Origin: Maritimibacter sp.
GTDB lineage: Bacteria > Pseudomonadota > Alphaproteobacteria > Rhodobacterales > Rhodobacteraceae
Assembly: GCA_002695005.1 (NCBI GenBank)
Contig: NZNT01000026.1
Coordinates: 186,001 to 250,000 of the forward strand
Direction: 5' to 3'
Length of the DNA stretch: 64,000 bases
Shown here: piece by piece, positions 1 through 64,000 of the stretch
How positions within the stretch are numbered: position 1 is the stretch's first letter
Layout of the letters: each line of letters starts with the position of its first letter
The notes under the pieces: model-generated
The model's database searches: none
Told to the model about the DNA's origin: nothing
The model's input: only the letters and a program-made list of their open reading frames with translations
Position numbers and translations under genes: made by a program

Positions 1-730
1 CCCGACCATCGTCATCCGGGCGTTTCGCGCGCGGGGTCTTCTTCGACTTCATCTTGCGGTCGATCAGGTCGCGCAGCGCCGCCGCGTAGTGATCCTCGAA
101 CGCCGACGCATCGAAGGGCGCCGTCTTCTTGTCGATAAGCTGCGTCGCCACGTCGAGCAGCTCGTCGTCGGTCGCATCATCCGCGATGGAGGAAAACAGC
201 GGGTCCGCGTTGCGGATGTCCTTTTCGTAATGAAGCGTCTCCATCAACAGACCGTCGCCGCAAGGGCGGATGGCACAGAGGTATTCCTTGCCGCGCATGG
301 TCAGCTGGCCCAGCCCGGCCTTCCTGGTCTGGCGCAGCGCGTCGCGCACGACGCGGTAGGCATCCTCGGCCAGTTCGTCGCTGGGCACGACGTAATAGGG
401 ACGATCGAACCAGATCGGCGCGATTTCCGAGGTTTCGACGAACTGAACCAGCTCCAGCGTCTTCTTCGTCTCAAGCTTGATCGCGTCGATTTCGTCCGGT
501 TCGAGCAGGATGTAGTCGCCGTCATCCGTCTCATAGCCCTTCACGATCTCGTCGCTCTCGACCGGACCGACGCCCTGCACGGTTTTCTGGTAGTGGACGG
601 GTTTGCCGGACGGCCCGTGAATCTGGCGAAACGACACCCGCGACCCGGACTCGCGGGCCGAGTGGATTTCGACCGGAATCGAAACAAGGGACAGCCTGAG
701 TTGACCCTTCCATATCGCTCTCGACGCCAT
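1..730 (-). CDS. ku: Ku DNA end-binding protein (3' end beyond window)
   Basis: Bacterial Ku, the ring-shaped homodimer that binds double-strand DNA ends and recruits ligase D in non-homologous end joining. About 243 codons are visible; the C-terminal end lies beyond the left edge. The N-terminus MASRAIWKGQLRLSLVSIPV is the typical opening of bacterial Ku, and the core segments YILLEPDEID and PYYVVPSDELAEDAY follow at about residues 70-125. The ATG at 730 has GGAGG about 9 nt upstream. The visible tail is basic (KMKSKKTPRAKRPDDD), as is common in Ku. No ligD is visible; it may lie beyond the edge (inference). Confidence 0.93.
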   Translation of the reverse strand, partial: MASRAIWKGQLRLSLVSIPVEIHSARESGSRVSFRQIHGPSGKPVHYQKTVQGVGPVESDEIVKGYETDDGDYILLEPDEIDAIKLETKKTLELVQFVETSEIAPIWFDRPYYVVPSDELAEDAYRVVRDALRQTRKAGLGQLTMRGKEYLCAIRPCGDGLLMETLHYEKDIRNADPLFSSIADDATDDELLDVATQLIDKKTAPFDASAFEDHYAAALRDLIDRKMKSKKTPRAKRPDDDGR

Positions 731-1042
731 GCTCAAATACCTCCATCGACGACGGGCGCGGTGCCAACAACAGACACCTCAACGCGCGGTCCCGGGTCGG
801 CTTCGCCGCGCCGCGAAAGCGTGTCGCCCATACCGGACTATCGGCTCGCCGCACCGGAAAGTTCCCGCAAAGGCGCAATTCCGTTCAGTGGTGGATGGGG
901 GTGGCGAGGGTCGACGCGATGTCAGGACCGCACAATTCCGGCGGGCCGCACGCCTGCCACGGAACGCGCACAGGTCTTTCGGGCCCGCAGTATCAGCGCC
1001 GGTGGGCCGATCTCAGGCGCACAGCTCAAGCCCGGCCGCGCG
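731..1042. other. Intergenic region upstream of ku
   Basis: This 312-base stretch lies between the ku start and the stop of the DUF6894 gene, both on the minus strand. It should hold the ku promoter and leader. Apart from the ku ribosome binding site (GGAGG, just above 730) I see no convincing promoter, hairpin or gene. The overlapping reading frames here are Arg/Pro/Ala-rich and look like GC-rich noise. Confidence 0.5.
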
Positions 1043-1279
1043 TCACTCGATCCAGTCCTCGACCAATGTGAGGGAGGCATGAAAGATCGGGCGTTTGGCT
1101 CCGTCGCGGACGGTCACCGTGACCGCGCATTTCATGGAGTCCGGCAGCCCTTCCCGCGCCACGGGCGCGAGAACGGCAAGCGCCTCTTTGCGCGCTTCGG
1201 CCCGGTCCGCCAGCTCTGTACCTGTGTCGTCGTAGGCCGCCTCCAGGCCATCGTTGATGTCGAAATAGAACAGGCTCAT
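1043..1279 (-). CDS. DUF6894-like small protein
   Basis: Small acidic protein of 78 residues starting MSLFYFDINDG and ending VEDWIE. The 'YFDI..G....D..G.E..D...AR.EA' pattern matches the DUF6894 family of short alphaproteobacterial proteins, whose role is unknown. Its ATG overlaps the stop of the Crp/Fnr regulator by 4 nt (ATGA), so the two are probably translationally coupled. It is the last gene of the kinase-regulator-DUF6894 operon. No signal peptide or membrane segment is visible. Function not assigned. Confidence 0.8.
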   Translation of the reverse strand: MSLFYFDINDGLEAAYDDTGTELADRAEARKEALAVLAPVAREGLPDSMKCAVTVTVRDGAKRPIFHASLTLVEDWIE

Positions 1280-2037
1280 GCAGGGCTCCTTCCTGCGCCG
1301 TGCTCGGCTGTCGCATCCACGCCGTTGGCGCGCCCCTCGCCCAGATGCAGATAGTCGGCTTCGAACTCGGCAAACTCGCTCAGGGCGTCGAAATCCTGGA
1401 CCGAAACGCGACTGTCCTGAACATTGATAAGCCCCTGATTGCGCAGCCCCGAGATGACCCGTTGAGCGTGGACCGAGGAAATGCCGAGGATATCCCCCAG
1501 CTCTTCCTGCGTAAGCGGCATGAGAGAGTCGTAAAGCTGGTCCACCGCCGCAAGGCGCGTGTGAACCTCGCAAAACAGGTGCGCCATCTGATGATCCGAC
1601 CGTCGTCGGCCCATGTTGACCAGCCATTCGCGCAGGATCGCCTCGTCCACGAGCGTCGACCAGAACAGCGCGTGGCGGATGCGGGGGTAGTTGTCGAGCA
1701 GATCGGCGATCGTATTCTTGGGAATCCGCACGATCTGACAGTCGGTCAGTGTTCCGATGCTGTGATCCATCTGCCCGAGGATTGCGACATGCAGGTCGCA
1801 GATATCGCCCGGAAGCATCAGGGCCACGATGGCGCGGCTCCCGTCCGGCAGGATCTTGTAGCGGCAAGCCATACCGGTCAACACGAGGTGCACGTTTTCC
1901 GGGTCGTCGCCGTGATGGATCAGGTCTTCGCGAGCGCCGAGTTCAAACGGGTCCGATATGACCTGTTCGAGCCGTTCCATGTCGTCAGGCCCCAGAGGTC
2001 CGGCGTTTCGGAGTTTGCGCGCGAAGACGTTGTTCAT
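1276..2037 (-). CDS. Crp/Fnr family transcriptional regulator
   Basis: Regulator of 253 residues with an N-terminal cyclic-nucleotide-binding-like domain (about residues 20-140, including DGSRAIVALMLPGDICDLHV) and a C-terminal winged helix with recognition segment LTQEELGDILGISSVHAQRV at about 175-195. The N-terminus has no cysteine cluster, so it is not an oxygen-sensing FNR type; its ligand is unknown. It lies 5 nt after a stand-alone histidine kinase and overlaps the DUF6894 gene by 4 nt, indicating one transcript. This group of Crp-like proteins is common in Rhodobacteraceae and Rhizobiales; its targets cannot be read from the window. Confidence 0.9.
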   Translation of the reverse strand: MNNVFARKLRNAGPLGPDDMERLEQVISDPFELGAREDLIHHGDDPENVHLVLTGMACRYKILPDGSRAIVALMLPGDICDLHVAILGQMDHSIGTLTDCQIVRIPKNTIADLLDNYPRIRHALFWSTLVDEAILREWLVNMGRRRSDHQMAHLFCEVHTRLAAVDQLYDSLMPLTQEELGDILGISSVHAQRVISGLRNQGLINVQDSRVSVQDFDALSEFAEFEADYLHLGEGRANGVDATAEHGAGRSPA

Positions 2038-2042
2038 GCCGT

Positions 2043-2693
2043 TTATCCATTTGCATGAGTTCCGTTTACGCGGATCATATCATTTTCCGGGGCAACAGGG
2101 AAAGTCACCGATAACAATGCGCCTCCGCCATCGCGTGGCGTCCAGACCGCTTCGCCCCCCATTTCGGCCGCAAGCGCCGCGATAATGCCGGTTCCCTGCC
2201 CATCGCCCGGCGCGTCGGTCAGCCCGACACCGTCATCCGCGATCCGAAGGCACAGACGATGCCCGTCGACCAGTTCCACGGAAACGTCGATCCGCCCTCC
2301 GGCGCCATCCGGAAACGCGTGCTCGAGGCAGTTGGTGACAGCTTCCATGAGCACGCGCGCCGCGTTCTCGGCCGTCTTCGCAGGCAAATGGCGCGGGGTG
2401 TCGGCAGTAATTCCGACCTCGATCCCCTGCGCGCGCCCGAGTTGCGTCCAATGCGTTTCGATCTGGTCGAGGAAGTCTCCGAACTTGCCGAGGTCCGCTT
2501 CGGTCAGCGCGGTTTGCAGGCTGGAGACCGAGCGAATCTGGTCCAGAACGCGGCGCACCTGTTCGCGCGCCTCGTCTGACTCGCATCTCCTGAGCTGTTG
2601 ACGCGTATAGGCCTGCAACAACTGGAAACCATTGGTCATTCGATGACGAATCTCGGCGACTTGCAAACTCTCGAACTCGCTATGTCTCTCCAT
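2043..2693 (-). CDS. Stand-alone HWE/HisKA_2-type sensor histidine kinase
   Basis: Soluble kinase of 216 residues with no sensor, PAS or membrane segment. The dimerisation/phosphoacceptor helix is at the N-terminus (EIRHRMTNGFQLL, probable phospho-His at about residue 17), followed by a HATPase domain with an N-box-like MEAVTNCLEHAF and a G-box segment DDGVGLTD. The HRMTN..QLL pattern is that of the HisKA_2/HWE class. The start is placed at the ATG at 2693 because AGGAAGGAAGG lies about 10 nt upstream; the 13 in-frame residues before it have no ribosome site. It is the first gene of the operon with the Crp-like regulator. The input signal must come from a partner. Confidence 0.85.
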   Translation of the reverse strand: MERHSEFESLQVAEIRHRMTNGFQLLQAYTRQQLRRCESDEAREQVRRVLDQIRSVSSLQTALTEADLGKFGDFLDQIETHWTQLGRAQGIEVGITADTPRHLPAKTAENAARVLMEAVTNCLEHAFPDGAGGRIDVSVELVDGHRLCLRIADDGVGLTDAPGDGQGTGIIAALAAEMGGEAVWTPRDGGGALLSVTFPVAPENDMIRVNGTHANG

Positions 2694-2819
2694 GCGCAAA
2701 TACCTTCCTTCCTGCGAATCTAGCCCAAGCATGAGGCAAGGTCCGGCCGCAGGTCGGCAACAATTGTTGGGACGTACGCCATTTCCTGGCGCCTTTTCGG
2801 TGTCGAACCTAAGCGTGCG

Positions 2820-3551
2820 TCACGCCTTCGTCCCGGCAGCCCGTCCGTCGGCCCCGAACAAGCGAAGCGCGAGCCCTGCGATGAGCGCCATGAAGAAGAG
2901 CCCGCCGCCGACCCACATGAACGCCCCGGCGAGCGCCTGATCGCCCATCGCGTCCAATCCATAGGGCAACGTCGTAAGCTCATGCCACGGATGCCAGAGC
3001 TTGTCCGAGACGATCAGAAGCACCGCCAGAAGCGTCATCTGCGCCCCCGTGCCTGCGGCTGCGAGCGCCGTGGCGAAGGGCCCGGACGCGACCCAGCCGC
3101 GAAACGAAGCCCACAACACGACTGCGGCCCCGACCACGCTGACATGCATGGACCAATAGGCCAGATCGGACTGGAGCGTGAGGGCATAGGGCCCCGGCAC
3201 ATGCCAGAACCAGAACAGGGCGGCAAAGACCACGGCCGCCAGTGCCGGCGGCGGGGCCTTGTCCTTCAACAGCGGCGCCAGCAGGGGCGCGGCAACCAGC
3301 GTAAGGAGCAGGTGCTGCGCGACGCGGGCGGAAAAGAGCGCCATCGAGGCGGCGCAGATCGGCGAGACGAACAGGACGGCAACCAGCGCCCAGCCGAGGA
3401 GCGGCTGACGCCGCGCCACGCCGCGCGTGGTCCACAGGATGGCCGCCAGACCGAGGGCGAGGACGCCGAGAAGGACCGGGTCGAGTGTCCATCGGGACCA
3501 CAGCTCCGACGGCAGCGGCGGCGTTCCGCAAAATGGCACATAGTCGTCCAT
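2820..3551 (-). CDS. ctaG: CtaG/Caa3-type cytochrome oxidase assembly membrane protein
   Basis: Integral membrane protein of 243 residues with about six or seven hydrophobic helices, resembling the Caa3_CtaG family linked to copper supply and assembly of caa3-type cytochrome oxidases. Recognisable parts are the helix with AQHLLLTLVAAPLLA, the FWFWHVPGPY loop, the helix containing HVSVVGAAVVLW and the conserved DKLWHPWH region. The ATG at 3551 is chosen because GGAGGGTGAC stands directly before it. It is the last gene of the dehydrogenase-oxidase operon and starts 1 nt after the small membrane protein upstream, which supports a role in assembling the CoxI/CoxII copper centres (inference from family and position). 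Confidence 0.88.
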   Translation of the reverse strand: MDDYVPFCGTPPLPSELWSRWTLDPVLLGVLALGLAAILWTTRGVARRQPLLGWALVAVLFVSPICAASMALFSARVAQHLLLTLVAAPLLAPLLKDKAPPPALAAVVFAALFWFWHVPGPYALTLQSDLAYWSMHVSVVGAAVVLWASFRGWVASGPFATALAAAGTGAQMTLLAVLLIVSDKLWHPWHELTTLPYGLDAMGDQALAGAFMWVGGGLFFMALIAGLALRLFGADGRAAGTKA

Positions 3552-3552
3552 G

Positions 3553-3867
3553 TCACCCTCCACAGCTTTGAAAAAAGAACAGCGCCGACGCATTCGCGAG
3601 GATCGCGAGGGCGAAGATCAGGCCGCTCCAGAACGCAGCGGGCCTGAGGTCGCCGTCCTCTCCGGTCCGCGGCGCTGCGACCGACCACAGGCACAGCGCG
3701 ACGCCCAGCACCGTCACCACGGCACCGGCGATCAGAAGTGTCGGGTGGCCGATCAGCGCCCGCGCCGCGCAAGCCGCCGAAATCAGCGCGTAGATCGCGA
3801 TGAAATGCACGGCCCAGACCACGCCCGGTCTGGCAATCGCGACGATCTGACGGGTCAGCGCGGTCAT
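3553..3867 (-). CDS. Small three-helix membrane protein in the oxidase operon
   Basis: Protein of 104 residues starting MTALTRQIVAIARPGVVW, with three hydrophobic segments (about residues 15-33, 42-62 and 80-98). Its ATG overlaps the stop of the CoxI-III gene by 4 nt, and ctaG follows after 1 nt, so it is tightly embedded in the operon. I do not recognise a named domain. By position it could be an accessory or subunit-IV-like component of the oxidase, or an assembly factor; this is inference only. The longer in-frame extension upstream is Arg-rich and overlaps coxI, so it is not used. Confidence 0.75.
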   Translation of the reverse strand: MTALTRQIVAIARPGVVWAVHFIAIYALISAACAARALIGHPTLLIAGAVVTVLGVALCLWSVAAPRTGEDGDLRPAAFWSGLIFALAILANASALFFFQSCGG

Positions 3868-6380
3868 CCGACACCTCCCACCGCGCCCGCGATAAAGAAC
3901 GCGCCCGCCACGGCGACCATCAATCCGCAGCCCTTCGCGAAGGTGGCGAGATTGAAGTCGGGCATCGACTGGCCCGGCCCGATCCGCCGGGTCAATCTGC
4001 GCGCCGCGTTGAACAGCCCCCAGTATGTGAGGACGGCGAGGTTGAAGGCGACAAAGCCGCCGATGGCCCAGAGCGTCGCGCCCAGCGCGCTGGCCCACGG
4101 GTCAATGGGCATCAGGGACAGGCCAAGCGCGGCCACGGCGAGGAGCGACGTCAGCACCGTCAGCAGGGACAACACCGTGGCCCCGGCGAACCGGTCACGC
4201 ACCGCCGCGCGGCGGGTAAGCTGGCCGAATAGCGCGACGGCGAGGCCGAGCACCACCGCAACCGCGGCCGGCAACAACGCGGGCCGGGTGAGCGTTTCGG
4301 CGGCCTCGGGGCGGATGTTCCACAGGTAGAGAAGCCCGAAGATCAGCGAGGCGAAGAGCGCCATGAGTACCAGCATCGTGCCCACCAGCGCCACATGCAT
4401 ATGCGACCGGCGGTCGACCACGTTCACCGGCAGCTCATGCCCCATCCCCGCGTCCCGCGTCACTCCGCTGTCCGACGGCTCCCACCCCCACAGCGTGAAG
4501 GCGACAAGCGCGATGACGGCCCCCACGGCGCAGAGCCAGTAGGCCGAGGCCAGCGTCGCCCCGAACAGGAGGGCGAGTCCGGCGGCGGCGATCATGGGAA
4601 GCCATGTGGGGTGCGGCAGGCGCAGGATGTACAGGGGCTTCCCGCTCACCGGGTCGCAGCCCACCGTCTCGCGCCGCCCGTCGCGGATGCCGTGCATGAC
4701 GCCCTCGACCTTATGCGCTTCGGTTTCAAGAAGGTGGGGCTGATCCCACAACGGCTCCCGGCTTTCGACCGGCGGGATGGCGTGGAAGTTGAAGCCGGGC
4801 GCGACCGGGGGATAGAGCCATTCCAGCGTCCCCGCCCCCCAGGGATTGCGCGGCGCGGGCGGGCCGTGCCGGCGGCTGCGGAAGAAGTCGAAGACGAACA
4901 GCGCGATCCCGGCTGCCAGGATATAGCTCCCGATCGAACTCAGCATGTTCAGCCGGTCCCAGCCCAGCCCCTCGGCATAGGTCGCCACGCGCCGGGGCAT
5001 ACCGCGCAGGCCCGTGATGTGCATGAGCAGGAAGGTCGTGTTGAACCCCACGAACATCAGCCCGAAGACCCAGCGGCCAAGCCGCTCGGACATCATCCGC
5101 CCGGTGAAGTGCGGCGCCCAGTAGTAAAACGCGCCGATCAGGGGAAAGACCATGCCGCCGATCAGGACGTAGTGCAGATGGGCGACGACGAAGTAGCTGT
5201 CATGGGCCTGCCAGTTGAACGGCACCGAGGCGAGCATCACGCCGGTCAGCCCGCCAAGGACGAAGATCGACAGGAAGCCGAGGATGAACAACATCGGCGT
5301 GGTCAGTTTCGGCCTGCCCGAGGCAAGCGTGGCGATGAAGCAGAACACCTGTATCGCTGTCGGCACCGCCACCATCGTCGAAGCCGCCGAGAAGAGCGAC
5401 AGCGACAGGATCGGCAGGCCCGTGGCGAACATATGGTGCGCCCAGAGGCCGAAGCTGATGAACCCCATCGACACCACCGCTGCCACCGCGAAGCCGTAAC
5501 CGAACAACGGCTTGCCCACGAAGGTGGGGAGCATCGTGGCCACCATCCCAGCGGCTGGCAGGAAGATGATGTAGACCTCCGGGTGGCCGAACAGCCAGAA
5601 CAGATGCTGCCACAAAAGCGGGTCGCCCCCGAGCATCGGATCGAAGAACGGCAGGCCCAGCAACCTCTCGGCCTCCAGCAGGATCGACCCGATGATGAGC
5701 GGCGGAAACCCGATGGCGATCATGAAAGCGGTGATGAGGATATACCACGCGAAGATCGGCATCTTGGTCAGGCTCATCCCCGGCGCACGCGCGGTCAGGA
5801 TCGCGGTAATCAGCTCGACCGCCGCCGTGACCGAGGCGATCTCGGCAAAGGTGATCCCGATCAGCCAGAAATCCGCCGAAAGCCCCGGCGTATGCGCCTT
5901 GGTGGACAGGGGCACATACATGAACCAGCCGCCATCCGGCGCCGCGTCGAACACGAACGACGACAGCACGATGATCCCGCCGAAGAGGTAGCAGTAGTAT
6001 CCGAACTGCCCGAGACGCGGAAAGATCAGGTCGCGCGCGCCCAGCATGAGCGGGATGAGATAGACCGCGAAGCCCTCGAGGATCGGGATCGCGAACAGGA
6101 ACATCATCAGCGTCCCGTGCATCGTGAAGACCTGGTTGTAGGTCTCCAGATCGAGGAACGTGTTACCCGGCACGATCAACTGCGTGCGTACGAGGAGCGC
6201 GAGCACGCCCGCGATCAGGAAGAACACGAACCCGGTATAGATGAAGCGCCGCCCGACGACGCGGTGACTGACCGACGACAGAACGTGGATGCCCTTGGGC
6301 GTGTCCCACACGCCCTCGAAACTCTTGTCCTCGCCCTTGCGCGCGCCGGAATAGGTCGTCGGTGTTTCGCTCACACTCAT
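3864..6380 (-). CDS. ctaD: Cytochrome c oxidase subunit I-III fusion
   Basis: Haem-copper oxidase catalytic subunit of 838 residues. Residues 1 to about 555 are CoxI, with haem a ligand H88 (MHGTLM), the CuB/His-Tyr motif GHPEVY (H266, Y270, with the D-channel-exit Glu E268), CuB histidines WAHHM (315-316), and VVAHLHY supplying the haem a3 and haem a ligands (401, 403). Residues 600-838 are hydrophobic and resemble subunit III, so the two are fused. Unusual: the K-channel lysine of A-type oxidases (PTGIK) is replaced by Gln344 (PTAIQ; codon 5349-5351 on the minus strand), and the D-channel Asn after FPR is Gly124. The D-channel entry Asp117 is kept. The stop overlaps the next gene by 4 nt and the start overlaps coxII by 4 nt. 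Confidence 0.95.
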   Translation of the reverse strand: MSVSETPTTYSGARKGEDKSFEGVWDTPKGIHVLSSVSHRVVGRRFIYTGFVFFLIAGVLALLVRTQLIVPGNTFLDLETYNQVFTMHGTLMMFLFAIPILEGFAVYLIPLMLGARDLIFPRLGQFGYYCYLFGGIIVLSSFVFDAAPDGGWFMYVPLSTKAHTPGLSADFWLIGITFAEIASVTAAVELITAILTARAPGMSLTKMPIFAWYILITAFMIAIGFPPLIIGSILLEAERLLGLPFFDPMLGGDPLLWQHLFWLFGHPEVYIIFLPAAGMVATMLPTFVGKPLFGYGFAVAAVVSMGFISFGLWAHHMFATGLPILSLSLFSAASTMVAVPTAIQVFCFIATLASGRPKLTTPMLFILGFLSIFVLGGLTGVMLASVPFNWQAHDSYFVVAHLHYVLIGGMVFPLIGAFYYWAPHFTGRMMSERLGRWVFGLMFVGFNTTFLLMHITGLRGMPRRVATYAEGLGWDRLNMLSSIGSYILAAGIALFVFDFFRSRRHGPPAPRNPWGAGTLEWLYPPVAPGFNFHAIPPVESREPLWDQPHLLETEAHKVEGVMHGIRDGRRETVGCDPVSGKPLYILRLPHPTWLPMIAAAGLALLFGATLASAYWLCAVGAVIALVAFTLWGWEPSDSGVTRDAGMGHELPVNVVDRRSHMHVALVGTMLVLMALFASLIFGLLYLWNIRPEAAETLTRPALLPAAVAVVLGLAVALFGQLTRRAAVRDRFAGATVLSLLTVLTSLLAVAALGLSLMPIDPWASALGATLWAIGGFVAFNLAVLTYWGLFNAARRLTRRIGPGQSMPDFNLATFAKGCGLMVAVAGAFFIAGAVGGVG

Positions 6381-7303
6381 GTCAGGCTCTCCAGCCAGGC
6401 GACCAGCGCGCGCAGGTCAGGCCCGGACAACTGGTTGTAGGAGGGCATCTCGGCGCCCGGTTTCATGTCGCCCACATCCGCGATCCAGCCGGCGAGGTTG
6501 CCGGTGTTCATCTCCCACATCCCAGCGCCCAGCGCGGCACGTCCGCCCACGCGGGTCAGGTCAGGGCCGATCCGGGCGTCGCTGATCCCTTGTACCCGGT
6601 GGCAGGCGACGCAGCCGGAGGTCTGAAACACCTCGGCCCCGCGACGTTCCTGCGGCGTGACGGCATCGCGGGCCTCGCCATCGAGATCGGCGAGAAAGGC
6701 GTCGTATTCCTCGGGCGGCAGGACAACCGCCTCGAAGGCCATGAGCGGGTGGGCCAGACCGCAGAACTCGGCGCACTGGCCGCGGAACCGGCCCTCTCGG
6801 GTGGCGGTCACGGTGAGCGTGTTCACGCGGCCGGGGATCATGTCCATCTTGCCGGCGATCGACGGCACCCAGAAGGAGTGGATCACGTCGGTGCTTTTCA
6901 GCCGGATCTCCACGGGCTCGCCCAGGGGCAGCACCACCTCGTTCGCGTCCCGCAGGGCGCGCCCTTCCGGGTCATAGATCACGTCCCACCAGAACTGCTT
7001 GCCGGTCACTTCGATGACATGGGCCGGGGTCGACGGCCCCGCGATGGCGCGCAGCACGAAGGTCGACGTGACGAACAGCGTGCCGATCACGACGACGGGA
7101 AAGATCACGCCGCCGCCCACGATCCACCATGTCTGCCCGCCCCCGCGCCCGCGCCACGCGAGAGCGATAAAGACCATGACGACCACGAAGATCGCCACGC
7201 CCGCGGCCGACATGAGAACCGTAAGCCACAGCGTCTCACCCGCCGCGAAGCCCGCGACGTTCGATGTGTCCTGACTGCCGAATGTGTCGAGTGTCGACTC
7301 CAT
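6377..7303 (-). CDS. ctaC: Cytochrome c oxidase subunit II with fused cytochrome c domain
   Basis: caa3-type CoxII of 308 residues. There are two N-terminal membrane helices (about 25-50 and 58-84), then a periplasmic cupredoxin domain with a complete CuA site: H142 (IHSFWVP), C177, E179, C181, H185 and M188 (QCAEFCGLAHPLM). The aromatic patch KQFWWDV at about 102-108 is typical for electron entry. A C-terminal class I cytochrome c domain carries CVACH (231-235), with a probable distal Met in GAEMPSYN. The fusion means electrons can arrive from small cytochromes c encoded just upstream. Its stop overlaps the coxI-III start by 4 nt. Confidence 0.95.
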   Translation of the reverse strand: MESTLDTFGSQDTSNVAGFAAGETLWLTVLMSAAGVAIFVVVMVFIALAWRGRGGGQTWWIVGGGVIFPVVVIGTLFVTSTFVLRAIAGPSTPAHVIEVTGKQFWWDVIYDPEGRALRDANEVVLPLGEPVEIRLKSTDVIHSFWVPSIAGKMDMIPGRVNTLTVTATREGRFRGQCAEFCGLAHPLMAFEAVVLPPEEYDAFLADLDGEARDAVTPQERRGAEVFQTSGCVACHRVQGISDARIGPDLTRVGGRAALGAGMWEMNTGNLAGWIADVGDMKPGAEMPSYNQLSGPDLRALVAWLESLT

Positions 7304-7304
7304 C

Positions 7305-7820
7305 TCAGCGCCTCAACGTGTAGAGATAGGCCGCCATGTGCTCCGCCTCGGCCTCGGTCACGCCCATGTCGGGCATGACCGTCTCGGGCGCGTGGCGCGG
7401 CGGGGATTGAAGCCAGTTGACGAGGTCGCCGGGGCGGTTGGGAAGCACACCGGCGATATACGCCTGATCGTGCAACCCCGTGAGGTCGGGTCCGACGCTG
7501 CCATTTGCGCGGGGAATGCCGGGGATCGTGTGGCACGCGCCACAGCCGAATTGCGCGACAAGACGCGCGCCTTCACGCGGGTCGCCGTCGGCCACCACCA
7601 GCGCAGCTTCGCTCCAGTCCGGCGACGGTCCGGTGCGCTCCGGCAAGACCGCGTCGGCCTGGCGCATCACCCAGGTCACGGCGCGCTCCACAGTCGCCGT
7701 GACCGGATCGGCGTCTGGCCGCGCGAGCGCCCAGACGCTCACCACGACGCAGACAGCCGCAATGCCCGTGCCCACCACGATCACGCCAAGAACGCGACCG
7801 GCTTTGTCCACTTTGCTCAC
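7305..7820 (-). CDS. Membrane-anchored monohaem cytochrome c
   Basis: Protein of 171 residues with one N-terminal hydrophobic helix (about residues 10-32) that probably stays as a membrane anchor, and a periplasmic class I cytochrome c domain with haem motif CGACH at 93-97. The likely axial Met lies in the AHxxETVMPDMGV segment near the C-terminus. It sits 1 nt before coxII and 6 nt after the dihaem cytochrome c, so it is probably an electron carrier between the dehydrogenase and the caa3-type oxidase (inference from operon order). Confidence 0.9.
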   Translation of the reverse strand: MSKVDKAGRVLGVIVVGTGIAAVCVVVSVWALARPDADPVTATVERAVTWVMRQADAVLPERTGPSPDWSEAALVVADGDPREGARLVAQFGCGACHTIPGIPRANGSVGPDLTGLHDQAYIAGVLPNRPGDLVNWLQSPPRHAPETVMPDMGVTEAEAEHMAAYLYTLRR

Positions 7821-7826
7821 GGCCGA

Positions 7827-8639
7827 TCACTCCGCTGCGGGCATATCGTACTCGGCCTGCGCCTCTGCCCCGTCCGTTGCGGGGTTGGACACCCGTGCGT
7901 AGTATTCCGACACGGCGCGCATATCCTCTTCGGTCATCTTCTTCGCGATGGTGGACATCACGTCCATCGCATCATTGTCGCGCGTCCCGTCCGTCCAGAG
8001 CTCGAGCTGAAGTTCCATGTATCCGGCGTATTGCCCGGCGAGATACGGGACCGACGGCGGAAGCCCTGTGCCCTGCGCCCCGTGGCAGTTCACGCAGGCC
8101 GGGATACCCTTCTCAGCGGAACCGACAGCAGCCAACTGACCGCCCCATTGCAGGAGCGTGCCGTCCATACTGCCATGCGCGGTGTCCAGATCGCCCGAGG
8201 GCATCGCGGCGTAATACGCCGACACGGCCTCGCGCTCCCGCTCGGTGAGCCGTTGCGCGATCCCGGACATCACCCGGTTCGGGCGGTCGCCGCTGGCATA
8301 GTCCTGTAGCTGCTTGTACATGTACCAGCCCGCCTGACCGTCGAGGCGCGGAAACGCGCCGGAGCCGTCGCCCTCGCCGTCCACGCCGTGACAGGTGATG
8401 CAGGCCATGCCGGAGCCCCCGTTTTCCGAGCTTCCCATCGCGACAAGGCGGCCCAGCTCCAGAAGGTCGTCGTCCGGCTCCTCCTTGATGGTGGCGTTGA
8501 ACAGGACACTGTCCACGTCGAGCCGACGCTCGAGTTCGGACATCTCCGGCTCCTCGGTCTGATCCTGCGCTTGCACGATGGCGGCTGACCCGAGACTGAC
8601 CGAGGCGATGGCGAGAATGGCGGTTCTTGCAAGTTTCAT
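7827..8639 (-). CDS. Periplasmic dihaem cytochrome c (c4-like)
   Basis: Protein of 270 residues with a cleavable signal peptide (MKLARTAILAIASVSLGSAA, cleavage near AQA) and two cytochrome c domains carrying CITCH (80-84) and CVNCH (182-186). Both domains have the G.GMACITCHG / IPACVNCHGAQG context and the F/VPYLAGQ-Y--Y--QL segment typical of cytochrome c4-like proteins. It lies 12 nt after the GMC dehydrogenase and 6 nt before the monohaem cytochrome. It probably takes electrons from the flavoprotein, in the role of the cytochrome subunit of FAD-dependent alcohol, gluconate or sugar dehydrogenases. Confidence 0.9.
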   Translation of the reverse strand: MKLARTAILAIASVSLGSAAIVQAQDQTEEPEMSELERRLDVDSVLFNATIKEEPDDDLLELGRLVAMGSSENGGSGMACITCHGVDGEGDGSGAFPRLDGQAGWYMYKQLQDYASGDRPNRVMSGIAQRLTEREREAVSAYYAAMPSGDLDTAHGSMDGTLLQWGGQLAAVGSAEKGIPACVNCHGAQGTGLPPSVPYLAGQYAGYMELQLELWTDGTRDNDAMDVMSTIAKKMTEEDMRAVSEYYARVSNPATDGAEAQAEYDMPAAE

Positions 8640-8651
8640 GTCGGTCCTCCT

Positions 8652-10430
8652 TCAGGCGTCCATCAGCGGGCGGGGGTTTTGCAGGTAGTCGTTCTTCATG
8701 TGGTCGAGCGTCCAGTACGCCAGCCCCATCAATGGCCCGGTCGGGTTGTAGCCGAGGTTCTGGGGGAACAGGCAGGCGCCGAAGACGAAGACGTTGTGGT
8801 GGTCCCACATCTGACCGTAGCGGTTGACCACGCTGGTCGCGGGATCGGTGCCGATCACCGCGCCGCCGGTGTTGTGGGTCGTCTGGTAGGGCACGACGGA
8901 ATAGCTCTCGCCTTCCGCCGCGCGGTTCACCGTGCCGACCGCGCGCACGTTGTCCATGTTGCGCGCGATCTCTTCGGCCTTGGACAGGACATAGGCGCTC
9001 ATCTTGCGGTCGTTCTCGGGGAAGTCGAAGGTCATCCGCAGGAGCGGCTGGCCATAGGCATCCTTGTAGGTCGGATCGAGGTCGAGATAATTCTCGGGCA
9101 CCGCGACCGAGCTTCCGTGACAGACGATCCCGACATGGTGCAGGTAGCTTTCGCGCACCGCCTGCTTCCATTCCGCGCCCCAAGACGGGGTGTCCGGCGG
9201 GGTCGGCTGGTAATTGATCGGGCGCCCGTTGGTCTGGTTCGCGCTGATATAGCCGCCGCCGACGAAACCCAGATCGGTGTGATCGAAATTGTCACCGTTG
9301 AAATCGTCGATGGTCATGCCCAGCGCGCCGGCCCCCATGAAGGGGTTGGACCAGACGTTTTCGTCGAAGAACACGCTGGCGGCCGCGATGGTCTGGTAGG
9401 CATAGTTGCGCCCCACCGTCCCCTCGCCCGTTTCCGGGTCATAGGGCGTGCCCAGCCCGCTCACCAGCATCAGGTGGACGTTCCACAGGGCATAGGCATT
9501 CAGGCAGACGGTATCGGCAGGCTGAAACACTTCCTGCCCATTCTCGTCGATATACGTCACGCCGGTCGCGGTCTTGCCGTCGGCCGATTTCTCGACCCGC
9601 AGAACCTGCGAGTTCATCCGAAGCTCGAAATTCTCGTGGTCCTTGACCACGTCGTAAATGCAGATGATCGGGTCCGCCTTGGCGAAGTAGCCGCAGCCGA
9701 AACGCTCGCAGAACCCGCAATAGGTGCAGGGGTGAAGCTGCGCGCCATAGGCGTTTTCATAGGCCTTGGTCACGTTGGCCGACGGCATGTGAAAAGGGTT
9801 GTAGCCCATCTGCGCGGCGGTATCGCGGAACATCTGCAAGGGCGGCGAGGCCTTCATCGGCGGGTTGGGATAGTCCGCAGATCGCGGCCCCTCGAACGGG
9901 TTGCCGCCCTCCTGTGTCTCGCCGTTCAGATTGCCGGCAACGCCCGCCGTGCCGCAGACCCGGTCGAAGAAATCGAGGTGGGGTTCCAGTTCGTCATAGG
10001 TCACGCCCCAGTCCTGGACGTTCATGCCGTCGAGGATGCTCTCGCCATAGCGTTCGGCGTAGTGGCTGCGCATCTGAAGGTCCGAGGGCAGCGGGCGCCA
10101 GAGCTGGCCGTTCCAGTGGATACCGGCCCCGCCCAGCCCTTTGCCGGGCAGGAACGACCCCAGCCGACGCATGGGCAGCGCGGTCTGATCGGAATTGTTG
10201 CGGAACGACAGCGTCTTGGTCGGCGTGTCGATCATGTGTTCCTTGCGCCGGGCATATTTCAGCTCGTCATGCTCTTCGGGCGCGCCGAAGTTGGTCGCGT
10301 CATGGCGCCAGTCGCCGCGCTCGATCACCACGCAGCGCTGGCCCGCATCGGCCAGTTCCTTGGCGGCGGCGAGGCCGGTCCAGCCCGCCCCCACGATCAC
10401 GACATCGGTTTTGGGAAGTTCCGTGGCCAA
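8652..10430 (-). CDS. GMC-family FAD-dependent dehydrogenase, large subunit
   Basis: Flavoprotein of 592 residues. The N-terminal Rossmann motif is GAGWTG (14-19), with E37 in the VVIERG strand for FAD ribose binding. The C-terminal GMC catalytic pair is probably H519 (TTHNTGG) and N562 (GYNPTGP). A cysteine-rich loop (C235, C238, C241, C246; HPCTYCGFCERFGCG) sits where gluconate/FAD-glucose dehydrogenases carry an Fe-S cluster, so an electron-relay cluster is possible. It has no signal of its own; export would be by hitch-hiking with the Tat-signal subunit encoded 3 nt upstream. Probably oxidises a sugar, sugar acid, polyol or alcohol in the periplasm and passes electrons to the cytochromes downstream. 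Substrate not assignable. Confidence 0.93.
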   Translation of the reverse strand: MATELPKTDVVIVGAGWTGLAAAKELADAGQRCVVIERGDWRHDATNFGAPEEHDELKYARRKEHMIDTPTKTLSFRNNSDQTALPMRRLGSFLPGKGLGGAGIHWNGQLWRPLPSDLQMRSHYAERYGESILDGMNVQDWGVTYDELEPHLDFFDRVCGTAGVAGNLNGETQEGGNPFEGPRSADYPNPPMKASPPLQMFRDTAAQMGYNPFHMPSANVTKAYENAYGAQLHPCTYCGFCERFGCGYFAKADPIICIYDVVKDHENFELRMNSQVLRVEKSADGKTATGVTYIDENGQEVFQPADTVCLNAYALWNVHLMLVSGLGTPYDPETGEGTVGRNYAYQTIAAASVFFDENVWSNPFMGAGALGMTIDDFNGDNFDHTDLGFVGGGYISANQTNGRPINYQPTPPDTPSWGAEWKQAVRESYLHHVGIVCHGSSVAVPENYLDLDPTYKDAYGQPLLRMTFDFPENDRKMSAYVLSKAEEIARNMDNVRAVGTVNRAAEGESYSVVPYQTTHNTGGAVIGTDPATSVVNRYGQMWDHHNVFVFGACLFPQNLGYNPTGPLMGLAYWTLDHMKNDYLQNPRPLMDA

Positions 10431-10433
10431 GGC

Positions 10434-11168
10434 TCAGCCCTCCTCTTGCTGGGTGTCTGCGTCGGAGCCCGTCAGCGCGCGGCTCGTGCTGGCTGACCGG
10501 CTGCTGCCCGGCACATGCGCAATGCCGCGCGGCGGTGCGGGAAAGGGCGCGTTCTTGTCCACGAGGTCCGCGTAGTAGGCATGCGCGCCGGGGAACCCGA
10601 CCATCCGCCAACCGGCGTAGTCCTTGTTCCCGCCGTAGATCGGATCGGAGAAATACCCTTCTTTCACCAGCGACCAGATCTCGTCGAACAGGGTCGTGGC
10701 GGGCACGTCCCCCAGATCGAAATCCTCGCCTTCGGACAGACGCGTCACGAAATCCTCGCGCTCGCTCGCGTCGAGATCGACGAGCCGCGTGTCGCCGCTT
10801 TCGAGCCGCGCGATGCCGGTCCGGATCAGCGTGGCGGGCGTGTGATCGACCTGCCACCCCTGTTCGGGCGCGCCATCACGGAAGGGCCCTTCAAGAAAAA
10901 GACCGGCACCCTTTCCGTAGGGTCCGGCCAATTGAAGATCTATGAAATCGACGACGCCTGCCTGCGATGCACTGGGGAAGTCATCCTCCGGGATCAGCAC
11001 ATCCGCCATGGAGGCGAGGAAGCGCGCCTCGTTCCCGTCAAGGAAGCTCCAGGGCTGTGTGTCGAGATCGGCGTAGCGGTTCTGGGCAAGCGACGCACCG
11101 GGTGTCAGGGCCGCCAGCCCGGATGCACCCAATTGCATGAGCACGGCTCTGCGCGAAAAATTCGGCAT
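10434..11168 (-). CDS. Gluconate 2-dehydrogenase subunit 3-like (gamma) protein, Tat-exported
   Basis: Protein of 244 residues beginning MPNFSRRAVLMQLGASGLAA, a clear twin-arginine signal (SRRAVL) with cleavage near SLAQ. The mature part has the subunit-3 pattern 'FLDGNEARFLASMADVLIPED' and a C-terminal 'YFSDPIYGGNKDYAGWRMVGFPG', both typical of the gluconate 2-dehydrogenase gamma family, which escorts the GMC subunit through Tat. The ATG at 11168 has GGGGGA about 6 nt upstream; an ATG further up at 11210 has none. It is the first gene of the oxidation operon, so the operon promoter should lie in 11169-11237. Confidence 0.9.
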   Translation of the reverse strand: MPNFSRRAVLMQLGASGLAALTPGASLAQNRYADLDTQPWSFLDGNEARFLASMADVLIPEDDFPSASQAGVVDFIDLQLAGPYGKGAGLFLEGPFRDGAPEQGWQVDHTPATLIRTGIARLESGDTRLVDLDASEREDFVTRLSEGEDFDLGDVPATTLFDEIWSLVKEGYFSDPIYGGNKDYAGWRMVGFPGAHAYYADLVDKNAPFPAPPRGIAHVPGSSRSASTSRALTGSDADTQQEEG

Positions 11169-11237
11169 GGTGTCCCCCGTTTTGAGAGCTAGTGATAATT
11201 TAACAGGCACCCCCCGCCCGAAAGTTCCCCGACAATT

Positions 11238-11921
11238 TCAATTCTTGCGGTCTTCAGGTTCATCACTGGACCCTTCGGCTTCGAAGATCGCGTCGACATC
11301 GTCGATAATCTCGTCTTCGACGACGACGATCAGCCGGTTTCCTTTCTCGAGAACGGTGTCGGTATGACCGAGCCGCTCGTCGTCATCCGCGGCGACCCCC
11401 ATCACCCGGCAACGGTCCGGCAGATCGAGGTCCCCGATCGCGCAGCCCGCCAGCCGGTCGCCGATCGAGTAGCCGCGCACGGTCAGGCCATTGCGGAAGC
11501 GCAGTTCCAGCGCCGCGTCGGAGTGGTCTTCGAGCATCCTGAGGAGTGAGCGCGCGAGGGTCTGGTGCGGTGTCACGAGGTCGTCGAGGCCCAGTTCTTC
11601 GCAGACCGCGACGAGTTCCGAGCGCACGATCTGCGGCACCACCCGCTCGAACCCCACAGAGCGGCCCACCACGGCCGCCATGATGTTCACGTCGTCGGTA
11701 TTGGTGAGCAGGATCAACGCATCCGCATGATCCCCGAACGCCTCGCGTTGCACCGTGGGCAGCGAGCCGTCGCCGTGCAGCATCCCGCAATCCAGATCCT
11801 CGGCCACCTGATCCAGCTTCTCGCGATCGGTGTCCACCAGAACGACCGTGTGTCCGGTCTCGATCAACTGCTCTGCGGTGGCCACCCCGAAACGGGACGC
11901 GCCGACAATGACGATTCTCAT
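11238..11921 (-). CDS. trkA: TrkA/KtrA-type K+ uptake regulatory protein
   Basis: Cytosolic gating subunit of 227 residues. The N-terminal RCK/TrkA-N Rossmann domain starts MRIVIVGASRFGVA (GASRFG in place of the usual GxGxxG), with D31 in VLVDTD for adenine-nucleotide ribose binding; a TrkA-C domain covers about 135-210. The C-terminal tail is very acidic. A single RCK unit makes it KtrA/CglK-like rather than the duplicated E. coli TrkA. It follows trkH after 10 nt, so the two form a K+ uptake operon. Confidence 0.9.
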   Translation of the reverse strand: MRIVIVGASRFGVATAEQLIETGHTVVLVDTDREKLDQVAEDLDCGMLHGDGSLPTVQREAFGDHADALILLTNTDDVNIMAAVVGRSVGFERVVPQIVRSELVAVCEELGLDDLVTPHQTLARSLLRMLEDHSDAALELRFRNGLTVRGYSIGDRLAGCAIGDLDLPDRCRVMGVAADDDERLGHTDTVLEKGNRLIVVVEDEIIDDVDAIFEAEGSSDEPEDRKN

Positions 11922-11931
11922 GACATTCTCC

Positions 11932-13374
11932 TTATCTCCAGGTGGCCGGCGACAGCGCGGCGATCACGGCGAGGAACTCCAGCCGGCCCAGAAACATCGC
12001 GGCCGCCAGCACGGCTTTCAGGTGCGGTGCAAGGTCGGGTCCGGTCACGCCCGACGACAGCCCCACCGTGGACAGGGCCGAGACGATGTCGAACAGAGAT
12101 CCCAGTGGCGCTTCGCCCGACATCAGAAAGACGATCCAGGCGACCAGGGCGGTGATGCCGTAACAGGCGACCACGGCGACGAGCGAGATGATCCGCTCCG
12201 ATTTGACCGGCTGCCCCTCCTCTTTCAGATGCGTCACCGCGCGCGGCGGGGTCCGCATGCGCATCAGCGTCAGCCCGATCATCCGCGCCACGCTGATCGC
12301 CCGGTCGATCTTGATCCCCCCGGCAGTGGACCCTACGCCGCCCCCGATGATCATCGCGGTCAGCAGGAACGCGACCACGCCGGGCACGTCCGTCACCACG
12401 GCGACCGAAAAGCCCGCCGTCGTCAAAGCGCTCGTGAAGTTCAGCAGCACATCCGTCAGGGCGGACAGCGGCATCTCCGCACTGACGAAGAACAAGGCTG
12501 TAAGCACGACGAGGCCGGTGATGAACCCGACCATTACGCCGCGCGCATTGGTCTCGCCCAGCGCCGTTCTCAGGCCCTTCCGGCGCCACAGGACATAGAA
12601 CATCAGCGTGACGGTCGTGGACAGGCAGATCAGCATCGTCACGACCTGCGCCAATCGTCCGTAACTGGCGAGGCTGTCGGGTCGCGGGGTGAACCCGCCC
12701 GTCGACACCGCGGTCAGCCCGACGACCACCGCCTCCCACGACGTCGGCAGGAGCGGCAGCAGCACGGCGATGGCAAGGATCGACAGCGCTCCGTAGACGA
12801 TCATCAATTGCCGGGCCTGTTCGCGCGTGGAGCTGAGCAGGTCGCGCTTTTCGATCCCGACTTTGCCCATCGCCTGCGCCGTGGCCCCCGGACCGACGAT
12901 CAGGGCGACACCGGCCACGGCGATGGCGAAGCCACCCGACCATTGCAGCCAGCCGCGCAAGAGGTGCCCGGCGAACGGCCAGTCCATCGTCCCGGTGGCG
13001 ACGGTCAGCCCGGTGGAGGTGATTGCCGAGACGGATTCGAAAACTGCGTCCCATCCGGGCAGACCCAGAACCATGAACGCCGGAACGGGCATCGCCGCGG
13101 CAACGGCGAAGAGCCCCACCAGCGTCACGACAGCCTCGATTCCGCGAAGATCATCCGGCGCCCAGAAGCGCGGCGCGACCAGCCCGACAGCGGCGAAGGC
13201 GACCGTCGGCAGGGCCAGAACGGTCAGCAATTCCCACCGTTGGCCTGCGAGCGCGGCTACCGCCGGAACCCCCGTGATCGCCGCGAGCACGAGCCCGTAG
13301 GAGGCAATCGCGCGCAAGATGCGGTCAGGCCGGGCTTTCCACACGACACTGGATTGGCCTTGAGCCGAACTCAT
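11932..13374 (-). CDS. trkH: TrkH/KtrB-type potassium uptake membrane subunit
   Basis: Ion-conducting protein of 480 residues with about ten hydrophobic helices arranged as four M1-P-M2-like repeats. Selectivity-filter-like segments are visible: SAITSTGLTVATG (first repeat), TAVSTGGFTPR (second), SALTTAGFSVAV (third) and SALSTVGLSSGVTG (fourth), each with the central Gly. The loop GGGVGSTAGGIKIDR follows the third pore segment, as in the family. It probably mediates K+ uptake with the adjacent trkA product. The start MSSAQGQSS is in a short polar N-terminus. Confidence 0.93.
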   Translation of the reverse strand: MSSAQGQSSVVWKARPDRILRAIASYGLVLAAITGVPAVAALAGQRWELLTVLALPTVAFAAVGLVAPRFWAPDDLRGIEAVVTLVGLFAVAAAMPVPAFMVLGLPGWDAVFESVSAITSTGLTVATGTMDWPFAGHLLRGWLQWSGGFAIAVAGVALIVGPGATAQAMGKVGIEKRDLLSSTREQARQLMIVYGALSILAIAVLLPLLPTSWEAVVVGLTAVSTGGFTPRPDSLASYGRLAQVVTMLICLSTTVTLMFYVLWRRKGLRTALGETNARGVMVGFITGLVVLTALFFVSAEMPLSALTDVLLNFTSALTTAGFSVAVVTDVPGVVAFLLTAMIIGGGVGSTAGGIKIDRAISVARMIGLTLMRMRTPPRAVTHLKEEGQPVKSERIISLVAVVACYGITALVAWIVFLMSGEAPLGSLFDIVSALSTVGLSSGVTGPDLAPHLKAVLAAAMFLGRLEFLAVIAALSPATWR

Positions 13375-13462
13375 GGCGTTACGTCGGTTTCGGGCAGATC
13401 ATGCACGGCCAACGTGTCGCCGGGCCAAGGGGTTCCGCCATGAATACCGGTCCCTGCCCATG

Positions 13463-13491
13463 AAAAAAGGGGCCACCCGAAGGTGGCCCCC
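13463..13491 (-). terminator. Rho-independent terminator of the PRC-barrel gene
   Basis: Nine-base-pair GC stem GGGGCCACC / GGTGGCCCC (13469-13477 with 13482-13490) around a CGAA tetraloop. Read on the minus strand it is followed by six T (complement of AAAAAA at 13463-13468). It lies 26 nt beyond the stop of the PRC-barrel gene. Confidence 0.9.
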
Positions 13492-13516
13492 AGTTTTCCG
13501 ACAAGAGAAAGCGGGA

Positions 13517-15100
13517 TTATACGTCGTCCCAGGTTTCCATGCTTTCGAGGTCTTCCTGGGTGTGGTCGGTCGAAACCTCGATCGCGTTCATCCCTTCACC
13601 GTTCTGCTGGATGTCCAGCTCATCGAAGGGAAGTGCGACCGGCTTCTCACCGATGCCGAGGAAGCCGCCGACGTCGACGATCACCTGGTCGATCTCACCG
13701 CTGTCGGCGAGAACGAGGGTCGAGACGTCACCGATGCTTTCGCCATTGGTGCCGTAGACGGTCTGGCCTTCCAGCTCGCTGGCGGTCAGCTGCGCCATCT
13801 GGTCGTCGGTCATGGACTCGCCATTACCGGCGTTCTGCGACCCCGCATCGGCCATCTGTTCATCTTCCGAGCGGTCTTCGGACATGTCGTTCTGCGCAGT
13901 TTCTTCGTTCTGCGCGTCTTCGCTCATGTCGTTCTGTGCAGTTTCTTCGTTCTGCGCGTCTTCGCTCATGGCGTTGTCGTTTTCGGCCATGTCCTGCTCT
14001 TGCGAACCGCTTGCCGAGGTCGTGTTCTGCGAGGTCTGCTCGCCTTCGGGCATATCGTTACCCGTCTGCTCGGCGGCACGCGCCTGCTCGGCATAGTCAG
14101 GTGTCATGACCTGATCGCCTTCGGCTTCGGCTTGCGTGCGGTTGAACTCTTCCTCGTCTTCGAGCTTCGAACGGTCGCCCGTGAAGACGATGAAGTATTC
14201 GTTGTCGGCGTCAGCGTCGCTGTCGCGCACGAACCGCAGATCGTCCATCGAGGTTTCGATTTCCTTTTCGCCCATGCCGAGGAAGCCACCGGCATCCAGC
14301 GTGACGGACTTGATCTCGCCTTCGCGGCTGAGAACCACGTTGCCGACGTCGCCCACGCGCTCCCAGTCATTGGAGACTTCGGACATTTCGCCGCTCATGT
14401 TCGCGGTGTCCGTGCCTTCCGCCGGGATGTAGACGGCATGGCCGCTCAGATCCATCGCGCGGATGGTCAGGCCATCTTTCTCGGTCTCGGCGCTGGCAGC
14501 TTGCTGCATGCGCTGGTCTTCGGACTGCATGTCCTCGTTACCGGCATTCGCCTGCTGTTCGTTCTGCTGGTCAGCGTTCATCTGGTCGTTGTCCGCGTTC
14601 GCCTGCTGCTGCTCTTGCTGCATGTCGGCGGCGGACGTCTGACCGCTGGCTTCGGCCGAGGCCTGATCGAATTCTTCGCTCTCTTCGAGCGTCACCTTGT
14701 CGCCGGTGTAGACGACGTAGATTTCGTTCCCGTCAGCGGCTTTCTTGAACTCGACCGACGCGGTCTCGAGGCCGACGCGGTCCTTGTCGCTGGCGGTTTC
14801 GCCGTTCGGGGCGAAGACCACGGTCGCGATGTCGCCGTTGTTGCCGACGAACACGTCTTCGACCGAACCGATTTCGGTCCAGCTGTCAGGCACTTCGGAA
14901 ACTTCCATGCCTTCGACGTTCTGGCTTTCGCCTTCCGCCGGCATGTAAACCGTCGCGCCCATCATGTTGCTGGCGCGGAATTCCTGATCACCGACCGTGA
15001 CCTGCATCTGGGCTTCGTTGGAGTTGCCCGTGTGCTGCTCCGCGTAAAGCGGCATCGCAGTCAGGGCGGCGATTGCGGTCGTCGTGAGAATGCGTCTCAT
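13517..15100 (-). CDS. Exported PRC-barrel repeat protein
   Basis: Highly acidic protein of 527 residues with a signal peptide (MRRILTTTAIAALTAMPLYA). It contains three PRC-barrel-like units, each recognised by 'Y.PAEG/NGES.....G.V..VV...G.I..V.(L)DVGGFLGIGEK' (first near 40-130, second near 210-310, third near 430-500). The units are linked by Gln/Asn/Asp/Glu-rich low-complexity stretches, one with an exact 14-residue tandem repeat (NDMSEDAQNEETAQ). The start at 15100 has AGGAGT 7 nt upstream. PRC barrels are small beta-barrels found in photosynthetic reaction centre H subunits and RimM; exported versions of this type are common in alphaproteobacteria but uncharacterised. Function not assigned; a periplasmic or surface binding role is possible. 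Confidence 0.85.
   Translation of the reverse strand: MRRILTTTAIAALTAMPLYAEQHTGNSNEAQMQVTVGDQEFRASNMMGATVYMPAEGESQNVEGMEVSEVPDSWTEIGSVEDVFVGNNGDIATVVFAPNGETASDKDRVGLETASVEFKKAADGNEIYVVYTGDKVTLEESEEFDQASAEASGQTSAADMQQEQQQANADNDQMNADQQNEQQANAGNEDMQSEDQRMQQAASAETEKDGLTIRAMDLSGHAVYIPAEGTDTANMSGEMSEVSNDWERVGDVGNVVLSREGEIKSVTLDAGGFLGMGEKEIETSMDDLRFVRDSDADADNEYFIVFTGDRSKLEDEEEFNRTQAEAEGDQVMTPDYAEQARAAEQTGNDMPEGEQTSQNTTSASGSQEQDMAENDNAMSEDAQNEETAQNDMSEDAQNEETAQNDMSEDRSEDEQMADAGSQNAGNGESMTDDQMAQLTASELEGQTVYGTNGESIGDVSTLVLADSGEIDQVIVDVGGFLGIGEKPVALPFDELDIQQNGEGMNAIEVSTDHTQEDLESMETWDDV
13887..13970. repeat. 42-bp in-frame tandem repeat in PRC-barrel gene
   Basis: Two adjacent 42-bp units (13887-13928 and 13929-13970) differ by one base (C to T at position 9 of the second copy). 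Each encodes 14 residues, NDMSEDAQNEETAQ, in a linker of the PRC-barrel protein; a partial third copy follows in the protein (NDMSED). Length change by slippage would keep the frame. Confidence 0.9.
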
Positions 15101-15525
15101 GATGACTCCTTTCGATCTTTTCTGCATCGGTCAGGGCGTCGTCCGGCCCGTGACCTTCAGCCCAAAAACACCCTCCCCCCGGTGAGTCGTTCCAAACGTT
15201 TTTCGGAAAAATTCCTGCGGAACCCCGCGCCGGGACGTCGCGTTTGCGCGGGCTCCGGCCGGGGGCGGCTCCTGCGTCCACCTGGCGAAACGCCCTCTCC
15301 CGCGCCCCATGCGTGGCAGACAGTGATGCGCGCGCGCGCGTGTACGCGAACCAGTTTTCGAGCCATCAGTTGCGATCGTTTTTTTTTCATCCAGCCCGAA
15401 ACCTCTCCTCACGAATTGGCGTTCCGGCTCAAGACTTCGCGAGGATCAAATTGGTGGTCGCGCCAGCCTGACGTCACCGACGCCCGACCTCGCAAGGATG
15501 CGGAATTGGAAGAGGAGTGAGTGTC
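15101..15525. promoter_or_regulatory. Divergent intergenic region, PRC-barrel gene / symporter operon
   Basis: This 425-base region separates the PRC-barrel gene (minus) from the symporter operon (plus) and should hold both promoters. It contains an alternating purine-pyrimidine run of CG/TG steps at about 15327-15347, a T9 run near 15379, and AGGAG at 15513-15517 as the symporter ribosome site. I find no clear sigma-70 hexamer pair. The small reading frames in it are low-complexity and are not called. Confidence 0.45.
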
Positions 15526-17127
15526 TTGGGAAACGCACAATTTGAACTGAGCTGGATCGACTACGCCATCGTGGCGGTCTATTTCATCGGGATCATCGCG
15601 CACGGCATCTACGTTTCGAAAAAGCTCGAAGGCGGCTCCGAGAGCTACTTCCTCGCCGGCCGTTCTCTGCCCTGGTATCTCATCGGCTTCTCGCTTTTCG
15701 CGTCCAACATGTCCGGGTCGAGTTTCGTGGGCCTCATGGGCGGCGCCTATGGCAACGGGGTCGCGATCTTCAACTACGAATGGACGGCGTCGCTTGTCCT
15801 GATCCTGTTCGCGATCTTCATCCTGCCGTCCTTTCTGCGGGCCAATATCACGACCGTCCCCATGTTCCTCGAAGAACGCTACGACGTCCGGTCCCGCCGG
15901 GCGTTTTCTTTGTTCACCATCCTCGCGATCATGTTCATCGACACCGCTGGCGCACTCTATGCGGGCGGGCTCGTGATCTCGAGCGTGACCGGGTATCTCA
16001 ACCTCTGGACGGCGGTGGCCGTGCTCGCACTCGTCGCGGGTATCTATACGATCCTCGGGGGTCTCTCCGCCGTGGTCGTGACCGACACTGTGCAGGCGAT
16101 CCTGCTCATCATCGCCGCTGCCGCGCTCTTCTGGCTCGGCCTGAACGAGATCGGCGGCTGGAAAGAGCTGTTCATCGACGTGCCGGAGGAGAAACAACAC
16201 CTCATCCTGCCAGCCGACAACGATTTCCTGCCCTGGACCGGGCTATGGGGCGTCGTGCTTCTGGGGTTCTACTACTGGACCATCAACCAGTTCGTCGTGC
16301 AGCGCACGCTGGGCGCCAAGGACCTCAAGGAAGGTCAGGTCGGCGCACTGTTCGCGGGTTTCCTGAAGCTGCCGAACCTGTTCCTCATGATCCTGCCGGG
16401 CATCATCGCGCTCAAGCTCTATCCTGACCTCGAAACCCCCGACCTCGCCTTTCCGACACTGGCGTTCGAGCTGATGCCCATCGGCGTGCGGGGCCTGATC
16501 ATGGCCGCACTCATCGCCGCGATCATGTCCTCGCTCGACTCCGCGCTGAACTCGGCGGCGACCCTCGTGGTCAAGGACTTCCTCGAGCCGGTGTGGAAAG
16601 TGAAGGAAGAGCGGCAGGTCTGGTTCGGCCGCGTCGTCACGGGCCTCGTCATGGTGTTCGGTGCGGTCTACGCCCCCTCGATCGCCAGCTTCGAAAGCCT
16701 GTTCGAATACTTCCAGTCGTCGCTGTCCTACATCATCCCGACCATCGTCGTCGTCTACATCCTTGGCCTTTTCGTGCCCTGGCTGAACGGCACCGGCGCG
16801 TTCTGGGCGATCGTCGTGGGCCTCGTGATCGGCATCCCGCTCTTTATCCTCAAGGAGGTGACGGGCATCTGGGAAAGCTGGGGCCTGCCCGAGATCCACT
16901 ACACCGTCATGTCGTCCATCATGATGTTGATCGGGATCATCGTTCACTTCGGCCTGTCGGCCATGACCCGGCAGGATGTGAGCGAGGACACCAAGAACCT
17001 CGTCTGGTCCGTCTCGGAATCCAAGAAGGTCTTTACCCAGTGGGAGAAACCGCTTTGGAAAGACCGGACCCTCTGGGCAGGTTTCCTGATCATCGGCACC
17101 ATCGGCTTCGTGATCTGGTTCGCCTGA
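15526..17127 (+). CDS. Sodium:solute symporter (SSS/SLC5 family)
   Basis: Permease of 533 residues with about 13-14 hydrophobic helices, resembling SSS/SLC5 Na+-coupled transporters, nearest in style to the sugar-transporter (SGLT-like) branch. Typical segments are DYAIVAVYF in helix 1, SYFLAGRSLPWYLIGFSLFA (residues about 35-55), FASNMSGSSFVG at the substrate site, and AAIMSSLDSALNSAATLVVKD near residue 335, the conserved Na2-site region. The TTG at 15526 is chosen because AGGAG ends 8 nt before it; a GTG at 15517 is an in-frame alternative. It is the first gene of an operon with MscS, Gfo/Idh and SDR genes, suggesting import of a sugar or sugar derivative (inference). Confidence 0.9.
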   Translation: MGNAQFELSWIDYAIVAVYFIGIIAHGIYVSKKLEGGSESYFLAGRSLPWYLIGFSLFASNMSGSSFVGLMGGAYGNGVAIFNYEWTASLVLILFAIFILPSFLRANITTVPMFLEERYDVRSRRAFSLFTILAIMFIDTAGALYAGGLVISSVTGYLNLWTAVAVLALVAGIYTILGGLSAVVVTDTVQAILLIIAAAALFWLGLNEIGGWKELFIDVPEEKQHLILPADNDFLPWTGLWGVVLLGFYYWTINQFVVQRTLGAKDLKEGQVGALFAGFLKLPNLFLMILPGIIALKLYPDLETPDLAFPTLAFELMPIGVRGLIMAALIAAIMSSLDSALNSAATLVVKDFLEPVWKVKEERQVWFGRVVTGLVMVFGAVYAPSIASFESLFEYFQSSLSYIIPTIVVVYILGLFVPWLNGTGAFWAIVVGLVIGIPLFILKEVTGIWESWGLPEIHYTVMSSIMMLIGIIVHFGLSAMTRQDVSEDTKNLVWSVSESKKVFTQWEKPLWKDRTLWAGFLIIGTIGFVIWFA

Positions 17128-17131
17128 TCTT

Positions 17132-18241
17132 ATGGACGACCTCGAGCGACTGTTCGAAAATGTGGCCAACACGGTCGCAAGCTGGCCCGACTGGATCGGG
17201 CCGGCTGCCATTCTTGTCGCGGCGTTGGTCAGCGCGCTTGTGCTGCATTTCCTCCTGTTCTTCGCGATGCGGCATTTCTCGAACACCGACAGCGGCATAC
17301 TGGGCTCGATGGTGCGCCGCGCGCGCAGGCCGACCCGGCTCGCCTTTGTCCTCGCCGCCCTTGCCATCACCGTGCCGCGGCTCGACCTTCCCTACCGGCT
17401 GCAAGGCTGGCTCGGCCATCTGTTCCTGATCCTGCTGATCGTGCTGATCGGCTGGACCGCGATCCTGCTGACCCGCCATTTCAGCGACCGCGCCGTGCGC
17501 AAGCACCGGCTCGACACCGAAGACAACCTCGCCGCGCGCAAGTTCGTCACACAGGTCCGCGTGTTGCGGCGCACGGCGATCATCCTGCTGGTCATCGTGA
17601 CGGCCTCCGCGGTCCTACTGACCTTCGACGCCGTGCAGGAATACGGGGTGAGCCTTTTCGCCTCGGCAGGCGCCGCCGGCCTGATCCTCGGCCTCGCCGC
17701 ACGGCCGGTGCTGGCCAACCTCATCGCCGGCATCCAGATCGCCATCACGCAACCGATCCGGCTTGAGGACGTGGTGATCGTCGACGGCGAATGGGGCTGG
17801 ATCGAGGATATCTACGCCACCTATGTCGTGGTGCGCATCTGGGACTGGCGGCGCATGGTCGTGCCGCTGAGTTACTTCATCGAACAGCCGTTCCAGAACT
17901 GGACCCGTGAAAGCGCGTCGATCATCGGTTCGGTCTTCTGGTATCTCGACTACACCGTGCCGGTGTCCGAGGTGCGCGCGAAACTCGAAGAAATCATCCG
18001 CGACTCGCCGCATTGGGACGGCAAGGTCGTGAACCTTCAGGTCACCGACACCGACAAGGACACCATCGCCCTGCGCGGGCTGATGAGCGCGCGCACCTCG
18101 CCGCAGGCCTGGGATCTGCGCTGCGAGATCCGTGAAAAGATCGTCGCCTGGTTGCAGGAAACCTACCCCGAGGCCCTGCCCCGCCTGCGCGGCGAACTGG
18201 CGATGGTCGCCCCCGACACAGCCAGCGAAGGTCAGAGATGA
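17132..18241 (+). CDS. MscS-family mechanosensitive channel
   Basis: Membrane protein of 369 residues with an N-terminal set of about four helices, then the MscS pore helix and beta domain: GLILGLAARPVLANLIAGIQ followed by ITQPIRLEDVVIVDGEWGWI and the typical YFIEQPFQNWTRE. The C-terminal alpha/beta domain ends at about 360. It starts 4 nt after the symporter and its stop overlaps the next start by 4 nt, so it is co-transcribed with the transporter. The pairing suggests a safety valve for osmolyte or solute uptake (inference). Confidence 0.9.
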   Translation: MDDLERLFENVANTVASWPDWIGPAAILVAALVSALVLHFLLFFAMRHFSNTDSGILGSMVRRARRPTRLAFVLAALAITVPRLDLPYRLQGWLGHLFLILLIVLIGWTAILLTRHFSDRAVRKHRLDTEDNLAARKFVTQVRVLRRTAIILLVIVTASAVLLTFDAVQEYGVSLFASAGAAGLILGLAARPVLANLIAGIQIAITQPIRLEDVVIVDGEWGWIEDIYATYVVVRIWDWRRMVVPLSYFIEQPFQNWTRESASIIGSVFWYLDYTVPVSEVRAKLEEIIRDSPHWDGKVVNLQVTDTDKDTIALRGLMSARTSPQAWDLRCEIREKIVAWLQETYPEALPRLRGELAMVAPDTASEGQR

Positions 18242-19218
18242 CGCAATCCTCCCGAACCCTCGCGCTGCTGGGCGGCGCGCATGTCCACCTGCCCGACCAC
18301 CTGCGCATGATCGACGCGCGCGGGTGGCGTATCGGCCATGTCCACGACCGCGACACGGCGCGGCGCGACAGGCTCTGCGCCGAGCTTGGGGCCAAGCCTC
18401 TCGACACGCTGGACGGGCTGTCCGGGCTGGACGTGGCGGGCGTTGTCGTGTGCAGCGAGACCGCACATCACGACACGGACATTCCCGCAGCCCTCGAGGC
18501 GGGCCTTCCGGTGTTTTCCGAGAAGCCCCTCACGGGACGTGCCACCGCCGCGCGTGCCATCGCAGACCGGGCGGCCGACGCGGGCGTCCTGCTTCAGACG
18601 GGGTATTTCTTTCGCACCGTCCCGGCGCTGCAAACAGCACGCGACTGGATCACCGAGGGTCGGGTCGGCCGCGTATCCGCCGCGCGCATGATGTTCTGCC
18701 ACAACGGGGGCTACGCGGGCTGGCTCGACCTCAACTGCTGGATGACCGACCCCGCGCTCGCCTGCTACGACGGGTTCGTCGACGAGGCGGTCCATGTCAT
18801 CGACGCGCTCCAATGGATGCTCGGCCCCATCGCGGACGGCCACGCGATCACCGGCAATGCGCTTGGCTGGCCCGTGGACGATCACGGCGTGGCGGTCGTC
18901 ACCTTCTCATCCGGCGCGACGGGGGTGGTGGAGGCAGGCTGGACCGACACCCGGATGCGGCTGGAACTCGACATCGTGGGCGACGACGGCGCGATCTCCC
19001 TGCGTGACGAACACCTCACGCTGACCCCGCGCGACGCGGACGGCCCGGCCGAACACCACAGGCTCGATCCGCTCGACTCCGGGACCGGCATCCTCCCCTT
19101 CCTCGATGCGCTCGACGGCAGGGCAGCCCCCGCCCTCGTGCCGCCCGACGAGGCGGCGTCGGTCAACGACCTCCTCGACGCCATGAACCTGCGCCTGCCG
19201 GCGCGCGACCCTGACTGA
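18238..19218 (+). CDS. Gfo/Idh/MocA-family oxidoreductase
   Basis: NAD(P)-dependent sugar or cyclitol dehydrogenase-like protein of 326 residues. The N-terminal Rossmann part is LALLGGAHVHLPDHLRM, a loose nucleotide-binding motif. The EKP signature of the family (FSEKPLTG at about 97-104) supplies the conserved Lys-Pro pair. A C-terminal alpha/beta domain includes the DEAVHVIDALQWMLG segment with the conserved D..H. The start overlaps the mscS stop (ATGA). Substrate is not readable; by operon it probably acts on the solute imported by the symporter. Confidence 0.88.
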   Translation: MTQSSRTLALLGGAHVHLPDHLRMIDARGWRIGHVHDRDTARRDRLCAELGAKPLDTLDGLSGLDVAGVVVCSETAHHDTDIPAALEAGLPVFSEKPLTGRATAARAIADRAADAGVLLQTGYFFRTVPALQTARDWITEGRVGRVSAARMMFCHNGGYAGWLDLNCWMTDPALACYDGFVDEAVHVIDALQWMLGPIADGHAITGNALGWPVDDHGVAVVTFSSGATGVVEAGWTDTRMRLELDIVGDDGAISLRDEHLTLTPRDADGPAEHHRLDPLDSGTGILPFLDALDGRAAPALVPPDEAASVNDLLDAMNLRLPARDPD

Positions 19219-19239
19219 CACACCGAAAGGACCCTGCAC

Positions 19240-20037
19240 ATGGATTACGGACTGAAAGACAAGACCGCCCTCATCACCGGGGGCGCGTCCGGCATCGGCA
19301 AGGCCACCGCCCGAATGCTGCTCGACGAAGGGGCGCGGGTGATCCTGGTGGACCTCAAGGGCGACGAGGTGAGCCGCGCCGCCGACGAACTGGGCGACGG
19401 CGCCAAGGCGCTTCAGGCCGACCTGCGTGACCCTGAACAGGTCAAGGGGCTGGCCGCCACCACCGAGGAACGCTTCACCATGCCCGACATCGTGGTCTGT
19501 GCCGCCGGCGTGACCGGGGCCAAGGGCCACCCGCTCGACATGAGCGATGCCGACTGGCACGAGGCCTGGCAGACGGATTTCATGTCGGTCGTGCGCACCC
19601 TGCGCGTCTTCGTCCCGGCGATGGAAAAGCGCGGCTGGGGCCGGGCCGTGGTCCTGTGCTCGGAAAACGCGGTCCAGCCCTATTCCGACGAAGTCGTCTA
19701 CAACGTCGCCAAGGCGGGGCTGTTGAATTTCGTGAAGGGTCTGAGCGGCGAGGCCGCGAAAAAGGGCGTGCTGGTGAACTGCGTCTCGCCCGCCTTCATC
19801 GAAACGCCAATGACCGATGAGATGATGGATCAGAAGGCCGAGGCCGACGGGACCAGCCGGGACGAAGCCGTGCGCGATTTCCTGGCGACCGAGCGGCCCT
19901 TCATCGCGCTCGACCGGCGCGGGCGGGCCGAAGAGGTGGCCGCGGCCATCGCGTTTCTGTGTTCCAGGCAGGCAAGCTTCATCGTGGGGGCGAATTACCG
20001 CGTCGACGGCGGGTCCGTCGCGGCAATCGCGACCTGA
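19240..20037 (+). CDS. SDR-family oxidoreductase
   Basis: Short-chain dehydrogenase/reductase of 265 residues. The cofactor motif is TGGASGIG (13-20), with D38 after the second strand (LVDLK) favouring NAD(H). The catalytic residues are complete: S141, Y154 and K158 (YNVAK). The C-terminus has the usual NYRVDGG segment. AAAGGA precedes the start and it lies 21 nt after the Gfo/Idh gene as the last member of the operon. It probably acts on the same sugar or polyol pathway; the substrate is unknown. Confidence 0.92.
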   Translation: MDYGLKDKTALITGGASGIGKATARMLLDEGARVILVDLKGDEVSRAADELGDGAKALQADLRDPEQVKGLAATTEERFTMPDIVVCAAGVTGAKGHPLDMSDADWHEAWQTDFMSVVRTLRVFVPAMEKRGWGRAVVLCSENAVQPYSDEVVYNVAKAGLLNFVKGLSGEAAKKGVLVNCVSPAFIETPMTDEMMDQKAEADGTSRDEAVRDFLATERPFIALDRRGRAEEVAAAIAFLCSRQASFIVGANYRVDGGSVAAIAT

Positions 20038-20079
20038 CGGATGAAGGCGGGCAAGGTCACGCCCTGCCCGCCGCGCGCC

Positions 20080-20934
20080 TCAACTCCCGACGATCATGCC
20101 GCCGTTGGGATGGAGCGTCTGGCCGGTGAAGTAACTCCCGTCCTCACAGGCGAGGAAGAGGTAGGAGGTCGCGACCTCCCACGGCTGGCCGGCCCGTCCC
20201 ATCGGGGAATGCGCGCCGAAATCCTCGACCATCTCGTCCGACATGCTGCCGGGGATGAACGGCGTCCAGATCGGCCCCGGCGCGACCGCGTTCACCCGGA
20301 TCTTGCGGTCGAGCAGCTGCGTCGCGATGGAGCGAGAGAAGGCCGAGACGGCCCCGCGCGTCGCGGTGTAGTCGACCAGCTTGTCGTTGCCCTTGAAGGC
20401 GTTGACGCTCGCCGTGTTCACGATGGCCCCGCCGTCGGGAATGTGGTCGAGAGCGGCTTGCGTCACGAAGAAATAGCCCATGACGTTGCTGTCGAAGGTG
20501 CGGCGCAATTGCTCCTCCGAGATGTCGCGCAGGTCGAAATCCACGAACTGCTGGGCCGCGTTGTTCACGAGCACGTCGAGACGCCCGAAGTGCTCGGCAA
20601 TCTCCTTCACGGCACCGAAGGCCGCGTCATGGTCACCCACGTCGGCTTTCACGAGGTGGCAGCGCTGCCCCTCCTCCTCGACGATCCGGCGCGTGTCTTC
20701 GGCATCGCGATCTTCGTTGAGGTAGACGATCCCCACGTCGGCCCCTTCGCGGGCGAACAGCGCGACCACCGCGCGGCCGATGCCGCTGTCGCCGCCCGTC
20801 ACCAGCGCGACCTTGCCGTCGAGCCGGCCGCTGCCCGGATAGCGGGGCCGCCAGTCGGGTGCGGGGTTCATTTCATGTTCGGCCGCCGGCATCGCGTCCT
20901 GATGCTGCGGCGGAATTCTGGCATGTTTGGTCAT
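20080..20934 (-). CDS. SDR-family oxidoreductase (YghA/YhdG-like) with Lys-to-Arg active site
   Basis: SDR of 284 residues with the N-terminal extension typical of the YghA/general-stress subgroup (PPQHQ...HEMNPAPD). The cofactor motif is TGGDSGIG (46-53), NNAA is at 124-127, and the catalytic Ser is S176 with Y189. The usual YxxxK lysine is Arg193 (YTATR; codon CGC, read on the minus strand at 20356-20358), a rare change that in characterised SDRs would be expected to weaken proton transfer. The start at 20934 has GGAGG 6 nt upstream. It is a single gene convergent with the SDR above; stress-related in relatives, substrate unknown. Confidence 0.9.
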   Translation of the reverse strand: MTKHARIPPQHQDAMPAAEHEMNPAPDWRPRYPGSGRLDGKVALVTGGDSGIGRAVVALFAREGADVGIVYLNEDRDAEDTRRIVEEEGQRCHLVKADVGDHDAAFGAVKEIAEHFGRLDVLVNNAAQQFVDFDLRDISEEQLRRTFDSNVMGYFFVTQAALDHIPDGGAIVNTASVNAFKGNDKLVDYTATRGAVSAFSRSIATQLLDRKIRVNAVAPGPIWTPFIPGSMSDEMVEDFGAHSPMGRAGQPWEVATSYLFLACEDGSYFTGQTLHPNGGMIVGS

Positions 20935-21066
20935 GTCATCCTCCAGTCAGGTTGCCTGAACCCAACGCCGGGTGATCGGCCCCGTTCCCGCGAAGTTCCA
21001 GGGTCGGCACGGCGCCGCCGGGCCACGACACCGGAACCACCGGCCCCCCCCTCGGGTTGGGGTTTC

Positions 21067-22812
21067 GTGCTGCACAAACTGACTGATTTTCCGCCCCGGG
21101 GCGCAGACCGCGCCGCACCGCGATGGCTCCGGCCCGTCGTGGCGGCGCTCATGTGCGTCATCACGCTCGCGGTCGCCCCCGCCGCGCCCGCGCAAGACGA
21201 CTCCCAGTTCTGGTACGAAACCGACGCGCTCAACTCGGGTCTGCAAACCGACGACACGACCCCGCCGGACCGGTCCGCCCCGCGCCAGACGATCCGCGGG
21301 TTCGTCGCCGCAGCCGACCGGGGCGACTACGGCTCGGCCGCGCATTACCTCAACCTGTCACGCATTCCGCCCGAACAGCAGGAGCAGGCCGGGCGCGACG
21401 CTGCCCGCAAACTCGCCTCGATCATGGAGCGTCAGGTCTGGATCGACTGGTCCGACCTGTCGGCCCGCCCCGACGCCATGATCGAGCGGCGCGGCGGGTC
21501 CAGCAGCCGGTCGGGCGACGCGCGCCGCGACATACAGATCGAAACGCTCCAGACCGGCGGCACAGCCTATGACCTGCGCATCGCCCGGTACAGGCCACCC
21601 GAGGGGGACGCCCTGTGGCTCTTCACCCCCCAAACGGTCGACAATATCGCGCCGCTTTTCGATGCCTTCGGGCCAAGACCCTACGAACGGTTCATCCCGG
21701 ATGTCCTGAAATACGAAATCATGGGTCTGTGGCTGTGGGAATGGATCGCGCTTCCGCTGCTCGCCCTGTGCGTCATCGGGCTGGGCTGGGTCGTGCAGAA
21801 GCTGGTATTCCTGCTCGCACAGCGGGCCCCGCGCAACTGGCTCAGGAACGGGTTGCAGCGCAGCCGCCTGCCTGTGGCGCTTCTCGTCATGGCGGGTGTG
21901 ACACAGGTGATCCTGAACTGGGTGCTGTCGTTCTCCGGCCCGGTTCAGGCGTTTCTTCAACCGGTGCTGATCATCGTCATGGTCTGGGGCGTCGGCATGA
22001 CCGCGCTGCGTATTCTCGACGCCATCCTTCACAAGATCACGCTGCGCTATGTGGGCGAGATCGACGACAAGCGCGGGGTCGATGAACGCGCGTTCTACAC
22101 CTCGATCTATGCGCTCCGGCGGCTCATCGTGCTCGCAACGGTGGGCATCGCCGCGATCATCGTGCTCGTCCGGCTCAACCTCTTCGACAGCATCGGCATG
22201 ACGCTGCTGGCCTCGGCGGGCGTGCTGACCGTCGTGCTCGGCATCGCGGGCCAGGCCGTGCTCGGCAATATCATCGCCTCGCTCCAGATCGCCTTCGCCA
22301 AGCCCGTGCGGATCGGCGATGCCGTGTTCTTCGAAGGCGAATGGGCCTATGTGGAATCCATCTTCTACACGTTCCTCAGGCTCAGAACCTGGGACAAGCG
22401 GCGGATCGTCGTGCCGGTGACCTATTTCGTCTCGAAACCGTTCGAGAACTGGTCCGTCACCGAGGCCCGGATGATGCGCGTCATCGACCTTTGGCTCGAC
22501 CCGCGCGCCGACGTGTCGGCGCTGCGCCGGTCGTTCGAACGTATGCTCGAGGCGGACCCGGATATCGACGAAGCCGAGAATTCCTTCGTCTACGCGACCG
22601 ACCAGTCCCCCGACGGCTTCAAGATCAGCTTCTACGCCATGATGCCCGACCCCTCGACCGGCTGGACCGTGCAAAGCCGCCTGCGCGAACAGCTCATGGC
22701 CTGCGTGCGCGACGAACACCCGGAGTGGATCGCCCGCGAGCGGGTGCTTGATGCCGGATCGGAAGATGACAGCAGCGCATCAAAATCGTCCCGTGCCGTC
22801 GGCGCGGGCTGA
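21067..22812 (+). CDS. MscS-family channel with N-terminal periplasmic domain
   Basis: Protein of about 581 residues. A hydrophobic signal segment (VAALMCVITLAVAPAAPAQ, residues about 20-38) precedes a soluble domain of about 190 residues (TIRGFVAAADRGDYGSAAHY onward), then four helices, the MscS pore helix and beta domain (VVLGIAGQAVLGNIIASLQ, FAKPVRIGDAVFFEGEW, YFVSKPFENWS) and a C-terminal domain. The start is uncertain: GTG at 21067 keeps a basic n-region before the signal segment, while ATG at 21151 is the alternative. The reading frame is open back to 20041, but that part is antisense to the SDR gene and not used. A PAP2 phosphatase follows after 31 nt. Confidence 0.85.
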   Translation: MLHKLTDFPPRGADRAAPRWLRPVVAALMCVITLAVAPAAPAQDDSQFWYETDALNSGLQTDDTTPPDRSAPRQTIRGFVAAADRGDYGSAAHYLNLSRIPPEQQEQAGRDAARKLASIMERQVWIDWSDLSARPDAMIERRGGSSSRSGDARRDIQIETLQTGGTAYDLRIARYRPPEGDALWLFTPQTVDNIAPLFDAFGPRPYERFIPDVLKYEIMGLWLWEWIALPLLALCVIGLGWVVQKLVFLLAQRAPRNWLRNGLQRSRLPVALLVMAGVTQVILNWVLSFSGPVQAFLQPVLIIVMVWGVGMTALRILDAILHKITLRYVGEIDDKRGVDERAFYTSIYALRRLIVLATVGIAAIIVLVRLNLFDSIGMTLLASAGVLTVVLGIAGQAVLGNIIASLQIAFAKPVRIGDAVFFEGEWAYVESIFYTFLRLRTWDKRRIVVPVTYFVSKPFENWSVTEARMMRVIDLWLDPRADVSALRRSFERMLEADPDIDEAENSFVYATDQSPDGFKISFYAMMPDPSTGWTVQSRLREQLMACVRDEHPEWIARERVLDAGSEDDSSASKSSRAVGAG

Positions 22813-22843
22813 CCCTTCAACCCTCAGGACAGGAAAGTCACCC

Positions 22844-23578
22844 ATGACCGACACGACAGCCTCCCCGTTCACCGCGTTCCTGCGCGTCGTCGAGTTGCGC
22901 TGGCTGTTGTATCTCGCCGGTCTGATCTGCCTCTTCTGGGGCCTGGCCGAGCTGGCCGACGAAGTGCTTGAGGGCGAAACGCGCAGCTTGGATCGCGACA
23001 TCCTCCTCGCATTGCGCACGCCGGGCGACCTGTCAGATCCCATCGGACCCGGGTGGGTGGAAGAAATGGGGCGCGACCTGACCGCTCTGGGCGGCACCGT
23101 CGTCCTGACCCTCTCGACCCTGCTCGTCTCACTCTACTTCCTCATGCGCCACCGGATCAGCTCGATGCTGTTTCTGCTCGCCTCGGTCGGGGGCGGCATC
23201 GCGCTGTCCAGCCTCGCGAAGGCCGCCTTCGACCGCCCGCGTCCCGAGTTGGTTCCGCACGGCTCCATCGTCCACACGGCGAGTTTCCCGTCAGGCCATT
23301 CGATGATGGCGGCAGTCGCCTATCTTTCGCTCGGCGTGCTCCTCGCACGGGTTCAGCCGCGCCGCCGCCTCAAGGTCTTCATCCTCTGCGTGGCGGTCAC
23401 GCTGACACTGCTGGTGGGCATCAGCCGCGTCTATCTCGGCGTGCACTGGCCGACCGACGTGCTCGCCGGCTGGCTCGCGGGCGCGGCTTGGGCGGCGCTG
23501 TGTTTCGGCCTCGCCCAACTGCTCGCGCGCCGCGGTCATGTGGAGCCTGAGAACTGCGATCCGCCCGACGACCCGTGA
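22844..23578 (+). CDS. PAP2-family phosphatase
   Basis: Membrane phosphatase of 244 residues with about six helices and all three PAP2 motifs: KAAFDRPRP, FPSGHSMM, and SRVYLGVHWPTDV, giving the catalytic His pair and Arg. Such enzymes hydrolyse lipid phosphates such as phosphatidate or undecaprenyl pyrophosphate, with the active site on the periplasmic side. ATG at 22844 is preceded by CAGGACAGGAAAG. It follows the second mscS gene by 31 nt and is probably co-transcribed. The exact substrate cannot be read. Confidence 0.92.
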   Translation: MTDTTASPFTAFLRVVELRWLLYLAGLICLFWGLAELADEVLEGETRSLDRDILLALRTPGDLSDPIGPGWVEEMGRDLTALGGTVVLTLSTLLVSLYFLMRHRISSMLFLLASVGGGIALSSLAKAAFDRPRPELVPHGSIVHTASFPSGHSMMAAVAYLSLGVLLARVQPRRRLKVFILCVAVTLTLLVGISRVYLGVHWPTDVLAGWLAGAAWAALCFGLAQLLARRGHVEPENCDPPDDP

Positions 23579-23654
23579 CGGACGCACGGCAAGTGAGCGG
23601 CAAGGAACAATGGCCCGCCGGGTCCGTTGATCTTTAAGGAAAGGGAGCGCGCGA

Positions 23655-25274
23655 ATGGTCCACACACTGCCTCATCGACCCCAGCTTCTCGTCATCGGCG
23701 CAGGCGTAGCAGGCGGCATGGTCGCCCATCGCGCCGCGCAGGCGGGCCTGAAGGTGAGCATCCTGTGCGACGGCCCGCAGGTGCAACGCGAAGATCTGGT
23801 CGACAGGTTCCGCTCCTCCGACCCGCAGACCATGATGTCGCCCTACCCGCCCGTGCCCCACGCGCCCCAGCCGCAGGTCGCGCGCACCGACGACTACCTC
23901 ATCCAGAAAGGCCCCCACGCCTACGACCAGCAATACATCCGTGCGGTCGGCGGCACGACGTGGCACTGGGCCGCCGCCGCGTGGCGCTACCTCCCCAACG
24001 ACATGAAGCTGAAGTCGCGCTACGGGGTCGGGCGCGACTGGCCGCTCGACTACTGGGACATCGAGCCGTGGTATCAGGCCGCGGAAGAGGAAATGGGTGT
24101 CGCCGGACCCGAGGACGCGCCCTTCGACGCGCCCCGCTCCGCCCCCTACCCGATGCCCGCAGCGCCGCTGTCCTACATGGATCAGGTCTTTCACGAAAAA
24201 CTCACGGCCCTTGGCTACGATCACGTCAGCGCGCCGCAGGCCCGCAACAATCAGCAGGTCTATGACGGTCGCCCGCCCTGCTGCGGCAATGCCAACTGTA
24301 TGCCCATCTGCCCGATCGGCGCGCAGTATTCCGGCAACATCGCCGTGGAAAAGGCGCAGGCCGCGGGGGCCGAGTTGATCACGAATGCCGTGGTCCACCA
24401 CCTCGAAGTCGGCGACGACGGCGAGATCATCGCGGCCCGCTACCTCACGCCGAGCCGCGAGGAGTTCCGGATCGAGGCCGACCGCTTCGTGCTGGCCGCG
24501 AACGGGATCGAAGGGCCCAAGATCCTTTTGATGTCGACGCAGGAGAACGCGCCGGAGGGCGTCGCCAATTCCTCGGACATGGTGGGCCGGAACCTGATGG
24601 ACCACCCCGGCACCTCGTCGTCCTTCGACAGCGAAGTGCCGCTCTGGCCCGGACGCGGCCCCAACGTGATTTCCGCCATCACCAGTCTGCGTGACGGCGA
24701 TTTCCGCAGCGAACATGCCGCGCGCAAACTGATGATCCTGAACATGAACCCGGTCGAAGGCATCGCGAAAGCGGCCATCGACGAGGGGCTGACGGGCACA
24801 GAGCTGCGCGAGGCGGTGCGCCATCGCACCGCCCGCCGGCAGGTCATCACGGCGTTCCACGAACAACTCCCCGACCCGAGCAACCGCATCCGCCCCTCGA
24901 CCGAGGGCAAGACCGACCGGCTCGGCCTGCCCCGCCCCGAAATCCACTATGACGTCGGCGACTATGTGGCGCGCGCCGCCGAGGACACGCGCAAGCGGGT
25001 CGAGCGGATTGCCGAAACGCTCGGCGCCACGGCCAGCAGCGTGGAACACAACGAGGGCTACCTGCCGAACAACCACATCACCGGCGCGACGATCATGGGC
25101 GACGACCCGCGCGACAGCGTGGTCGATGCCGATTGCCGGGCCCACGATCACCCGAACCTCTGGATCAGCTCGTCCTCGACCTTTCCATCGGTCTCCAGCG
25201 TGAACGTCACGCTCACCATCGCCGCCCTCGCGCTGCGCATGGGCGAGCACATCGTGAACGAGGCCCGCCCATGA
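23655..25274 (+). CDS. GMC-family FAD-dependent sugar dehydrogenase, alpha subunit
   Basis: Flavoprotein of 539 residues resembling the alpha subunit of bacterial FAD-glucose/gluconate dehydrogenases. It has FAD motif GAGVAG (15-20), the GGTTWHWAAAAWR segment (99-111), and a cysteine loop RPPCCGNANCMPIC with C209, C215 and C219 in the C-x5-C-x3-C spacing of the 3Fe-4S cluster in the Burkholderia FAD-GDH. The GMC catalytic pair is probably H474 (NNHITG) and N517 (SSVNVT). No signal peptide; export is expected through the Tat-signal gamma subunit encoded two genes downstream. The stop overlaps the cytochrome gene by 4 nt. The substrate is probably an aldose or sugar acid (family inference). Confidence 0.93.
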   Translation: MVHTLPHRPQLLVIGAGVAGGMVAHRAAQAGLKVSILCDGPQVQREDLVDRFRSSDPQTMMSPYPPVPHAPQPQVARTDDYLIQKGPHAYDQQYIRAVGGTTWHWAAAAWRYLPNDMKLKSRYGVGRDWPLDYWDIEPWYQAAEEEMGVAGPEDAPFDAPRSAPYPMPAAPLSYMDQVFHEKLTALGYDHVSAPQARNNQQVYDGRPPCCGNANCMPICPIGAQYSGNIAVEKAQAAGAELITNAVVHHLEVGDDGEIIAARYLTPSREEFRIEADRFVLAANGIEGPKILLMSTQENAPEGVANSSDMVGRNLMDHPGTSSSFDSEVPLWPGRGPNVISAITSLRDGDFRSEHAARKLMILNMNPVEGIAKAAIDEGLTGTELREAVRHRTARRQVITAFHEQLPDPSNRIRPSTEGKTDRLGLPRPEIHYDVGDYVARAAEDTRKRVERIAETLGATASSVEHNEGYLPNNHITGATIMGDDPRDSVVDADCRAHDHPNLWISSSSTFPSVSSVNVTLTIAALALRMGEHIVNEARP

Positions 25275-25891
25275 CTGTCGCCCGCACGATCCTGGCGCTC
25301 GCCCTGACCGCCTTCGGCCCCACTGCCCTCTCGGCTCAGTCGACCGACATCCTGCTGAATTGCTCGGCCTGTCACGCCGTGGCGCCGGAGCGCCCCACCA
25401 CGCAGGTTTTCCCCGATCTGAACGGCCAGCCGATCCGCTACCTCGAACGGCAGCTTGAGGCCTTCCGCGAGGGCGACCGGCGCCACCGCCAGATGGAACT
25501 CACCGCCCTCGCGCTCGGACAGGGTGACGGGGCCATGGCACGGCTCTATGCCGACGCGCCCCGCCCGGTCCTCGAACCGAAAGGCATGAACGACGACACG
25601 CCGCCCGCGCTTGTCACCCAGGGCGACTGGAGCCGCGGCCTCGCCCCCTGCGCCAGTTGCCATTCGCTCGACCCCGACACCGACCGCGCCCGCACCGCGC
25701 CACGCCTTCACGGCCAGCCCGAAGCCTATCTGGCCGACCAACTGCGCGCCTATGCGGACGGACGCCGGACCTCGGACCCGATGGGACGGATGCGGGCCTA
25801 TTCCGCCCGTCTCGACACCGCAGAAATCTCTGACCTCGCCGCCTATTACGCCTCGTGGCGGCCCGAGACGGAGGAGGCGAAGAATGATTGA
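25271..25891 (+). CDS. Dihaem cytochrome c, electron-acceptor subunit
   Basis: Protein of 206 residues with a signal peptide (MTVARTILALALTAFGPTAL, cleavage near SAQ) and two cytochrome c domains with CSACH (31-35) and CASCH (127-131). The 'P.L.GQP..Y...QL.A...G.R' repeat in each half is that of cytochrome c4-like proteins. Classical FAD-GDH and gluconate dehydrogenase complexes carry a larger trihaem beta subunit, so this is a reduced or replaced version. The start overlaps the alpha-subunit stop (ATGA), and the stop overlaps the gamma-subunit start by 8 nt. Confidence 0.92.
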   Translation: MTVARTILALALTAFGPTALSAQSTDILLNCSACHAVAPERPTTQVFPDLNGQPIRYLERQLEAFREGDRRHRQMELTALALGQGDGAMARLYADAPRPVLEPKGMNDDTPPALVTQGDWSRGLAPCASCHSLDPDTDRARTAPRLHGQPEAYLADQLRAYADGRRTSDPMGRMRAYSARLDTAEISDLAAYYASWRPETEEAKND

Positions 25892-26297
25892 GACACACCT
25901 CTCCCGCCGGCTGTTCCTCGGCGGCGCATCCGCCGCCGCGCTGATGCCCGGAGCCGCCCTCGCCCAGTCGGACGGCAGGAAAACCCTCGCCTTTGCAGCC
26001 ACATGCCGCGAACTGGCGGGCTTTGACACCATCCCGAACGCACTCGTTGCCGGGGCGGCCCGGGCTTTCCCGGACGAGGATCGAACCGCACTGGCAGAAA
26101 AGACCGCGTCGCCTGACCTGTCGAAAAGCCTGCTCAAGACGCTCTACACCGGCATGTACAGCCCCGAAGACGGCGACCCGACCCGCTTCGCATATGCCGA
26201 AGCGCTCATGTATGCCGCCGTCGAAGACAGCCTGAACGTGCCGAGCTACTGCGGCGGCGTTCCCGGCTACTGGGCCGAGAAACCTGTAAGCGCCTGA
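25884..26297 (+). CDS. FAD-sugar dehydrogenase gamma (small) subunit, Tat-exported
   Basis: Protein of 137 residues with a twin-arginine signal (LSRRLFLGGASAAALMPGAA). The mature part ends NVPSYCGGVPGYWAEKP, the C-terminal signature of the sorbitol/FAD-glucose dehydrogenase small subunit family, which is needed for maturation and export of the GMC subunit. GGAGG lies about 8 nt before the ATG, inside the cytochrome gene. The gene order alpha-cytochrome-gamma differs from the gamma-alpha-beta order known from Burkholderia. Confidence 0.87.
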   Translation: MIETHLSRRLFLGGASAAALMPGAALAQSDGRKTLAFAATCRELAGFDTIPNALVAGAARAFPDEDRTALAEKTASPDLSKSLLKTLYTGMYSPEDGDPTRFAYAEALMYAAVEDSLNVPSYCGGVPGYWAEKPVSA

Positions 26298-26366
26298 CAG
26301 AATGAACCTGTCACACCTCCCACATGCGGCAGGCCGCTCGGGCCACCGCGCAAGCCACGGTGCGCC

Positions 26367-27242
26367 ATGACCGCCGACGAAAATCGCCCCACGGGGATCA
26401 AGGACAACGACGAAGCGCCCGAGACCATCCACGCGGAATCGGAGGAGGAATCGGTCACGCAGGCGACGCGGCTCTCCGCGCGCCTGATCTATGAGGTCAT
26501 CCGCCGCGACGGGGACGAGGAACTGTCGCGCCCGGCCATGTCGCTGGTCTGGTCCGGTCTGGCCGCCGGCGTGCTCATCAGCATGTCCGTGATCTCTCAG
26601 GCCGTGCTGCACCACAATCTGCCCGACGCCGACTGGGCCATACTGGTGGAAAGCCTTGGCTATTCGGTGGGGTTTCTGGTCGTCATTCTTGGCCGTATGC
26701 AACTCTTCACCGAGAACACGATCACGACGGTGCTGCCCGTGATCTCCCGTCGCTCCATGTGGTGCCTGAACCGCACGGCGCGACTGTGGGGTCTTGTCAT
26801 GACCGCGAATGTCGTGGGCGCGATGATCGCAGCCGGGTTCCTCACGCTGCCGGGCGTCGTGTCGCCGGAGCTGTATGAAAGCCTCCTCGCGGTCGCCCGC
26901 CACGCGGTCGAGGGCGATGCGCTGACCAATTTCCTACGCTCGATGCCCGCGGGGGTGCTGATCGCAGCCATCGTCTGGATCATGCCTTCCGCGGGTGGAA
27001 ACTCGTTTTTCGTGATCCTGACCCTCACCTGGATCATGGCGGCGGCGGGCTTTGCCCATATCGTCGCCGGATCGGTCGAATACGGGCTGATCCTCTGGAA
27101 CGGCGAGACGGACGTGATGACGGGCCTCCTGCGGTTCTTCTTCCCCGTTCTGGCGGGCAACATCACCGGCGGCACGGCCGTCTTTGCGCTGATGGCCTGG
27201 GGGCAGGTCCGCCGGGAAGTGAAGCAGGGCACGGATATCTGA
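26367..27242 (+). CDS. Formate/nitrite transporter (FNT) family channel
   Basis: Membrane protein of 291 residues with a 50-residue acidic cytoplasmic N-terminus and six helices. FNT features are visible: SGLAAGVLISMSVI at helix 1, GRMQLFTENTITTVLP at about 105-121 (the family has LFTGN or LFTEN), and AGNITGGTAVFALMAWGQ at the last helix. The ENT variant and acidic N-terminus place it with the YfdC-like subgroup, not the classical FocA or NirC channels. The substrate is probably a small monovalent anion or its acid. A terminator follows. Confidence 0.9.
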   Translation: MTADENRPTGIKDNDEAPETIHAESEEESVTQATRLSARLIYEVIRRDGDEELSRPAMSLVWSGLAAGVLISMSVISQAVLHHNLPDADWAILVESLGYSVGFLVVILGRMQLFTENTITTVLPVISRRSMWCLNRTARLWGLVMTANVVGAMIAAGFLTLPGVVSPELYESLLAVARHAVEGDALTNFLRSMPAGVLIAAIVWIMPSAGGNSFFVILTLTWIMAAAGFAHIVAGSVEYGLILWNGETDVMTGLLRFFFPVLAGNITGGTAVFALMAWGQVRREVKQGTDI

Positions 27243-27254
27243 CCCGCGACAACG

Positions 27255-27284
27255 AAAAAAGCGGGGCACAAGGCCCCGCTTTTT
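27255..27284. terminator. Bidirectional terminator between FNT gene and small secreted-protein gene
   Basis: Stem GCGGGGC (27261-27267) pairs with GCCCCGC (27273-27279) around ACAAG, flanked by six A on one side and four to five T on the other. It can serve the FNT gene (plus) and the small secreted-protein gene ending at 27304 (minus). Confidence 0.9.
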
Positions 27285-27303
27285 CCCGCTTCTGTTTTCT
27301 CGA

Positions 27304-27654
27304 TCAGCCGCGCGGCGACGCCGTGCCGGGGAAGTTGGGCTCGGCCGTCGGGACCCGGGTCTGGGGGCGGCTCGGGCCGTCTCCGATCACGACGCGGTAG
27401 GTCCCGTTCGGCGCTTCGAAGATCTTGATCTTCGGCAGAGCGGTCTGTTCGCTCAGACCATGGAGTTCTTCACAGGCCGACAGTCCGGCTTCCGTGCAGG
27501 CCTCGGGATGGTTGGAATTCTCGTTACAGGCATTCACCACATGGTTGATGCAGGCCGGCATGCTCTCCCCGGCATTCCCGGCCAGGGCAGAGCCCCCGGT
27601 GGCGGACGTGATCAGGGCGAAAGCGGCGATGGCGGTTTTGTTGATGATGGTCAT
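27304..27654 (-). CDS. Small secreted cysteine-containing protein, unknown
   Basis: Protein of 116 residues with a signal peptide (MTIINKTAIAAFALITSATG, cleavage near ALA). The mature part has four cysteines in a compact region (ACINHVVNACNENS, EACTEAGLSACEEL) that could form two disulphides or bind a metal, and a Pro-rich C-terminus. The ATG at 27654 has GAGGAG about 8 nt upstream. It is a single gene facing away from the sigma/protease operon. I do not recognise the family. Confidence 0.75.
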   Translation of the reverse strand: MTIINKTAIAAFALITSATGGSALAGNAGESMPACINHVVNACNENSNHPEACTEAGLSACEELHGLSEQTALPKIKIFEAPNGTYRVVIGDGPSRPQTRVPTAEPNFPGTASPRG

Positions 27655-27730
27655 GTGTCGTCTCCTCGTTTGAATGTGACCCGGTTGCGCCGGGTGTATT
27701 CGTATGTCGGGCGGCGACGGCGGAAGGTTC

Positions 27731-27762
27731 AAAGAAAGACGAAATTTTCGTCAGATTTCTTT
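27731..27762 (-). terminator. AT-rich hairpin downstream of the S8 protease gene
   Basis: Inverted repeat AAAGAAA-GACGAAA-T-TTTCGTC-AGA-TTTCTTT (27731-27762), in an AT-rich island that contrasts with the GC-rich surroundings. On the minus strand it lies about 47 nt after the S8 protease stop and ends in a T-rich tail, so it may terminate the sigma/anti-sigma/protease operon. It could equally act in the promoter region of the gene starting at 27654. Confidence 0.5.
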
Positions 27763-27808
27763 CATTGCATTGTTTTTATTGATTATTTTTTTGAAAGAAA
27801 CCGGAAGG

Positions 27809-29116
27809 TCAGCAACCGGAGGCCTGGACAAGGCCCCACCCGGTCGCATGATCCCGCCCGCCAGCGCCGATATCACGCGCCGAGGCGCGCAGAACGCGGC
27901 GCAGGTCCGAGGCGGACAGCGCCGCACCGGCCCCAAGCTGGGCCGCAAGCGCGGTGACGATCGGCGCGGCATAGGAGGTGCCGCTGGCATAGCCGCCGCT
28001 GTCGCGCCGCGCGACCCAAAGATCGACGCCGGGGGCGGCGAACTCGATTTCCGGCCCGCGATTGGCGCGACCATAGGGCGCCATCGCCGCATCTACTGCC
28101 GTGACGGCGATGACCTCCGGCGCGGCAGCAGGCCAGCCCACGCCGCGCCCGTCATTGCCCGCCGCCCCGATCATCACGACACCCTGCTGCGCGGCGGCCG
28201 CCAGCAATGCGCCGAGCGCAGCGTTCTCGCCCCCCGACAGGGACAGGTTGATCACCCGGACGCCGCTCCGGACAAGCACATCGAGCCCGGCGCCGATCAT
28301 ATCCACGTTGGTCCGTTCCCGCCGGCCCGAGCCTGAAAAGGCATCGACAGCCACGAGTCTGGCGCCCGCCGCGAACCCGGCATAGACGCCGCGCGCATCC
28401 GCCCCGACGATCAGGGCCGCAACGGCCGTCGCGTGATCCGGGGCTTCGGCAGCACGCCCGCCCGGCGCGACCGAAATGGCGTCGACCCGCGCTGATGCCA
28501 GCGCGGGATGTGTCAGGTTCACGGGTCCGTCTATCATGCCGATCGTGCGGGACGGTGGCGCCCTGCACCGCCCGGCCCCCAGCACCATGCGTTCCGCATA
28601 CAATCGCGGGCCACCCTCGGCATAGCGATACAGCCCATGCGCGTCGAACCGTGTCGCGGGAGCAGCGTCGGCCACCAGACGCCGGGCCCGCTCCGGCGAG
28701 AGGGTAAAGGGCAGAACGAAGATCTGCCCGACTCGTCCAAGCCCCGGATAGGCGCGCCGCCGGACCAGCGTCGCGCCGGCCGACAGGAGGGTCCGGGCAG
28801 TGCCCGCCGCCTCGCCCTCAGGCCCGATGGCGATGTATTCGGTGCGACCGTTGAGCGTCTGAACCTCGGACGCGACGATCCGCAGGGGCGTTCCGGAAGG
28901 ATCGCGATCATCGCGCGGAACCCGCGTGGTCGTCCCTGATCCCGTGGGCCGCGTGGCTGGTGTCGTCGCAGGCCCCGACGGTGTCGTCGTGGTGACGGGC
29001 GTCCGCCCCGGGGTGGCGCCCCGCGGGGTCTGAGCCTGTCCCTGCGCGGCAAGGCTCAGTGCGGCGATCAGCAGAACCACGGCCCAAGGCCCCCTATGAA
29101 GCCCGAGCCTAGTCAT
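27809..29116 (-). CDS. Subtilisin-like S8 serine peptidase of the sigma-factor operon
   Basis: Exported peptidase of 435 residues: signal peptide (LLIAALSLAAQGQAQ), a Thr/Pro-rich linker (about 30-65), an N-terminal region of about 110 residues (75-185) that may be a propeptide, then the S8 domain. The catalytic residues are D196 (GMIDGPVN), H228 (DHATAVAAL), oxyanion N321 (GAAGND) and S381 (GTSYAAP). The Asp and His motifs deviate from the usual D-S/T-G and HGTH. Its start overlaps the anti-sigma stop by 8 nt, and it is the third gene of an ECF sigma/anti-sigma/protease unit. It may cleave or sense the anti-sigma factor (inference); an independent exported protease controlled by the sigma factor is the alternative. 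Confidence 0.9.
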   Translation of the reverse strand: MTRLGLHRGPWAVVLLIAALSLAAQGQAQTPRGATPGRTPVTTTTPSGPATTPATRPTGSGTTTRVPRDDRDPSGTPLRIVASEVQTLNGRTEYIAIGPEGEAAGTARTLLSAGATLVRRRAYPGLGRVGQIFVLPFTLSPERARRLVADAAPATRFDAHGLYRYAEGGPRLYAERMVLGAGRCRAPPSRTIGMIDGPVNLTHPALASARVDAISVAPGGRAAEAPDHATAVAALIVGADARGVYAGFAAGARLVAVDAFSGSGRRERTNVDMIGAGLDVLVRSGVRVINLSLSGGENAALGALLAAAAQQGVVMIGAAGNDGRGVGWPAAAPEVIAVTAVDAAMAPYGRANRGPEIEFAAPGVDLWVARRDSGGYASGTSYAAPIVTALAAQLGAGAALSASDLRRVLRASARDIGAGGRDHATGWGLVQASGC

Positions 29117-29681
29117 TGCGGTCAGCGGACTCGACCTGCGGCGCCCCCCGCAGCGCCTCCAGATCCGCCTCCGTCACCTCCCCCGCAGGGTCGGCAAGCT
29201 CATACAGCCCCAGCGCACTGGGTCCGCCGACAATCTCAAGCCCCAGGCCGTTGAGAAGCGCGCGGATGTCTGCCTCGGTGGCCTCCGGATCGAATGCGAC
29301 CACGATCTGGCCATCCGCCTCTCCGGCGAGCCGGTAGTCGGGCGCGCGGCTGTCGAACAGGAACAGGCTCTGCGCGACAAGCGCGACGAGCGCGAGAGCG
29401 GCCGCGACCTGCCAGAACCGAACCGGGATGCCGCGGGCGGGCGCCCGAGGCTGCGCGCGCGCCTCCCGGTCGACCTCGCGCATGAGCCGCGCAAGCCCGA
29501 ACTCTCCCGGGCTCCCCGGCTCTTCCGATTGCAGGTTCTCGCGCATCGCACGCAGCACCGAAAGCTCAAGATCGAGCGACGGGTCCTCCGCCAGCGCCGC
29601 CTCGACCTCCGCGCGTTCGGCGTCCGACAGCGTGCCGTTCGCGTAGAACGGCAGCAGGGCTTCGATGTCTTCGCGCGCCAT
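29109..29681 (-). CDS. Membrane anti-sigma factor with propeptide-like periplasmic domain
   Basis: Protein of 190 residues. The N-terminal cytoplasmic part (LLPFYANGTLSDAERAEVEA) resembles anti-sigma domains of the RskA/RseA type but lacks the HxxxCxxC zinc motif. One membrane helix follows (about 88-108, VAAALALVALVAQSLFLF). The periplasmic part (about 112-190) has the beta-alpha-beta pattern 'VVAFDPEATEADIRALLNGL', 'GLYELAD' and 'LEALRGAPQVESAD', resembling the I9/fervidolysin-type propeptide that inhibits subtilisins. The ATG shares one base with the sigma-factor stop. This fusion suggests the periplasmic domain interacts with the S8 protease encoded next (inference; the domain match is by eye). 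Confidence 0.82.
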   Translation of the reverse strand: MAREDIEALLPFYANGTLSDAERAEVEAALAEDPSLDLELSVLRAMRENLQSEEPGSPGEFGLARLMREVDREARAQPRAPARGIPVRFWQVAAALALVALVAQSLFLFDSRAPDYRLAGEADGQIVVAFDPEATEADIRALLNGLGLEIVGGPSALGLYELADPAGEVTEADLEALRGAPQVESADRND

Positions 29682-30235
29682 CACGCCCTCGCCTCCCGCG
29701 TCACGCGACCCGACAGGCACCGCAGCAGCAGCTTCTTCGCGTGATAAATCCGCGTCTTGATCGTGCCTTCCGGAACGCCCGCAACCTCGGCGATCTGGCC
29801 GTAAGCCATATCCTCGTAGAAGGCGAGCGAGATGGCCATGCGATGCTCATCACCAAGTTCGCCAAGGCAATGGCGCACATGAACGGCCTCCTGCCCGGCC
29901 AGAACGGCCGCCTCGGTATCGACATGCTCATCCGCAATATCCGGCGTCTCGCCCGGCAAATCCATGCGCCCCGACTTCCGCCTGAGGTCGATCACCTTGC
30001 GCCACGCGATTCCGAATACCCAGGTCTGCACTTTCGATCTCCCTTCGAACCGCCCGGCGCTGCGCCAGACGTCCATGAATACGTCATGAAGTATGTCGGC
30101 CGACTCGTGCGGATCGTTCAATTTCGACTGGATAAATCTGTAGACCGGTTTTTCGAGACGCTGATAAAGGCCCGCCAGCGCGGCCCTGTCGCCGGACGCG
30201 ATCGCGGTCATCAGGGGGGAGAGGGGGTCTTCCAA
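29681..30235 (-). CDS. ECF-type RNA polymerase sigma factor
   Basis: Sigma-70 family protein of about 184 residues. Region 2 includes KLNDPHESADILHDVFMDVW and KVQTWVFGIAWRKVIDLRR, which bind core polymerase and the -10 element. Region 4 includes YEDMAYGQIAEVAGVPEGTI and KTRIYHAKKLL, the -35-binding helix-turn-helix. The TTG at 30235 is taken as start because AGGAG lies about 8 nt upstream; ATG at 30211 and GTG at 30313 are in-frame alternatives. The stop overlaps the anti-sigma ATG by one base. It is probably held inactive at the membrane by the anti-sigma factor and released by an envelope signal. Confidence 0.9.
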   Translation of the reverse strand: MEDPLSPLMTAIASGDRAALAGLYQRLEKPVYRFIQSKLNDPHESADILHDVFMDVWRSAGRFEGRSKVQTWVFGIAWRKVIDLRRKSGRMDLPGETPDIADEHVDTEAAVLAGQEAVHVRHCLGELGDEHRMAISLAFYEDMAYGQIAEVAGVPEGTIKTRIYHAKKLLLRCLSGRVTREARA

Positions 30236-30431
30236 GTCCGTGCTCTCCTGAAGGTTCGTGTCGCTTCGCCGAGGAATGATCGGGTACGGCAAGTGTTCGG
30301 ACCCGCGCGCCACCTGTCAAGCTGTCTGGTCATGACCCCGGCGCACAAGCCCGCGCCCCGGGGGACCTGCCGGAATTGACTCGGCGGGCCGGCTGTCGGA
30401 GAGTCCCGCCATTGCACGGAAGGATTTGCCC

Positions 30432-31169
30432 ATGACCCAGTTGCCGATGTTTTACAAGAACGTGGAGGCGCTCTCGACCGTCAACCACAAGCGGTTCCAG
30501 ATTTCCGCCGCGGCCGAGCCCTTCGCCTTCGCGCGCGAGGCACAGGTGATCCCGGCGGTGTTCGACGAGTTCACGGCAGCGGCCCATGACCTTCCCATCG
30601 TCTTCGTGCCGACCGGCACCGGCTTTACCCCCGTCTTCCTGTGCGGGCTCAAGAGTGGCGAGAACGTGTTTGTCGATGCCGAAGGCAAGTGGACGCCGGG
30701 CTATATGCCGGCCTACCTGCGCCGCTATCCCTTCATCCTCGGCGAGCAGGAGGGGGCCGACCCGATCGTCTGCGTCGACAGCGGCTATGCGGGCTTTGCC
30801 GAAAGTGACAGCGGCACCCCGCTCTTCGACGAGGCGGGCGAGAAGACCGAGTTCATGGACCGCGTTGTGCGCCTTGTCACCGAATACGCGGCTTCGGCCA
30901 AGCGGACCGAGGGCGCGCTGGAGGTTCTGAAAGACCTCGACCTCTTCTCGCAGATCTCGATCGAAGCGCGTGATGCCTCGGGCGAGGTATCGGCGAGCCT
31001 GCATGGTTTCGCCGTGGTGGACGAGGAAAAGCTGCGCGCCTTGCCTGACGCCGACTACCTGAAACTGCGCGAGGCGGGGGTGCTGCCCGCGATCTACGCG
31101 CATCTTTTGTCTGTGAGCCTCGCCAACAAGCTCGCCCGCGCGACCGCCGACAAGACAAAGGCGGCCTGA
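30432..31169 (+). CDS. SapC family protein
   Basis: Cytosolic protein of 245 residues matching the SapC family: MFYKNVEALSTVNHKRF at the N-terminus, FVPTGTGFTPVFLCGL around residue 60, AYLRRYPFILGE at about 93-104, and LRALPDADYLKLREAGVLP near the C-terminus. The family was named from Campylobacter S-layer gene clusters; its biochemical role is unclear. The ATG at 30432 has GGAAGGA upstream. It stands alone, divergent from the ECF sigma operon. Confidence 0.85.
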   Translation: MTQLPMFYKNVEALSTVNHKRFQISAAAEPFAFAREAQVIPAVFDEFTAAAHDLPIVFVPTGTGFTPVFLCGLKSGENVFVDAEGKWTPGYMPAYLRRYPFILGEQEGADPIVCVDSGYAGFAESDSGTPLFDEAGEKTEFMDRVVRLVTEYAASAKRTEGALEVLKDLDLFSQISIEARDASGEVSASLHGFAVVDEEKLRALPDADYLKLREAGVLPAIYAHLLSVSLANKLARATADKTKAA

Positions 31170-31494
31170 CCGCGCCGCGTCCGGCGCCGATTCCCCAGCC
31201 TCGGAATCGGGATGCCGAGACGCAGTGCGAAATACGCCAATTGGTTGCCACCTTCACCGACCGGCAACTTCAGATTGCGGAGTCATTGTTTGTCGCGCTA
31301 TCGCAGGGCGTTAGCGGCAACAGGACGCCCAAAAACCGGGCAGTTGGCGCTTGTTAGTAGGCACAAGCACGCCGGTTTGCCCTTTTAGTCTTAAGAGAGT
31401 CTGTACAGGATGCCGCATTGCAGTATGTTGGCGCAGTGGGCTGCCGGAAACCCAGAAAGGGTTTGGTCCGGCAGGTAAGACACTGGGGGCGATA
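31170..31494. promoter_or_regulatory. Intergenic region with inverted repeats upstream of sugar transferase
   Basis: This 325-base region has lower GC than its neighbours. It contains a CGATTCC/GGAATCG hairpin (31188-31209) just after the SapC stop without a T tract, GTTGCC/GGCAAC (31244-31268), and GCTTGT/ACAAGC (31349-31368). These could be operator sites for the polysaccharide gene. No gene is called here. Confidence 0.45.
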
Positions 31495-32172
31495 ATGTCT
31501 GCCGATCCGAATATCGGGTATCGGTTTTCCGACGTTGAAAACGTCGGGACCCGATTCAAGAATGATTTTCAAAGGCCTGGCGGTTCTGCCCTATTCTGGG
31601 CGACCAAGCGCGCGTTCGACATCGTGTTGTCGGTGATCCTGTTGATCCTTGCCGCTCTGACCGGGCTGGCGCTTCTCGTGCTGAACCCGTTCTTTAACGC
31701 AGGTCCCCTGTTTTTCCGTCAGGACCGCATGGGTCGCGACTGCGAACCCTTTAAAGTCATTAAATTCAGGACGATGACCCACTCGGCCAGCACCACGCGC
31801 ACCGCCAAGGACCCGCTCGAAACAAACCGGATCACCCGGCTGGGCGGACTTCTGCGCCGCATGAGGCTTGATGAGCTGCCGCAGGCCTACAACGTCCTTC
31901 GTGGCGAAATGAGCATCATCGGGCCGCGCCCCGACACCTTCTCCCATGCCCACGAATTCTCGCGCATGGTCCCGCGCTACCGCGAACGCCACCTCGTGCG
32001 CCCCGGTATCAGCGGACTTGCGCAGGTGGCGCTCGGCTATGCCGTCGGTGTCGATGCCACGCGGGCCAAGACGGCGCGCGACCTCAACTACATCCGCAAC
32101 GCCGGTTTCGCGATGGAACTGCGGATCATCGGCATGACGTTCCGCACGGTCTTCGGCCGCCACGGCATGTGA
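31495..32172 (+). CDS. Bacterial sugar transferase (undecaprenyl-phosphate sugar phosphotransferase type)
   Basis: Short initiating glycosyltransferase of 225 residues. A single N-terminal helix (ATKRAFDIVLSVILLILAAL, residues about 36-60) is followed by the catalytic domain with the PLFFRQDRMGRD, FKVIKFRTM, RLDELPQ and SIIGPRPDT motifs of the WcaJ/ExoY family, which load the first sugar phosphate onto undecaprenyl phosphate for exopolysaccharide. The ATG at 31495 has GGGGGCGA upstream. No other polysaccharide genes are adjacent, so it is an isolated copy. Confidence 0.92.
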   Translation: MSADPNIGYRFSDVENVGTRFKNDFQRPGGSALFWATKRAFDIVLSVILLILAALTGLALLVLNPFFNAGPLFFRQDRMGRDCEPFKVIKFRTMTHSASTTRTAKDPLETNRITRLGGLLRRMRLDELPQAYNVLRGEMSIIGPRPDTFSHAHEFSRMVPRYRERHLVRPGISGLAQVALGYAVGVDATRAKTARDLNYIRNAGFAMELRIIGMTFRTVFGRHGM

Positions 32173-32206
32173 TCCGGGCGATCCGGCCGCTCAATTTTCA
32201 GGCAGG

Positions 32207-33340
32207 CTATCCGACTGACGACTGCGCCGTTTCCTCCGGCGCACCGACATGGAACCCCTGAACATAGCGCACGCCGACCGAGCTTAGCGCCGCCAACTGT
32301 TCAGCCCGCTCGATGCCTTCGATGACAAGGATCGTGCCCGTTTCGTCGCAATACCCTTGCAGCGCCCGGAAGAGCGCCAATGCCTCGGGATCGGTGTCGA
32401 CCCGCGTCGACAACGCAGCATCCATCTTGCGGACGTCGGGCTTCAGGTCGAGGATATGGCGCAGCGAGGTATAGCCCGCCCCTGCGTCATCGATGGCAAG
32501 GCTCAGGCCCGCCGACCGCATCTGCGCCACCCGCGCGGCAAGGGCCGGGTAATCGCGCACCGGCTCATGCTCCGTCAGTTCCACGGTGATCCCCGGCTCG
32601 GCCTCCTCGGCCAGAAACGCTTCGAACGCCGGGGCGTGAAGCGTGGTTTCCGACAGGTTGATCGCCACGCCCGCCGCATCCGGCCAGGCCCTATCGGCTG
32701 CGAGGATCGCGCGGGCGAAGCCAAGCTCGACTTCCGGGCCAAGGCCGACGGAATGAGCCGCCGCGATGACCTCGGGCACGCTCATGCCCACATTGTCCTC
32801 AAGCCGCGTAAGCCCTTCGCGATAGATCACGTCGCCCGTGACCAGATCCAGCACCGGCTGGAACACGGGGCGGAACCGTTGCGCGCGGATCAGGTCCCGA
32901 AGCTTCCCGCGCAGCCGCTGGGCCGCCAGGGCGTCGTCGTGGAGCACGTCCAGCGCGACGGCAAGGTGCGACGCCGTCACCCGCAGCCGCGCTTCGGCAT
33001 CCGCCACGACGCGCCGGGCGACCCCGCCCAACACGCCGAAGACCTCCCCGCTCGACAGGCGCAGCGCGACACCTGCCGCCCCGTCGCCGGGCGATCCGGG
33101 CCAGATGGTCGCGGGAATGATCGTTGCGAAGGGGGACGGATCGGTTGCGACGGCGGCGGCCACCACGGGGCACTCGCCGAGGCCGCACACCTGACCGGCG
33201 CGCAGCGTCGTGTCGGCGGCAGGGTCGGCCGCCACCGCCTCCACCCGCCGCTCGGCACCCGCGATGCGGGCGATGAACACCGCGTCGAACCCGGCCTCCT
33301 GCCGCACACCGTCCAGCAGAAGATCGAGCTGAGCCCGCAC
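32207..33340 (-). CDS. EAL-domain protein with GAF-like N-terminus
   Basis: Protein of 377 residues. An N-terminal GAF-like domain (about 1-135, with the GLGECPVVAAAV loop) precedes an EAL domain (about 145-370). The signature EAL is EGL (E175-G176-L177). Other metal and substrate positions are present: NLSE, ELTEHEP, AIDDAGAGYTSL, LKPDVRKMD, VIEGIE and VQGFH. It could be an active c-di-GMP phosphodiesterase or a degenerate c-di-GMP receptor. GTG at 33340 is the only start before an upstream in-frame stop. It is a single gene, convergent with the sugar transferase, which hints at c-di-GMP control of polysaccharide (inference). Confidence 0.88.
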   Translation of the reverse strand: MRAQLDLLLDGVRQEAGFDAVFIARIAGAERRVEAVAADPAADTTLRAGQVCGLGECPVVAAAVATDPSPFATIIPATIWPGSPGDGAAGVALRLSSGEVFGVLGGVARRVVADAEARLRVTASHLAVALDVLHDDALAAQRLRGKLRDLIRAQRFRPVFQPVLDLVTGDVIYREGLTRLEDNVGMSVPEVIAAAHSVGLGPEVELGFARAILAADRAWPDAAGVAINLSETTLHAPAFEAFLAEEAEPGITVELTEHEPVRDYPALAARVAQMRSAGLSLAIDDAGAGYTSLRHILDLKPDVRKMDAALSTRVDTDPEALALFRALQGYCDETGTILVIEGIERAEQLAALSSVGVRYVQGFHVGAPEETAQSSVG

Positions 33341-33551
33341 GCCCTCGGCAACCTGGGCATTTCAAAGGTGGTTCAGGATCACGCGACACCCCTTTCCGGA
33401 CTCGACAGTATACAACTCATACAGGCAAACAAGACAAATACATTACCTAAGGTTGTTAATCGGGCGCACGGTTCGCCCCAACACGCGCCGCCCCGCCGAC
33501 CAGGACCGCATCGCCCTTTTCATTCCCGGCCCGCTGCGACAGGTTCGCCGG

Positions 33552-34004
33552 ATGACGACTCGCCTGCGCAAACAGTTCTGGACCCTGCCGCTCGACAGCC
33601 TCACCCCGCCGGAGTGGGAGGCGCTGTGCGATGGCTGCGGCAAGTGCTGCCTGAACAAGCTCGAAGACGACGACACCGGCGAGGTCGCCTTCACCCGCGT
33701 CGCCTGCCGGCTGCTCGACAACGACACCTGCCGCTGCGCGCAATACGACATCCGGCTTCAGTTCGTGCCGGAATGTATCGTGCTGACCCCCGCGAACATG
33801 GACAAGATCGCCTACTTCATGCCCGCGACCTGCGCCTATCGCCTGCGGCACGAAGGCAAACCCCTGCCCGACTGGCACCCGCTCGTCACCGGCGACCCGG
33901 AAAGCACCCACGCTGCCGGGCAATCCGTGCGCGGCTGGACGGTGCCGGAGTTCGAGGTGCCGGAAGAGGACTGGGAAGACTACCTGATCGAAGAGGACCT
34001 GTGA
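33552..34004 (+). CDS. YcgN/UPF0260 cysteine-cluster protein
   Basis: Protein of 150 residues starting MTTRLRKQFWTLPLDSLTPP. It has the cysteine cluster CDGCGKCC (about residues 24-31) followed by single Cys residues in TRVACRLLDNDTCRC and VPECIVLTP, the pattern of the YcgN/YkgJ family, which probably binds zinc or an Fe-S cluster. 'WHPLVTGDPESTH' is typical of the UPF0260 branch. The stop shares one base with the threonine aldolase start. Function unknown. Confidence 0.9.
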   Translation: MTTRLRKQFWTLPLDSLTPPEWEALCDGCGKCCLNKLEDDDTGEVAFTRVACRLLDNDTCRCAQYDIRLQFVPECIVLTPANMDKIAYFMPATCAYRLRHEGKPLPDWHPLVTGDPESTHAAGQSVRGWTVPEFEVPEEDWEDYLIEEDL

Positions 34005-35053
34005 TGTTTTTTGCCTCGGACAACGGCGGCCCCGCCCACCCCAGCGTGATCGAGGCGCTGGCGGACGCGAACACCGGCTACACCGGCGGTTACGGCGCCG
34101 ACGACACGACCGCGCGGGCCGCCGCCGCTGTGCGCGAGGTGTTCGAAGCGCCCGACGCCGCCGTCCACTTCGTCCCGACCGGGACCGCCGCCAACTCCCT
34201 CGCCCTCGCCAGCTACACGCAGCCGTTTCAGACGGTGTTCTGCTCCGACACCGCCCACATCCACGAGGACGAGTGCAACGCGCCCGAATTCTACACCGGC
34301 GGCGCCAAGCTCACCCTCGTTCCCACCACCGATGGCCGCATGACCCCCGACGCCCTGCGCGACACGATCGCCGGCGAGGGCACGCGCGGCGTCCACGGGC
34401 CACAGCGCGGGCCGGTCTCGATCACCCAGATCACCGAACGCGGCACGATCTACTCCCGCGGCGACCTCACGGCGCTCTGCGAAGTCGCCAAGGATTTCGG
34501 CCTGCCCGTCCACCTCGACGGCGCCCGCTTCGCGAACGCGCTGGTGGAGCTCGACTGCACCCCCGCCGAAATGACCTGGAAGGCGGGCGTGGATGTGGTG
34601 AGCTTCGGCGGCACCAAGAATGGCCTCATGGGGGCCGAGGCGGTGGTTTTCTTCGACCCGGAGAAAGCCCGCGAGTTCGAGTTCCGGCGCAAGCGCGGCG
34701 GTCATCTCTTCTCGAAACACCGCTACCTCTCGGCCCAGTTCCTGCCCTATCTCGACGGCGGGCGCTGGCTCGACCTCGCCCGGGCCGCCAACGCCTCCCG
34801 CCTCCGGTTGCAGGACGGGATGCGGGGCCTGAACGACGTGGGCTTCGCCTATGAACCGTCGGGCAACATGATGTTCCCTATCCTGCGGGCCGGCGACCAT
34901 CGGCGGCTGTTCGACGCGGGCGCGATCTATCACATCTACGACGGCCAGCTCGACGGCGCCCATGACGACGACCGCCTGACAGCGCGGCTCGTCTGCGACT
35001 GGTCGATGACCGAAGACGGCGTGGACCGCTTCCTGCACGTTCTGCGCGGCTAG
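34004..35053 (+). CDS. ltaE: Low-specificity L-threonine aldolase
   Basis: PLP-dependent lyase of 349 residues that would split L-threonine or allo-threonine into glycine and acetaldehyde. The PLP lysine is K205 (VVSFGGTKNG), D172 in HLDGARFANA stacks the cofactor ring, and FASDNGGPAHP at the N-terminus is typical. The ATG overlaps the upstream stop by one base. The TAG stop lies in the palindrome CTAG (35050-35053), which also provides the stop of the convergent hydrolase. Confidence 0.92.
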   Translation: MFFASDNGGPAHPSVIEALADANTGYTGGYGADDTTARAAAAVREVFEAPDAAVHFVPTGTAANSLALASYTQPFQTVFCSDTAHIHEDECNAPEFYTGGAKLTLVPTTDGRMTPDALRDTIAGEGTRGVHGPQRGPVSITQITERGTIYSRGDLTALCEVAKDFGLPVHLDGARFANALVELDCTPAEMTWKAGVDVVSFGGTKNGLMGAEAVVFFDPEKAREFEFRRKRGGHLFSKHRYLSAQFLPYLDGGRWLDLARAANASRLRLQDGMRGLNDVGFAYEPSGNMMFPILRAGDHRRLFDAGAIYHIYDGQLDGAHDDDRLTARLVCDWSMTEDGVDRFLHVLRG

Positions 35054-35868
35054 ACCTTCAGGAACGCGGCAATCTCGCCCGCGACATTCTCGGGATGGGT
35101 GATGGGCGACATGTGCCCGGCGCCGACCACCACCACCCGTTGCAGGTGCGCAATCCGCGCGGCCAGCGCCTCGTGCACCGCGCGCACGCCGACGGGCGGG
35201 TTGCTGCTCTCCAGCAAGAGCACGGGCTGGCGGATCTTCTCAAGCCGCCCCGGCTCCAGCAAGCCCGCAGTATCCTCGAACGTCGCCGGGGATTCCTCCA
35301 GCACCAGGTCGATGCGCGCCGCCATCCGCTTCTGCCGCTCGGGCGACAGGTCGTCGAAATACATCCCGTGGTTCGTCGCGTCGTGAAAGATGCGCGCGGC
35401 CTCCATCCGGTTGCCCCGCTCGATATGGCTGCGCAGGCCATAGATCATTTCGCGCGCCGCGTCGTATTCCGCCGTGCCCCGGATCGCGGCGAACAGCACC
35501 GGCTCGATCATGGTGAGCGTGCGCACATGCTCGGGCCATTCCATCGCGAGCCGCAGCGCCACGGTCGCCCCATAGCTGTGCCCGACCACGTCGGCCCGCT
35601 TGTCGATCAGCTGCCCCGCGATCTCGGTCGTCAGGTCATGGAGCGCCTTGCCGTCCTCGCCCCCGAGCCACGGCGCTGACCGCCCGTGTCCCGGCCGGTC
35701 GAAGGCAGTCATCGACAGCTTATCCAGAAGCGCGGCGCCAACCCCCATCCACGCCCCGCTGTGGGCCAGCGAGCAATGAATGAACAGCGCCCGGCGCACG
35801 CCAGACCCCATTCTCACGACATGGGTGGGATGCCCCGCAATCCGTGACAGCGGCGGACCGCCCTCCAT
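35050..35868 (-). CDS. Alpha/beta-hydrolase fold protein
   Basis: Protein of 272 residues with nucleophile elbow GHSYG (VVGHSYGATVAL), oxyanion region FIHCSLAHSGAW, the FDRPGHGRS segment, and catalytic His in GAGHMSPITHP. The acid position lies in PVLLLESSNPP, where Asp is usual; Glu may replace it. The ATG at 35868 shares one base with the stop of the HCCA-isomerase-like gene upstream, so the two are coupled. Substrate unknown; an ester or C-C hydrolase is possible. Confidence 0.88.
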   Translation of the reverse strand: MEGGPPLSRIAGHPTHVVRMGSGVRRALFIHCSLAHSGAWMGVGAALLDKLSMTAFDRPGHGRSAPWLGGEDGKALHDLTTEIAGQLIDKRADVVGHSYGATVALRLAMEWPEHVRTLTMIEPVLFAAIRGTAEYDAAREMIYGLRSHIERGNRMEAARIFHDATNHGMYFDDLSPERQKRMAARIDLVLEESPATFEDTAGLLEPGRLEKIRQPVLLLESSNPPVGVRAVHEALAARIAHLQRVVVVGAGHMSPITHPENVAGEIAAFLKV

Positions 35869-36467
35869 CAGAGCGCGCCCTTCAGGAAAAGATCCAGATC
35901 CTCGATCCGGTCCTGCCCCCAGAACATCTCGCCCCCGTCCACGATCCACGTCGGCGCGCCAAAGACCCCGGCCGCGACGGCCTCTTCAAGGTTGCGGCCA
36001 TAGGCCTCGGCCCCGGTGAACAGCCCGGTATCGGCCAGCGCCGGATCGAACCCGGCCGCGCCGAGGCATTCCTTGATGACGTCGTCCTGCGCGATGTCTT
36101 TTTCCTCGGCCCAGCAGGCCGCCAGCAGGCGCTCGACAAGGCCGAGCACATCGCCCCCCCCCGCCGCCTGTGCCGCGATGATCGCATAGGACGAGGGCGC
36201 GGGATTGGTCGGGAAATGCGCGGGCTTCACGTTGAGTGGCATCCCCGCCTTCTTCGCCTGCCGTTCGAGATCGACGAGGCGATAGGCCTGCCGCGACGGA
36301 TGCCGCTCCGGCAAGGGCAGACCGCCCGTGCGCGGGAACAGCCCGATGATATCGAAGGGTTTGACCACGATCTCGGCCCCGTGCGACTCGACGATCGCGC
36401 GCAAACGCGGGCCTGCAAGGTAGGTGTAAGGGGAGATTGTGCTGAAATAGTACTCGATCTTCGCCAT
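35868..36467 (-). CDS. 2-hydroxychromene-2-carboxylate isomerase-like (DsbA/GST-kappa fold)
   Basis: Protein of 199 residues with the thioredoxin-like fold of HCCA isomerase and kappa-GST. The N-terminus YYFSTISPYTYLAGPRL has the S-x-Y-x-Y motif with a Ser in the glutathione-activating position. VFGAPTWIVDGGEMFWGQDR at 167-186 is the C-terminal cis-Pro and WGQDR signature. Probably a glutathione-dependent isomerase or transferase. It forms a coupled pair with the downstream hydrolase and is divergent from prs. A second member of the family is at 50714. Confidence 0.9.
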   Translation of the reverse strand: MAKIEYYFSTISPYTYLAGPRLRAIVESHGAEIVVKPFDIIGLFPRTGGLPLPERHPSRQAYRLVDLERQAKKAGMPLNVKPAHFPTNPAPSSYAIIAAQAAGGGDVLGLVERLLAACWAEEKDIAQDDVIKECLGAAGFDPALADTGLFTGAEAYGRNLEEAVAAGVFGAPTWIVDGGEMFWGQDRIEDLDLFLKGAL

Positions 36468-36574
36468 AACGCTTCCCCCAACGCACCACAGGTGGCCATG
36501 AACCTAGCCCGGTGTTAAGCGAAGTCAACGCGATCAATCGCGATTCTGTTACATGGACAGCCGGGGATCATTCC

Positions 36575-37588
36575 ATGCCAGCCATCACCGAACCCAAGCT
36601 CATCTCGGGCAACGCGAACCTCAAGCTGGCCGAAGCGGTCGCCCGGCGCATGTCGATCCACCGTGGATCGCCCGTCCGTCTGGTCGATGCGCGGGTCGAA
36701 CGGTTCAACGACGCCGAGGTCTTTGTGGAAGTGCACGAAAACGTGCGCGGCGAGGACATGTTCATCATCCAGTCGACCTCGCGCCCGGCCAACGACAACC
36801 TGATGGAACTGCTCATCATCGCCGACACGCTGCGCCGGTCGTCTGCGGGCCGGATCACCGCTGTGATCCCCTATTTCGGCTACGCCCGGCAGGACCGCCG
36901 GACCAAGGCCCGCACGCCGATTTCGGCCAAGCTCGTCGCGAACATGATCTCGCAGGCCGGGATCGAGCGGGTGCTGACGATGGACCTGCACGCGACCCAG
37001 ATCCAGGGCTTTTTCGACATGCCCGTCGACAACCTCTATGCCAGCCCCGTGTTCGCGCTCGACGTGAAGCACCACTTCAAGGACTGCATGGACGACGTAA
37101 TGGTGATTTCGCCCGACGTGGGCGGTGTGGCCCGTGCCCGTGAACTCGCCAAGCGGATCGAAGCACCCCTCGCCATCGTGGACAAGCGCCGCGAGAAGGC
37201 GGGCGAAGTGTCAGAGATGACCGTGATCGGCAACGTGACCGGCAAGCGCTGCATCATCGTCGACGACATCTGCGACACCGCCGGCACCCTGTGCAAGGCC
37301 GCCGACGTTCTGATGGAATGCGGCGCGGAAGAGGTGCACGCCTATATCACCCACGGCGTCATGTCGAACCCGGCGGTGGAGCGTGTCACGGCGTCGAAGC
37401 TGAAAAGCCTCGTCCTCACCGACTCGATCTCGCCCACCCCCGAAGTGGCCGCCGCGCCGAACATCCGCGTGGTGCCGATGGCCCCGATCTTCGCGCAGGC
37501 GATCCTGAACATCTGGGGCGGCACTTCCGTCTCGTCCCTGTTCGAACACGCCACGCTCCAGCCGCTCTACGAGACGCTGTATGCCTGA
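36575..37588 (+). CDS. prs: Ribose-phosphate pyrophosphokinase
   Basis: PRPP synthetase of 337 residues, which makes PRPP from ribose-5-phosphate and ATP. Signatures: [18 protein letters not shown], the ATP-binding [37 protein letters not shown], and the PRPP-binding loop [13 protein letters not shown]. The C-terminus [16 protein letters not shown] is typical. The ATG at 36575 gives a normal N-terminus; an ATG at 36512 would add 21 unrelated residues. Single gene; a repeat array lies after it. Confidence 0.96.
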
Positions 37589-37661
37589 CCTCGCGCGGCC
37601 TCGGCGCACGCGCACGGGCGGGCGACGGTTAACCTGATGTCATACAATCGTATGTACAGTG

Positions 37662-37694
37662 TGTGCACAGGATGTGCATACGGTGTGCATACCG
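37662..37694. repeat. Three tandem 11-bp repeats between prs and H-type lectin gene
   Basis: Units TGTGCACAGGA, TGTGCATACGG and TGTGCATACCG start at 37662, 37673 and 37684, a strict 11-bp period. The last overlaps a small hairpin, ACGGT-GTGCAT-ACCGT (37680-37695). An inverted repeat CATAC-AATC-GTATG lies just before (37641-37654). The site is between the convergent ends of prs and the lectin gene, so it may act in termination or bind a protein. Confidence 0.7.
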
Positions 37695-37704
37695 TTTCCG
37701 GGGC

Positions 37705-38055
37705 CTAGATCACGTCCCAGTCGTCGTCATCGGCGACCTCACCAAAGGCCACCCAGTCGGCCCGGATTCGGGCAACCTTGGTATCGCCCCAGGTGTGAAA
37801 GACGATCTCGAAATCCTTCTCGGTGATGTTCTCGGACGAGATATCGATCCGCGAATTGGTCTCGGCGTCGATGTCCCACATCGACATGCCAACCATCACG
37901 GCCGGGGCCGATGTGAAGGGTTCGGAGAAGGGAATGAGCATCCGGATCTCCCGGTCGCCCTCGCCAGTCCACATCGCGCCATCCGTCACGAAGTCGGAAA
38001 AAAGCACTTTTGACCCGCGGTCGATGCCCATTCTATGGGTTCTGATGCGCCACAT
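37705..38055 (-). CDS. H-type lectin domain protein
   Basis: Protein of 116 residues with one H-type lectin domain (about 15-105): VLFSDFVTDGAMWTGEGDRE, FSEPFTSAPAVMVGMSMWDID, ISSENITEKDFEIVFHTWGD and KVARIRADWVAFG. The family includes invertebrate agglutinins such as discoidin C-domain and Helix pomatia agglutinin, and bacterial copies are common in Rhodobacteraceae. There is no signal peptide. It lies 72 nt after the MFS gene on the same strand. Sugar ligand and role unknown. Confidence 0.85.
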   Translation of the reverse strand: MWRIRTHRMGIDRGSKVLFSDFVTDGAMWTGEGDREIRMLIPFSEPFTSAPAVMVGMSMWDIDAETNSRIDISSENITEKDFEIVFHTWGDTKVARIRADWVAFGEVADDDDWDVI

Positions 38056-38127
38056 GTTCGAAACCTGCTAGCTTGTCGCCCTGCCCGGTGCCAACTTGCC
38101 TCAAACGCAGGCGGTCCTGCAAGACCG

Positions 38128-39336
38128 TCAGGACGATTGTGCGACCGGGCGCATCTTCAATACCACGGGCACCAAAGCGACGAGCAGCAGTCCCGCCATC
38201 AGGAACGGCGCGCCCGGCAAACGCAGTGCCGCGTCGGGGCCCGAAAAACTGCGGAACACCGGCGTCATGATGAGCGGCGCAAAGATCGCCGCGAGCGAGC
38301 CGAGCGAGGCGATCACTCCTTGCAGCACGCCCTGCCGGTCGTCGCTCGTCACATTGGCCATGATCGCCGTCAAAGTCGGCGGCGCCATATCCGACAGGCA
38401 CGCAATGGGAAGCACCACCGCCACCATCCAGGCCGCCTCCATCAGCCCGAAGGCAAAGGCCGCGACGATCCCGACGCAGAGCGCGATAAGGAGCACGCGG
38501 AACTCGCTCATCCTTTTGAGAAGCGCGGGCAACACCACCGCCTGCGTGATCGCCACACCCACGCCATATGTGGCGAGCGAGACCCCGATGATCGCGGCAG
38601 ACCACCCGAAATTGGCCCGTCCCCAGAAGGCCCAGAGCGTCGGGTAGACCATGTTGGCGAACTCGAAGACGAACATGCACGACAGGGGCAGCGCCAACTC
38701 TGGCAGGCGGAAGGCGTCTCGGATCGCACCAAACGGGTTGAGGTCGCTCGCCCGGAACGCCCGCCGTTTCTCGGGTGGCAGGCTCTCAGGCAGCACCGCG
38801 AGGCCGAAACCCACGTTCGCCGCCGACAGGGCGGCCGCCACCCAGAACGGCGCGGTCACGTCGATCCCGGCGAGCAGCCCGCCAAACGCCGGGCCGAGCA
38901 CGAAGCCGATGCCGAAAGTCGCGCCGATCAGCCCGAAATTCGCCGCGCGCTTCTCCGGCGGTGAGATATCGGCGAGATAGGCGGTCGCGGTGATATAGGT
39001 CGCCCCCGCCACACCTGCGAGAAGCCGTCCGACCAGCAGCAGCCAGAAGCTCGTCGCCAGCGCCATGATGACATAGTCCACCGCCAGCGTCGCCAGCGCC
39101 ACGAGCAGCACGGGCTTGCGCCCGATCGCGTCCGACAGCCCGCCCACGGCCGGGGCACACAGAAACTGCGTCGCCGCATAGGCGGCCATGAGGATGCCGC
39201 CCAGCACGGCCCCGTTCGACACCCCGCCCGCGCCGACACGGTCCATCAGGTCCGGCATCAAAGGAAAGATCAGCCCCACCCCGATCGCGTCGATCAGGAT
39301 GGTCGCGAGGATGAAATGAAGCGGGCGCGGGGTCAT
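38128..39336 (-). CDS. TCR/Tet-type MFS transporter
   Basis: Major-facilitator antiporter of 402 residues with 12 helices, resembling the class A/C tetracycline exporter family. Motif A is GGLSDAIGRKPVL (about 65-77), motif B-like LLAGVAGATYITATAYLADI is at about 104-123, and motif C-like GFVLGPAFGGLLAG is at 143-156. The first helix has ILIDAIGVGLIFPLMP, as in TetA. Many chromosomal members are not tetracycline exporters; the substrate cannot be read from sequence. No TetR-type regulator is adjacent. Confidence 0.9.
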   Translation of the reverse strand: MTPRPLHFILATILIDAIGVGLIFPLMPDLMDRVGAGGVSNGAVLGGILMAAYAATQFLCAPAVGGLSDAIGRKPVLLVALATLAVDYVIMALATSFWLLLVGRLLAGVAGATYITATAYLADISPPEKRAANFGLIGATFGIGFVLGPAFGGLLAGIDVTAPFWVAAALSAANVGFGLAVLPESLPPEKRRAFRASDLNPFGAIRDAFRLPELALPLSCMFVFEFANMVYPTLWAFWGRANFGWSAAIIGVSLATYGVGVAITQAVVLPALLKRMSEFRVLLIALCVGIVAAFAFGLMEAAWMVAVVLPIACLSDMAPPTLTAIMANVTSDDRQGVLQGVIASLGSLAAIFAPLIMTPVFRSFSGPDAALRLPGAPFLMAGLLLVALVPVVLKMRPVAQSS

Positions 39337-39386
39337 GGCTTTTGCTAGGGTGCGATGCGCCCGCGATCAACGGTTTTCAGGCCGGA

Positions 39387-39752
39387 CTAAAGCCCCAGCT
39401 CGATCCCCCGATCCGCGGCAAAGGACCGGCAATAGGCCGTCCAGTCCCGGAATTCCTGCGAAAAGACGATGCGCATCCCCTTGGCCTCCCACTCCGCCTT
39501 GGCCACGCGATAGGTCGCGTGCACGGTCTTTTCCGGATCAACCACCCCTTCGCCCACCGCCTGCACGCGCGCAGCGTCGAGCCAGTCGGCGGCGGCATGG
39601 ACCAGCTCCGCCTGCCGGTTCGGGTCGGTCATGAACCGCGCCACGGAATCGTAGATGCCCGCACACTGGGCCATCGAGGTCGAAAATGGCTGCGCCGCAG
39701 CCCCTGTGGGGGCAAGAATCAGCAGCGAAACGAACAAGGATTTCAACATCAT
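39387..39752 (-). CDS. Small exported protein, unknown
   Basis: Protein of 121 residues with a signal peptide (MMLKSLFVSLLILAPTGAAA, cleavage before QPF). The mature part is helical, with two cysteines (MAQCAGIYD and TAYCRSF) and no recognised domain. The start at 39752 has AAGGAG about 9 nt upstream; the next codon is also ATG. It is divergent from the DUF1194 gene and ends 50 nt from the MFS start on the same strand. Function unknown. Confidence 0.78.
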   Translation of the reverse strand: MMLKSLFVSLLILAPTGAAAQPFSTSMAQCAGIYDSVARFMTDPNRQAELVHAAADWLDAARVQAVGEGVVDPEKTVHATYRVAKAEWEAKGMRIVFSQEFRDWTAYCRSFAADRGIELGL

Positions 39753-39890
39753 GCCGAATACTCCTTTGTGATGGCCCCCAGTCTGGACCCCCAAATGGAC
39801 GATTTCGTGGCACTCCTTGGAAATGAACCGGATTTGGGCAAGGTCAGCAAGCGTGATAGGCTGCGGTCAGCCCCATCGTCAGGACACCCC

Positions 39891-40592
39891 ATGTTGCGTT
39901 CCGCTCTCGCTTGCCTCGCCCTGTGCTCCGCCGTTCTCGGTTCGACGGCGGCCCGCGCCTGCGACATCGCGCTGGTGCTGGCTCTGGACGTCTCGGCCTC
40001 CATCGACGCCCGCGAGTACCGGCTCCAGCAGGACGGCCTGGCCGGTGCGCTGACCGATCCGGCGGTGGCTGACGCGGTGGCGGCGCGGGGCGGCATCTGG
40101 CTCACCGCGTTCGAGTGGAGCGGTTCGCGCCACCAGTACGAACAACTCCCGTGGACCTTCGTGCGGGGCGCTGACGACCTTGCACGCGCCGCCGGAACCT
40201 TCCGCAGCGCCGCCCGGCGCGTGGACGAATTTCCAACGTCGCTGGGCTACGCGCTGGGGCACGCCCTGAACCTGCTGAAGGAAGCGCCGGAGGCGTGTGA
40301 CCGGCAGGTCATCGACGTGTCAGGGGACGGGGTGAACAACGATGGGTTCCCGCCTGAAAGCGCCTATCTCGCCCACGACATGTCCCTGATCACCGTAAAC
40401 GGTCTCGTGATCATGGACGACGACCCGACCGTGGTTCAGTATTACTTGCAGTCGGTCATCCAGGGCGCGGGCTCTTTCGTGCAACCCACGAATAGCTACA
40501 ATGATTATGAAGAGGCGATGCGCCGGAAACTGCTACGGGAGCTTGGCGCGTTCAGCTTCGTGCGGCTCGACCTCCCGGCCTTTGACCGGTGA
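39891..40592 (+). CDS. DUF1194 / von Willebrand A-like secreted protein
   Basis: Protein of 233 residues with a signal peptide (MLRSALACLALCSAVLGSTA). The VWA-like fold has a MIDAS-type metal site DVSASID (about 34-40) and VIDVSGDGVNNDG further on, plus YALGHALNLL in a helix. This matches DUF1194, a family of exported VWA-like proteins frequent in Rhodobacteraceae. Ligand and role unknown. The ATG at 39891 has AGGA close upstream. Confidence 0.85.
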   Translation: MLRSALACLALCSAVLGSTAARACDIALVLALDVSASIDAREYRLQQDGLAGALTDPAVADAVAARGGIWLTAFEWSGSRHQYEQLPWTFVRGADDLARAAGTFRSAARRVDEFPTSLGYALGHALNLLKEAPEACDRQVIDVSGDGVNNDGFPPESAYLAHDMSLITVNGLVIMDDDPTVVQYYLQSVIQGAGSFVQPTNSYNDYEEAMRRKLLRELGAFSFVRLDLPAFDR

Positions 40593-40657
40593 CGGTTTCG
40601 TCACTTCCACTTATTCAATTTTAGGCATAGGACTTGGGGATCACGAAGGAGATTCCA

Positions 40658-41212
40658 ATGGTTCGTCCCCACCGCTGCGCGTCCGCTCTTCTTGCCGTCA
40701 TGCTGGTCTTTGCCCCGTCGCTGGCCAGCGCGCAAATGTCCCACATGCACGGCGCGGACGGCACGGGGCATGATGAGGTGACCATGCCCGGCCTCAGGGG
40801 CGAGAACGCGACACCGGAGGAAAGCGCCGAACTCGCCATGATGTTTCGCGGCTTTCAGACCCTCTCGCGCACGGTCGAAAATCTGCCCAACGGCATCCGC
40901 ACCGTCACAAGCTCCTCCGACCCGGAAGTCATGGCGGCCCTCGTCAGCCATGTGGTCGGCATGATCGGACGGGTCGAGGCGGGCGACGACCCGCGCATCT
41001 TCATCCAATCCCCGACGCTCGACATTTTCTTCGACCGCGCCGAGGGACTGGTGAACGAGATCGAGGTGACCGAAGCGGGTATCGTTGTGGTCCAGACGAG
41101 CGACGACCCGGACCTCGTCGCGGCGCTGCACACCCACGCGGCCGAAGTGAGTGATATGGCCGAGCGCGGGATGCAGGCGGTTCACGAGCGCATGATGGGC
41201 CAGAACCACTAG
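40658..41212 (+). CDS. Exported protein with His/Met-rich N-terminus, unknown
   Basis: Protein of 184 residues with a signal peptide (ALLAVMLVFAPSLASA). The mature N-terminus MSHMHGADGTGHDEV is rich in Met and His, like metal-binding (copper or nickel) tails. The rest has two similar halves: 'NGIRTVTSSSDPEVMAALVS' and 'IVVVQTSDDPDLVAALHTHA', each beta-strand then helix, an internal duplication. The ATG at 40658 has AGGAG 7 nt upstream. It follows the DUF1194 gene by 65 nt and ends before a terminator. No named family recognised. Confidence 0.78.
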   Translation: MVRPHRCASALLAVMLVFAPSLASAQMSHMHGADGTGHDEVTMPGLRGENATPEESAELAMMFRGFQTLSRTVENLPNGIRTVTSSSDPEVMAALVSHVVGMIGRVEAGDDPRIFIQSPTLDIFFDRAEGLVNEIEVTEAGIVVVQTSDDPDLVAALHTHAAEVSDMAERGMQAVHERMMGQNH

Positions 41213-41255
41213 GCACAGGACGCCCCCCGCGCGTCCGTCCGGCCCCCACAAAGCA

Positions 41256-41285
41256 AAAGCCCCGCATCCGAAGATGCAGGGCTTT
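41256..41285. terminator. Bidirectional terminator between exported-protein gene and atpC
   Basis: Hairpin of 13 pairs with one C-A mismatch: AAAGCCCCGCATC (41256-41268), CGAA loop, GATGCAGGGCTTT (41273-41285), flanked by A and T runs. It serves the ATP synthase operon (minus) and the exported-protein gene (plus). Confidence 0.85.
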
Positions 41286-41310
41286 CACTGTCCCCCGGTC
41301 GTTCGGGTTC

Positions 41311-41721
41311 TTATGCCTTGCTTTGCAGGCCCAGCTCGGAGGCGACGAGCGCGATGTCGCCCACCTGCTTGGACAGCTGGTCGAGCATCTCGGGCGTCGC
41401 GTTGTCGCGGGCTGCGACGGCGGAGGCCACGAAATCGTCGATCACCTCCTGCGTCACCTCTCCGGCGGGCATGGCCCGCTCGGCCAGAACGCTGGTCCCG
41501 TCCGGCGTCACCTCGGCGAAGCCGCCGGTCACGACGAACTTCTCTTCGCCCGATGCGCCCTGCACCGTGACGATGCCGGGCCGCAGCGTGGCGATGACCG
41601 GCGCGTGGTTGGCCATCGCCGTGAAGTCGCCATCGGCGCCGGGAATCTGCACCGCGCTGGCCTCGGTCGAGGTCAGGCGGCGCTCCGGCGACACCAGGTC
41701 GAATTGCATCATGTCAGCCAT
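41311..41721 (-). CDS. atpC: ATP synthase F1 subunit epsilon
   Basis: Central-stalk subunit of 136 residues. The N-terminal beta-sandwich contains MQFDLVSPERRL, VQIPGADGDFTAMANHAPVI and VTGGFAEVTPDGTSVLAE, all typical of epsilon. The C-terminal helical part is present (TQEVIDDFVASAVAARDNAT). Last gene of the F1 operon; the atpD stop is 52 nt upstream. A start at the second in-frame ATG three codons later is possible. Confidence 0.95.
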   Translation of the reverse strand: MADMMQFDLVSPERRLTSTEASAVQIPGADGDFTAMANHAPVIATLRPGIVTVQGASGEEKFVVTGGFAEVTPDGTSVLAERAMPAGEVTQEVIDDFVASAVAARDNATPEMLDQLSKQVGDIALVASELGLQSKA

Positions 41722-41772
41722 GTTTGTCTCCTGTCAGGAGCCGCCCCCCGGCACGGGCCGGGGGAGGACTGA

Positions 41773-44116
<2,344 letters not shown>

Positions 44117-44144
44117 TGCCAGCCTCCTTCCAGATCACCGGGGT

Positions 44145-45683
<1,539 letters not shown>

Positions 45684-45685
45684 TC

Positions 45686-46246
45686 TTATCCGACCTCTTT
45701 CATGGAATTCTGGAGTGCGTTCAGGCGCGAGGCGATCGAGCTGTCGATCATTTTCGAACCCACTTTGACGACGAGACCGCCGATGAGACTTTCATCGACG
45801 GCCAGTTTGATCTTCACGTCCTTGCCGAAAGACGACTTGAGCGCCTTGGCAAGCTTGTCCTGCTGAGCCTTGGTCATCGACTTGGCGGCGGTCACTTCGG
45901 CAACCACCTCGCCCTTGTCGTCCGAGATCATCGTGCGCAGGCGTGCGATGAGTTGCGGCAGGATGAACAGGCGGCGCTTCTCGGCCATGACGCCAAGCAC
46001 GCCGGTCATCTGGGACGACAGCCCCATCTTCTCGGCAAGCGCCTTGACCGCTCCGGCCTGCTCACTGCGCGAATAGATCGGCGAGTTCACGAGGCGGGAA
46101 AAGTCCACACTGTCGTTGTAAGCAGCCTCGAGCTGGTCGATGTCCTGCTCGACAGCCGCGAGTTTCTTGTCATCCTTGGCCAGTTCAAAAACGGCCGTCG
46201 CATAGCGCTGGGCAATCCCAGAAGTTATCGAAGCTGGTTCCGACAC
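45686..46246 (-). CDS. atpH: ATP synthase F1 subunit delta
   Basis: Peripheral-stalk subunit of 186 residues, starting [20 protein letters not shown]. The GTG at 46246 is preferred over an ATG 16 codons upstream because GGAAGG is about 8 nt before it, the length fits the family, and relatives begin with (M)SEPASI. The C-terminus has the conserved '[20 protein letters not shown]' segment. First gene of the F1 operon; the promoter should lie within 46247-46482. Confidence 0.95.
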
Positions 46247-46482
46247 GTCCACCCTTCCGATGTCCTTAGCCCCATCGTGGTCTGTCGTCGACAAACCGGG
46301 GCGGCCTCTTGATGCCGCGCTTTCGCGAGCAATCTGAAATTCGGCGTGGGTCTAGCAGAGCAATCCCACACCCGCAATACGCATGAGGAGGTTTTGCGCC
46401 AACATAGGGGAACTTGGCGAAAGGGGAAGGTAAATGGTGCTGCCGGACTGTGACTCCCGCGCTTTTTCTTCGTCCTATCGGG

Positions 46483-47259
46483 TCACGAACCGAATCCCTC
46501 GCCCGTCCGCCCGGCCTGCCGCCCCGGCTCCGGCGCCCCGAACCCGTCGAGGGCGCGCAGGGGGCGTTTGACCGCTTCGGGAAGTCCCGGACGGTTCTGT
46601 GCGCGCACCTGCTTGGAGGCCTCGACCAGAAGCACGCCCCCGGCCATGCGCGGGGCACCGGACCCGATCCGCTCCCACATCGGCCCGGTCTTGAGCCAGA
46701 ACCGCCGGTGCGAGGGCGGCTGATAAAGTGCGGCAGTATGTCGCTCGATGGCGAATCCGTGGTCGCGCAGCTGATGTTCAAGCTGCCCCGTCGTATAGGG
46801 CCGCCCGTATCCGAAAGGCGTGTTGTCGGAGCGCGACCAGAGCCCCGCCCGGTTGGGCACGATGAACAGTGCACGCCCCCCCGGCCCGAGCACACGATAG
46901 GCCTCGTCCAGCAGCGCAGGCGCGTTGGTCGATGTCTCCAGCCCGTGCAGCAGCACCAGCTTGTCGGCTACGCCCGTGTCGATGGGCCAGAGCACTTCCT
47001 CGCACAGGACCGAGACATTGGGCATCCCGGCCGGCCAGGGCATCACCCCCTGCGGCCCGGGCATGAGCGCGATGACCCGGCGCGCGTCCTTGAGGAAGGG
47101 GCGCAGGAGCGGCGCGGCAAAGCCATAGCCCAGAACCGTCTGCCCCTTGCACGGCCCGCTCCAGATCCGCACCACCTCGTCGCGGATGTTCTTCTGCGCC
47201 ACCCGGCCAAGGGCCGAGCGATAGTAGAAAGTGCGAAGATCCTGTGCGTCCAGATGCAT
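46483..47259 (-). CDS. Class I SAM-dependent methyltransferase
   Basis: Protein of 258 residues with a methyltransferase-type core: [20 protein letters not shown] is a loose SAM-binding motif, followed by [20 protein letters not shown]-like acidic strand region, and [20 protein letters not shown], the typical post-core element. The glycine motif GYGFAAP deviates from GxGxG. The ATG at 47259 begins [13 protein letters not shown]. It is divergent from gloB, an arrangement frequent in Rhodobacteraceae. The substrate is unknown. The C-terminus is Arg/Gly/Pro-rich. Confidence 0.85.
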
Positions 47260-47348
47260 GCAACGCAGGTTAGACCAAATGGCGCACTTGGAAAGAGGGC
47301 AAAACGCCCCTTGAGCAATGCCCGGCCCCGCCCCATATTCGTCTGGAC

Positions 47349-48116
47349 ATGACACTCGACCTCGTGACCATCCCCTGCCGATCGGACAATTACGCCTTTC
47401 TCGTGCATGACACGGAAAGCGGTGACACCGCGCTGTTCGATGCCCCCGAAACCGCTCCGATCAAGGCGGAACTCGACGCGCGTGGATGGACGCTGACCGA
47501 TCTGTTCATCACCCACCACCACGGCGACCACGTCGAAGGGGTCGAGGATCTGCGCGCGGCCTTCGGCTGCCGCGTCATCGGCGCAAAGCACGACGCACAC
47601 CGCCTGCCCGCGCTCGATCAGGCCGTCTCCCCCGGCGACGACCTGTCGTTCTCCGGCCACAAGGTCGACGTGATGGCCGCCGACGGCCACACCATCGGCC
47701 ATATCGCCTTCTACATGCCCGGCGCGAAAGCCGCCTTCACCGGCGACAGCCTGATGGCGCTTGGCTGCGGGCGGCTGTTCGAAGGCACGCCCGACCAGAT
47801 GTGGACGACGCTGACCACGCTGATGTCCCTGCCCGACGATACGCTGATCTGTTCGGGCCACGAATACACCGCCGCGAATGCGCGTTTCGCGCTGTCCGTC
47901 GACCCGCAGAACCCGGACCTGATCCGGCGCGCCGACGACGTGACAGCGATGCGCAACCGCGATGAATTCACCGTCCCCTCGCTCCTCTCACTTGAAAAAG
48001 CGACCAACCCGTTCCTTCGCGCGGGCGAGCCGGGGATGAAGAAAGCCGTCAGCATGGAGCATGACGGCGATGCCGAGGTTTTCGCCGCGATCCGCAAGGC
48101 CAAGGACAATTTCTAG
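47349..48116 (+). CDS. gloB: Hydroxyacylglutathione hydrolase (glyoxalase II)
   Basis: Metallo-beta-lactamase-fold thioesterase of 255 residues that releases D-lactate and glutathione from S-lactoylglutathione. The dimetal motif THHHGDH is at 55-61; further ligands lie in ADGHTIGHI (His about 114), [18 protein letters not shown] (Asp about 134) and [10 protein letters not shown] (His about 173). The C-terminal domain carries the glutathione-binding region (NPFLRAGEP). It ends 154 nt before clpA. Confidence 0.95.
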
Positions 48117-48270
48117 GCCTTTGGGCAACGATCACCACCGTGTGAGCGTTGTTCAGCCAGAAAACACTTGAAGATACGCCGCGAACACCGAACCTTAAAG
48201 ATATGAGGCCAAGGTCGAGACGGACGGGCCACTCCCGTCCCCGAGACCCCGGAAACGAGGAGTGAACCAC

Positions 48271-50595
<2,325 letters not shown>

Positions 50596-50616
50596 GCACC
50601 GCAACGACATCATCCA

Positions 50617-50640
50617 GACCGGCCCTCGGGCCGGTCTTTT
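50617..50640 (+). terminator. Rho-independent terminator of clpA
   Basis: Perfect stem GACCGGCC (50617-50624), CTCG loop, GGCCGGTC (50629-50636), then TTTT. It begins 21 nt after the clpA stop. Confidence 0.92.
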
Positions 50641-50713
50641 CACGTCCGCGACCCATGCTGACGGATCGCCGCCGCGATGCTAACCTGCAACGGATCAGCA
50701 CGGGAGAACGGCG

Positions 50714-51310
50714 ATGCAGCCCATAGATTTCTGGTATTCCATCGGCTCGACCTACAGCTACATGACCATCATGCGCCTGCCCGACGTGGCCCGCACAACC
50801 GGGGCCAGTTTCACTTGGCGGCCCTTCAACGTGCGACACGTCATGGTTCAGCAGAACAACGTGCCCTTCAAGGACAAGCCGGTGAAGGCCGCCTATATGT
50901 GGCGCGACATCGAACGGCGCGCCCCGCGCTACGGCCTCGCCCCGCGCCTGCCCGCGCCCTACCCGCTTCCGGGCCTCGTGCTCGCCAATCAGGTCGCGCT
51001 TCTGGGCATGTCCGAGGGCTGGGGGCAGGACTACACCCGCGCGACATACCGGCTGTGGTTCGAGGAGGGGCTTCCCGCCGGCGAAGACCCCAATCTGTCG
51101 CGCGCCCTGCGTGAGGCCGGGCAGGACGCCGAGGCCACGCTGGCGCGCGCTCAATCCCCCGAGACCGAGGCGCGCCTTGCCGCCGAGACCGAAACGGCCA
51201 TGTCTCTGGGCGTCTTCGGCTCCCCCACCTTCGCGGTGGGGGAAGAGCTGTTCTGGGGCGACGACCGGCTGGACGACGCGCTCGACTGGGCCGCGAAACC
51301 CACCGCTTGA
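50714..51310 (+). CDS. 2-hydroxychromene-2-carboxylate isomerase/DsbA-family protein
   Basis: Thioredoxin-fold protein of 198 residues related to HCCA isomerase and kappa-GST: IDFWYSIGSTYSYM at the N-terminus (Ser at the glutathione-activating position) and GVFGSPTFAVGEELFWGDDR at about 168-187 with the cis-Pro and WGxDR signature. Clearly a divergent paralogue of the protein at 35868-36467. Probably glutathione-dependent; substrate unknown. Single gene after the clpA terminator; M23 peptidase follows after 32 nt. Confidence 0.88.
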   Translation: MQPIDFWYSIGSTYSYMTIMRLPDVARTTGASFTWRPFNVRHVMVQQNNVPFKDKPVKAAYMWRDIERRAPRYGLAPRLPAPYPLPGLVLANQVALLGMSEGWGQDYTRATYRLWFEEGLPAGEDPNLSRALREAGQDAEATLARAQSPETEARLAAETETAMSLGVFGSPTFAVGEELFWGDDRLDDALDWAAKPTA

Positions 51311-51342
51311 GCCGCCCCCGTCCCCGCGCCTAGAGTGGCGCC

Positions 51343-52320
51343 ATGCGCCCTGTCCTGATCCTCGCCGCCCTCGCCCTCACCGCCACGCCCGCGCTGGCCC
51401 GTGACCCGATCCTGGGTCTCCCGCTCGACTGCACGCTGGGCGAGGATTGCTTCATCCTGCAATACACCGACGCCGACCCCGGACGGGGCGCTGCGGATTT
51501 CACCTGCGGGCCGATGTCCTATGACGGGCACAAGGGCACGGACTTCGCCCTGCCCACCTTCGCCGCGATGGAGGCGGGCGTTCCGGTCCAGGCCGCCGCC
51601 CCCGGCATCGTGCGCGGCGTGCGCGACGGGATGCCAGACCTCGGCGCCGACGACACGCCGCCCGCCCAGCTTCAGGGGCGCGAATGCGGCAACGGCGTCG
51701 TGCTCGACCACGGCGGCGGGTGGGAGACGCAGTATTGCCACCTCAAGGAGGGCAGCGTCGCGGTCCAGTCCGGCCAGCGCGTGACGATGGGCGCGACACT
51801 GGGTGACGTGGGCTATTCCGGGCGCACGCAGTTTCCGCATGTCCATATTGCTGTGCGTCAGGATGGCCGCGTCGTGGACCCGTTCAACACCGACGAGATC
51901 ACCGAATGTGGCCTCGACGACGGCCCCGAGGACGACCTGTGGAGCGACAGCCCCGTCTACCGCCCCGGCGGCCTTGTCACCATCGGGGCCAGCGCGGGCC
52001 TGCCTGACTACGACGCGATCAAGGCGGGAACGGCGGATGAGGCCATCACCGCCGCCTCCCCCGCACTGGTCGGCTGGGGTTTCGCCTTCGGGGGCCGCGC
52101 GGGCGATGTGCTCGAGGTCACGATCACGCGGCCCGATGGCACCGAGCTTGTGAGTTCGCCGCAGGAGATAGAGGGCAACAAGCCGCTGTTCTTTCGCGCG
52201 GCGGGCAAACGCCGCCCCGACGGCGGCTGGCCGGTCGGGGAGTACGCGCTGAGCGTGCGCCTGTTGCGTGACGGGGCCGAGGTGGACGGGCGCGGCACGA
52301 CCATTTCGGTCACGCCCTGA
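51343..52320 (+). CDS. M23-family (LytM) metallopeptidase
   Basis: Exported peptidase-like protein of 325 residues with a signal peptide (MRPVLILAALALTATPALA). Zinc-site motifs are H-x3-D in YDGHKGTDFA (about 61-70) and HxH in QFPHVHIAV (about 165-173), with QYCHL between them. A C-terminal beta-rich domain of about 110 residues (TIGASAGLPDYD onward) probably binds ligand. It would cleave peptidoglycan cross-links. It is convergent with the MotB-like gene, with 3 nt between the stops. Confidence 0.9.
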   Translation: MRPVLILAALALTATPALARDPILGLPLDCTLGEDCFILQYTDADPGRGAADFTCGPMSYDGHKGTDFALPTFAAMEAGVPVQAAAPGIVRGVRDGMPDLGADDTPPAQLQGRECGNGVVLDHGGGWETQYCHLKEGSVAVQSGQRVTMGATLGDVGYSGRTQFPHVHIAVRQDGRVVDPFNTDEITECGLDDGPEDDLWSDSPVYRPGGLVTIGASAGLPDYDAIKAGTADEAITAASPALVGWGFAFGGRAGDVLEVTITRPDGTELVSSPQEIEGNKPLFFRAAGKRRPDGGWPVGEYALSVRLLRDGAEVDGRGTTISVTP

Positions 52321-52323
52321 GCC

Positions 52324-54177
52324 TCACTTCTCGGTCAGCTTGAGCTCGATGCGCCGGTTCGCCGCCAGCGCCTCGTCACTGTCGCCTTGCACGAGTGGCT
52401 GGAACTCCCCGAACCCGGCGGCGACCAGCCGGAAAGGCGGGAAGCCAAGCTCGTCCTGCATGAAGCGCACGACCGAGAGCGCCCGCGCCTGGCTCAGTTC
52501 CCAGTTGTCGGCATATTCCGCGTTGCCCCGGATCGGCTGGCTGTCGGTATGACCGTCGACCCGCAGAATCCAGTCGATCTCGGCGGGGATCTCGGAGGCG
52601 ACCTCGATAAGCGTGTTGGACACCCGCGTGATCTGCGCCCGGCCGGCGGGCGACAGGTCGGCCGCGCCCACGGGAAACAGCACTTCCGAGGAGAAGACGA
52701 ACCGGTCGCCGTCGATCCGGATCCCCTCGCGGTCCCCCAGAACCTGCCGGAGCCGTCCGAAGAATTCCGAACGGTAACCTTCGAGGTTGCGGGCCTCCTC
52801 GCGGGCGCGCTCCGCTTCGGCGGCCTCGAGCTCTGCCCGGCGGCGCTGTTCTTCGGCCAGCGCGGCCTGTTCCTCGGCCAGCGCGCGCTGTTCGGCGGCC
52901 ACCTGTGCAAGCGCGGTGTTGAGCCGGGACCCCAGCGCCTCGATCTGCACCTGCGCCGCGTCCTCGCGCGCCTCAGCCTCCTCGAGCACGGTCTCGAGGT
53001 TGCCCAACTGCTGACGCAGCGCGGCCGTCTGTTCGTTCAGCAGGGCCACGCGCCGCTGCGACTCGGCGCTCTGGGCCTCTTCCGTCTCCAGCGCATTGCG
53101 CGCGGTGGCGAGCAATGCGGCCTGCCGGTCCGCCTCACTCAGCGCTTCGTCCCGCGCGGCCTCCACCTCGTCACGCGCAGCGCGGGCGGCAGCGAGGAGC
53201 GTCAGCGTCTCCTCCGCCTTGCGCCGCTGTTCTTCGAGGGCGAGCGTCATGGCGGTGATTTCCTCATCCGCATCCGCCAGCCGATCACGCAACGTCTGAA
53301 GCGCGGCAGCATCGGCCAGACGCGCCGCTTCCTCGTCCGAGAGTTCTTCCTGCGCCGCGCGCGCGGCGGCCTGCGCGGCTTCAAGGTCGGCCTGCTGCTG
53401 GTCGATCGTGCTCTGGGCGTCTTCCAGCGCGGCGGTGCGCTCGGAAATCCGGGTCTGGGCATCGGCCAGCGCGGCGTCGGCCTCGGCGGCCTCGGCCCGG
53501 ATGTCGGCCAGCATCGCCTCCACCGCTTCACGCCGGGCCGCTGCCAGCCGCGCTGCCTCGGCCTCGGCATCCACCTCGTCGCGGGCACGGGCGAGGGCCA
53601 GTTGCAGCGCCTCCTGCTCCGAAATCAGGCGGCTCTGCGCATCTTCCAGTTCGGAAATACTGGCGCGGAGCTGTGTCGACTGCACCTCGGCCGCGTCGCG
53701 TTCCTCGCGGGCCTCGTCACGCTCGTCGATCACCGTGTCGCGCTCGGCAATCACCGTATCGCGCTGCGCCATCAGGCTTGCCACCTGTTCCTCGAAACTG
53801 GCGATCTGCCCCTGATAGCCCGCGATCCGCTGCGCCTGTTCCTCGGTCTGTTCGACAAGTTCCCCGATCCGCGCCTGTTGCGCGGCGTTCTCGGTGCGCA
53901 TGTCGCCAAGGGTCGCGGTGAGGCCCCCGACCTCCTCGCCCAATTGCGCGGTGCGCTGACGTTCCAGACCCAGCGCATCGGCGAGCCCCGCCACCTGCGC
54001 CGACAGGTTGTCGAGTTCGGTGGCCTGCCCGGAAATCTGCTCGCGCAGCACATACTGGACGACCATGAAGATCGTCAGGACGAACATCAGCACCAGCAAA
54101 AGCGCCGTCATCGCATCCACGAACCCCGGCCAGATCGTGCCGGAGACATTGCGGACAGAACGCCGGGCGAGAGCCAT
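52324..54177 (-). CDS. MotB/OmpA-like protein with long coiled coil
   Basis: Protein of 617 residues. A short cytoplasmic N-terminus and one membrane helix (about 18-44, IWPGFVDAMTALLLVLMFVL) place an Asp (VDAMT) at the entrance of the helix, as in the MotB proton channel. Residues about 50-470 are one long Ala/Glu/Arg/Gln-rich coiled coil. Residues about 475-617 form an OmpA-like peptidoglycan-binding domain (LRVDGHTDSQPIRGN, NWELSQARALSVVRFM, NRRIELKL). ATG at 54177 is preferred because GGAGG lies 6 nt upstream. It is coupled to the MotA/TolQ-like gene by a shared base and probably works as its stator partner. Coiled coils this long are unusual. Confidence 0.88.
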   Translation of the reverse strand: MALARRSVRNVSGTIWPGFVDAMTALLLVLMFVLTIFMVVQYVLREQISGQATELDNLSAQVAGLADALGLERQRTAQLGEEVGGLTATLGDMRTENAAQQARIGELVEQTEEQAQRIAGYQGQIASFEEQVASLMAQRDTVIAERDTVIDERDEAREERDAAEVQSTQLRASISELEDAQSRLISEQEALQLALARARDEVDAEAEAARLAAARREAVEAMLADIRAEAAEADAALADAQTRISERTAALEDAQSTIDQQQADLEAAQAAARAAQEELSDEEAARLADAAALQTLRDRLADADEEITAMTLALEEQRRKAEETLTLLAAARAARDEVEAARDEALSEADRQAALLATARNALETEEAQSAESQRRVALLNEQTAALRQQLGNLETVLEEAEAREDAAQVQIEALGSRLNTALAQVAAEQRALAEEQAALAEEQRRRAELEAAEAERAREEARNLEGYRSEFFGRLRQVLGDREGIRIDGDRFVFSSEVLFPVGAADLSPAGRAQITRVSNTLIEVASEIPAEIDWILRVDGHTDSQPIRGNAEYADNWELSQARALSVVRFMQDELGFPPFRLVAAGFGEFQPLVQGDSDEALAANRRIELKLTEK

Positions 54178-55340
54178 CACTGACCTCCGAGAGCGCGGAT
54201 CGCCTTGGTGAGCGCGTTGATGTCGCCGCGCAGTTCGGACATCGTCTCCTGCCGGCCCGCCGCCATCTCTTCGAGAATGCGCAGAAGCTGCACGTCGATG
54301 GAGCGCAGGCGCATCCGGGCTTCGGCATCGTCATTGGCAGCCGCCGGAACCGCGGCGGTCCCCTGCGCTTCGATGGCGGCGATCATGCGGTCCTGACCCT
54401 CCGCCATCCGGGCGAATTCGGGGCCGAGGTCGGGTTGTTCGTTCATGTTGGAGGCGAGCCGTTCGACCCCGTCCACAAGCTGCCAGAGCCGCGCATCGGT
54501 GGTCGCGCGCCCGTCTTCGGCGGTGGCGACGGCCTGCCGGAGCGCTTCGATCTGTTCGGCCACATAGGTCAGATAGGCCGCCATGCCCGCTTCGCCCTGG
54601 CTTTCGTCGCCGGGGGAGAAGCCGACCTTGGTGATCGAGGACAGCCATTCCTCGAGTTCCCGGTAAAAGCGGTTCTGCCCGTGGCTCGCGAACAGTTCCA
54701 ACAGCCCAACGACAAGCGACCCGGCCAGACCCAGAAGCGAGGACGAGAACGCCGTGCCCATGCCGCCAAGCTGCGCCTCCAGCCCGGTCATCAGCCGCTC
54801 GAACACCTGAACGCCCTCTTCCCCCTCGCCGGGGGCGAGCGAACGGATCGTCTCGACAACCGCCGGAACGGTGGTGGCGAGGCCGAAGAACGTCCCGAGA
54901 AGACCGAGGAAGATCAACAGGTTGGTGATATAGCGCGTGATGTCGCGCTCTTCGTCGATCCGGGTCGCGACGCTGTCGAGGATCGACCGCGCCGAGGTCG
55001 ACCCGATCTGCATCCGGTCGCGCCGCGACCGCAGGAGTGCGGCCAGCGGGGCCAGAAGCCGCGGCGCCCCGCGCCCGTCCTGCTCGCCCGACGCGAAGCG
55101 TTTGAGCCAGCCGACCGAGCTTGCGATCTGCACGACCTGCCAGAAACAGGCGATCAGGCCGATCACGAAGACCAGCCCGATGAAGGCGTTGAGATAGAGG
55201 TTGGCGAGGAAGACCGGCAGAACCTGCGGCAGCGCAAAGAACACGCCGACACCGACGAGGCCCAGAACGATGAGCATCGTCAGGATCTGACGCAAGGGTC
55301 GTGTAAATTTCGGCTCGGCCCCGAGATCCGGCTGGTCCAT
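54177..55340 (-). CDS. MotA/TolQ/ExbB-like proton channel protein
   Basis: Protein of 387 residues with three or four membrane helices: two near the N-terminus (about 18-38 and 48-70) and the conserved TolQ/MotA pair TNLLIFLGLLGTFFGLATTV (about 140-160) and GGMGTAFSSSLLGLAGSLVV (about 190-210). A C-terminal cytoplasmic tail of about 150 residues follows. AAGGAG lies about 9 nt before the ATG. The pair with the MotB/OmpA-like gene suggests a proton-driven motor that acts on peptidoglycan across the envelope. No flagellar, Tol-Pal or TonB genes are adjacent. Confidence 0.88.
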   Translation of the reverse strand: MDQPDLGAEPKFTRPLRQILTMLIVLGLVGVGVFFALPQVLPVFLANLYLNAFIGLVFVIGLIACFWQVVQIASSVGWLKRFASGEQDGRGAPRLLAPLAALLRSRRDRMQIGSTSARSILDSVATRIDEERDITRYITNLLIFLGLLGTFFGLATTVPAVVETIRSLAPGEGEEGVQVFERLMTGLEAQLGGMGTAFSSSLLGLAGSLVVGLLELFASHGQNRFYRELEEWLSSITKVGFSPGDESQGEAGMAAYLTYVAEQIEALRQAVATAEDGRATTDARLWQLVDGVERLASNMNEQPDLGPEFARMAEGQDRMIAAIEAQGTAAVPAAANDDAEARMRLRSIDVQLLRILEEMAAGRQETMSELRGDINALTKAIRALGGQ

Positions 55341-55420
55341 GCGGACGGGCTCCTTCCGGATGTTTATTTGTTGGCGAGGTTAGTCGCTGAGCGCGGCGCT
55401 CACAAGGAACGAATGGTCGA

Positions 55421-55954
55421 TTATCCCGTGATCCTGCGCACTTCGGTGGCGAGCCACGTCAGGTCCGGGTCCTCGATCCCCTCGTCGGTGAGATGTTGGG
55501 CGGTGTTGTAGAGGTATTCCGTGTTCGGCCCCCGCCCGCCCACGGCACGCGCGATGATCCGGGCCTGCTCATCAAGGTCGAGGTGGCAGTATTGCACATG
55601 GTCCGGGTCGATGACGTAGCAGACCGCCGTAACCGCCCGCCCGTCGGCCAGCGTGACCGGCAGGGTCTTTTCGACATAGGCCGACGAGATCAGCTCACGC
55701 TCCCGGAGCGCGACCATCGTCGGTGCGTGGTGATCGGGATGGACGCGATAGGCGATGCCCGCGCAGGACGCCCCCGCCGCCTCGTCCAGCGCCAGCACCA
55801 GGCCGGGCTCGGCATCGGTGCCGCGATGATGGATCGAGCGCATGCAGAACGACCTGTGATAGCCGTCGAGCCGGGCCCGCACCGCCTCTACATGCGGAAA
55901 GCCCTGGTTCCACAGAAGCGAACCGTAGCCGAAGACCCAAAGGTCGCTGTCCAT
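55421..55954 (-). CDS. ChaC-like gamma-glutamylcyclotransferase
   Basis: Protein of 177 residues resembling glutathione-specific gamma-glutamylcyclotransferase: WVFGYGSLLWNQGFP at the N-terminus is the substrate-binding YGSL motif, and MVALREREL supplies the probable catalytic Glu (the family uses a Glu in this place). 'YVIDPDHVQYCHLDLDEQAR' is ChaC-typical. It would degrade glutathione to 5-oxoproline and Cys-Gly. The ATG has GGAGGGG upstream. It is divergent from the DUF2125 gene. Confidence 0.9.
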   Translation of the reverse strand: MDSDLWVFGYGSLLWNQGFPHVEAVRARLDGYHRSFCMRSIHHRGTDAEPGLVLALDEAAGASCAGIAYRVHPDHHAPTMVALRERELISSAYVEKTLPVTLADGRAVTAVCYVIDPDHVQYCHLDLDEQARIIARAVGGRGPNTEYLYNTAQHLTDEGIEDPDLTWLATEVRRITG

Positions 55955-56013
55955 CCCGCTTCCCCTCCTGTCACGCGCTGGCTAGAAGGGGGGACGGTAA
56001 CAGAGAGGCCCCG

Positions 56014-57039
56014 ATGCGCAAGGCACCCCAGATCATCATCGCCCTGATCCTCCTCATCTTTATCGGATGGGGCGGCTACTGGGTCGTCGGGTCGCAGGCG
56101 ACCGAACGCGTGCTGGCGGGCTGGTTCGAGGACCGGCGGGCCGAAGGCTGGACGGCGCAGTACGACAGCCTCAACACGGCGGGTTTTCCCAGCCGCTTCG
56201 ACACCACCATCACCGACCTCAACATCGCCGACCCCGAGACGGGCATCGCCTGGTCCGCCCCGATCTTTCAGAACCTCTCGCTCAGCTACAGCCCGACCGA
56301 AGTGATCGCGGTCCTTCCCGGCGAACAGGTCTTCGCGACCCGTGACGCGAGCCACCGCATCACGTCCGAGACCTTCCGCGCCTCGGCCTCCTTCGCCCCC
56401 GCCGTGGAGCTTCCGATCCGACGCAGCGTGATCGAGATCGACGGGGCCACCATCGCCACGACCGCCCGGGGCGAGACACGCGAGACGGGGCTGGAACACG
56501 CCCAGATCTCCATGCGCGAAACCCCTGACCGGCAGGGCCATGTCTATGATTTCGACGTGAACGCGACCGGCATCCGCCCCGATCCGGCGCTCCTGTCCGG
56601 CGCGCGCAACGCCGGGGCCATTCCCGAGGTCATCGACCGCGCCCGCCTCACCGCCACGGTGCGCTTCGACAACCCGTGGGACCGCTTCGCCATCGAACGC
56701 GCCCGGCCGCAGCCGCGTGAAATCGAACTCACCCGCCTGTCCGTCGACTGGGGCGCGCTGACCCTCGACGCGACCGGCGTGCTGGTGGTGGGCCAGAATG
56801 GCGTTACCGAGGGCGAGGTGGACGTGAAGGCCGAGAACTGGCGCGACATGATCGCGGTGGCGCAGGCGGCGGGGGCCGTGCCCGAGATGCTCGTGGGCAC
56901 CATCACCCGCGCGGGCGAAATGCTCGCCCGCCTCTCGGGCGACCCCGAGACGCTGGACGCCACGCTCCGGTTTGAAAACGGTCGCGCGTTCCTTGGCCCC
57001 GTGCCGCTTGGCCCGGCCCCGGTGATCCGCCTGCCCTGA
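56014..57039 (+). CDS. DUF2125 domain protein
   Basis: Protein of 341 residues with one N-terminal helix (about 7-25, IIIALILLIFIGWGGYWVV) that acts as signal or anchor, followed by a large beta-rich periplasmic domain with segments such as FPSRFDTTITDLNIADPETG and FQNLSLSYSPTEVIAVLP, typical of DUF2125, a family restricted mainly to alphaproteobacteria. Function unknown. The ATG at 56014 has AGAGAGG upstream. It ends 3 nt from the stop of the convergent lysozyme gene. Confidence 0.87.
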   Translation: MRKAPQIIIALILLIFIGWGGYWVVGSQATERVLAGWFEDRRAEGWTAQYDSLNTAGFPSRFDTTITDLNIADPETGIAWSAPIFQNLSLSYSPTEVIAVLPGEQVFATRDASHRITSETFRASASFAPAVELPIRRSVIEIDGATIATTARGETRETGLEHAQISMRETPDRQGHVYDFDVNATGIRPDPALLSGARNAGAIPEVIDRARLTATVRFDNPWDRFAIERARPQPREIELTRLSVDWGALTLDATGVLVVGQNGVTEGEVDVKAENWRDMIAVAQAAGAVPEMLVGTITRAGEMLARLSGDPETLDATLRFENGRAFLGPVPLGPAPVIRLP

Positions 57040-57042
57040 CGC

Positions 57043-57885
57043 TTAACGCTGGCGGCGGGCCGTCAGCCAGCCGACCCAGGCCTCCACGCTGCCCGCGAAG
57101 GCGTTGAGGTCCACGTTCCCGTTCACGCCCTTGGCGACACCGGTGCCGCTGTATTGCCAGAAGGTCCAGCGCTCGTCCGGATACCGCTCCGACGGGTGCG
57201 CCGCGACCGAGCGCAGCCAGAATTCATAACCCGCCATCTGCCCAAGATCGTTCTCGGCGTAAAAGTCGGGGGTGACATAGATCACCGGCGCGGTGCCGTA
57301 GTGGTTGGACACGATCGACGCATACTGCCGGATCTCGTCGCGCACCGTCGCGCCATCGGGCCGGCGCTTGCAGGTGCGGGACTGGTGGTTCCACTCCATG
57401 TCCAGCATCGGCGGCAGGTCTCCGGCCACGCGCGGGACGTTCTTGATGAACCACCGTGCCTGTTCGGCGGGCGTGCGGCAGAAGTAGTAGAAGTGATAAC
57501 CCCCGACTGGCATCCCCGCCGCCCGCGCGCGCGGCGCGTTGATCTCATAGCCGGGGTCGAGGTGGTCGCCCCCTTCCGTCACCTTGAGCCATGCGAAGTT
57601 GATCCCGTTCGCGCGCGCCGTGGCGAAGTCGATCTCACCCTGATAGCGTGATGCGTCGATCCCGTGGACCGGGTAGGCATCGGGCCGCGGCGAATGTTCG
57701 GTCCAGTCGATCGGATCGGTATCCCCGAACATCGAGGGGATACCGGTGGTCTGGTAGTTCTCGGGCAACAACGGCTTGGGCGCGGCCATGCGCCCGCGCG
57801 ACGGGCCGGAGCCGCAGGCGGCCAGCGCCACCGCCGCCGCGAGCATGAGGGAAAGGGCGACGGATCGCCGGATCGTTTCGTTCAT
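57043..57885 (-). CDS. GH25-family lysozyme lipoprotein
   Basis: Lipoprotein of 280 residues with a lipobox LAAC (Cys24) after a short signal. The GH25 barrel starts HGIDASRYQG (D77) and carries the catalytic D162-x-E164 (PMLDMEWN). WTFWQYSG at the C-terminal end is typical of the family, which cleaves the MurNAc-GlcNAc bond. ATG at 57885 fits the lipoprotein signal. It follows the L,D-transpeptidase gene by 101 nt on the same strand, so both may act in cell-wall remodelling. Confidence 0.92.
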   Translation of the reverse strand: MNETIRRSVALSLMLAAAVALAACGSGPSRGRMAAPKPLLPENYQTTGIPSMFGDTDPIDWTEHSPRPDAYPVHGIDASRYQGEIDFATARANGINFAWLKVTEGGDHLDPGYEINAPRARAAGMPVGGYHFYYFCRTPAEQARWFIKNVPRVAGDLPPMLDMEWNHQSRTCKRRPDGATVRDEIRQYASIVSNHYGTAPVIYVTPDFYAENDLGQMAGYEFWLRSVAAHPSERYPDERWTFWQYSGTGVAKGVNGNVDLNAFAGSVEAWVGWLTARRQR

Positions 57886-57986
57886 CACTGTTCTGCCTCG
57901 GTCTTTTCGGCAGACGTTAGACGATCCGGCCCCCAGGCGCATTCACGTTGTCGCGTCCGGCGGCAAGGAACCGCCGGTCGCGCGGT

Positions 57987-58706
57987 TCAGGCGCTTTCGC
58001 CCGTGGGCACCGTGTATTTCCCGGCTTCGCTCTGGCCCAGGATGATGACCCGCGTGCCGTTTTCGACATTGGCCGCAAGGTGGATGGCGTCCTGGTGGAA
58101 CATGCGGATGCAGCCGCCGGATTCCTCGCCGCCCACGGTCCAGGGATAGGGCGTGCCGTGGATACGGTAGAGCGTGTCACGCCCCCCGCGATAGAGATAG
58201 AGCGCCCGCGCGCCCAGCGGATTTTCCAGCCCGCCTTCGAGACCGCCGCGCACGGGGCCGTATTTCTCAGGCTCACGGCGCAGCATGTTGGCCGTCGGCG
58301 TCCAGTAGGGCCAGGCCTTCTGATGGTTCACCCGCGCCTCGCCCCGCAGACCCCGGCCCGCCTTACCCACTCCGACGATATAGCGCATCGCCTCGTTCGG
58401 GCCGGAAATCAGGTAAAGCTTGTAGTCATAGGGATCGACCACGATCGTCCCTTCGGGATAGGGCGAATAATACGGAACGTATTGCCGCGCCCGCTCTTCC
58501 GAGAGGTACTGGCGTGGCACGGCGGGCACGATGAACTGCCCGTCGTCGAATTCCCGGTACATGGATCGCGTTTTCGTCGAAATGACCGGCAACACTTCCC
58601 CGGTCGAGGTCACCGCCGTATCCTCGGTCGGCACCGTCGTACAGGCGGCAAGAAAAGCGCCGAGCGCAAGGCCCGCCGCCAGTTTCGTCAAACGCAAAGC
58701 AATCAA
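57987..58706 (-). CDS. L,D-transpeptidase (YkuD domain) lipoprotein
   Basis: Lipoprotein of 239 residues with lipobox LAAC (about residue 21). The YkuD catalytic motif is H183 (YRIHGTPYPW) with S-G-G-C199-I-R (ESGGCIRMFH). The TIVVDPYDYKLYLI strand and PTANMLRREPEKYGP segment are typical of exported YkuD proteins. It would make 3-3 peptidoglycan cross-links or attach lipoproteins. Confidence 0.93.
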   Translation of the reverse strand: MIALRLTKLAAGLALGAFLAACTTVPTEDTAVTSTGEVLPVISTKTRSMYREFDDGQFIVPAVPRQYLSEERARQYVPYYSPYPEGTIVVDPYDYKLYLISGPNEAMRYIVGVGKAGRGLRGEARVNHQKAWPYWTPTANMLRREPEKYGPVRGGLEGGLENPLGARALYLYRGGRDTLYRIHGTPYPWTVGGEESGGCIRMFHQDAIHLAANVENGTRVIILGQSEAGKYTVPTGESA

Positions 58707-59038
58707 GGGTCGTCTCCCGGTTTTCCTGCCGCCCCCAGGCGACTCGGAGAAAAACTGTCTTCCAAGAGTCAGTTAACCGGGGGGAAGCCTGTGATAACAA
58801 TGGCAAAAGAGTCTTTTTTTCGTGAAGAGACGCGAAAATGTGGTGCTGCGGCAACGCGGATCGCCCCCTTCACGTCCCTGTCAGACGGCGGATTTTGCTT
58901 GCGTCCGGGCCCGAAATGACGCATGAGCGGAATGCACACTTGAATTCGCGATCCTGTTCCTATTCGGCCAGCATTCGATCTTTAAGCTGCCGAGCCGCCG
59001 CAATACCGTGGGCGGCAACACGAAAAAGGAACATTCCA
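58707..59038. promoter_or_regulatory. Divergent intergenic region with long leader of the cold-shock gene
   Basis: This 332-base region lies between the L,D-transpeptidase gene (minus) and the cold-shock gene (plus). It is less GC-rich, with a T7 run near 58815. A GCCGCC/GGCGGC hairpin (about 58992-59015) sits directly before the AAAAAGGA ribosome site, so the mRNA leader may be structured, as in other cold-shock genes. A 39-codon frame from 58801 is not called because it has no ribosome site. Confidence 0.5.
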
Positions 59039-59245
59039 ATGGCGAATGGCACTGTAAAATGGTTCAACGCAACTAAAGGTTTCGGCTTCATCGAGCCGGA
59101 AGGTGGATCGAAGGACGTCTTCGTTCACATCTCCGCCGTTGAGCGCGCTGGTCTGACGACCCTGAAGGACGGCCAAGCCGTGACCTTCGACCTCGAAGCC
59201 GGTCGCGACGGTCGCGAATCCGCGTCGAACATCGCGCTGGCCTGA
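59039..59245 (+). CDS. Cold-shock protein (CspA family)
   Basis: Protein of 68 residues, one cold-shock domain with RNA-binding motifs RNP1 (KGFGFIEPE) and RNP2 (DVFVHIS). It would act as an RNA chaperone and antiterminator. AAGGA lies about 8 nt before the ATG. A terminator follows. Single gene with a long leader. Confidence 0.96.
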
Positions 59246-59287
59246 GCCACGCGAACCGGATGCCTGAGCATCCGTGAGGATCAAACG

Positions 59288-59309
59288 GGGCGCCTTGGCG
59301 CCCTGTTTT
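59288..59309 (+). terminator. Rho-independent terminator of cold-shock gene
   Basis: Stem GGGCGCC (59288-59294) and GGCGCCC (59297-59303), in practice GGGCGC-CTTG-GCGCCC, followed by TGTTTT. A smaller hairpin GGATGC-CTGA-GCATCC lies just before. Confidence 0.8.
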
Positions 59310-59324
59310 CGTTTCGGGACCCGC

Positions 59325-59888
59325 TCAAAGCGGATCGGCCAGCACCAGAACCCACGTCACGTTCTGCCCCGTGCCGGACACGCCCAGCGCAAATTCCTCG
59401 AAATCCGGGTCGAGCAGGTTGGCATTGTGCCCCGGCGAGTTCTGCCAAGAGGTCATGGCTTGCTGCTCGGATTGCTGTCCTTGGGCAAGGTTTTCGCCCA
59501 CTTTCCGATACTGGTAGCCCGTCGCCGCAACACGGGCGCCGATGTCGGACTTGCCAGCATTGTGCGAGAACTGGTTCGTCGCGACGAGATAGCCCGCGTA
59601 AGATTGCGCGGCATTGTCGAGTTGTTGGTTCCAGGTGAGCGGCATCTCCCCTGCACTCGTGCGCACCCCGCTGAACAGCGTCGAGAACGAGGCGTCCTGC
59701 GTCGCGTTGCCGACGATTGCCGTGTTGATGGTCGGATCGGGAAGGTAGGAGTTCAGGGCCCAGGCCGGCGCATTCGGATCAAGTCTTTCCCCACCCAGCG
59801 GTGGCGGTGCAAAAAAACTCGTTCCTCCCATGCAGCCCGAAAGCGCGGAGACTGCCGCGACGCCCACAAGTGTCTTGATGAAATGCAT
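59325..59888 (-). CDS. CAP/SCP-domain lipoprotein
   Basis: Protein of 187 residues with a lipobox LSGC (about residue 19). The CAP domain shows LTWNQQLDNAAQSYAGYL, NQFSHNAG, VGENLAQGQ and MTSWQNSPGHNANLLDPDF, with the conserved His, Glu and His cavity residues. Bacterial CAP proteins are extracytoplasmic; roles include protein or lipid binding. ATG at 59888 is chosen because GGGGGA is about 7 nt upstream. Confidence 0.9.
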   Translation of the reverse strand: MHFIKTLVGVAAVSALSGCMGGTSFFAPPPLGGERLDPNAPAWALNSYLPDPTINTAIVGNATQDASFSTLFSGVRTSAGEMPLTWNQQLDNAAQSYAGYLVATNQFSHNAGKSDIGARVAATGYQYRKVGENLAQGQQSEQQAMTSWQNSPGHNANLLDPDFEEFALGVSGTGQNVTWVLVLADPL

Positions 59889-59966
59889 TACGGAATCCCC
59901 CATGAGTATTGCTTGATGATGTGCCGACAACCGGCATCGCGCAACACTCCATCGAGTGCCGGGGGG

Positions 59967-60467
59967 TCAGGCCTCCGCGGCCATCCTCGCTTCCAGCACG
60001 TCGAACGGCACGCCCGGCTCGTCCTTGGCGTCGCGGATGACGAGCGAGGTCTTCACGCTGCCCACGTTCTCCGCCGCCGTGAGTTGCTCGGTCAGGAAGG
60101 TCTGAAAGGTCGACAGGTCCGGCGCGACGCACTTGAGGATGAAGTCCACCTCGCCGTTCAGCATGTGACACTCGCGCACGAGCGGCCAGTTGCGGCAGCG
60201 CTCCTCGAACCGCGACAGATCCGCCTCGGCCTGGCTTTGCAGCCCGACCATCGCGAAGACCTGCACCTCGAAGCCCAGCGCGCGGGCGTCCACGTCGGCG
60301 TGATAGCCCCGGATGAAGCCAGCCTCCTCAAGCGTGCGCACCCGGCGCAGACAGGGCGGCGCGGAAATGCCCACGCGCTTGGCGAGCTCCACGTTGGTCA
60401 TGCGGCCGTCGCCCTGCAACTCGGCAAGGATCATCCGGTCGATCGGGTCCAGTTTCGCGTTCGGCAT
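59967..60467 (-). CDS. lrp: Lrp/AsnC-family transcriptional regulator
   Basis: Regulator of 166 residues with an N-terminal helix-turn-helix (MTNVELAKRVGISAPPCLRR, about 23-42) and a C-terminal RAM ligand-binding domain (VFAMVGLQSQ, ECHMLNGEVDFILKCVA). It is divergent from trxB, and a paired palindrome lies between the genes, so self-regulation and trxB control are likely. The ligand is probably an amino acid (family knowledge). Confidence 0.93.
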   Translation of the reverse strand: MPNAKLDPIDRMILAELQGDGRMTNVELAKRVGISAPPCLRRVRTLEEAGFIRGYHADVDARALGFEVQVFAMVGLQSQAEADLSRFEERCRNWPLVRECHMLNGEVDFILKCVAPDLSTFQTFLTEQLTAAENVGSVKTSLVIRDAKDEPGVPFDVLEARMAAEA

Positions 60468-60514
60468 GCGCCATCCCCCTGCTGATTTGGCGAACCTTAC
60501 CGTGAGGCCCGCGC

Positions 60515-60543
60515 TTGCGCAATAATATTTCGCATTTGCGCAA
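60515..60543. promoter_or_regulatory. Paired TTGCGCAA palindromes, candidate Lrp operator
   Basis: The 8-bp palindrome TTGCGCAA occurs at 60515-60522 and again at 60536-60543, spaced by 21 bp (two helical turns), with an AT-rich ATAATATTTCG in between. It lies 48 bp before the lrp start and 104 bp before trxB. The arrangement fits cooperative binding by an octameric Lrp-type protein. Confidence 0.75.
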
Positions 60544-60647
60544 CATCATGTCTCAAGGCGTGAAAAGTGACAGCACGCCGCAGGGGGTTCCGGGGGGCGG
60601 GTGGCATCACTATATCGGGCAGGACTTACACTTCGAAGGGATTCGTC

Positions 60648-61634
60648 ATGTCCGGTACGCACAACACCCGTGTTCTGATCATCGGCTCGGGGCCGGCCGG
60701 TTACTCTGCCGCCGTCTATGCCGCACGCGCGATGCTGAAACCGATCCTCGTGCAGGGGATGGAGCCGGGCGGCCAGCTCACCACCACCACCGAGGTCGAG
60801 AACTACCCGGGCTTCACCGAAGTCCAGGGGCCCGACCTCATGGTCAAGATGGAAGAGCACGCGAAAGCGATGGGGACCGAAGTGGTGACCGACATCATCA
60901 CCGATCTCGACCTGTCCAAGCGGCCCTTCGTGGCGCAGTCCGACAGCGGTGCGACCTATGTGGCCGACGCCGTGATCCTCGCCACCGGCGCGCGGGCCAA
61001 GTGGCTCGGGCTCGAGACGGAAGAGAAGTTCAAGGGCTTCGGCGTCTCCGCCTGCGCCACCTGCGACGGGTTTTTCTACCGCGGGCAGGAGATCATCGTG
61101 GTCGGCGGCGGCAATACCGCCGTCGAGGAGGCGCTGTTCCTCACCAACTTCGCCTCCAAGGTCACGGTCATCCACCGCCGCGACGAATTCCGCGCCGAGA
61201 AGATCCTCATCAACCGGCTCGAGAAGAACCCCAAGATCGAGGTCATGTGGGACCATGTGCTTGAGGAAGTCACCGGCACCGACATGCCGCTGGGCGTCGA
61301 GGGCGTGCGCGTGAAGAACGTGAAAACCGGCGAGGTCTCCGAGATCGACGCCAAGGGCGTGTTCATCGCCATCGGCCACGCCCCCGCGTCGGAACTGGTC
61401 AAGGACCAGCTCGAAACCCATCACGGCGGCTATGTGAAGGTCGAGCCGGGCACGACCCACACCTCGATCCCCGGCGTCTTCGCGGCGGGCGACCTCACCG
61501 ATCACATCTACCGGCAGGCCGTGACCTCCGCCGGCATGGGCTGCATGGCGGCGCTGGACGCCGAACGCTGGCTCGCCGAACAGGGCGAAGCGGAGCCCGC
61601 CGCCGCGGTGGAGGCCGAGAAGGCCCCCGTCTGA
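60648..61634 (+). CDS. trxB: Thioredoxin-disulfide reductase
   Basis: NADPH- and FAD-dependent flavoprotein of 328 residues. The FAD motif is [10 protein letters not shown] (13-22), the redox pair is C136-A-T-C139 (ACATCDGFF), the NADPH motif is [12 protein letters not shown], and the C-terminal FAD motif is [14 protein letters not shown] at 60648; a start at 60567 would add 27 unconserved residues. Divergent from lrp. Confidence 0.96.
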
Positions 61635-61660
61635 CGTCCGGACCACAGCGAAACGACGAA

Positions 61661-61690
61661 CGCCGCTCCGGGGACCGGGGCGGCGTTTTC
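61661..61690 (+). terminator. Rho-independent terminator of trxB
   Basis: Stem ACGCCGCTCC (61661-61670) with GGGGCGGCGT (61678-61687), one G-T pair, loop GGGGACC, then TTTT. It starts 26 nt after the trxB stop. Confidence 0.85.
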
Positions 61691-61868
61691 TCTATGGATT
61701 GGTGAAAAAAGAGAACCAATCGGGGAAATCCCGACAAACTATCCCCAATGCGGGACCATTCCGACGCCCGATTTGCGCGAACGCCCGTTGCGCGACTATG
61801 CTCGTAGCCGGGGGGCATTCAATGACACAGATTTTCAGACCCCCGTCATTCATCAAGGGGGGACCAAG

Positions 61869-63278
61869 ATGGCAAAACGTCATTCAAACGGAAACGGCAA
61901 GGGACATGACAACGGTCGCGGACGCGGCCATGAAGAGGGGCACCACGGCAAGGGACGGGTCGACCCCGTCGATGTCGACGAATACGGTGTCGTCCACCTC
62001 AACCTCGACACGACCTACAGCTTCGACGAGAAAAAGCATTTCATTCTGCTGAAGGCCGACGCCAAAGGCGCGCCCGCGGTCAAGCTGGGCAAGGACGCGA
62101 CATTCGCGGCCGAGGACGCCCACAAGCTCGACTTCGGTGACGACCTGCCCGACCGGATCAACCTGTCGGGGATCGAGTTCATCGGCGCCGACACCTCGGG
62201 CACGGGCGGCGCAGAAACCTCGGTCGATCTTTCCGACTTCCTCGACACGCTCTTCGCGGAAACCGACGCGGCAGGTGCTATGGACATTCTGTCGATCAAC
62301 GGTTCGCCCGCCGACACCTTCGCAGTGGTCTGGGAATACCTCGACGACGGCTATGTCGACGAAGGCTACTTTGCCTCGGTGAACGAGAACTTCGTGAGCC
62401 TCGGCCTCGCCTATGCCGAGTTTCTCGCCGACGGGGGCACGCCGCTCACCGACATGATCGGCAAGTTCACCCCGGACGACGGCGACGCCAACGACACGCC
62501 GGAGCGCCTCCAGTCCCTGCATGACAACATGCTGGGCAACCTGGGACGCGGCCCGATCGAAAGCCGGTTCGGCGCGGGCACACCCGAAGCCGAGGCCCTG
62601 ATCGCCGCAGTCGAAGCCATCGACCCGGACCTGCTCGACCGCCCCTACTACTCGGGGAACGAGAGCGCCGAGGCAGCTTATGACGCTGTGCGCGAATACG
62701 ACTACGACCACGGGTATGCGCGGACAGATTACGTCGAAACCTTCTTCGGCGAGGTCGATGGCCGGGCGACCGAGAACGGCGACGGGATCGAGATGATCTT
62801 CGGCGACGGGAACTCCGACGACCACTATGCCGTGACCCGGCACGAAGGCGCAGGGGTCGAACTGGCGCTCAAGGCCAAGCTGCGCGGTGTCGGCGACCTC
62901 GACCCGAACAATGTGGTCTACAACGCCGATGGAACGGCAGTGTTCACGGTCGAAGCGGACCCCGCCAGCACGGACCGCATGGAATGGAACATCGACTGGG
63001 CCGCGACCGTCACCGAGGCCGGTGACAACGACAGTTTCCAATTCAAGTTCCTCGCGGACGTCGACGGATCTGCGGCCGAGGACTTCGTCGATCTCACCGG
63101 GACCGGCGGGGAATACACCGATGGCGTCACGAAGCTCCAGAATTCGTGGAACTACGGCTTCTTCCTGGATTCCATGTTCGACACCACCGATGCGGAAGGC
63201 GATTACACCGTCCGGCTGGAAGCCTGGGATGACGGCGTCATGATCGTAGCGCAGGAAATCTACCTCGACGTGGTCTGA
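61869..63278 (+). CDS. Large acidic protein of unknown function
   Basis: Protein of 469 residues with a His/Gly/Lys-rich N-terminus (about 2-35: NGNGKGHDNGRGRG, HEEGHHGKG) and a strongly acidic remainder rich in Asp, Glu and Gly. There is no signal peptide, membrane helix or clear RTX nonapeptide. Segments: NLSGIEFIGADTSGTGGAET, DILSINGSPADTFAVVWEYL, and a C-terminal beta-rich part with VFTVEADPASTDRMEWNIDW and GDYTVRLEAWDDGVMIV that looks like an immunoglobulin-like fold. ATG at 61869 has GGGGGGA about 6 nt upstream. Composition suits a secreted (type I) or surface protein, but no adjacent secretion genes are visible. Function not assigned. Confidence 0.8.
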   Translation: MAKRHSNGNGKGHDNGRGRGHEEGHHGKGRVDPVDVDEYGVVHLNLDTTYSFDEKKHFILLKADAKGAPAVKLGKDATFAAEDAHKLDFGDDLPDRINLSGIEFIGADTSGTGGAETSVDLSDFLDTLFAETDAAGAMDILSINGSPADTFAVVWEYLDDGYVDEGYFASVNENFVSLGLAYAEFLADGGTPLTDMIGKFTPDDGDANDTPERLQSLHDNMLGNLGRGPIESRFGAGTPEAEALIAAVEAIDPDLLDRPYYSGNESAEAAYDAVREYDYDHGYARTDYVETFFGEVDGRATENGDGIEMIFGDGNSDDHYAVTRHEGAGVELALKAKLRGVGDLDPNNVVYNADGTAVFTVEADPASTDRMEWNIDWAATVTEAGDNDSFQFKFLADVDGSAAEDFVDLTGTGGEYTDGVTKLQNSWNYGFFLDSMFDTTDAEGDYTVRLEAWDDGVMIVAQEIYLDVV

Positions 63279-63296
63279 CCTAGCCGACCGCGCAGG

Positions 63297-63327
63297 AAAA
63301 AGCCGCCCGGACATGGCCCGGGCGGCT
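63297..63327 (-). terminator. Terminator of fasciclin gene (possibly bidirectional)
   Basis: Ten-pair stem AGCCGCCCGG (63301-63310) with CCGGGCGGCT (63318-63327) and an ACATGGC loop. On the minus strand it is followed by T5 (complement of AAAAA at 63297-63301). It lies 33 nt beyond the fasciclin stop. Confidence 0.88.
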
Positions 63328-63359
63328 CTCGCTCAGATACAGTGAGCTGATCGGTCCGC

Positions 63360-63920
63360 TTACTGCGCGGGCAGAAGCACGGTGTCGATGACGTGGATCA
63401 CGCCGTTCGACTGCTTGACGTCGGCGATGGTGACGTTGGCCACGTTGCCGTTTTCGTCTTCGATCATGATGTCGTCACCTTCGTAGGTGACGCTCAGCGT
63501 GCACGGGCCCACGGTGTCGACCGGGTGCGTGCCGCCGTCATCGTCGACCATACCCATGATGGCGTCCGACATGGCGTTGGCCGCGACCACATGGCAGGTC
63601 AGCACGTTGGTGAGCATTTCCTTGTTCTCCGGCTTCAGCAGGTCATCGACCGTGCCGTCCGGGAGCTTCTCGAACGCCGCGTTGGTCGGCGCGAAAACGG
63701 TGAACGGGCCTTCGCCCGAGAGCGTCTCCACGAGGCCGGCCGCCTTGACGGCCGCGACGAGCGTGGTGTGATCTTCGGAGTTCACCGCGTTTTCCACGAT
63801 GTTCTGGTCTGCCGGCATCTCGGCGCCGCCCACCATCGGGTTGCCGCCTTCATGGCTGGCAGCGAAAGCGGGCACGGTGAGAGCGGCGAGGGCCGCAGCG
63901 GCTACAGTCGTCTTGAACAT
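63360..63920 (-). CDS. Fasciclin (FAS1) domain secreted protein
   Basis: Protein of 186 residues with a signal peptide (MFKTTVAAAALAALTVPAFA) and one FAS1 domain: LVAAVKAAGLVETLSGEGPF, TVFAPTNAAFEKLPDGTVDD (H1 motif), NVLTCHVV and NGVIHVIDTVLLP (H2 motif). FAS1 proteins mediate adhesion or bind surface ligands. ATG at 63920 has AGGAGG about 6 nt upstream. Single gene with its own terminator. Confidence 0.94.
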   Translation of the reverse strand: MFKTTVAAAALAALTVPAFAASHEGGNPMVGGAEMPADQNIVENAVNSEDHTTLVAAVKAAGLVETLSGEGPFTVFAPTNAAFEKLPDGTVDDLLKPENKEMLTNVLTCHVVAANAMSDAIMGMVDDDGGTHPVDTVGPCTLSVTYEGDDIMIEDENGNVANVTIADVKQSNGVIHVIDTVLLPAQ

Positions 63921-64000
63921 TGTATGTCCTCCTTGTCAGTTGATGCGATTTGCTATCGAACACTGAAGGTACGGGTGGCGGATGGCCGGTAGTTTCACCA

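Follow-up and report, generated by a model that had tools for sequence, protein, structure and literature searches.

A candidate stress-linked respiratory module in which a predicted periplasmic GMC dehydrogenase is co-encoded with a caa3-type oxidase

An eight-gene operon of a Maritimibacter sp. encodes a GMC dehydrogenase, two cytochromes c and a caa3-type oxidase, and probably specifies a stress-induced, self-contained periplasmic module that would carry electrons from an alcohol or sugar to oxygen and has apparently spread between orders. The operon lies at positions 11168 to 2820, on the minus strand, of the window that we analysed, a stretch of 64,000 nucleotides (GenBank assembly GCA_002695005.1, contig NZNT01000026.1, positions 186,001 to 250,000). 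We base this reading on sequence, namely on gene content, gene order, conservation, the missing trihaem partner, the use of another oxidase in Sulfitobacter pontiacus and a promoter motif; export, substrate class, electron route, quinone independence, stress induction and energy yield are predicted from these features.

Table 1. Positions in the window of the operon genes, the promoter motif and a neighbouring symporter.
Feature	Position	Strand	Basis
Gamma subunit, 244 aa	10434..11168	-	Gluconate_2-dh3, Tat-like signal SRRAVLMQLGASGLAAL
GMC dehydrogenase, 592 aa, TTG start	8652..10430	-	GMC_oxred_C, Cys cluster, His519/Asn562
Dihaem cytochrome c, c4-like, 270 aa	7827..8639	-	two Cytochrom_C stretches, N-terminal hydrophobic signal
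Monohaem cytochrome c, 171 aa, GTG start	7305..7820	-	Cytochrom_C, N-terminal membrane segment
CoxII-cytochrome c fusion, 308 aa	6377..7303	-	COX2 and Cytochrom_C, CuA motif
CoxI-CoxIII fusion, 838 aa	3864..6380	-	COX1, A1-type motif GHPEVY, modelled C-terminal fold
Three-helix membrane protein, 104 aa	3553..3867	-	helix prediction, profile comparison
Caa3_CtaG copper-assembly protein, 243 aa	2820..3551	-	Pfam
EcfG-type promoter motif GGAAC-N19-GTT	11202..11228	-	60 nt ahead of first start codon
Sodium:solute symporter	15517..17127	+	co-occurs with operon

All eight reading frames are open and, in transcription order, are separated by 3, 12, 6 and 1 nt, overlap by 4 nt at the next two junctions, and are separated by 1 nt at the last; from this spacing we predict a single transcript. 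A preliminary description of this DNA had proposed eight same-strand genes in this order and with this spacing, and the reading frames, Pfam matches and haem motifs bear it out. In the proposed chain, the gamma subunit would take the GMC dehydrogenase out by the Tat pathway, and in the periplasm the dehydrogenase would use FAD to oxidise an alcohol, sugar or cyclitol. Electrons would then leave through an Fe-S cluster for the c4-like dihaem cytochrome; the next carrier would be the anchored monohaem cytochrome, the cytochrome domain of CoxII or both, followed by CuA and haem a, and oxygen would be reduced at the haem a3/CuB site. Copper would be inserted by CtaG, and the quinone pool and bc1 would be by-passed. 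Transcription would start at an EcfG promoter, so that the chain would be built under general stress or starvation.

First, the dehydrogenase proteins resemble those of known three-subunit FAD dehydrogenases. Pfam assigned the gamma subunit to PF13618 (Gluconate_2-dh3), and SRRA was close to the N-terminus in all 17 gamma homologues listed, the twin-arginine start being judged by inspection. This signal and the example of known three-subunit dehydrogenases suggest Tat export of both gamma and GMC. All four cysteines of the GMC cluster (Cys235-x2-Cys238-x2-Cys241-x4-Cys246) were present in 55 of 56 aligned sequences, and His519 and Asn562, which we take to be active-site residues, were kept as a pair in 55 of the 56. 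The membrane-bound, three-subunit FAD dehydrogenases for fructose, glucose or gluconate are the nearest likeness, as the GMC large subunit resembles fructose dehydrogenase and the Tat-type small subunit belongs to the Gluconate_2-dh3 family. The His/Asn pair, the cysteine cluster and a predicted Tat small subunit of that class were all found, but in the operon an oxidase and a c4-like dihaem cytochrome take the place of a trihaem quinone-reducing subunit, and its GMC protein has four cysteines spaced C-x2-C-x2-C-x4-C; with no trihaem subunit found, we do not place the operon in the class. NCBIfam gave no substrate name for the GMC, SDR or Gfo/Idh/MocA proteins.

Second, the remaining genes encode carriers and an oxidase. 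CxxCH motifs number two in the dihaem protein and one each in the monohaem protein and CoxII, and the monohaem cytochrome resembles the cytochrome domain of CoxII. No monohaem gene was found at the usual place in the Histidinibacterium lentulum (L010) and S. pontiacus loci, H. lentulum being an exception in which the separate gene is absent. The best solved-structure match of CoxII was subunit II of Thermus caa3 (2yev_B). Pfam detected no COX3 in the C-terminus of CoxI, and we considered that CoxIII might be missing. The fold of this region rules this out: when residues 560-838 were modelled with AlphaFold (mean pLDDT 85.6), the best 41 Foldseek matches were exclusively cytochrome c or quinol oxidase chains, 18 of them at E of 0.001 or better, with Thermus caa3 I+III included. 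Judged by their chain letters, the matched chains appear to be subunit III, and the earlier proposal that CoxI is fused to CoxIII is upheld by this fold despite the silence of Pfam. Fusions of CoxI to CoxIII and of CoxII to cytochrome c are common to Thermus caa3 and the operon oxidase, which differs in having GHPEVY with Glu (A1 type) and a co-encoded dehydrogenase. Compared with A1 caa3 oxidases and COX operon type a, the operon has the CoxI-CoxIII fusion, a CoxII with CuA and cytochrome c, the metal ligands, CtaG and the small membrane protein; the canonical K-channel lysine is absent. The 104-residue membrane protein belongs to no Pfam or NCBIfam family and gave no match at E 0.001 in a fold search; profile comparison related it to equally placed small proteins of other CoxI-III operons, and His21, Cys33 and Cys102 were invariant across 14 sequences.

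Third, dehydrogenase and oxidase genes occur together. Conserved co-occurrence, offered as a check in the preliminary description, was found: the arrangement recurs in 17 of 24 GMC-related loci from genome contigs and in Dinoroseobacter shibae, which argues against chance, and spacing of a few nt is preserved in most of the 17. Among 248 genomes of the family, operon-type CoxI-III (>1500 bits) and operon-type GMC (>1100 bits) occurred in the same five, 2.0-2.4 kb apart in each; these thresholds were picked after the gap was seen, the profiles were built from operon sequences (profile A1 also contained six other GMCs), and no more than three or five candidates were scored in each genome. The operon is carried by Roseobacter-group genera, Stappia and Hoeflea and by plasmid pDSHI02 of D. 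shibae, among others; in D. shibae DFL 12, gamma is DSHI_RS19645, GMC is DSHI_RS19640 and CoxI-III is DSHI_RS19620. In trees made with FastTree only, without model tests, the operon GMCs and that of S. pontiacus formed a single clade (support 1.0), which adjoined Tranquillimonas (0.98) and lay amid trihaem-linked branches, the node uniting the operon group with the nearest trihaem group being weak (0.29). The Hyphomicrobiales Stappia and Hoeflea nest within Roseobacter-group GMC sequences, a position that fits the expectation for transfer and suggests that the module has apparently spread across orders. When clustered at 85% GMC identity, the 20 loci (those of the operon and of S. pontiacus) fall into 8 groups and so do not represent 20 independent events.

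Fourth, GMC relatives outside the operon group usually have a different partner. In the 248-genome sample, a trihaem cytochrome adjoined GMC in 7 of 7 other relatives, with no oxidase gene within the fetched 12.6-19.9 kb. Likewise, in a phylum sample of 398 genomes, where 20 of 43 matches were fetched, GMC lay beside a trihaem cytochrome in 17 of the 20 loci, one of these 17 having a CoxII-cytochrome c gene 6.3 kb off. A representative trihaem protein matched the cytochrome subunits of alcohol, glucose and fructose dehydrogenases. No trihaem cytochrome was found beside GMC in the operon loci, and we propose that, with the quinone-reducing subunit replaced, electrons would flow around the quinone pool and bc1, a route that is supported, not proven, by these gene contexts. 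In S. pontiacus, the oxidase is of a different type and linkage to the dehydrogenase is retained. In one similarity search, the three D. shibae records alone reached 60% identity; absence of an oxidase from the S. pontiacus plasmids was ruled out, as in the annotated region the sixth gene following gamma encodes a different CoxI-III. Exclusive co-occurrence in the genomes sampled, the S. pontiacus linkage and the trihaem-less clade together give good support to the dedicated dehydrogenase-oxidase module proposed at the outset.

Finally, a promoter motif links the operon to the general stress response. GGAAC -35 elements are common to other ECF sigma factors as well as EcfG. Using the form GGAAC-N17-20-GTT from the accessible text of PMC6599016, we found the motif at a distance of 54-67 nt ahead of the start in all 20 loci, which comprise S. 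pontiacus and 19 operon loci (0.22 of 20 would be expected); the corresponding counts were 17 of 396 for first genes of other loci and 3 of 33 for gammas from loci without the operon, the control-gene starts coming from a cruder caller than the operon starts. Requiring C/T before GTT at homology-guided starts left 18 of 20. L015 and L021 have GGTT in place of C/TGTT at the -10 element. With a narrow motif (N16-18, C/T before GTT, 120 nt) at the caller's own starts, 11 of 18 gammas from operon loci were positive and none of the 33 others. Immediate neighbours in operon loci also carried the motif in 34 of 137 cases, so EcfG-like sites are frequent around the operon in general; reading frames outside the operon came from a codon-usage caller that misplaced some starts. 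L056-L059 were excluded from the background as apparent repeats of the D. shibae plasmid (L096), L013, L023 and L010, respectively. NepR is encoded in the genome. This EcfG link, newly reported here and absent, like the proton-channel replacements described below, from the preliminary description, suggests that stress induces the operon; the accessible text of PMC4373377 yielded no expression data for the operon in D. shibae.

Shared regulation could also join two otherwise separate circuits, with GMC feeding a general cytochrome c pool that caa3 drains and to which bc1 contributes. The genome also encodes bc1, aa3 and cbb3, making crosstalk via cytochrome c possible, and 13 of 22 other CoxI-III-type loci, whose fetched stretches contain no GMC, have an EcfG-like site no more than 200 nt from CtaG or CoxII. 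Stress-induced A-type oxidases that end ordinary chains are known: the cox oxidase of Pseudomonas aeruginosa, a caa3, is induced by the stress sigma factor RpoS in starvation and is of benefit when carbon is short, and the accessible main text mentions no dehydrogenase and describes none co-encoded (PMC5436846). We nevertheless consider separate circuits unlikely, given a pairing exclusive in 5 of 5 genomes, the linkage of another oxidase in S. pontiacus and the two extra cytochromes in the operon.

A safety valve, in which the main task of the chain under stress would be to consume oxygen or to relieve reduced compounds in the periplasm, with little proton pumping, would differ from the dedicated module solely in purpose and energy yield, so that the two overlap and their likelihoods do not sum to one. 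The proton channels bear on it. Equivalents of H102, H284, H333, H334, E286 and Y288 were retained in 19 of 19 operon CoxI sequences, all of which have Gln at the K362 position and lack the D-channel asparagines N121, N139 and N140 of canonical A1 oxidases; with these residues missing, proton pumping is not to be assumed. These changes, the stress-type promoter and the neighbouring genes favour a valve, but the residues equivalent to Asp132 and Glu286 are conserved, and all 23 of the other type-a CoxI-III proteins sampled showed similar replacements, Gln at K362 included. The replacements are thus not special to the operon, the canonical K lysine does not define type a here, and a K-channel Gln unique to the operon is ruled out, K-channel variants within family A being already in print (PMC8239418). 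We regard the valve as rather improbable. The A2-like CoxI sequences L025 and L048 have Ser at the K-channel position. Genomic hitch-hiking, with dehydrogenase and oxidase as neighbours on a stress island without joint function, would suit the plasmid (chromid) location in D. shibae and the other stress-type genes in the same stretch, but is very hard to credit given the few-nt spacing in most of 17 loci, the exclusive co-occurrence and the missing trihaem partner in the oxidase-linked clade.

A bolder form of the dedicated module, which we advance tentatively, is a portable cassette for emergency respiration in marine Alphaproteobacteria, a complete substrate-to-oxygen chain that would be EcfG-controlled, independent of quinone and bc1, with an unorthodox proton path, and inherited, transferred and oxidase-swapped as a unit. 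If true, respiration would be portable as a self-sufficient cassette, used in stress and mobile between lineages. D. shibae, with its operon on pDSHI02, would then be a cultured system for finding out whether a dedicated dehydrogenase-oxidase chain avoids bc1, which compounds marine bacteria under stress oxidise beyond the cytoplasm, and how a type-a oxidase handles protons without the usual K-channel lysine.

The rus operon of Acidithiobacillus ferrooxidans serves an entire chain from Fe(II) to oxygen, its donor being Fe(II), not an organic substrate oxidised via a flavoprotein. It combines two c-type cytochromes, an aa3 oxidase and rusticyanin, according to the accessible part of a 1999 paper. 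The CoxI-III fusion and small membrane proteins are shared with proteobacterial COX operon type a (Degli Esposti 2014, PMC4013037), and type a-II clusters can carry a periplasmic PQQ dehydrogenase; the accessible main text of that paper does not mention GMC. A caa3-type CtaG often accompanies subtype a, according to the accessible text of PMC6431628. In contrast to type a-II, a flavin GMC, a gamma subunit and two cytochromes precede the oxidase here within one operon, together with an EcfG motif. Dehydrogenase-linked COX operons and stress-induced caa3 oxidases are already known kinds; no GMC-caa3 operon was found described among the literature matches listed (titles and abstract starts, with thin coverage of subscription journals).

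Operon neighbours include TrkH, PRC-barrel and MscS proteins, with MgtC in D. shibae and Dps, SOD and MgtC in S. pontiacus; each neighbour count is an "at least" value, because the stretches end at ~10 kb or at contig ends. The symporter, placed by NCBIfam only in the general sss family and resembling PRK10484 below the cut-off, is a possible functional partner of the operon.

The preliminary description of eight closely spaced genes was right: all eight reading frames are present on the minus strand, and the intervals between them (gaps of 3, 12, 6, and 1 nt, two 4-nt overlaps, and a final gap of 1 nt) were borne out. Its reading of these genes as a dedicated dehydrogenase-oxidase module is well supported, and the independence from the quinone pool and bc1 complex that it proposed is plausible from sequence. 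Pfam named seven of the eight products. The GMC gene, which has a TTG start codon, encodes a protein with His519, Asn562, and four cysteines spaced C-x2-C-x2-C-x4-C; these cysteines recur in 55 of 56 aligned sequences, and the best matches of the protein among solved structures are large subunits of fructose dehydrogenase (E about 1e-33). Matches of the dihaem protein were to cytochrome c4 and a longer cytochrome c. CoxII, whose cytochrome domain resembles the monohaem protein, has its best match in subunit II of Thermus caa3. CoxI retains the haem and CuB ligands and equivalents of Asp132, Glu286, and Tyr288. Pfam found no COX3 match in the CoxI C-terminus, but a structure model of residues 560-838 (mean pLDDT 85.6) supports the claimed CoxI-CoxIII fusion, as the best 41 Foldseek matches listed were exclusively cytochrome c or quinol oxidase chains, 18 of them at E ≤0.001 and including Thermus caa3 I+III; going by chain letters, the matched chains would be subunit III. 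The 104-residue protein has three helices and gave no match in a fold search; profile comparison relates it to the small proteins encoded after CoxI-III in two other types of operon (hhalign probabilities 98.5 and 97.0). The operon gamma gene is the only Gluconate_2-dh3 gene of the genome, where genes were found too for cytochrome c1 with cytochrome b and, identified by inspection, for aa3 CoxI, cbb3 CcoN/CcoO, and NorB.

Coordinates in the window, and comparison loci, of the features discussed
Feature	Location	Strand
Eight-gene operon, gamma subunit to CtaG	11168 to 2820	-
HisKA_2 histidine kinase, directly downstream of CtaG	2043-2732	-
TrkA, TrkH, and PRC-barrel protein, adjoining the operon	11238-15193	-
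EcfG-like sites ahead of TrkH and PRC-barrel gene	13436, 15193	
Second GMC dehydrogenase, with dihaem cytochrome and FAD-SLDH-type small subunit	23604-26297	+
EcfG-like site of the second GMC cluster, 51 nt before the start at 23655	23604	
Type-a CoxI-III named for channel residues	3864-6380; L020, L029-L047, L060, L061, L097	
CoxI-III cluster, first recurrent type, no GMC gene in fetched stretch	L030, L031, L033, L034, L038, L040, L045, L061	
CoxI-III cluster, second recurrent type, no GMC gene in fetched stretch	L032, L035-L037, L039, L041-L044, L046, L047, L060	

Three comparisons bear on the module. First, the co-occurrence proposed as a check was found: when genome contigs were scanned for the GMC protein, 24 loci were detected, of which 17 (GMC identity 73-95%) carry the set in the same order, except that Histidinibacterium lentulum has no separate monohaem gene; the remaining seven (47-58% identity) are arranged differently. 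The carriers include two species placed in Hyphomicrobiales, Stappia stellulata and Hoeflea halophila, whose GMCs nest among Roseobacter-group sequences. Another copy lies on D. shibae plasmid pDSHI02, termed a 153-kb chromid (PMC4373377). Among 248 family genomes, searched with profiles built from operon sequences (plus some others for GMC) and with at most 3 or 5 candidates scored per genome, CoxI-III was detected in 31 (E ≤1e-150) and GMC in 12 (E ≤1e-100). The operon types of both (CoxI-III over 1500 bits, next score 863; GMC over 1100 bits, next score 1019) occur in the same five genomes, 2.0-2.4 kb apart in every one. In the phylum sample, 36 of 398 genomes have a GMC match at E ≤1e-120, the operon type being confined to the window's own genome.

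Second, relatives of the dehydrogenase have another partner. In the family sample, the remaining seven GMC loci consist of gamma-GMC-trihaem clusters, with no oxidase gene within the fetched 12.6-19.9 kb. From 43 GMC matches in the phylum sample 20 loci were fetched, and 17 have a trihaem-family cytochrome beside GMC (two of these frames, as called, contain only two CxxCH); L090, L093, and L095 lack one. Of the 17, L091 has in addition, at a distance of 6.3 kb, a gene for CoxII-cytochrome c. A representative trihaem cytochrome (L022) has its matches among the cytochrome subunits of the dehydrogenases for alcohol, glucose, and fructose, known to be quinone-reducing. In the GMC tree, the operon proteins and that of S. 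pontiacus form a single clade (support 1.0), adjoined by Tranquillimonas (0.98) amid trihaem-linked branches; support is low (0.29) for the node that links the operon group with its closest trihaem group. The simplest reading of these sequences is that the trihaem subunit may have been swapped for cytochromes c and an oxidase. On a Thermus thermophilus plasmid, a GMC-gamma pair (55.6% identity) lies in the vicinity of genes for sugar and ribose transport, and no cytochrome gene is listed adjoining it.

Third, linkage with an oxidase was apparently gained or re-established on more than one occasion. The CoxI-III proteins of the operon, 19 of 19, fall in a single clade (support 0.95). In S. pontiacus, DedA and APC permease genes separate the gamma-GMC-dihaem genes from a downstream CoxII/CoxI-III/small protein/CtaG set; its GMC nests inside the operon clade and its CoxI-III falls in a different one. 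In Tranquillimonas, a related gamma-GMC-dihaem set has in its vicinity genes for an A2-like oxidase, for a monohaem cytochrome, and for CtaG; this copy may be decaying or mis-assembled, because its GMC gene is divided over two frames and its CoxI frame is short, without the N-terminal part. On a Burkholderiales contig, CoxI-III, a small protein, and a reversed CtaG adjoin gamma-GMC-trihaem, and in Sulfitobacter sp. W027, CtaG, CopD, CoxII-like, and CtaD genes diverge from gamma-GMC-cytochrome c. Two further CoxI-III cluster types recur in the family, and at several of their loci EcfG-like sites lie ahead of CtaG or CoxII.

To the preliminary description we add a testable prediction, that the operon would be under stress control. 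The EcfG motif, reported as GGAAC-N17-20-GTT in S. melonis (PMC6599016) and GGAAC-N16-CGTT in R. etli (PMC3892343), lies 54-67 nt upstream of the first start codon, within the 100 nt searched, in 20 of 20 loci (the window, 17 genome loci, D. shibae, and the S. pontiacus variant; 0.22 expected by resampling), counts that are not independent because these loci form 8 clusters at 85% GMC identity. The count fell to 18/20 or 11/18 when stricter patterns or the start codons set by the gene caller were used. Control frequencies were 17/396 for first genes in other loci, 34/137 for neighbours in operon loci, and 3/33 for gamma genes of non-operon loci, despite a wider 200-nt search; 13 of 22 other CoxI-III-type loci have an EcfG-like site within 200 nt of CtaG or CoxII. 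The flanks are little conserved, the motif columns being invariant by selection, and the genome encodes NepR. A-type oxidases under stress control have been described before, with RpoS as the regulator in P. aeruginosa (PMC5436846), in stationary phase for R. etli coxPONM (PMC3188799), and on carbon depletion in Shewanella (PMC4728554). The adjoining TrkA-TrkH-PRC-barrel stretch looks like a stress island because EcfG-like sites precede two of its genes. The downstream kinase resembles PhyK, below cut-off, and no relatives clustered with it in other fetched loci.

Neighbours were counted in fetched stretches of 19 operon loci (the window, 17 loci, and a further locus, L056), in similarity clusters that may lump paralogues: sodium:solute symporter and MscS-family protein (13 each), SDR-family protein and TrkH with TrkA (11 each), PRC-barrel protein (9), Gfo/Idh/MocA protein (7), and alpha-amylase-type glycosyl hydrolase (3). 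The symporter (identity at least 66%) occurs in 5/5 operon genomes, in one on a separate contig, versus 2/243 others (p 2.8e-9, not corrected for phylogeny). Together with the fructose-dehydrogenase-like GMC, it suggests that the substrate may be a sugar, a polyol, or a cyclitol.

Finally, the pumping stoichiometry of the operon oxidase should not be assumed. In all 19 operon CoxI proteins, the K-channel lysine K362 is replaced by Gln and N139 by Gly, with N121 and N140 replaced too. The other type-a CoxI-III sampled, 23 of 23, share the Gln and likewise have none of the three asparagines, so that the pattern extends to all 42 type-a proteins of the sample. K-channel variation within family A has been published (PMC8239418). 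The A2-like CoxI proteins of L025 (Tranquillimonas) and L048 have Ser at K362.
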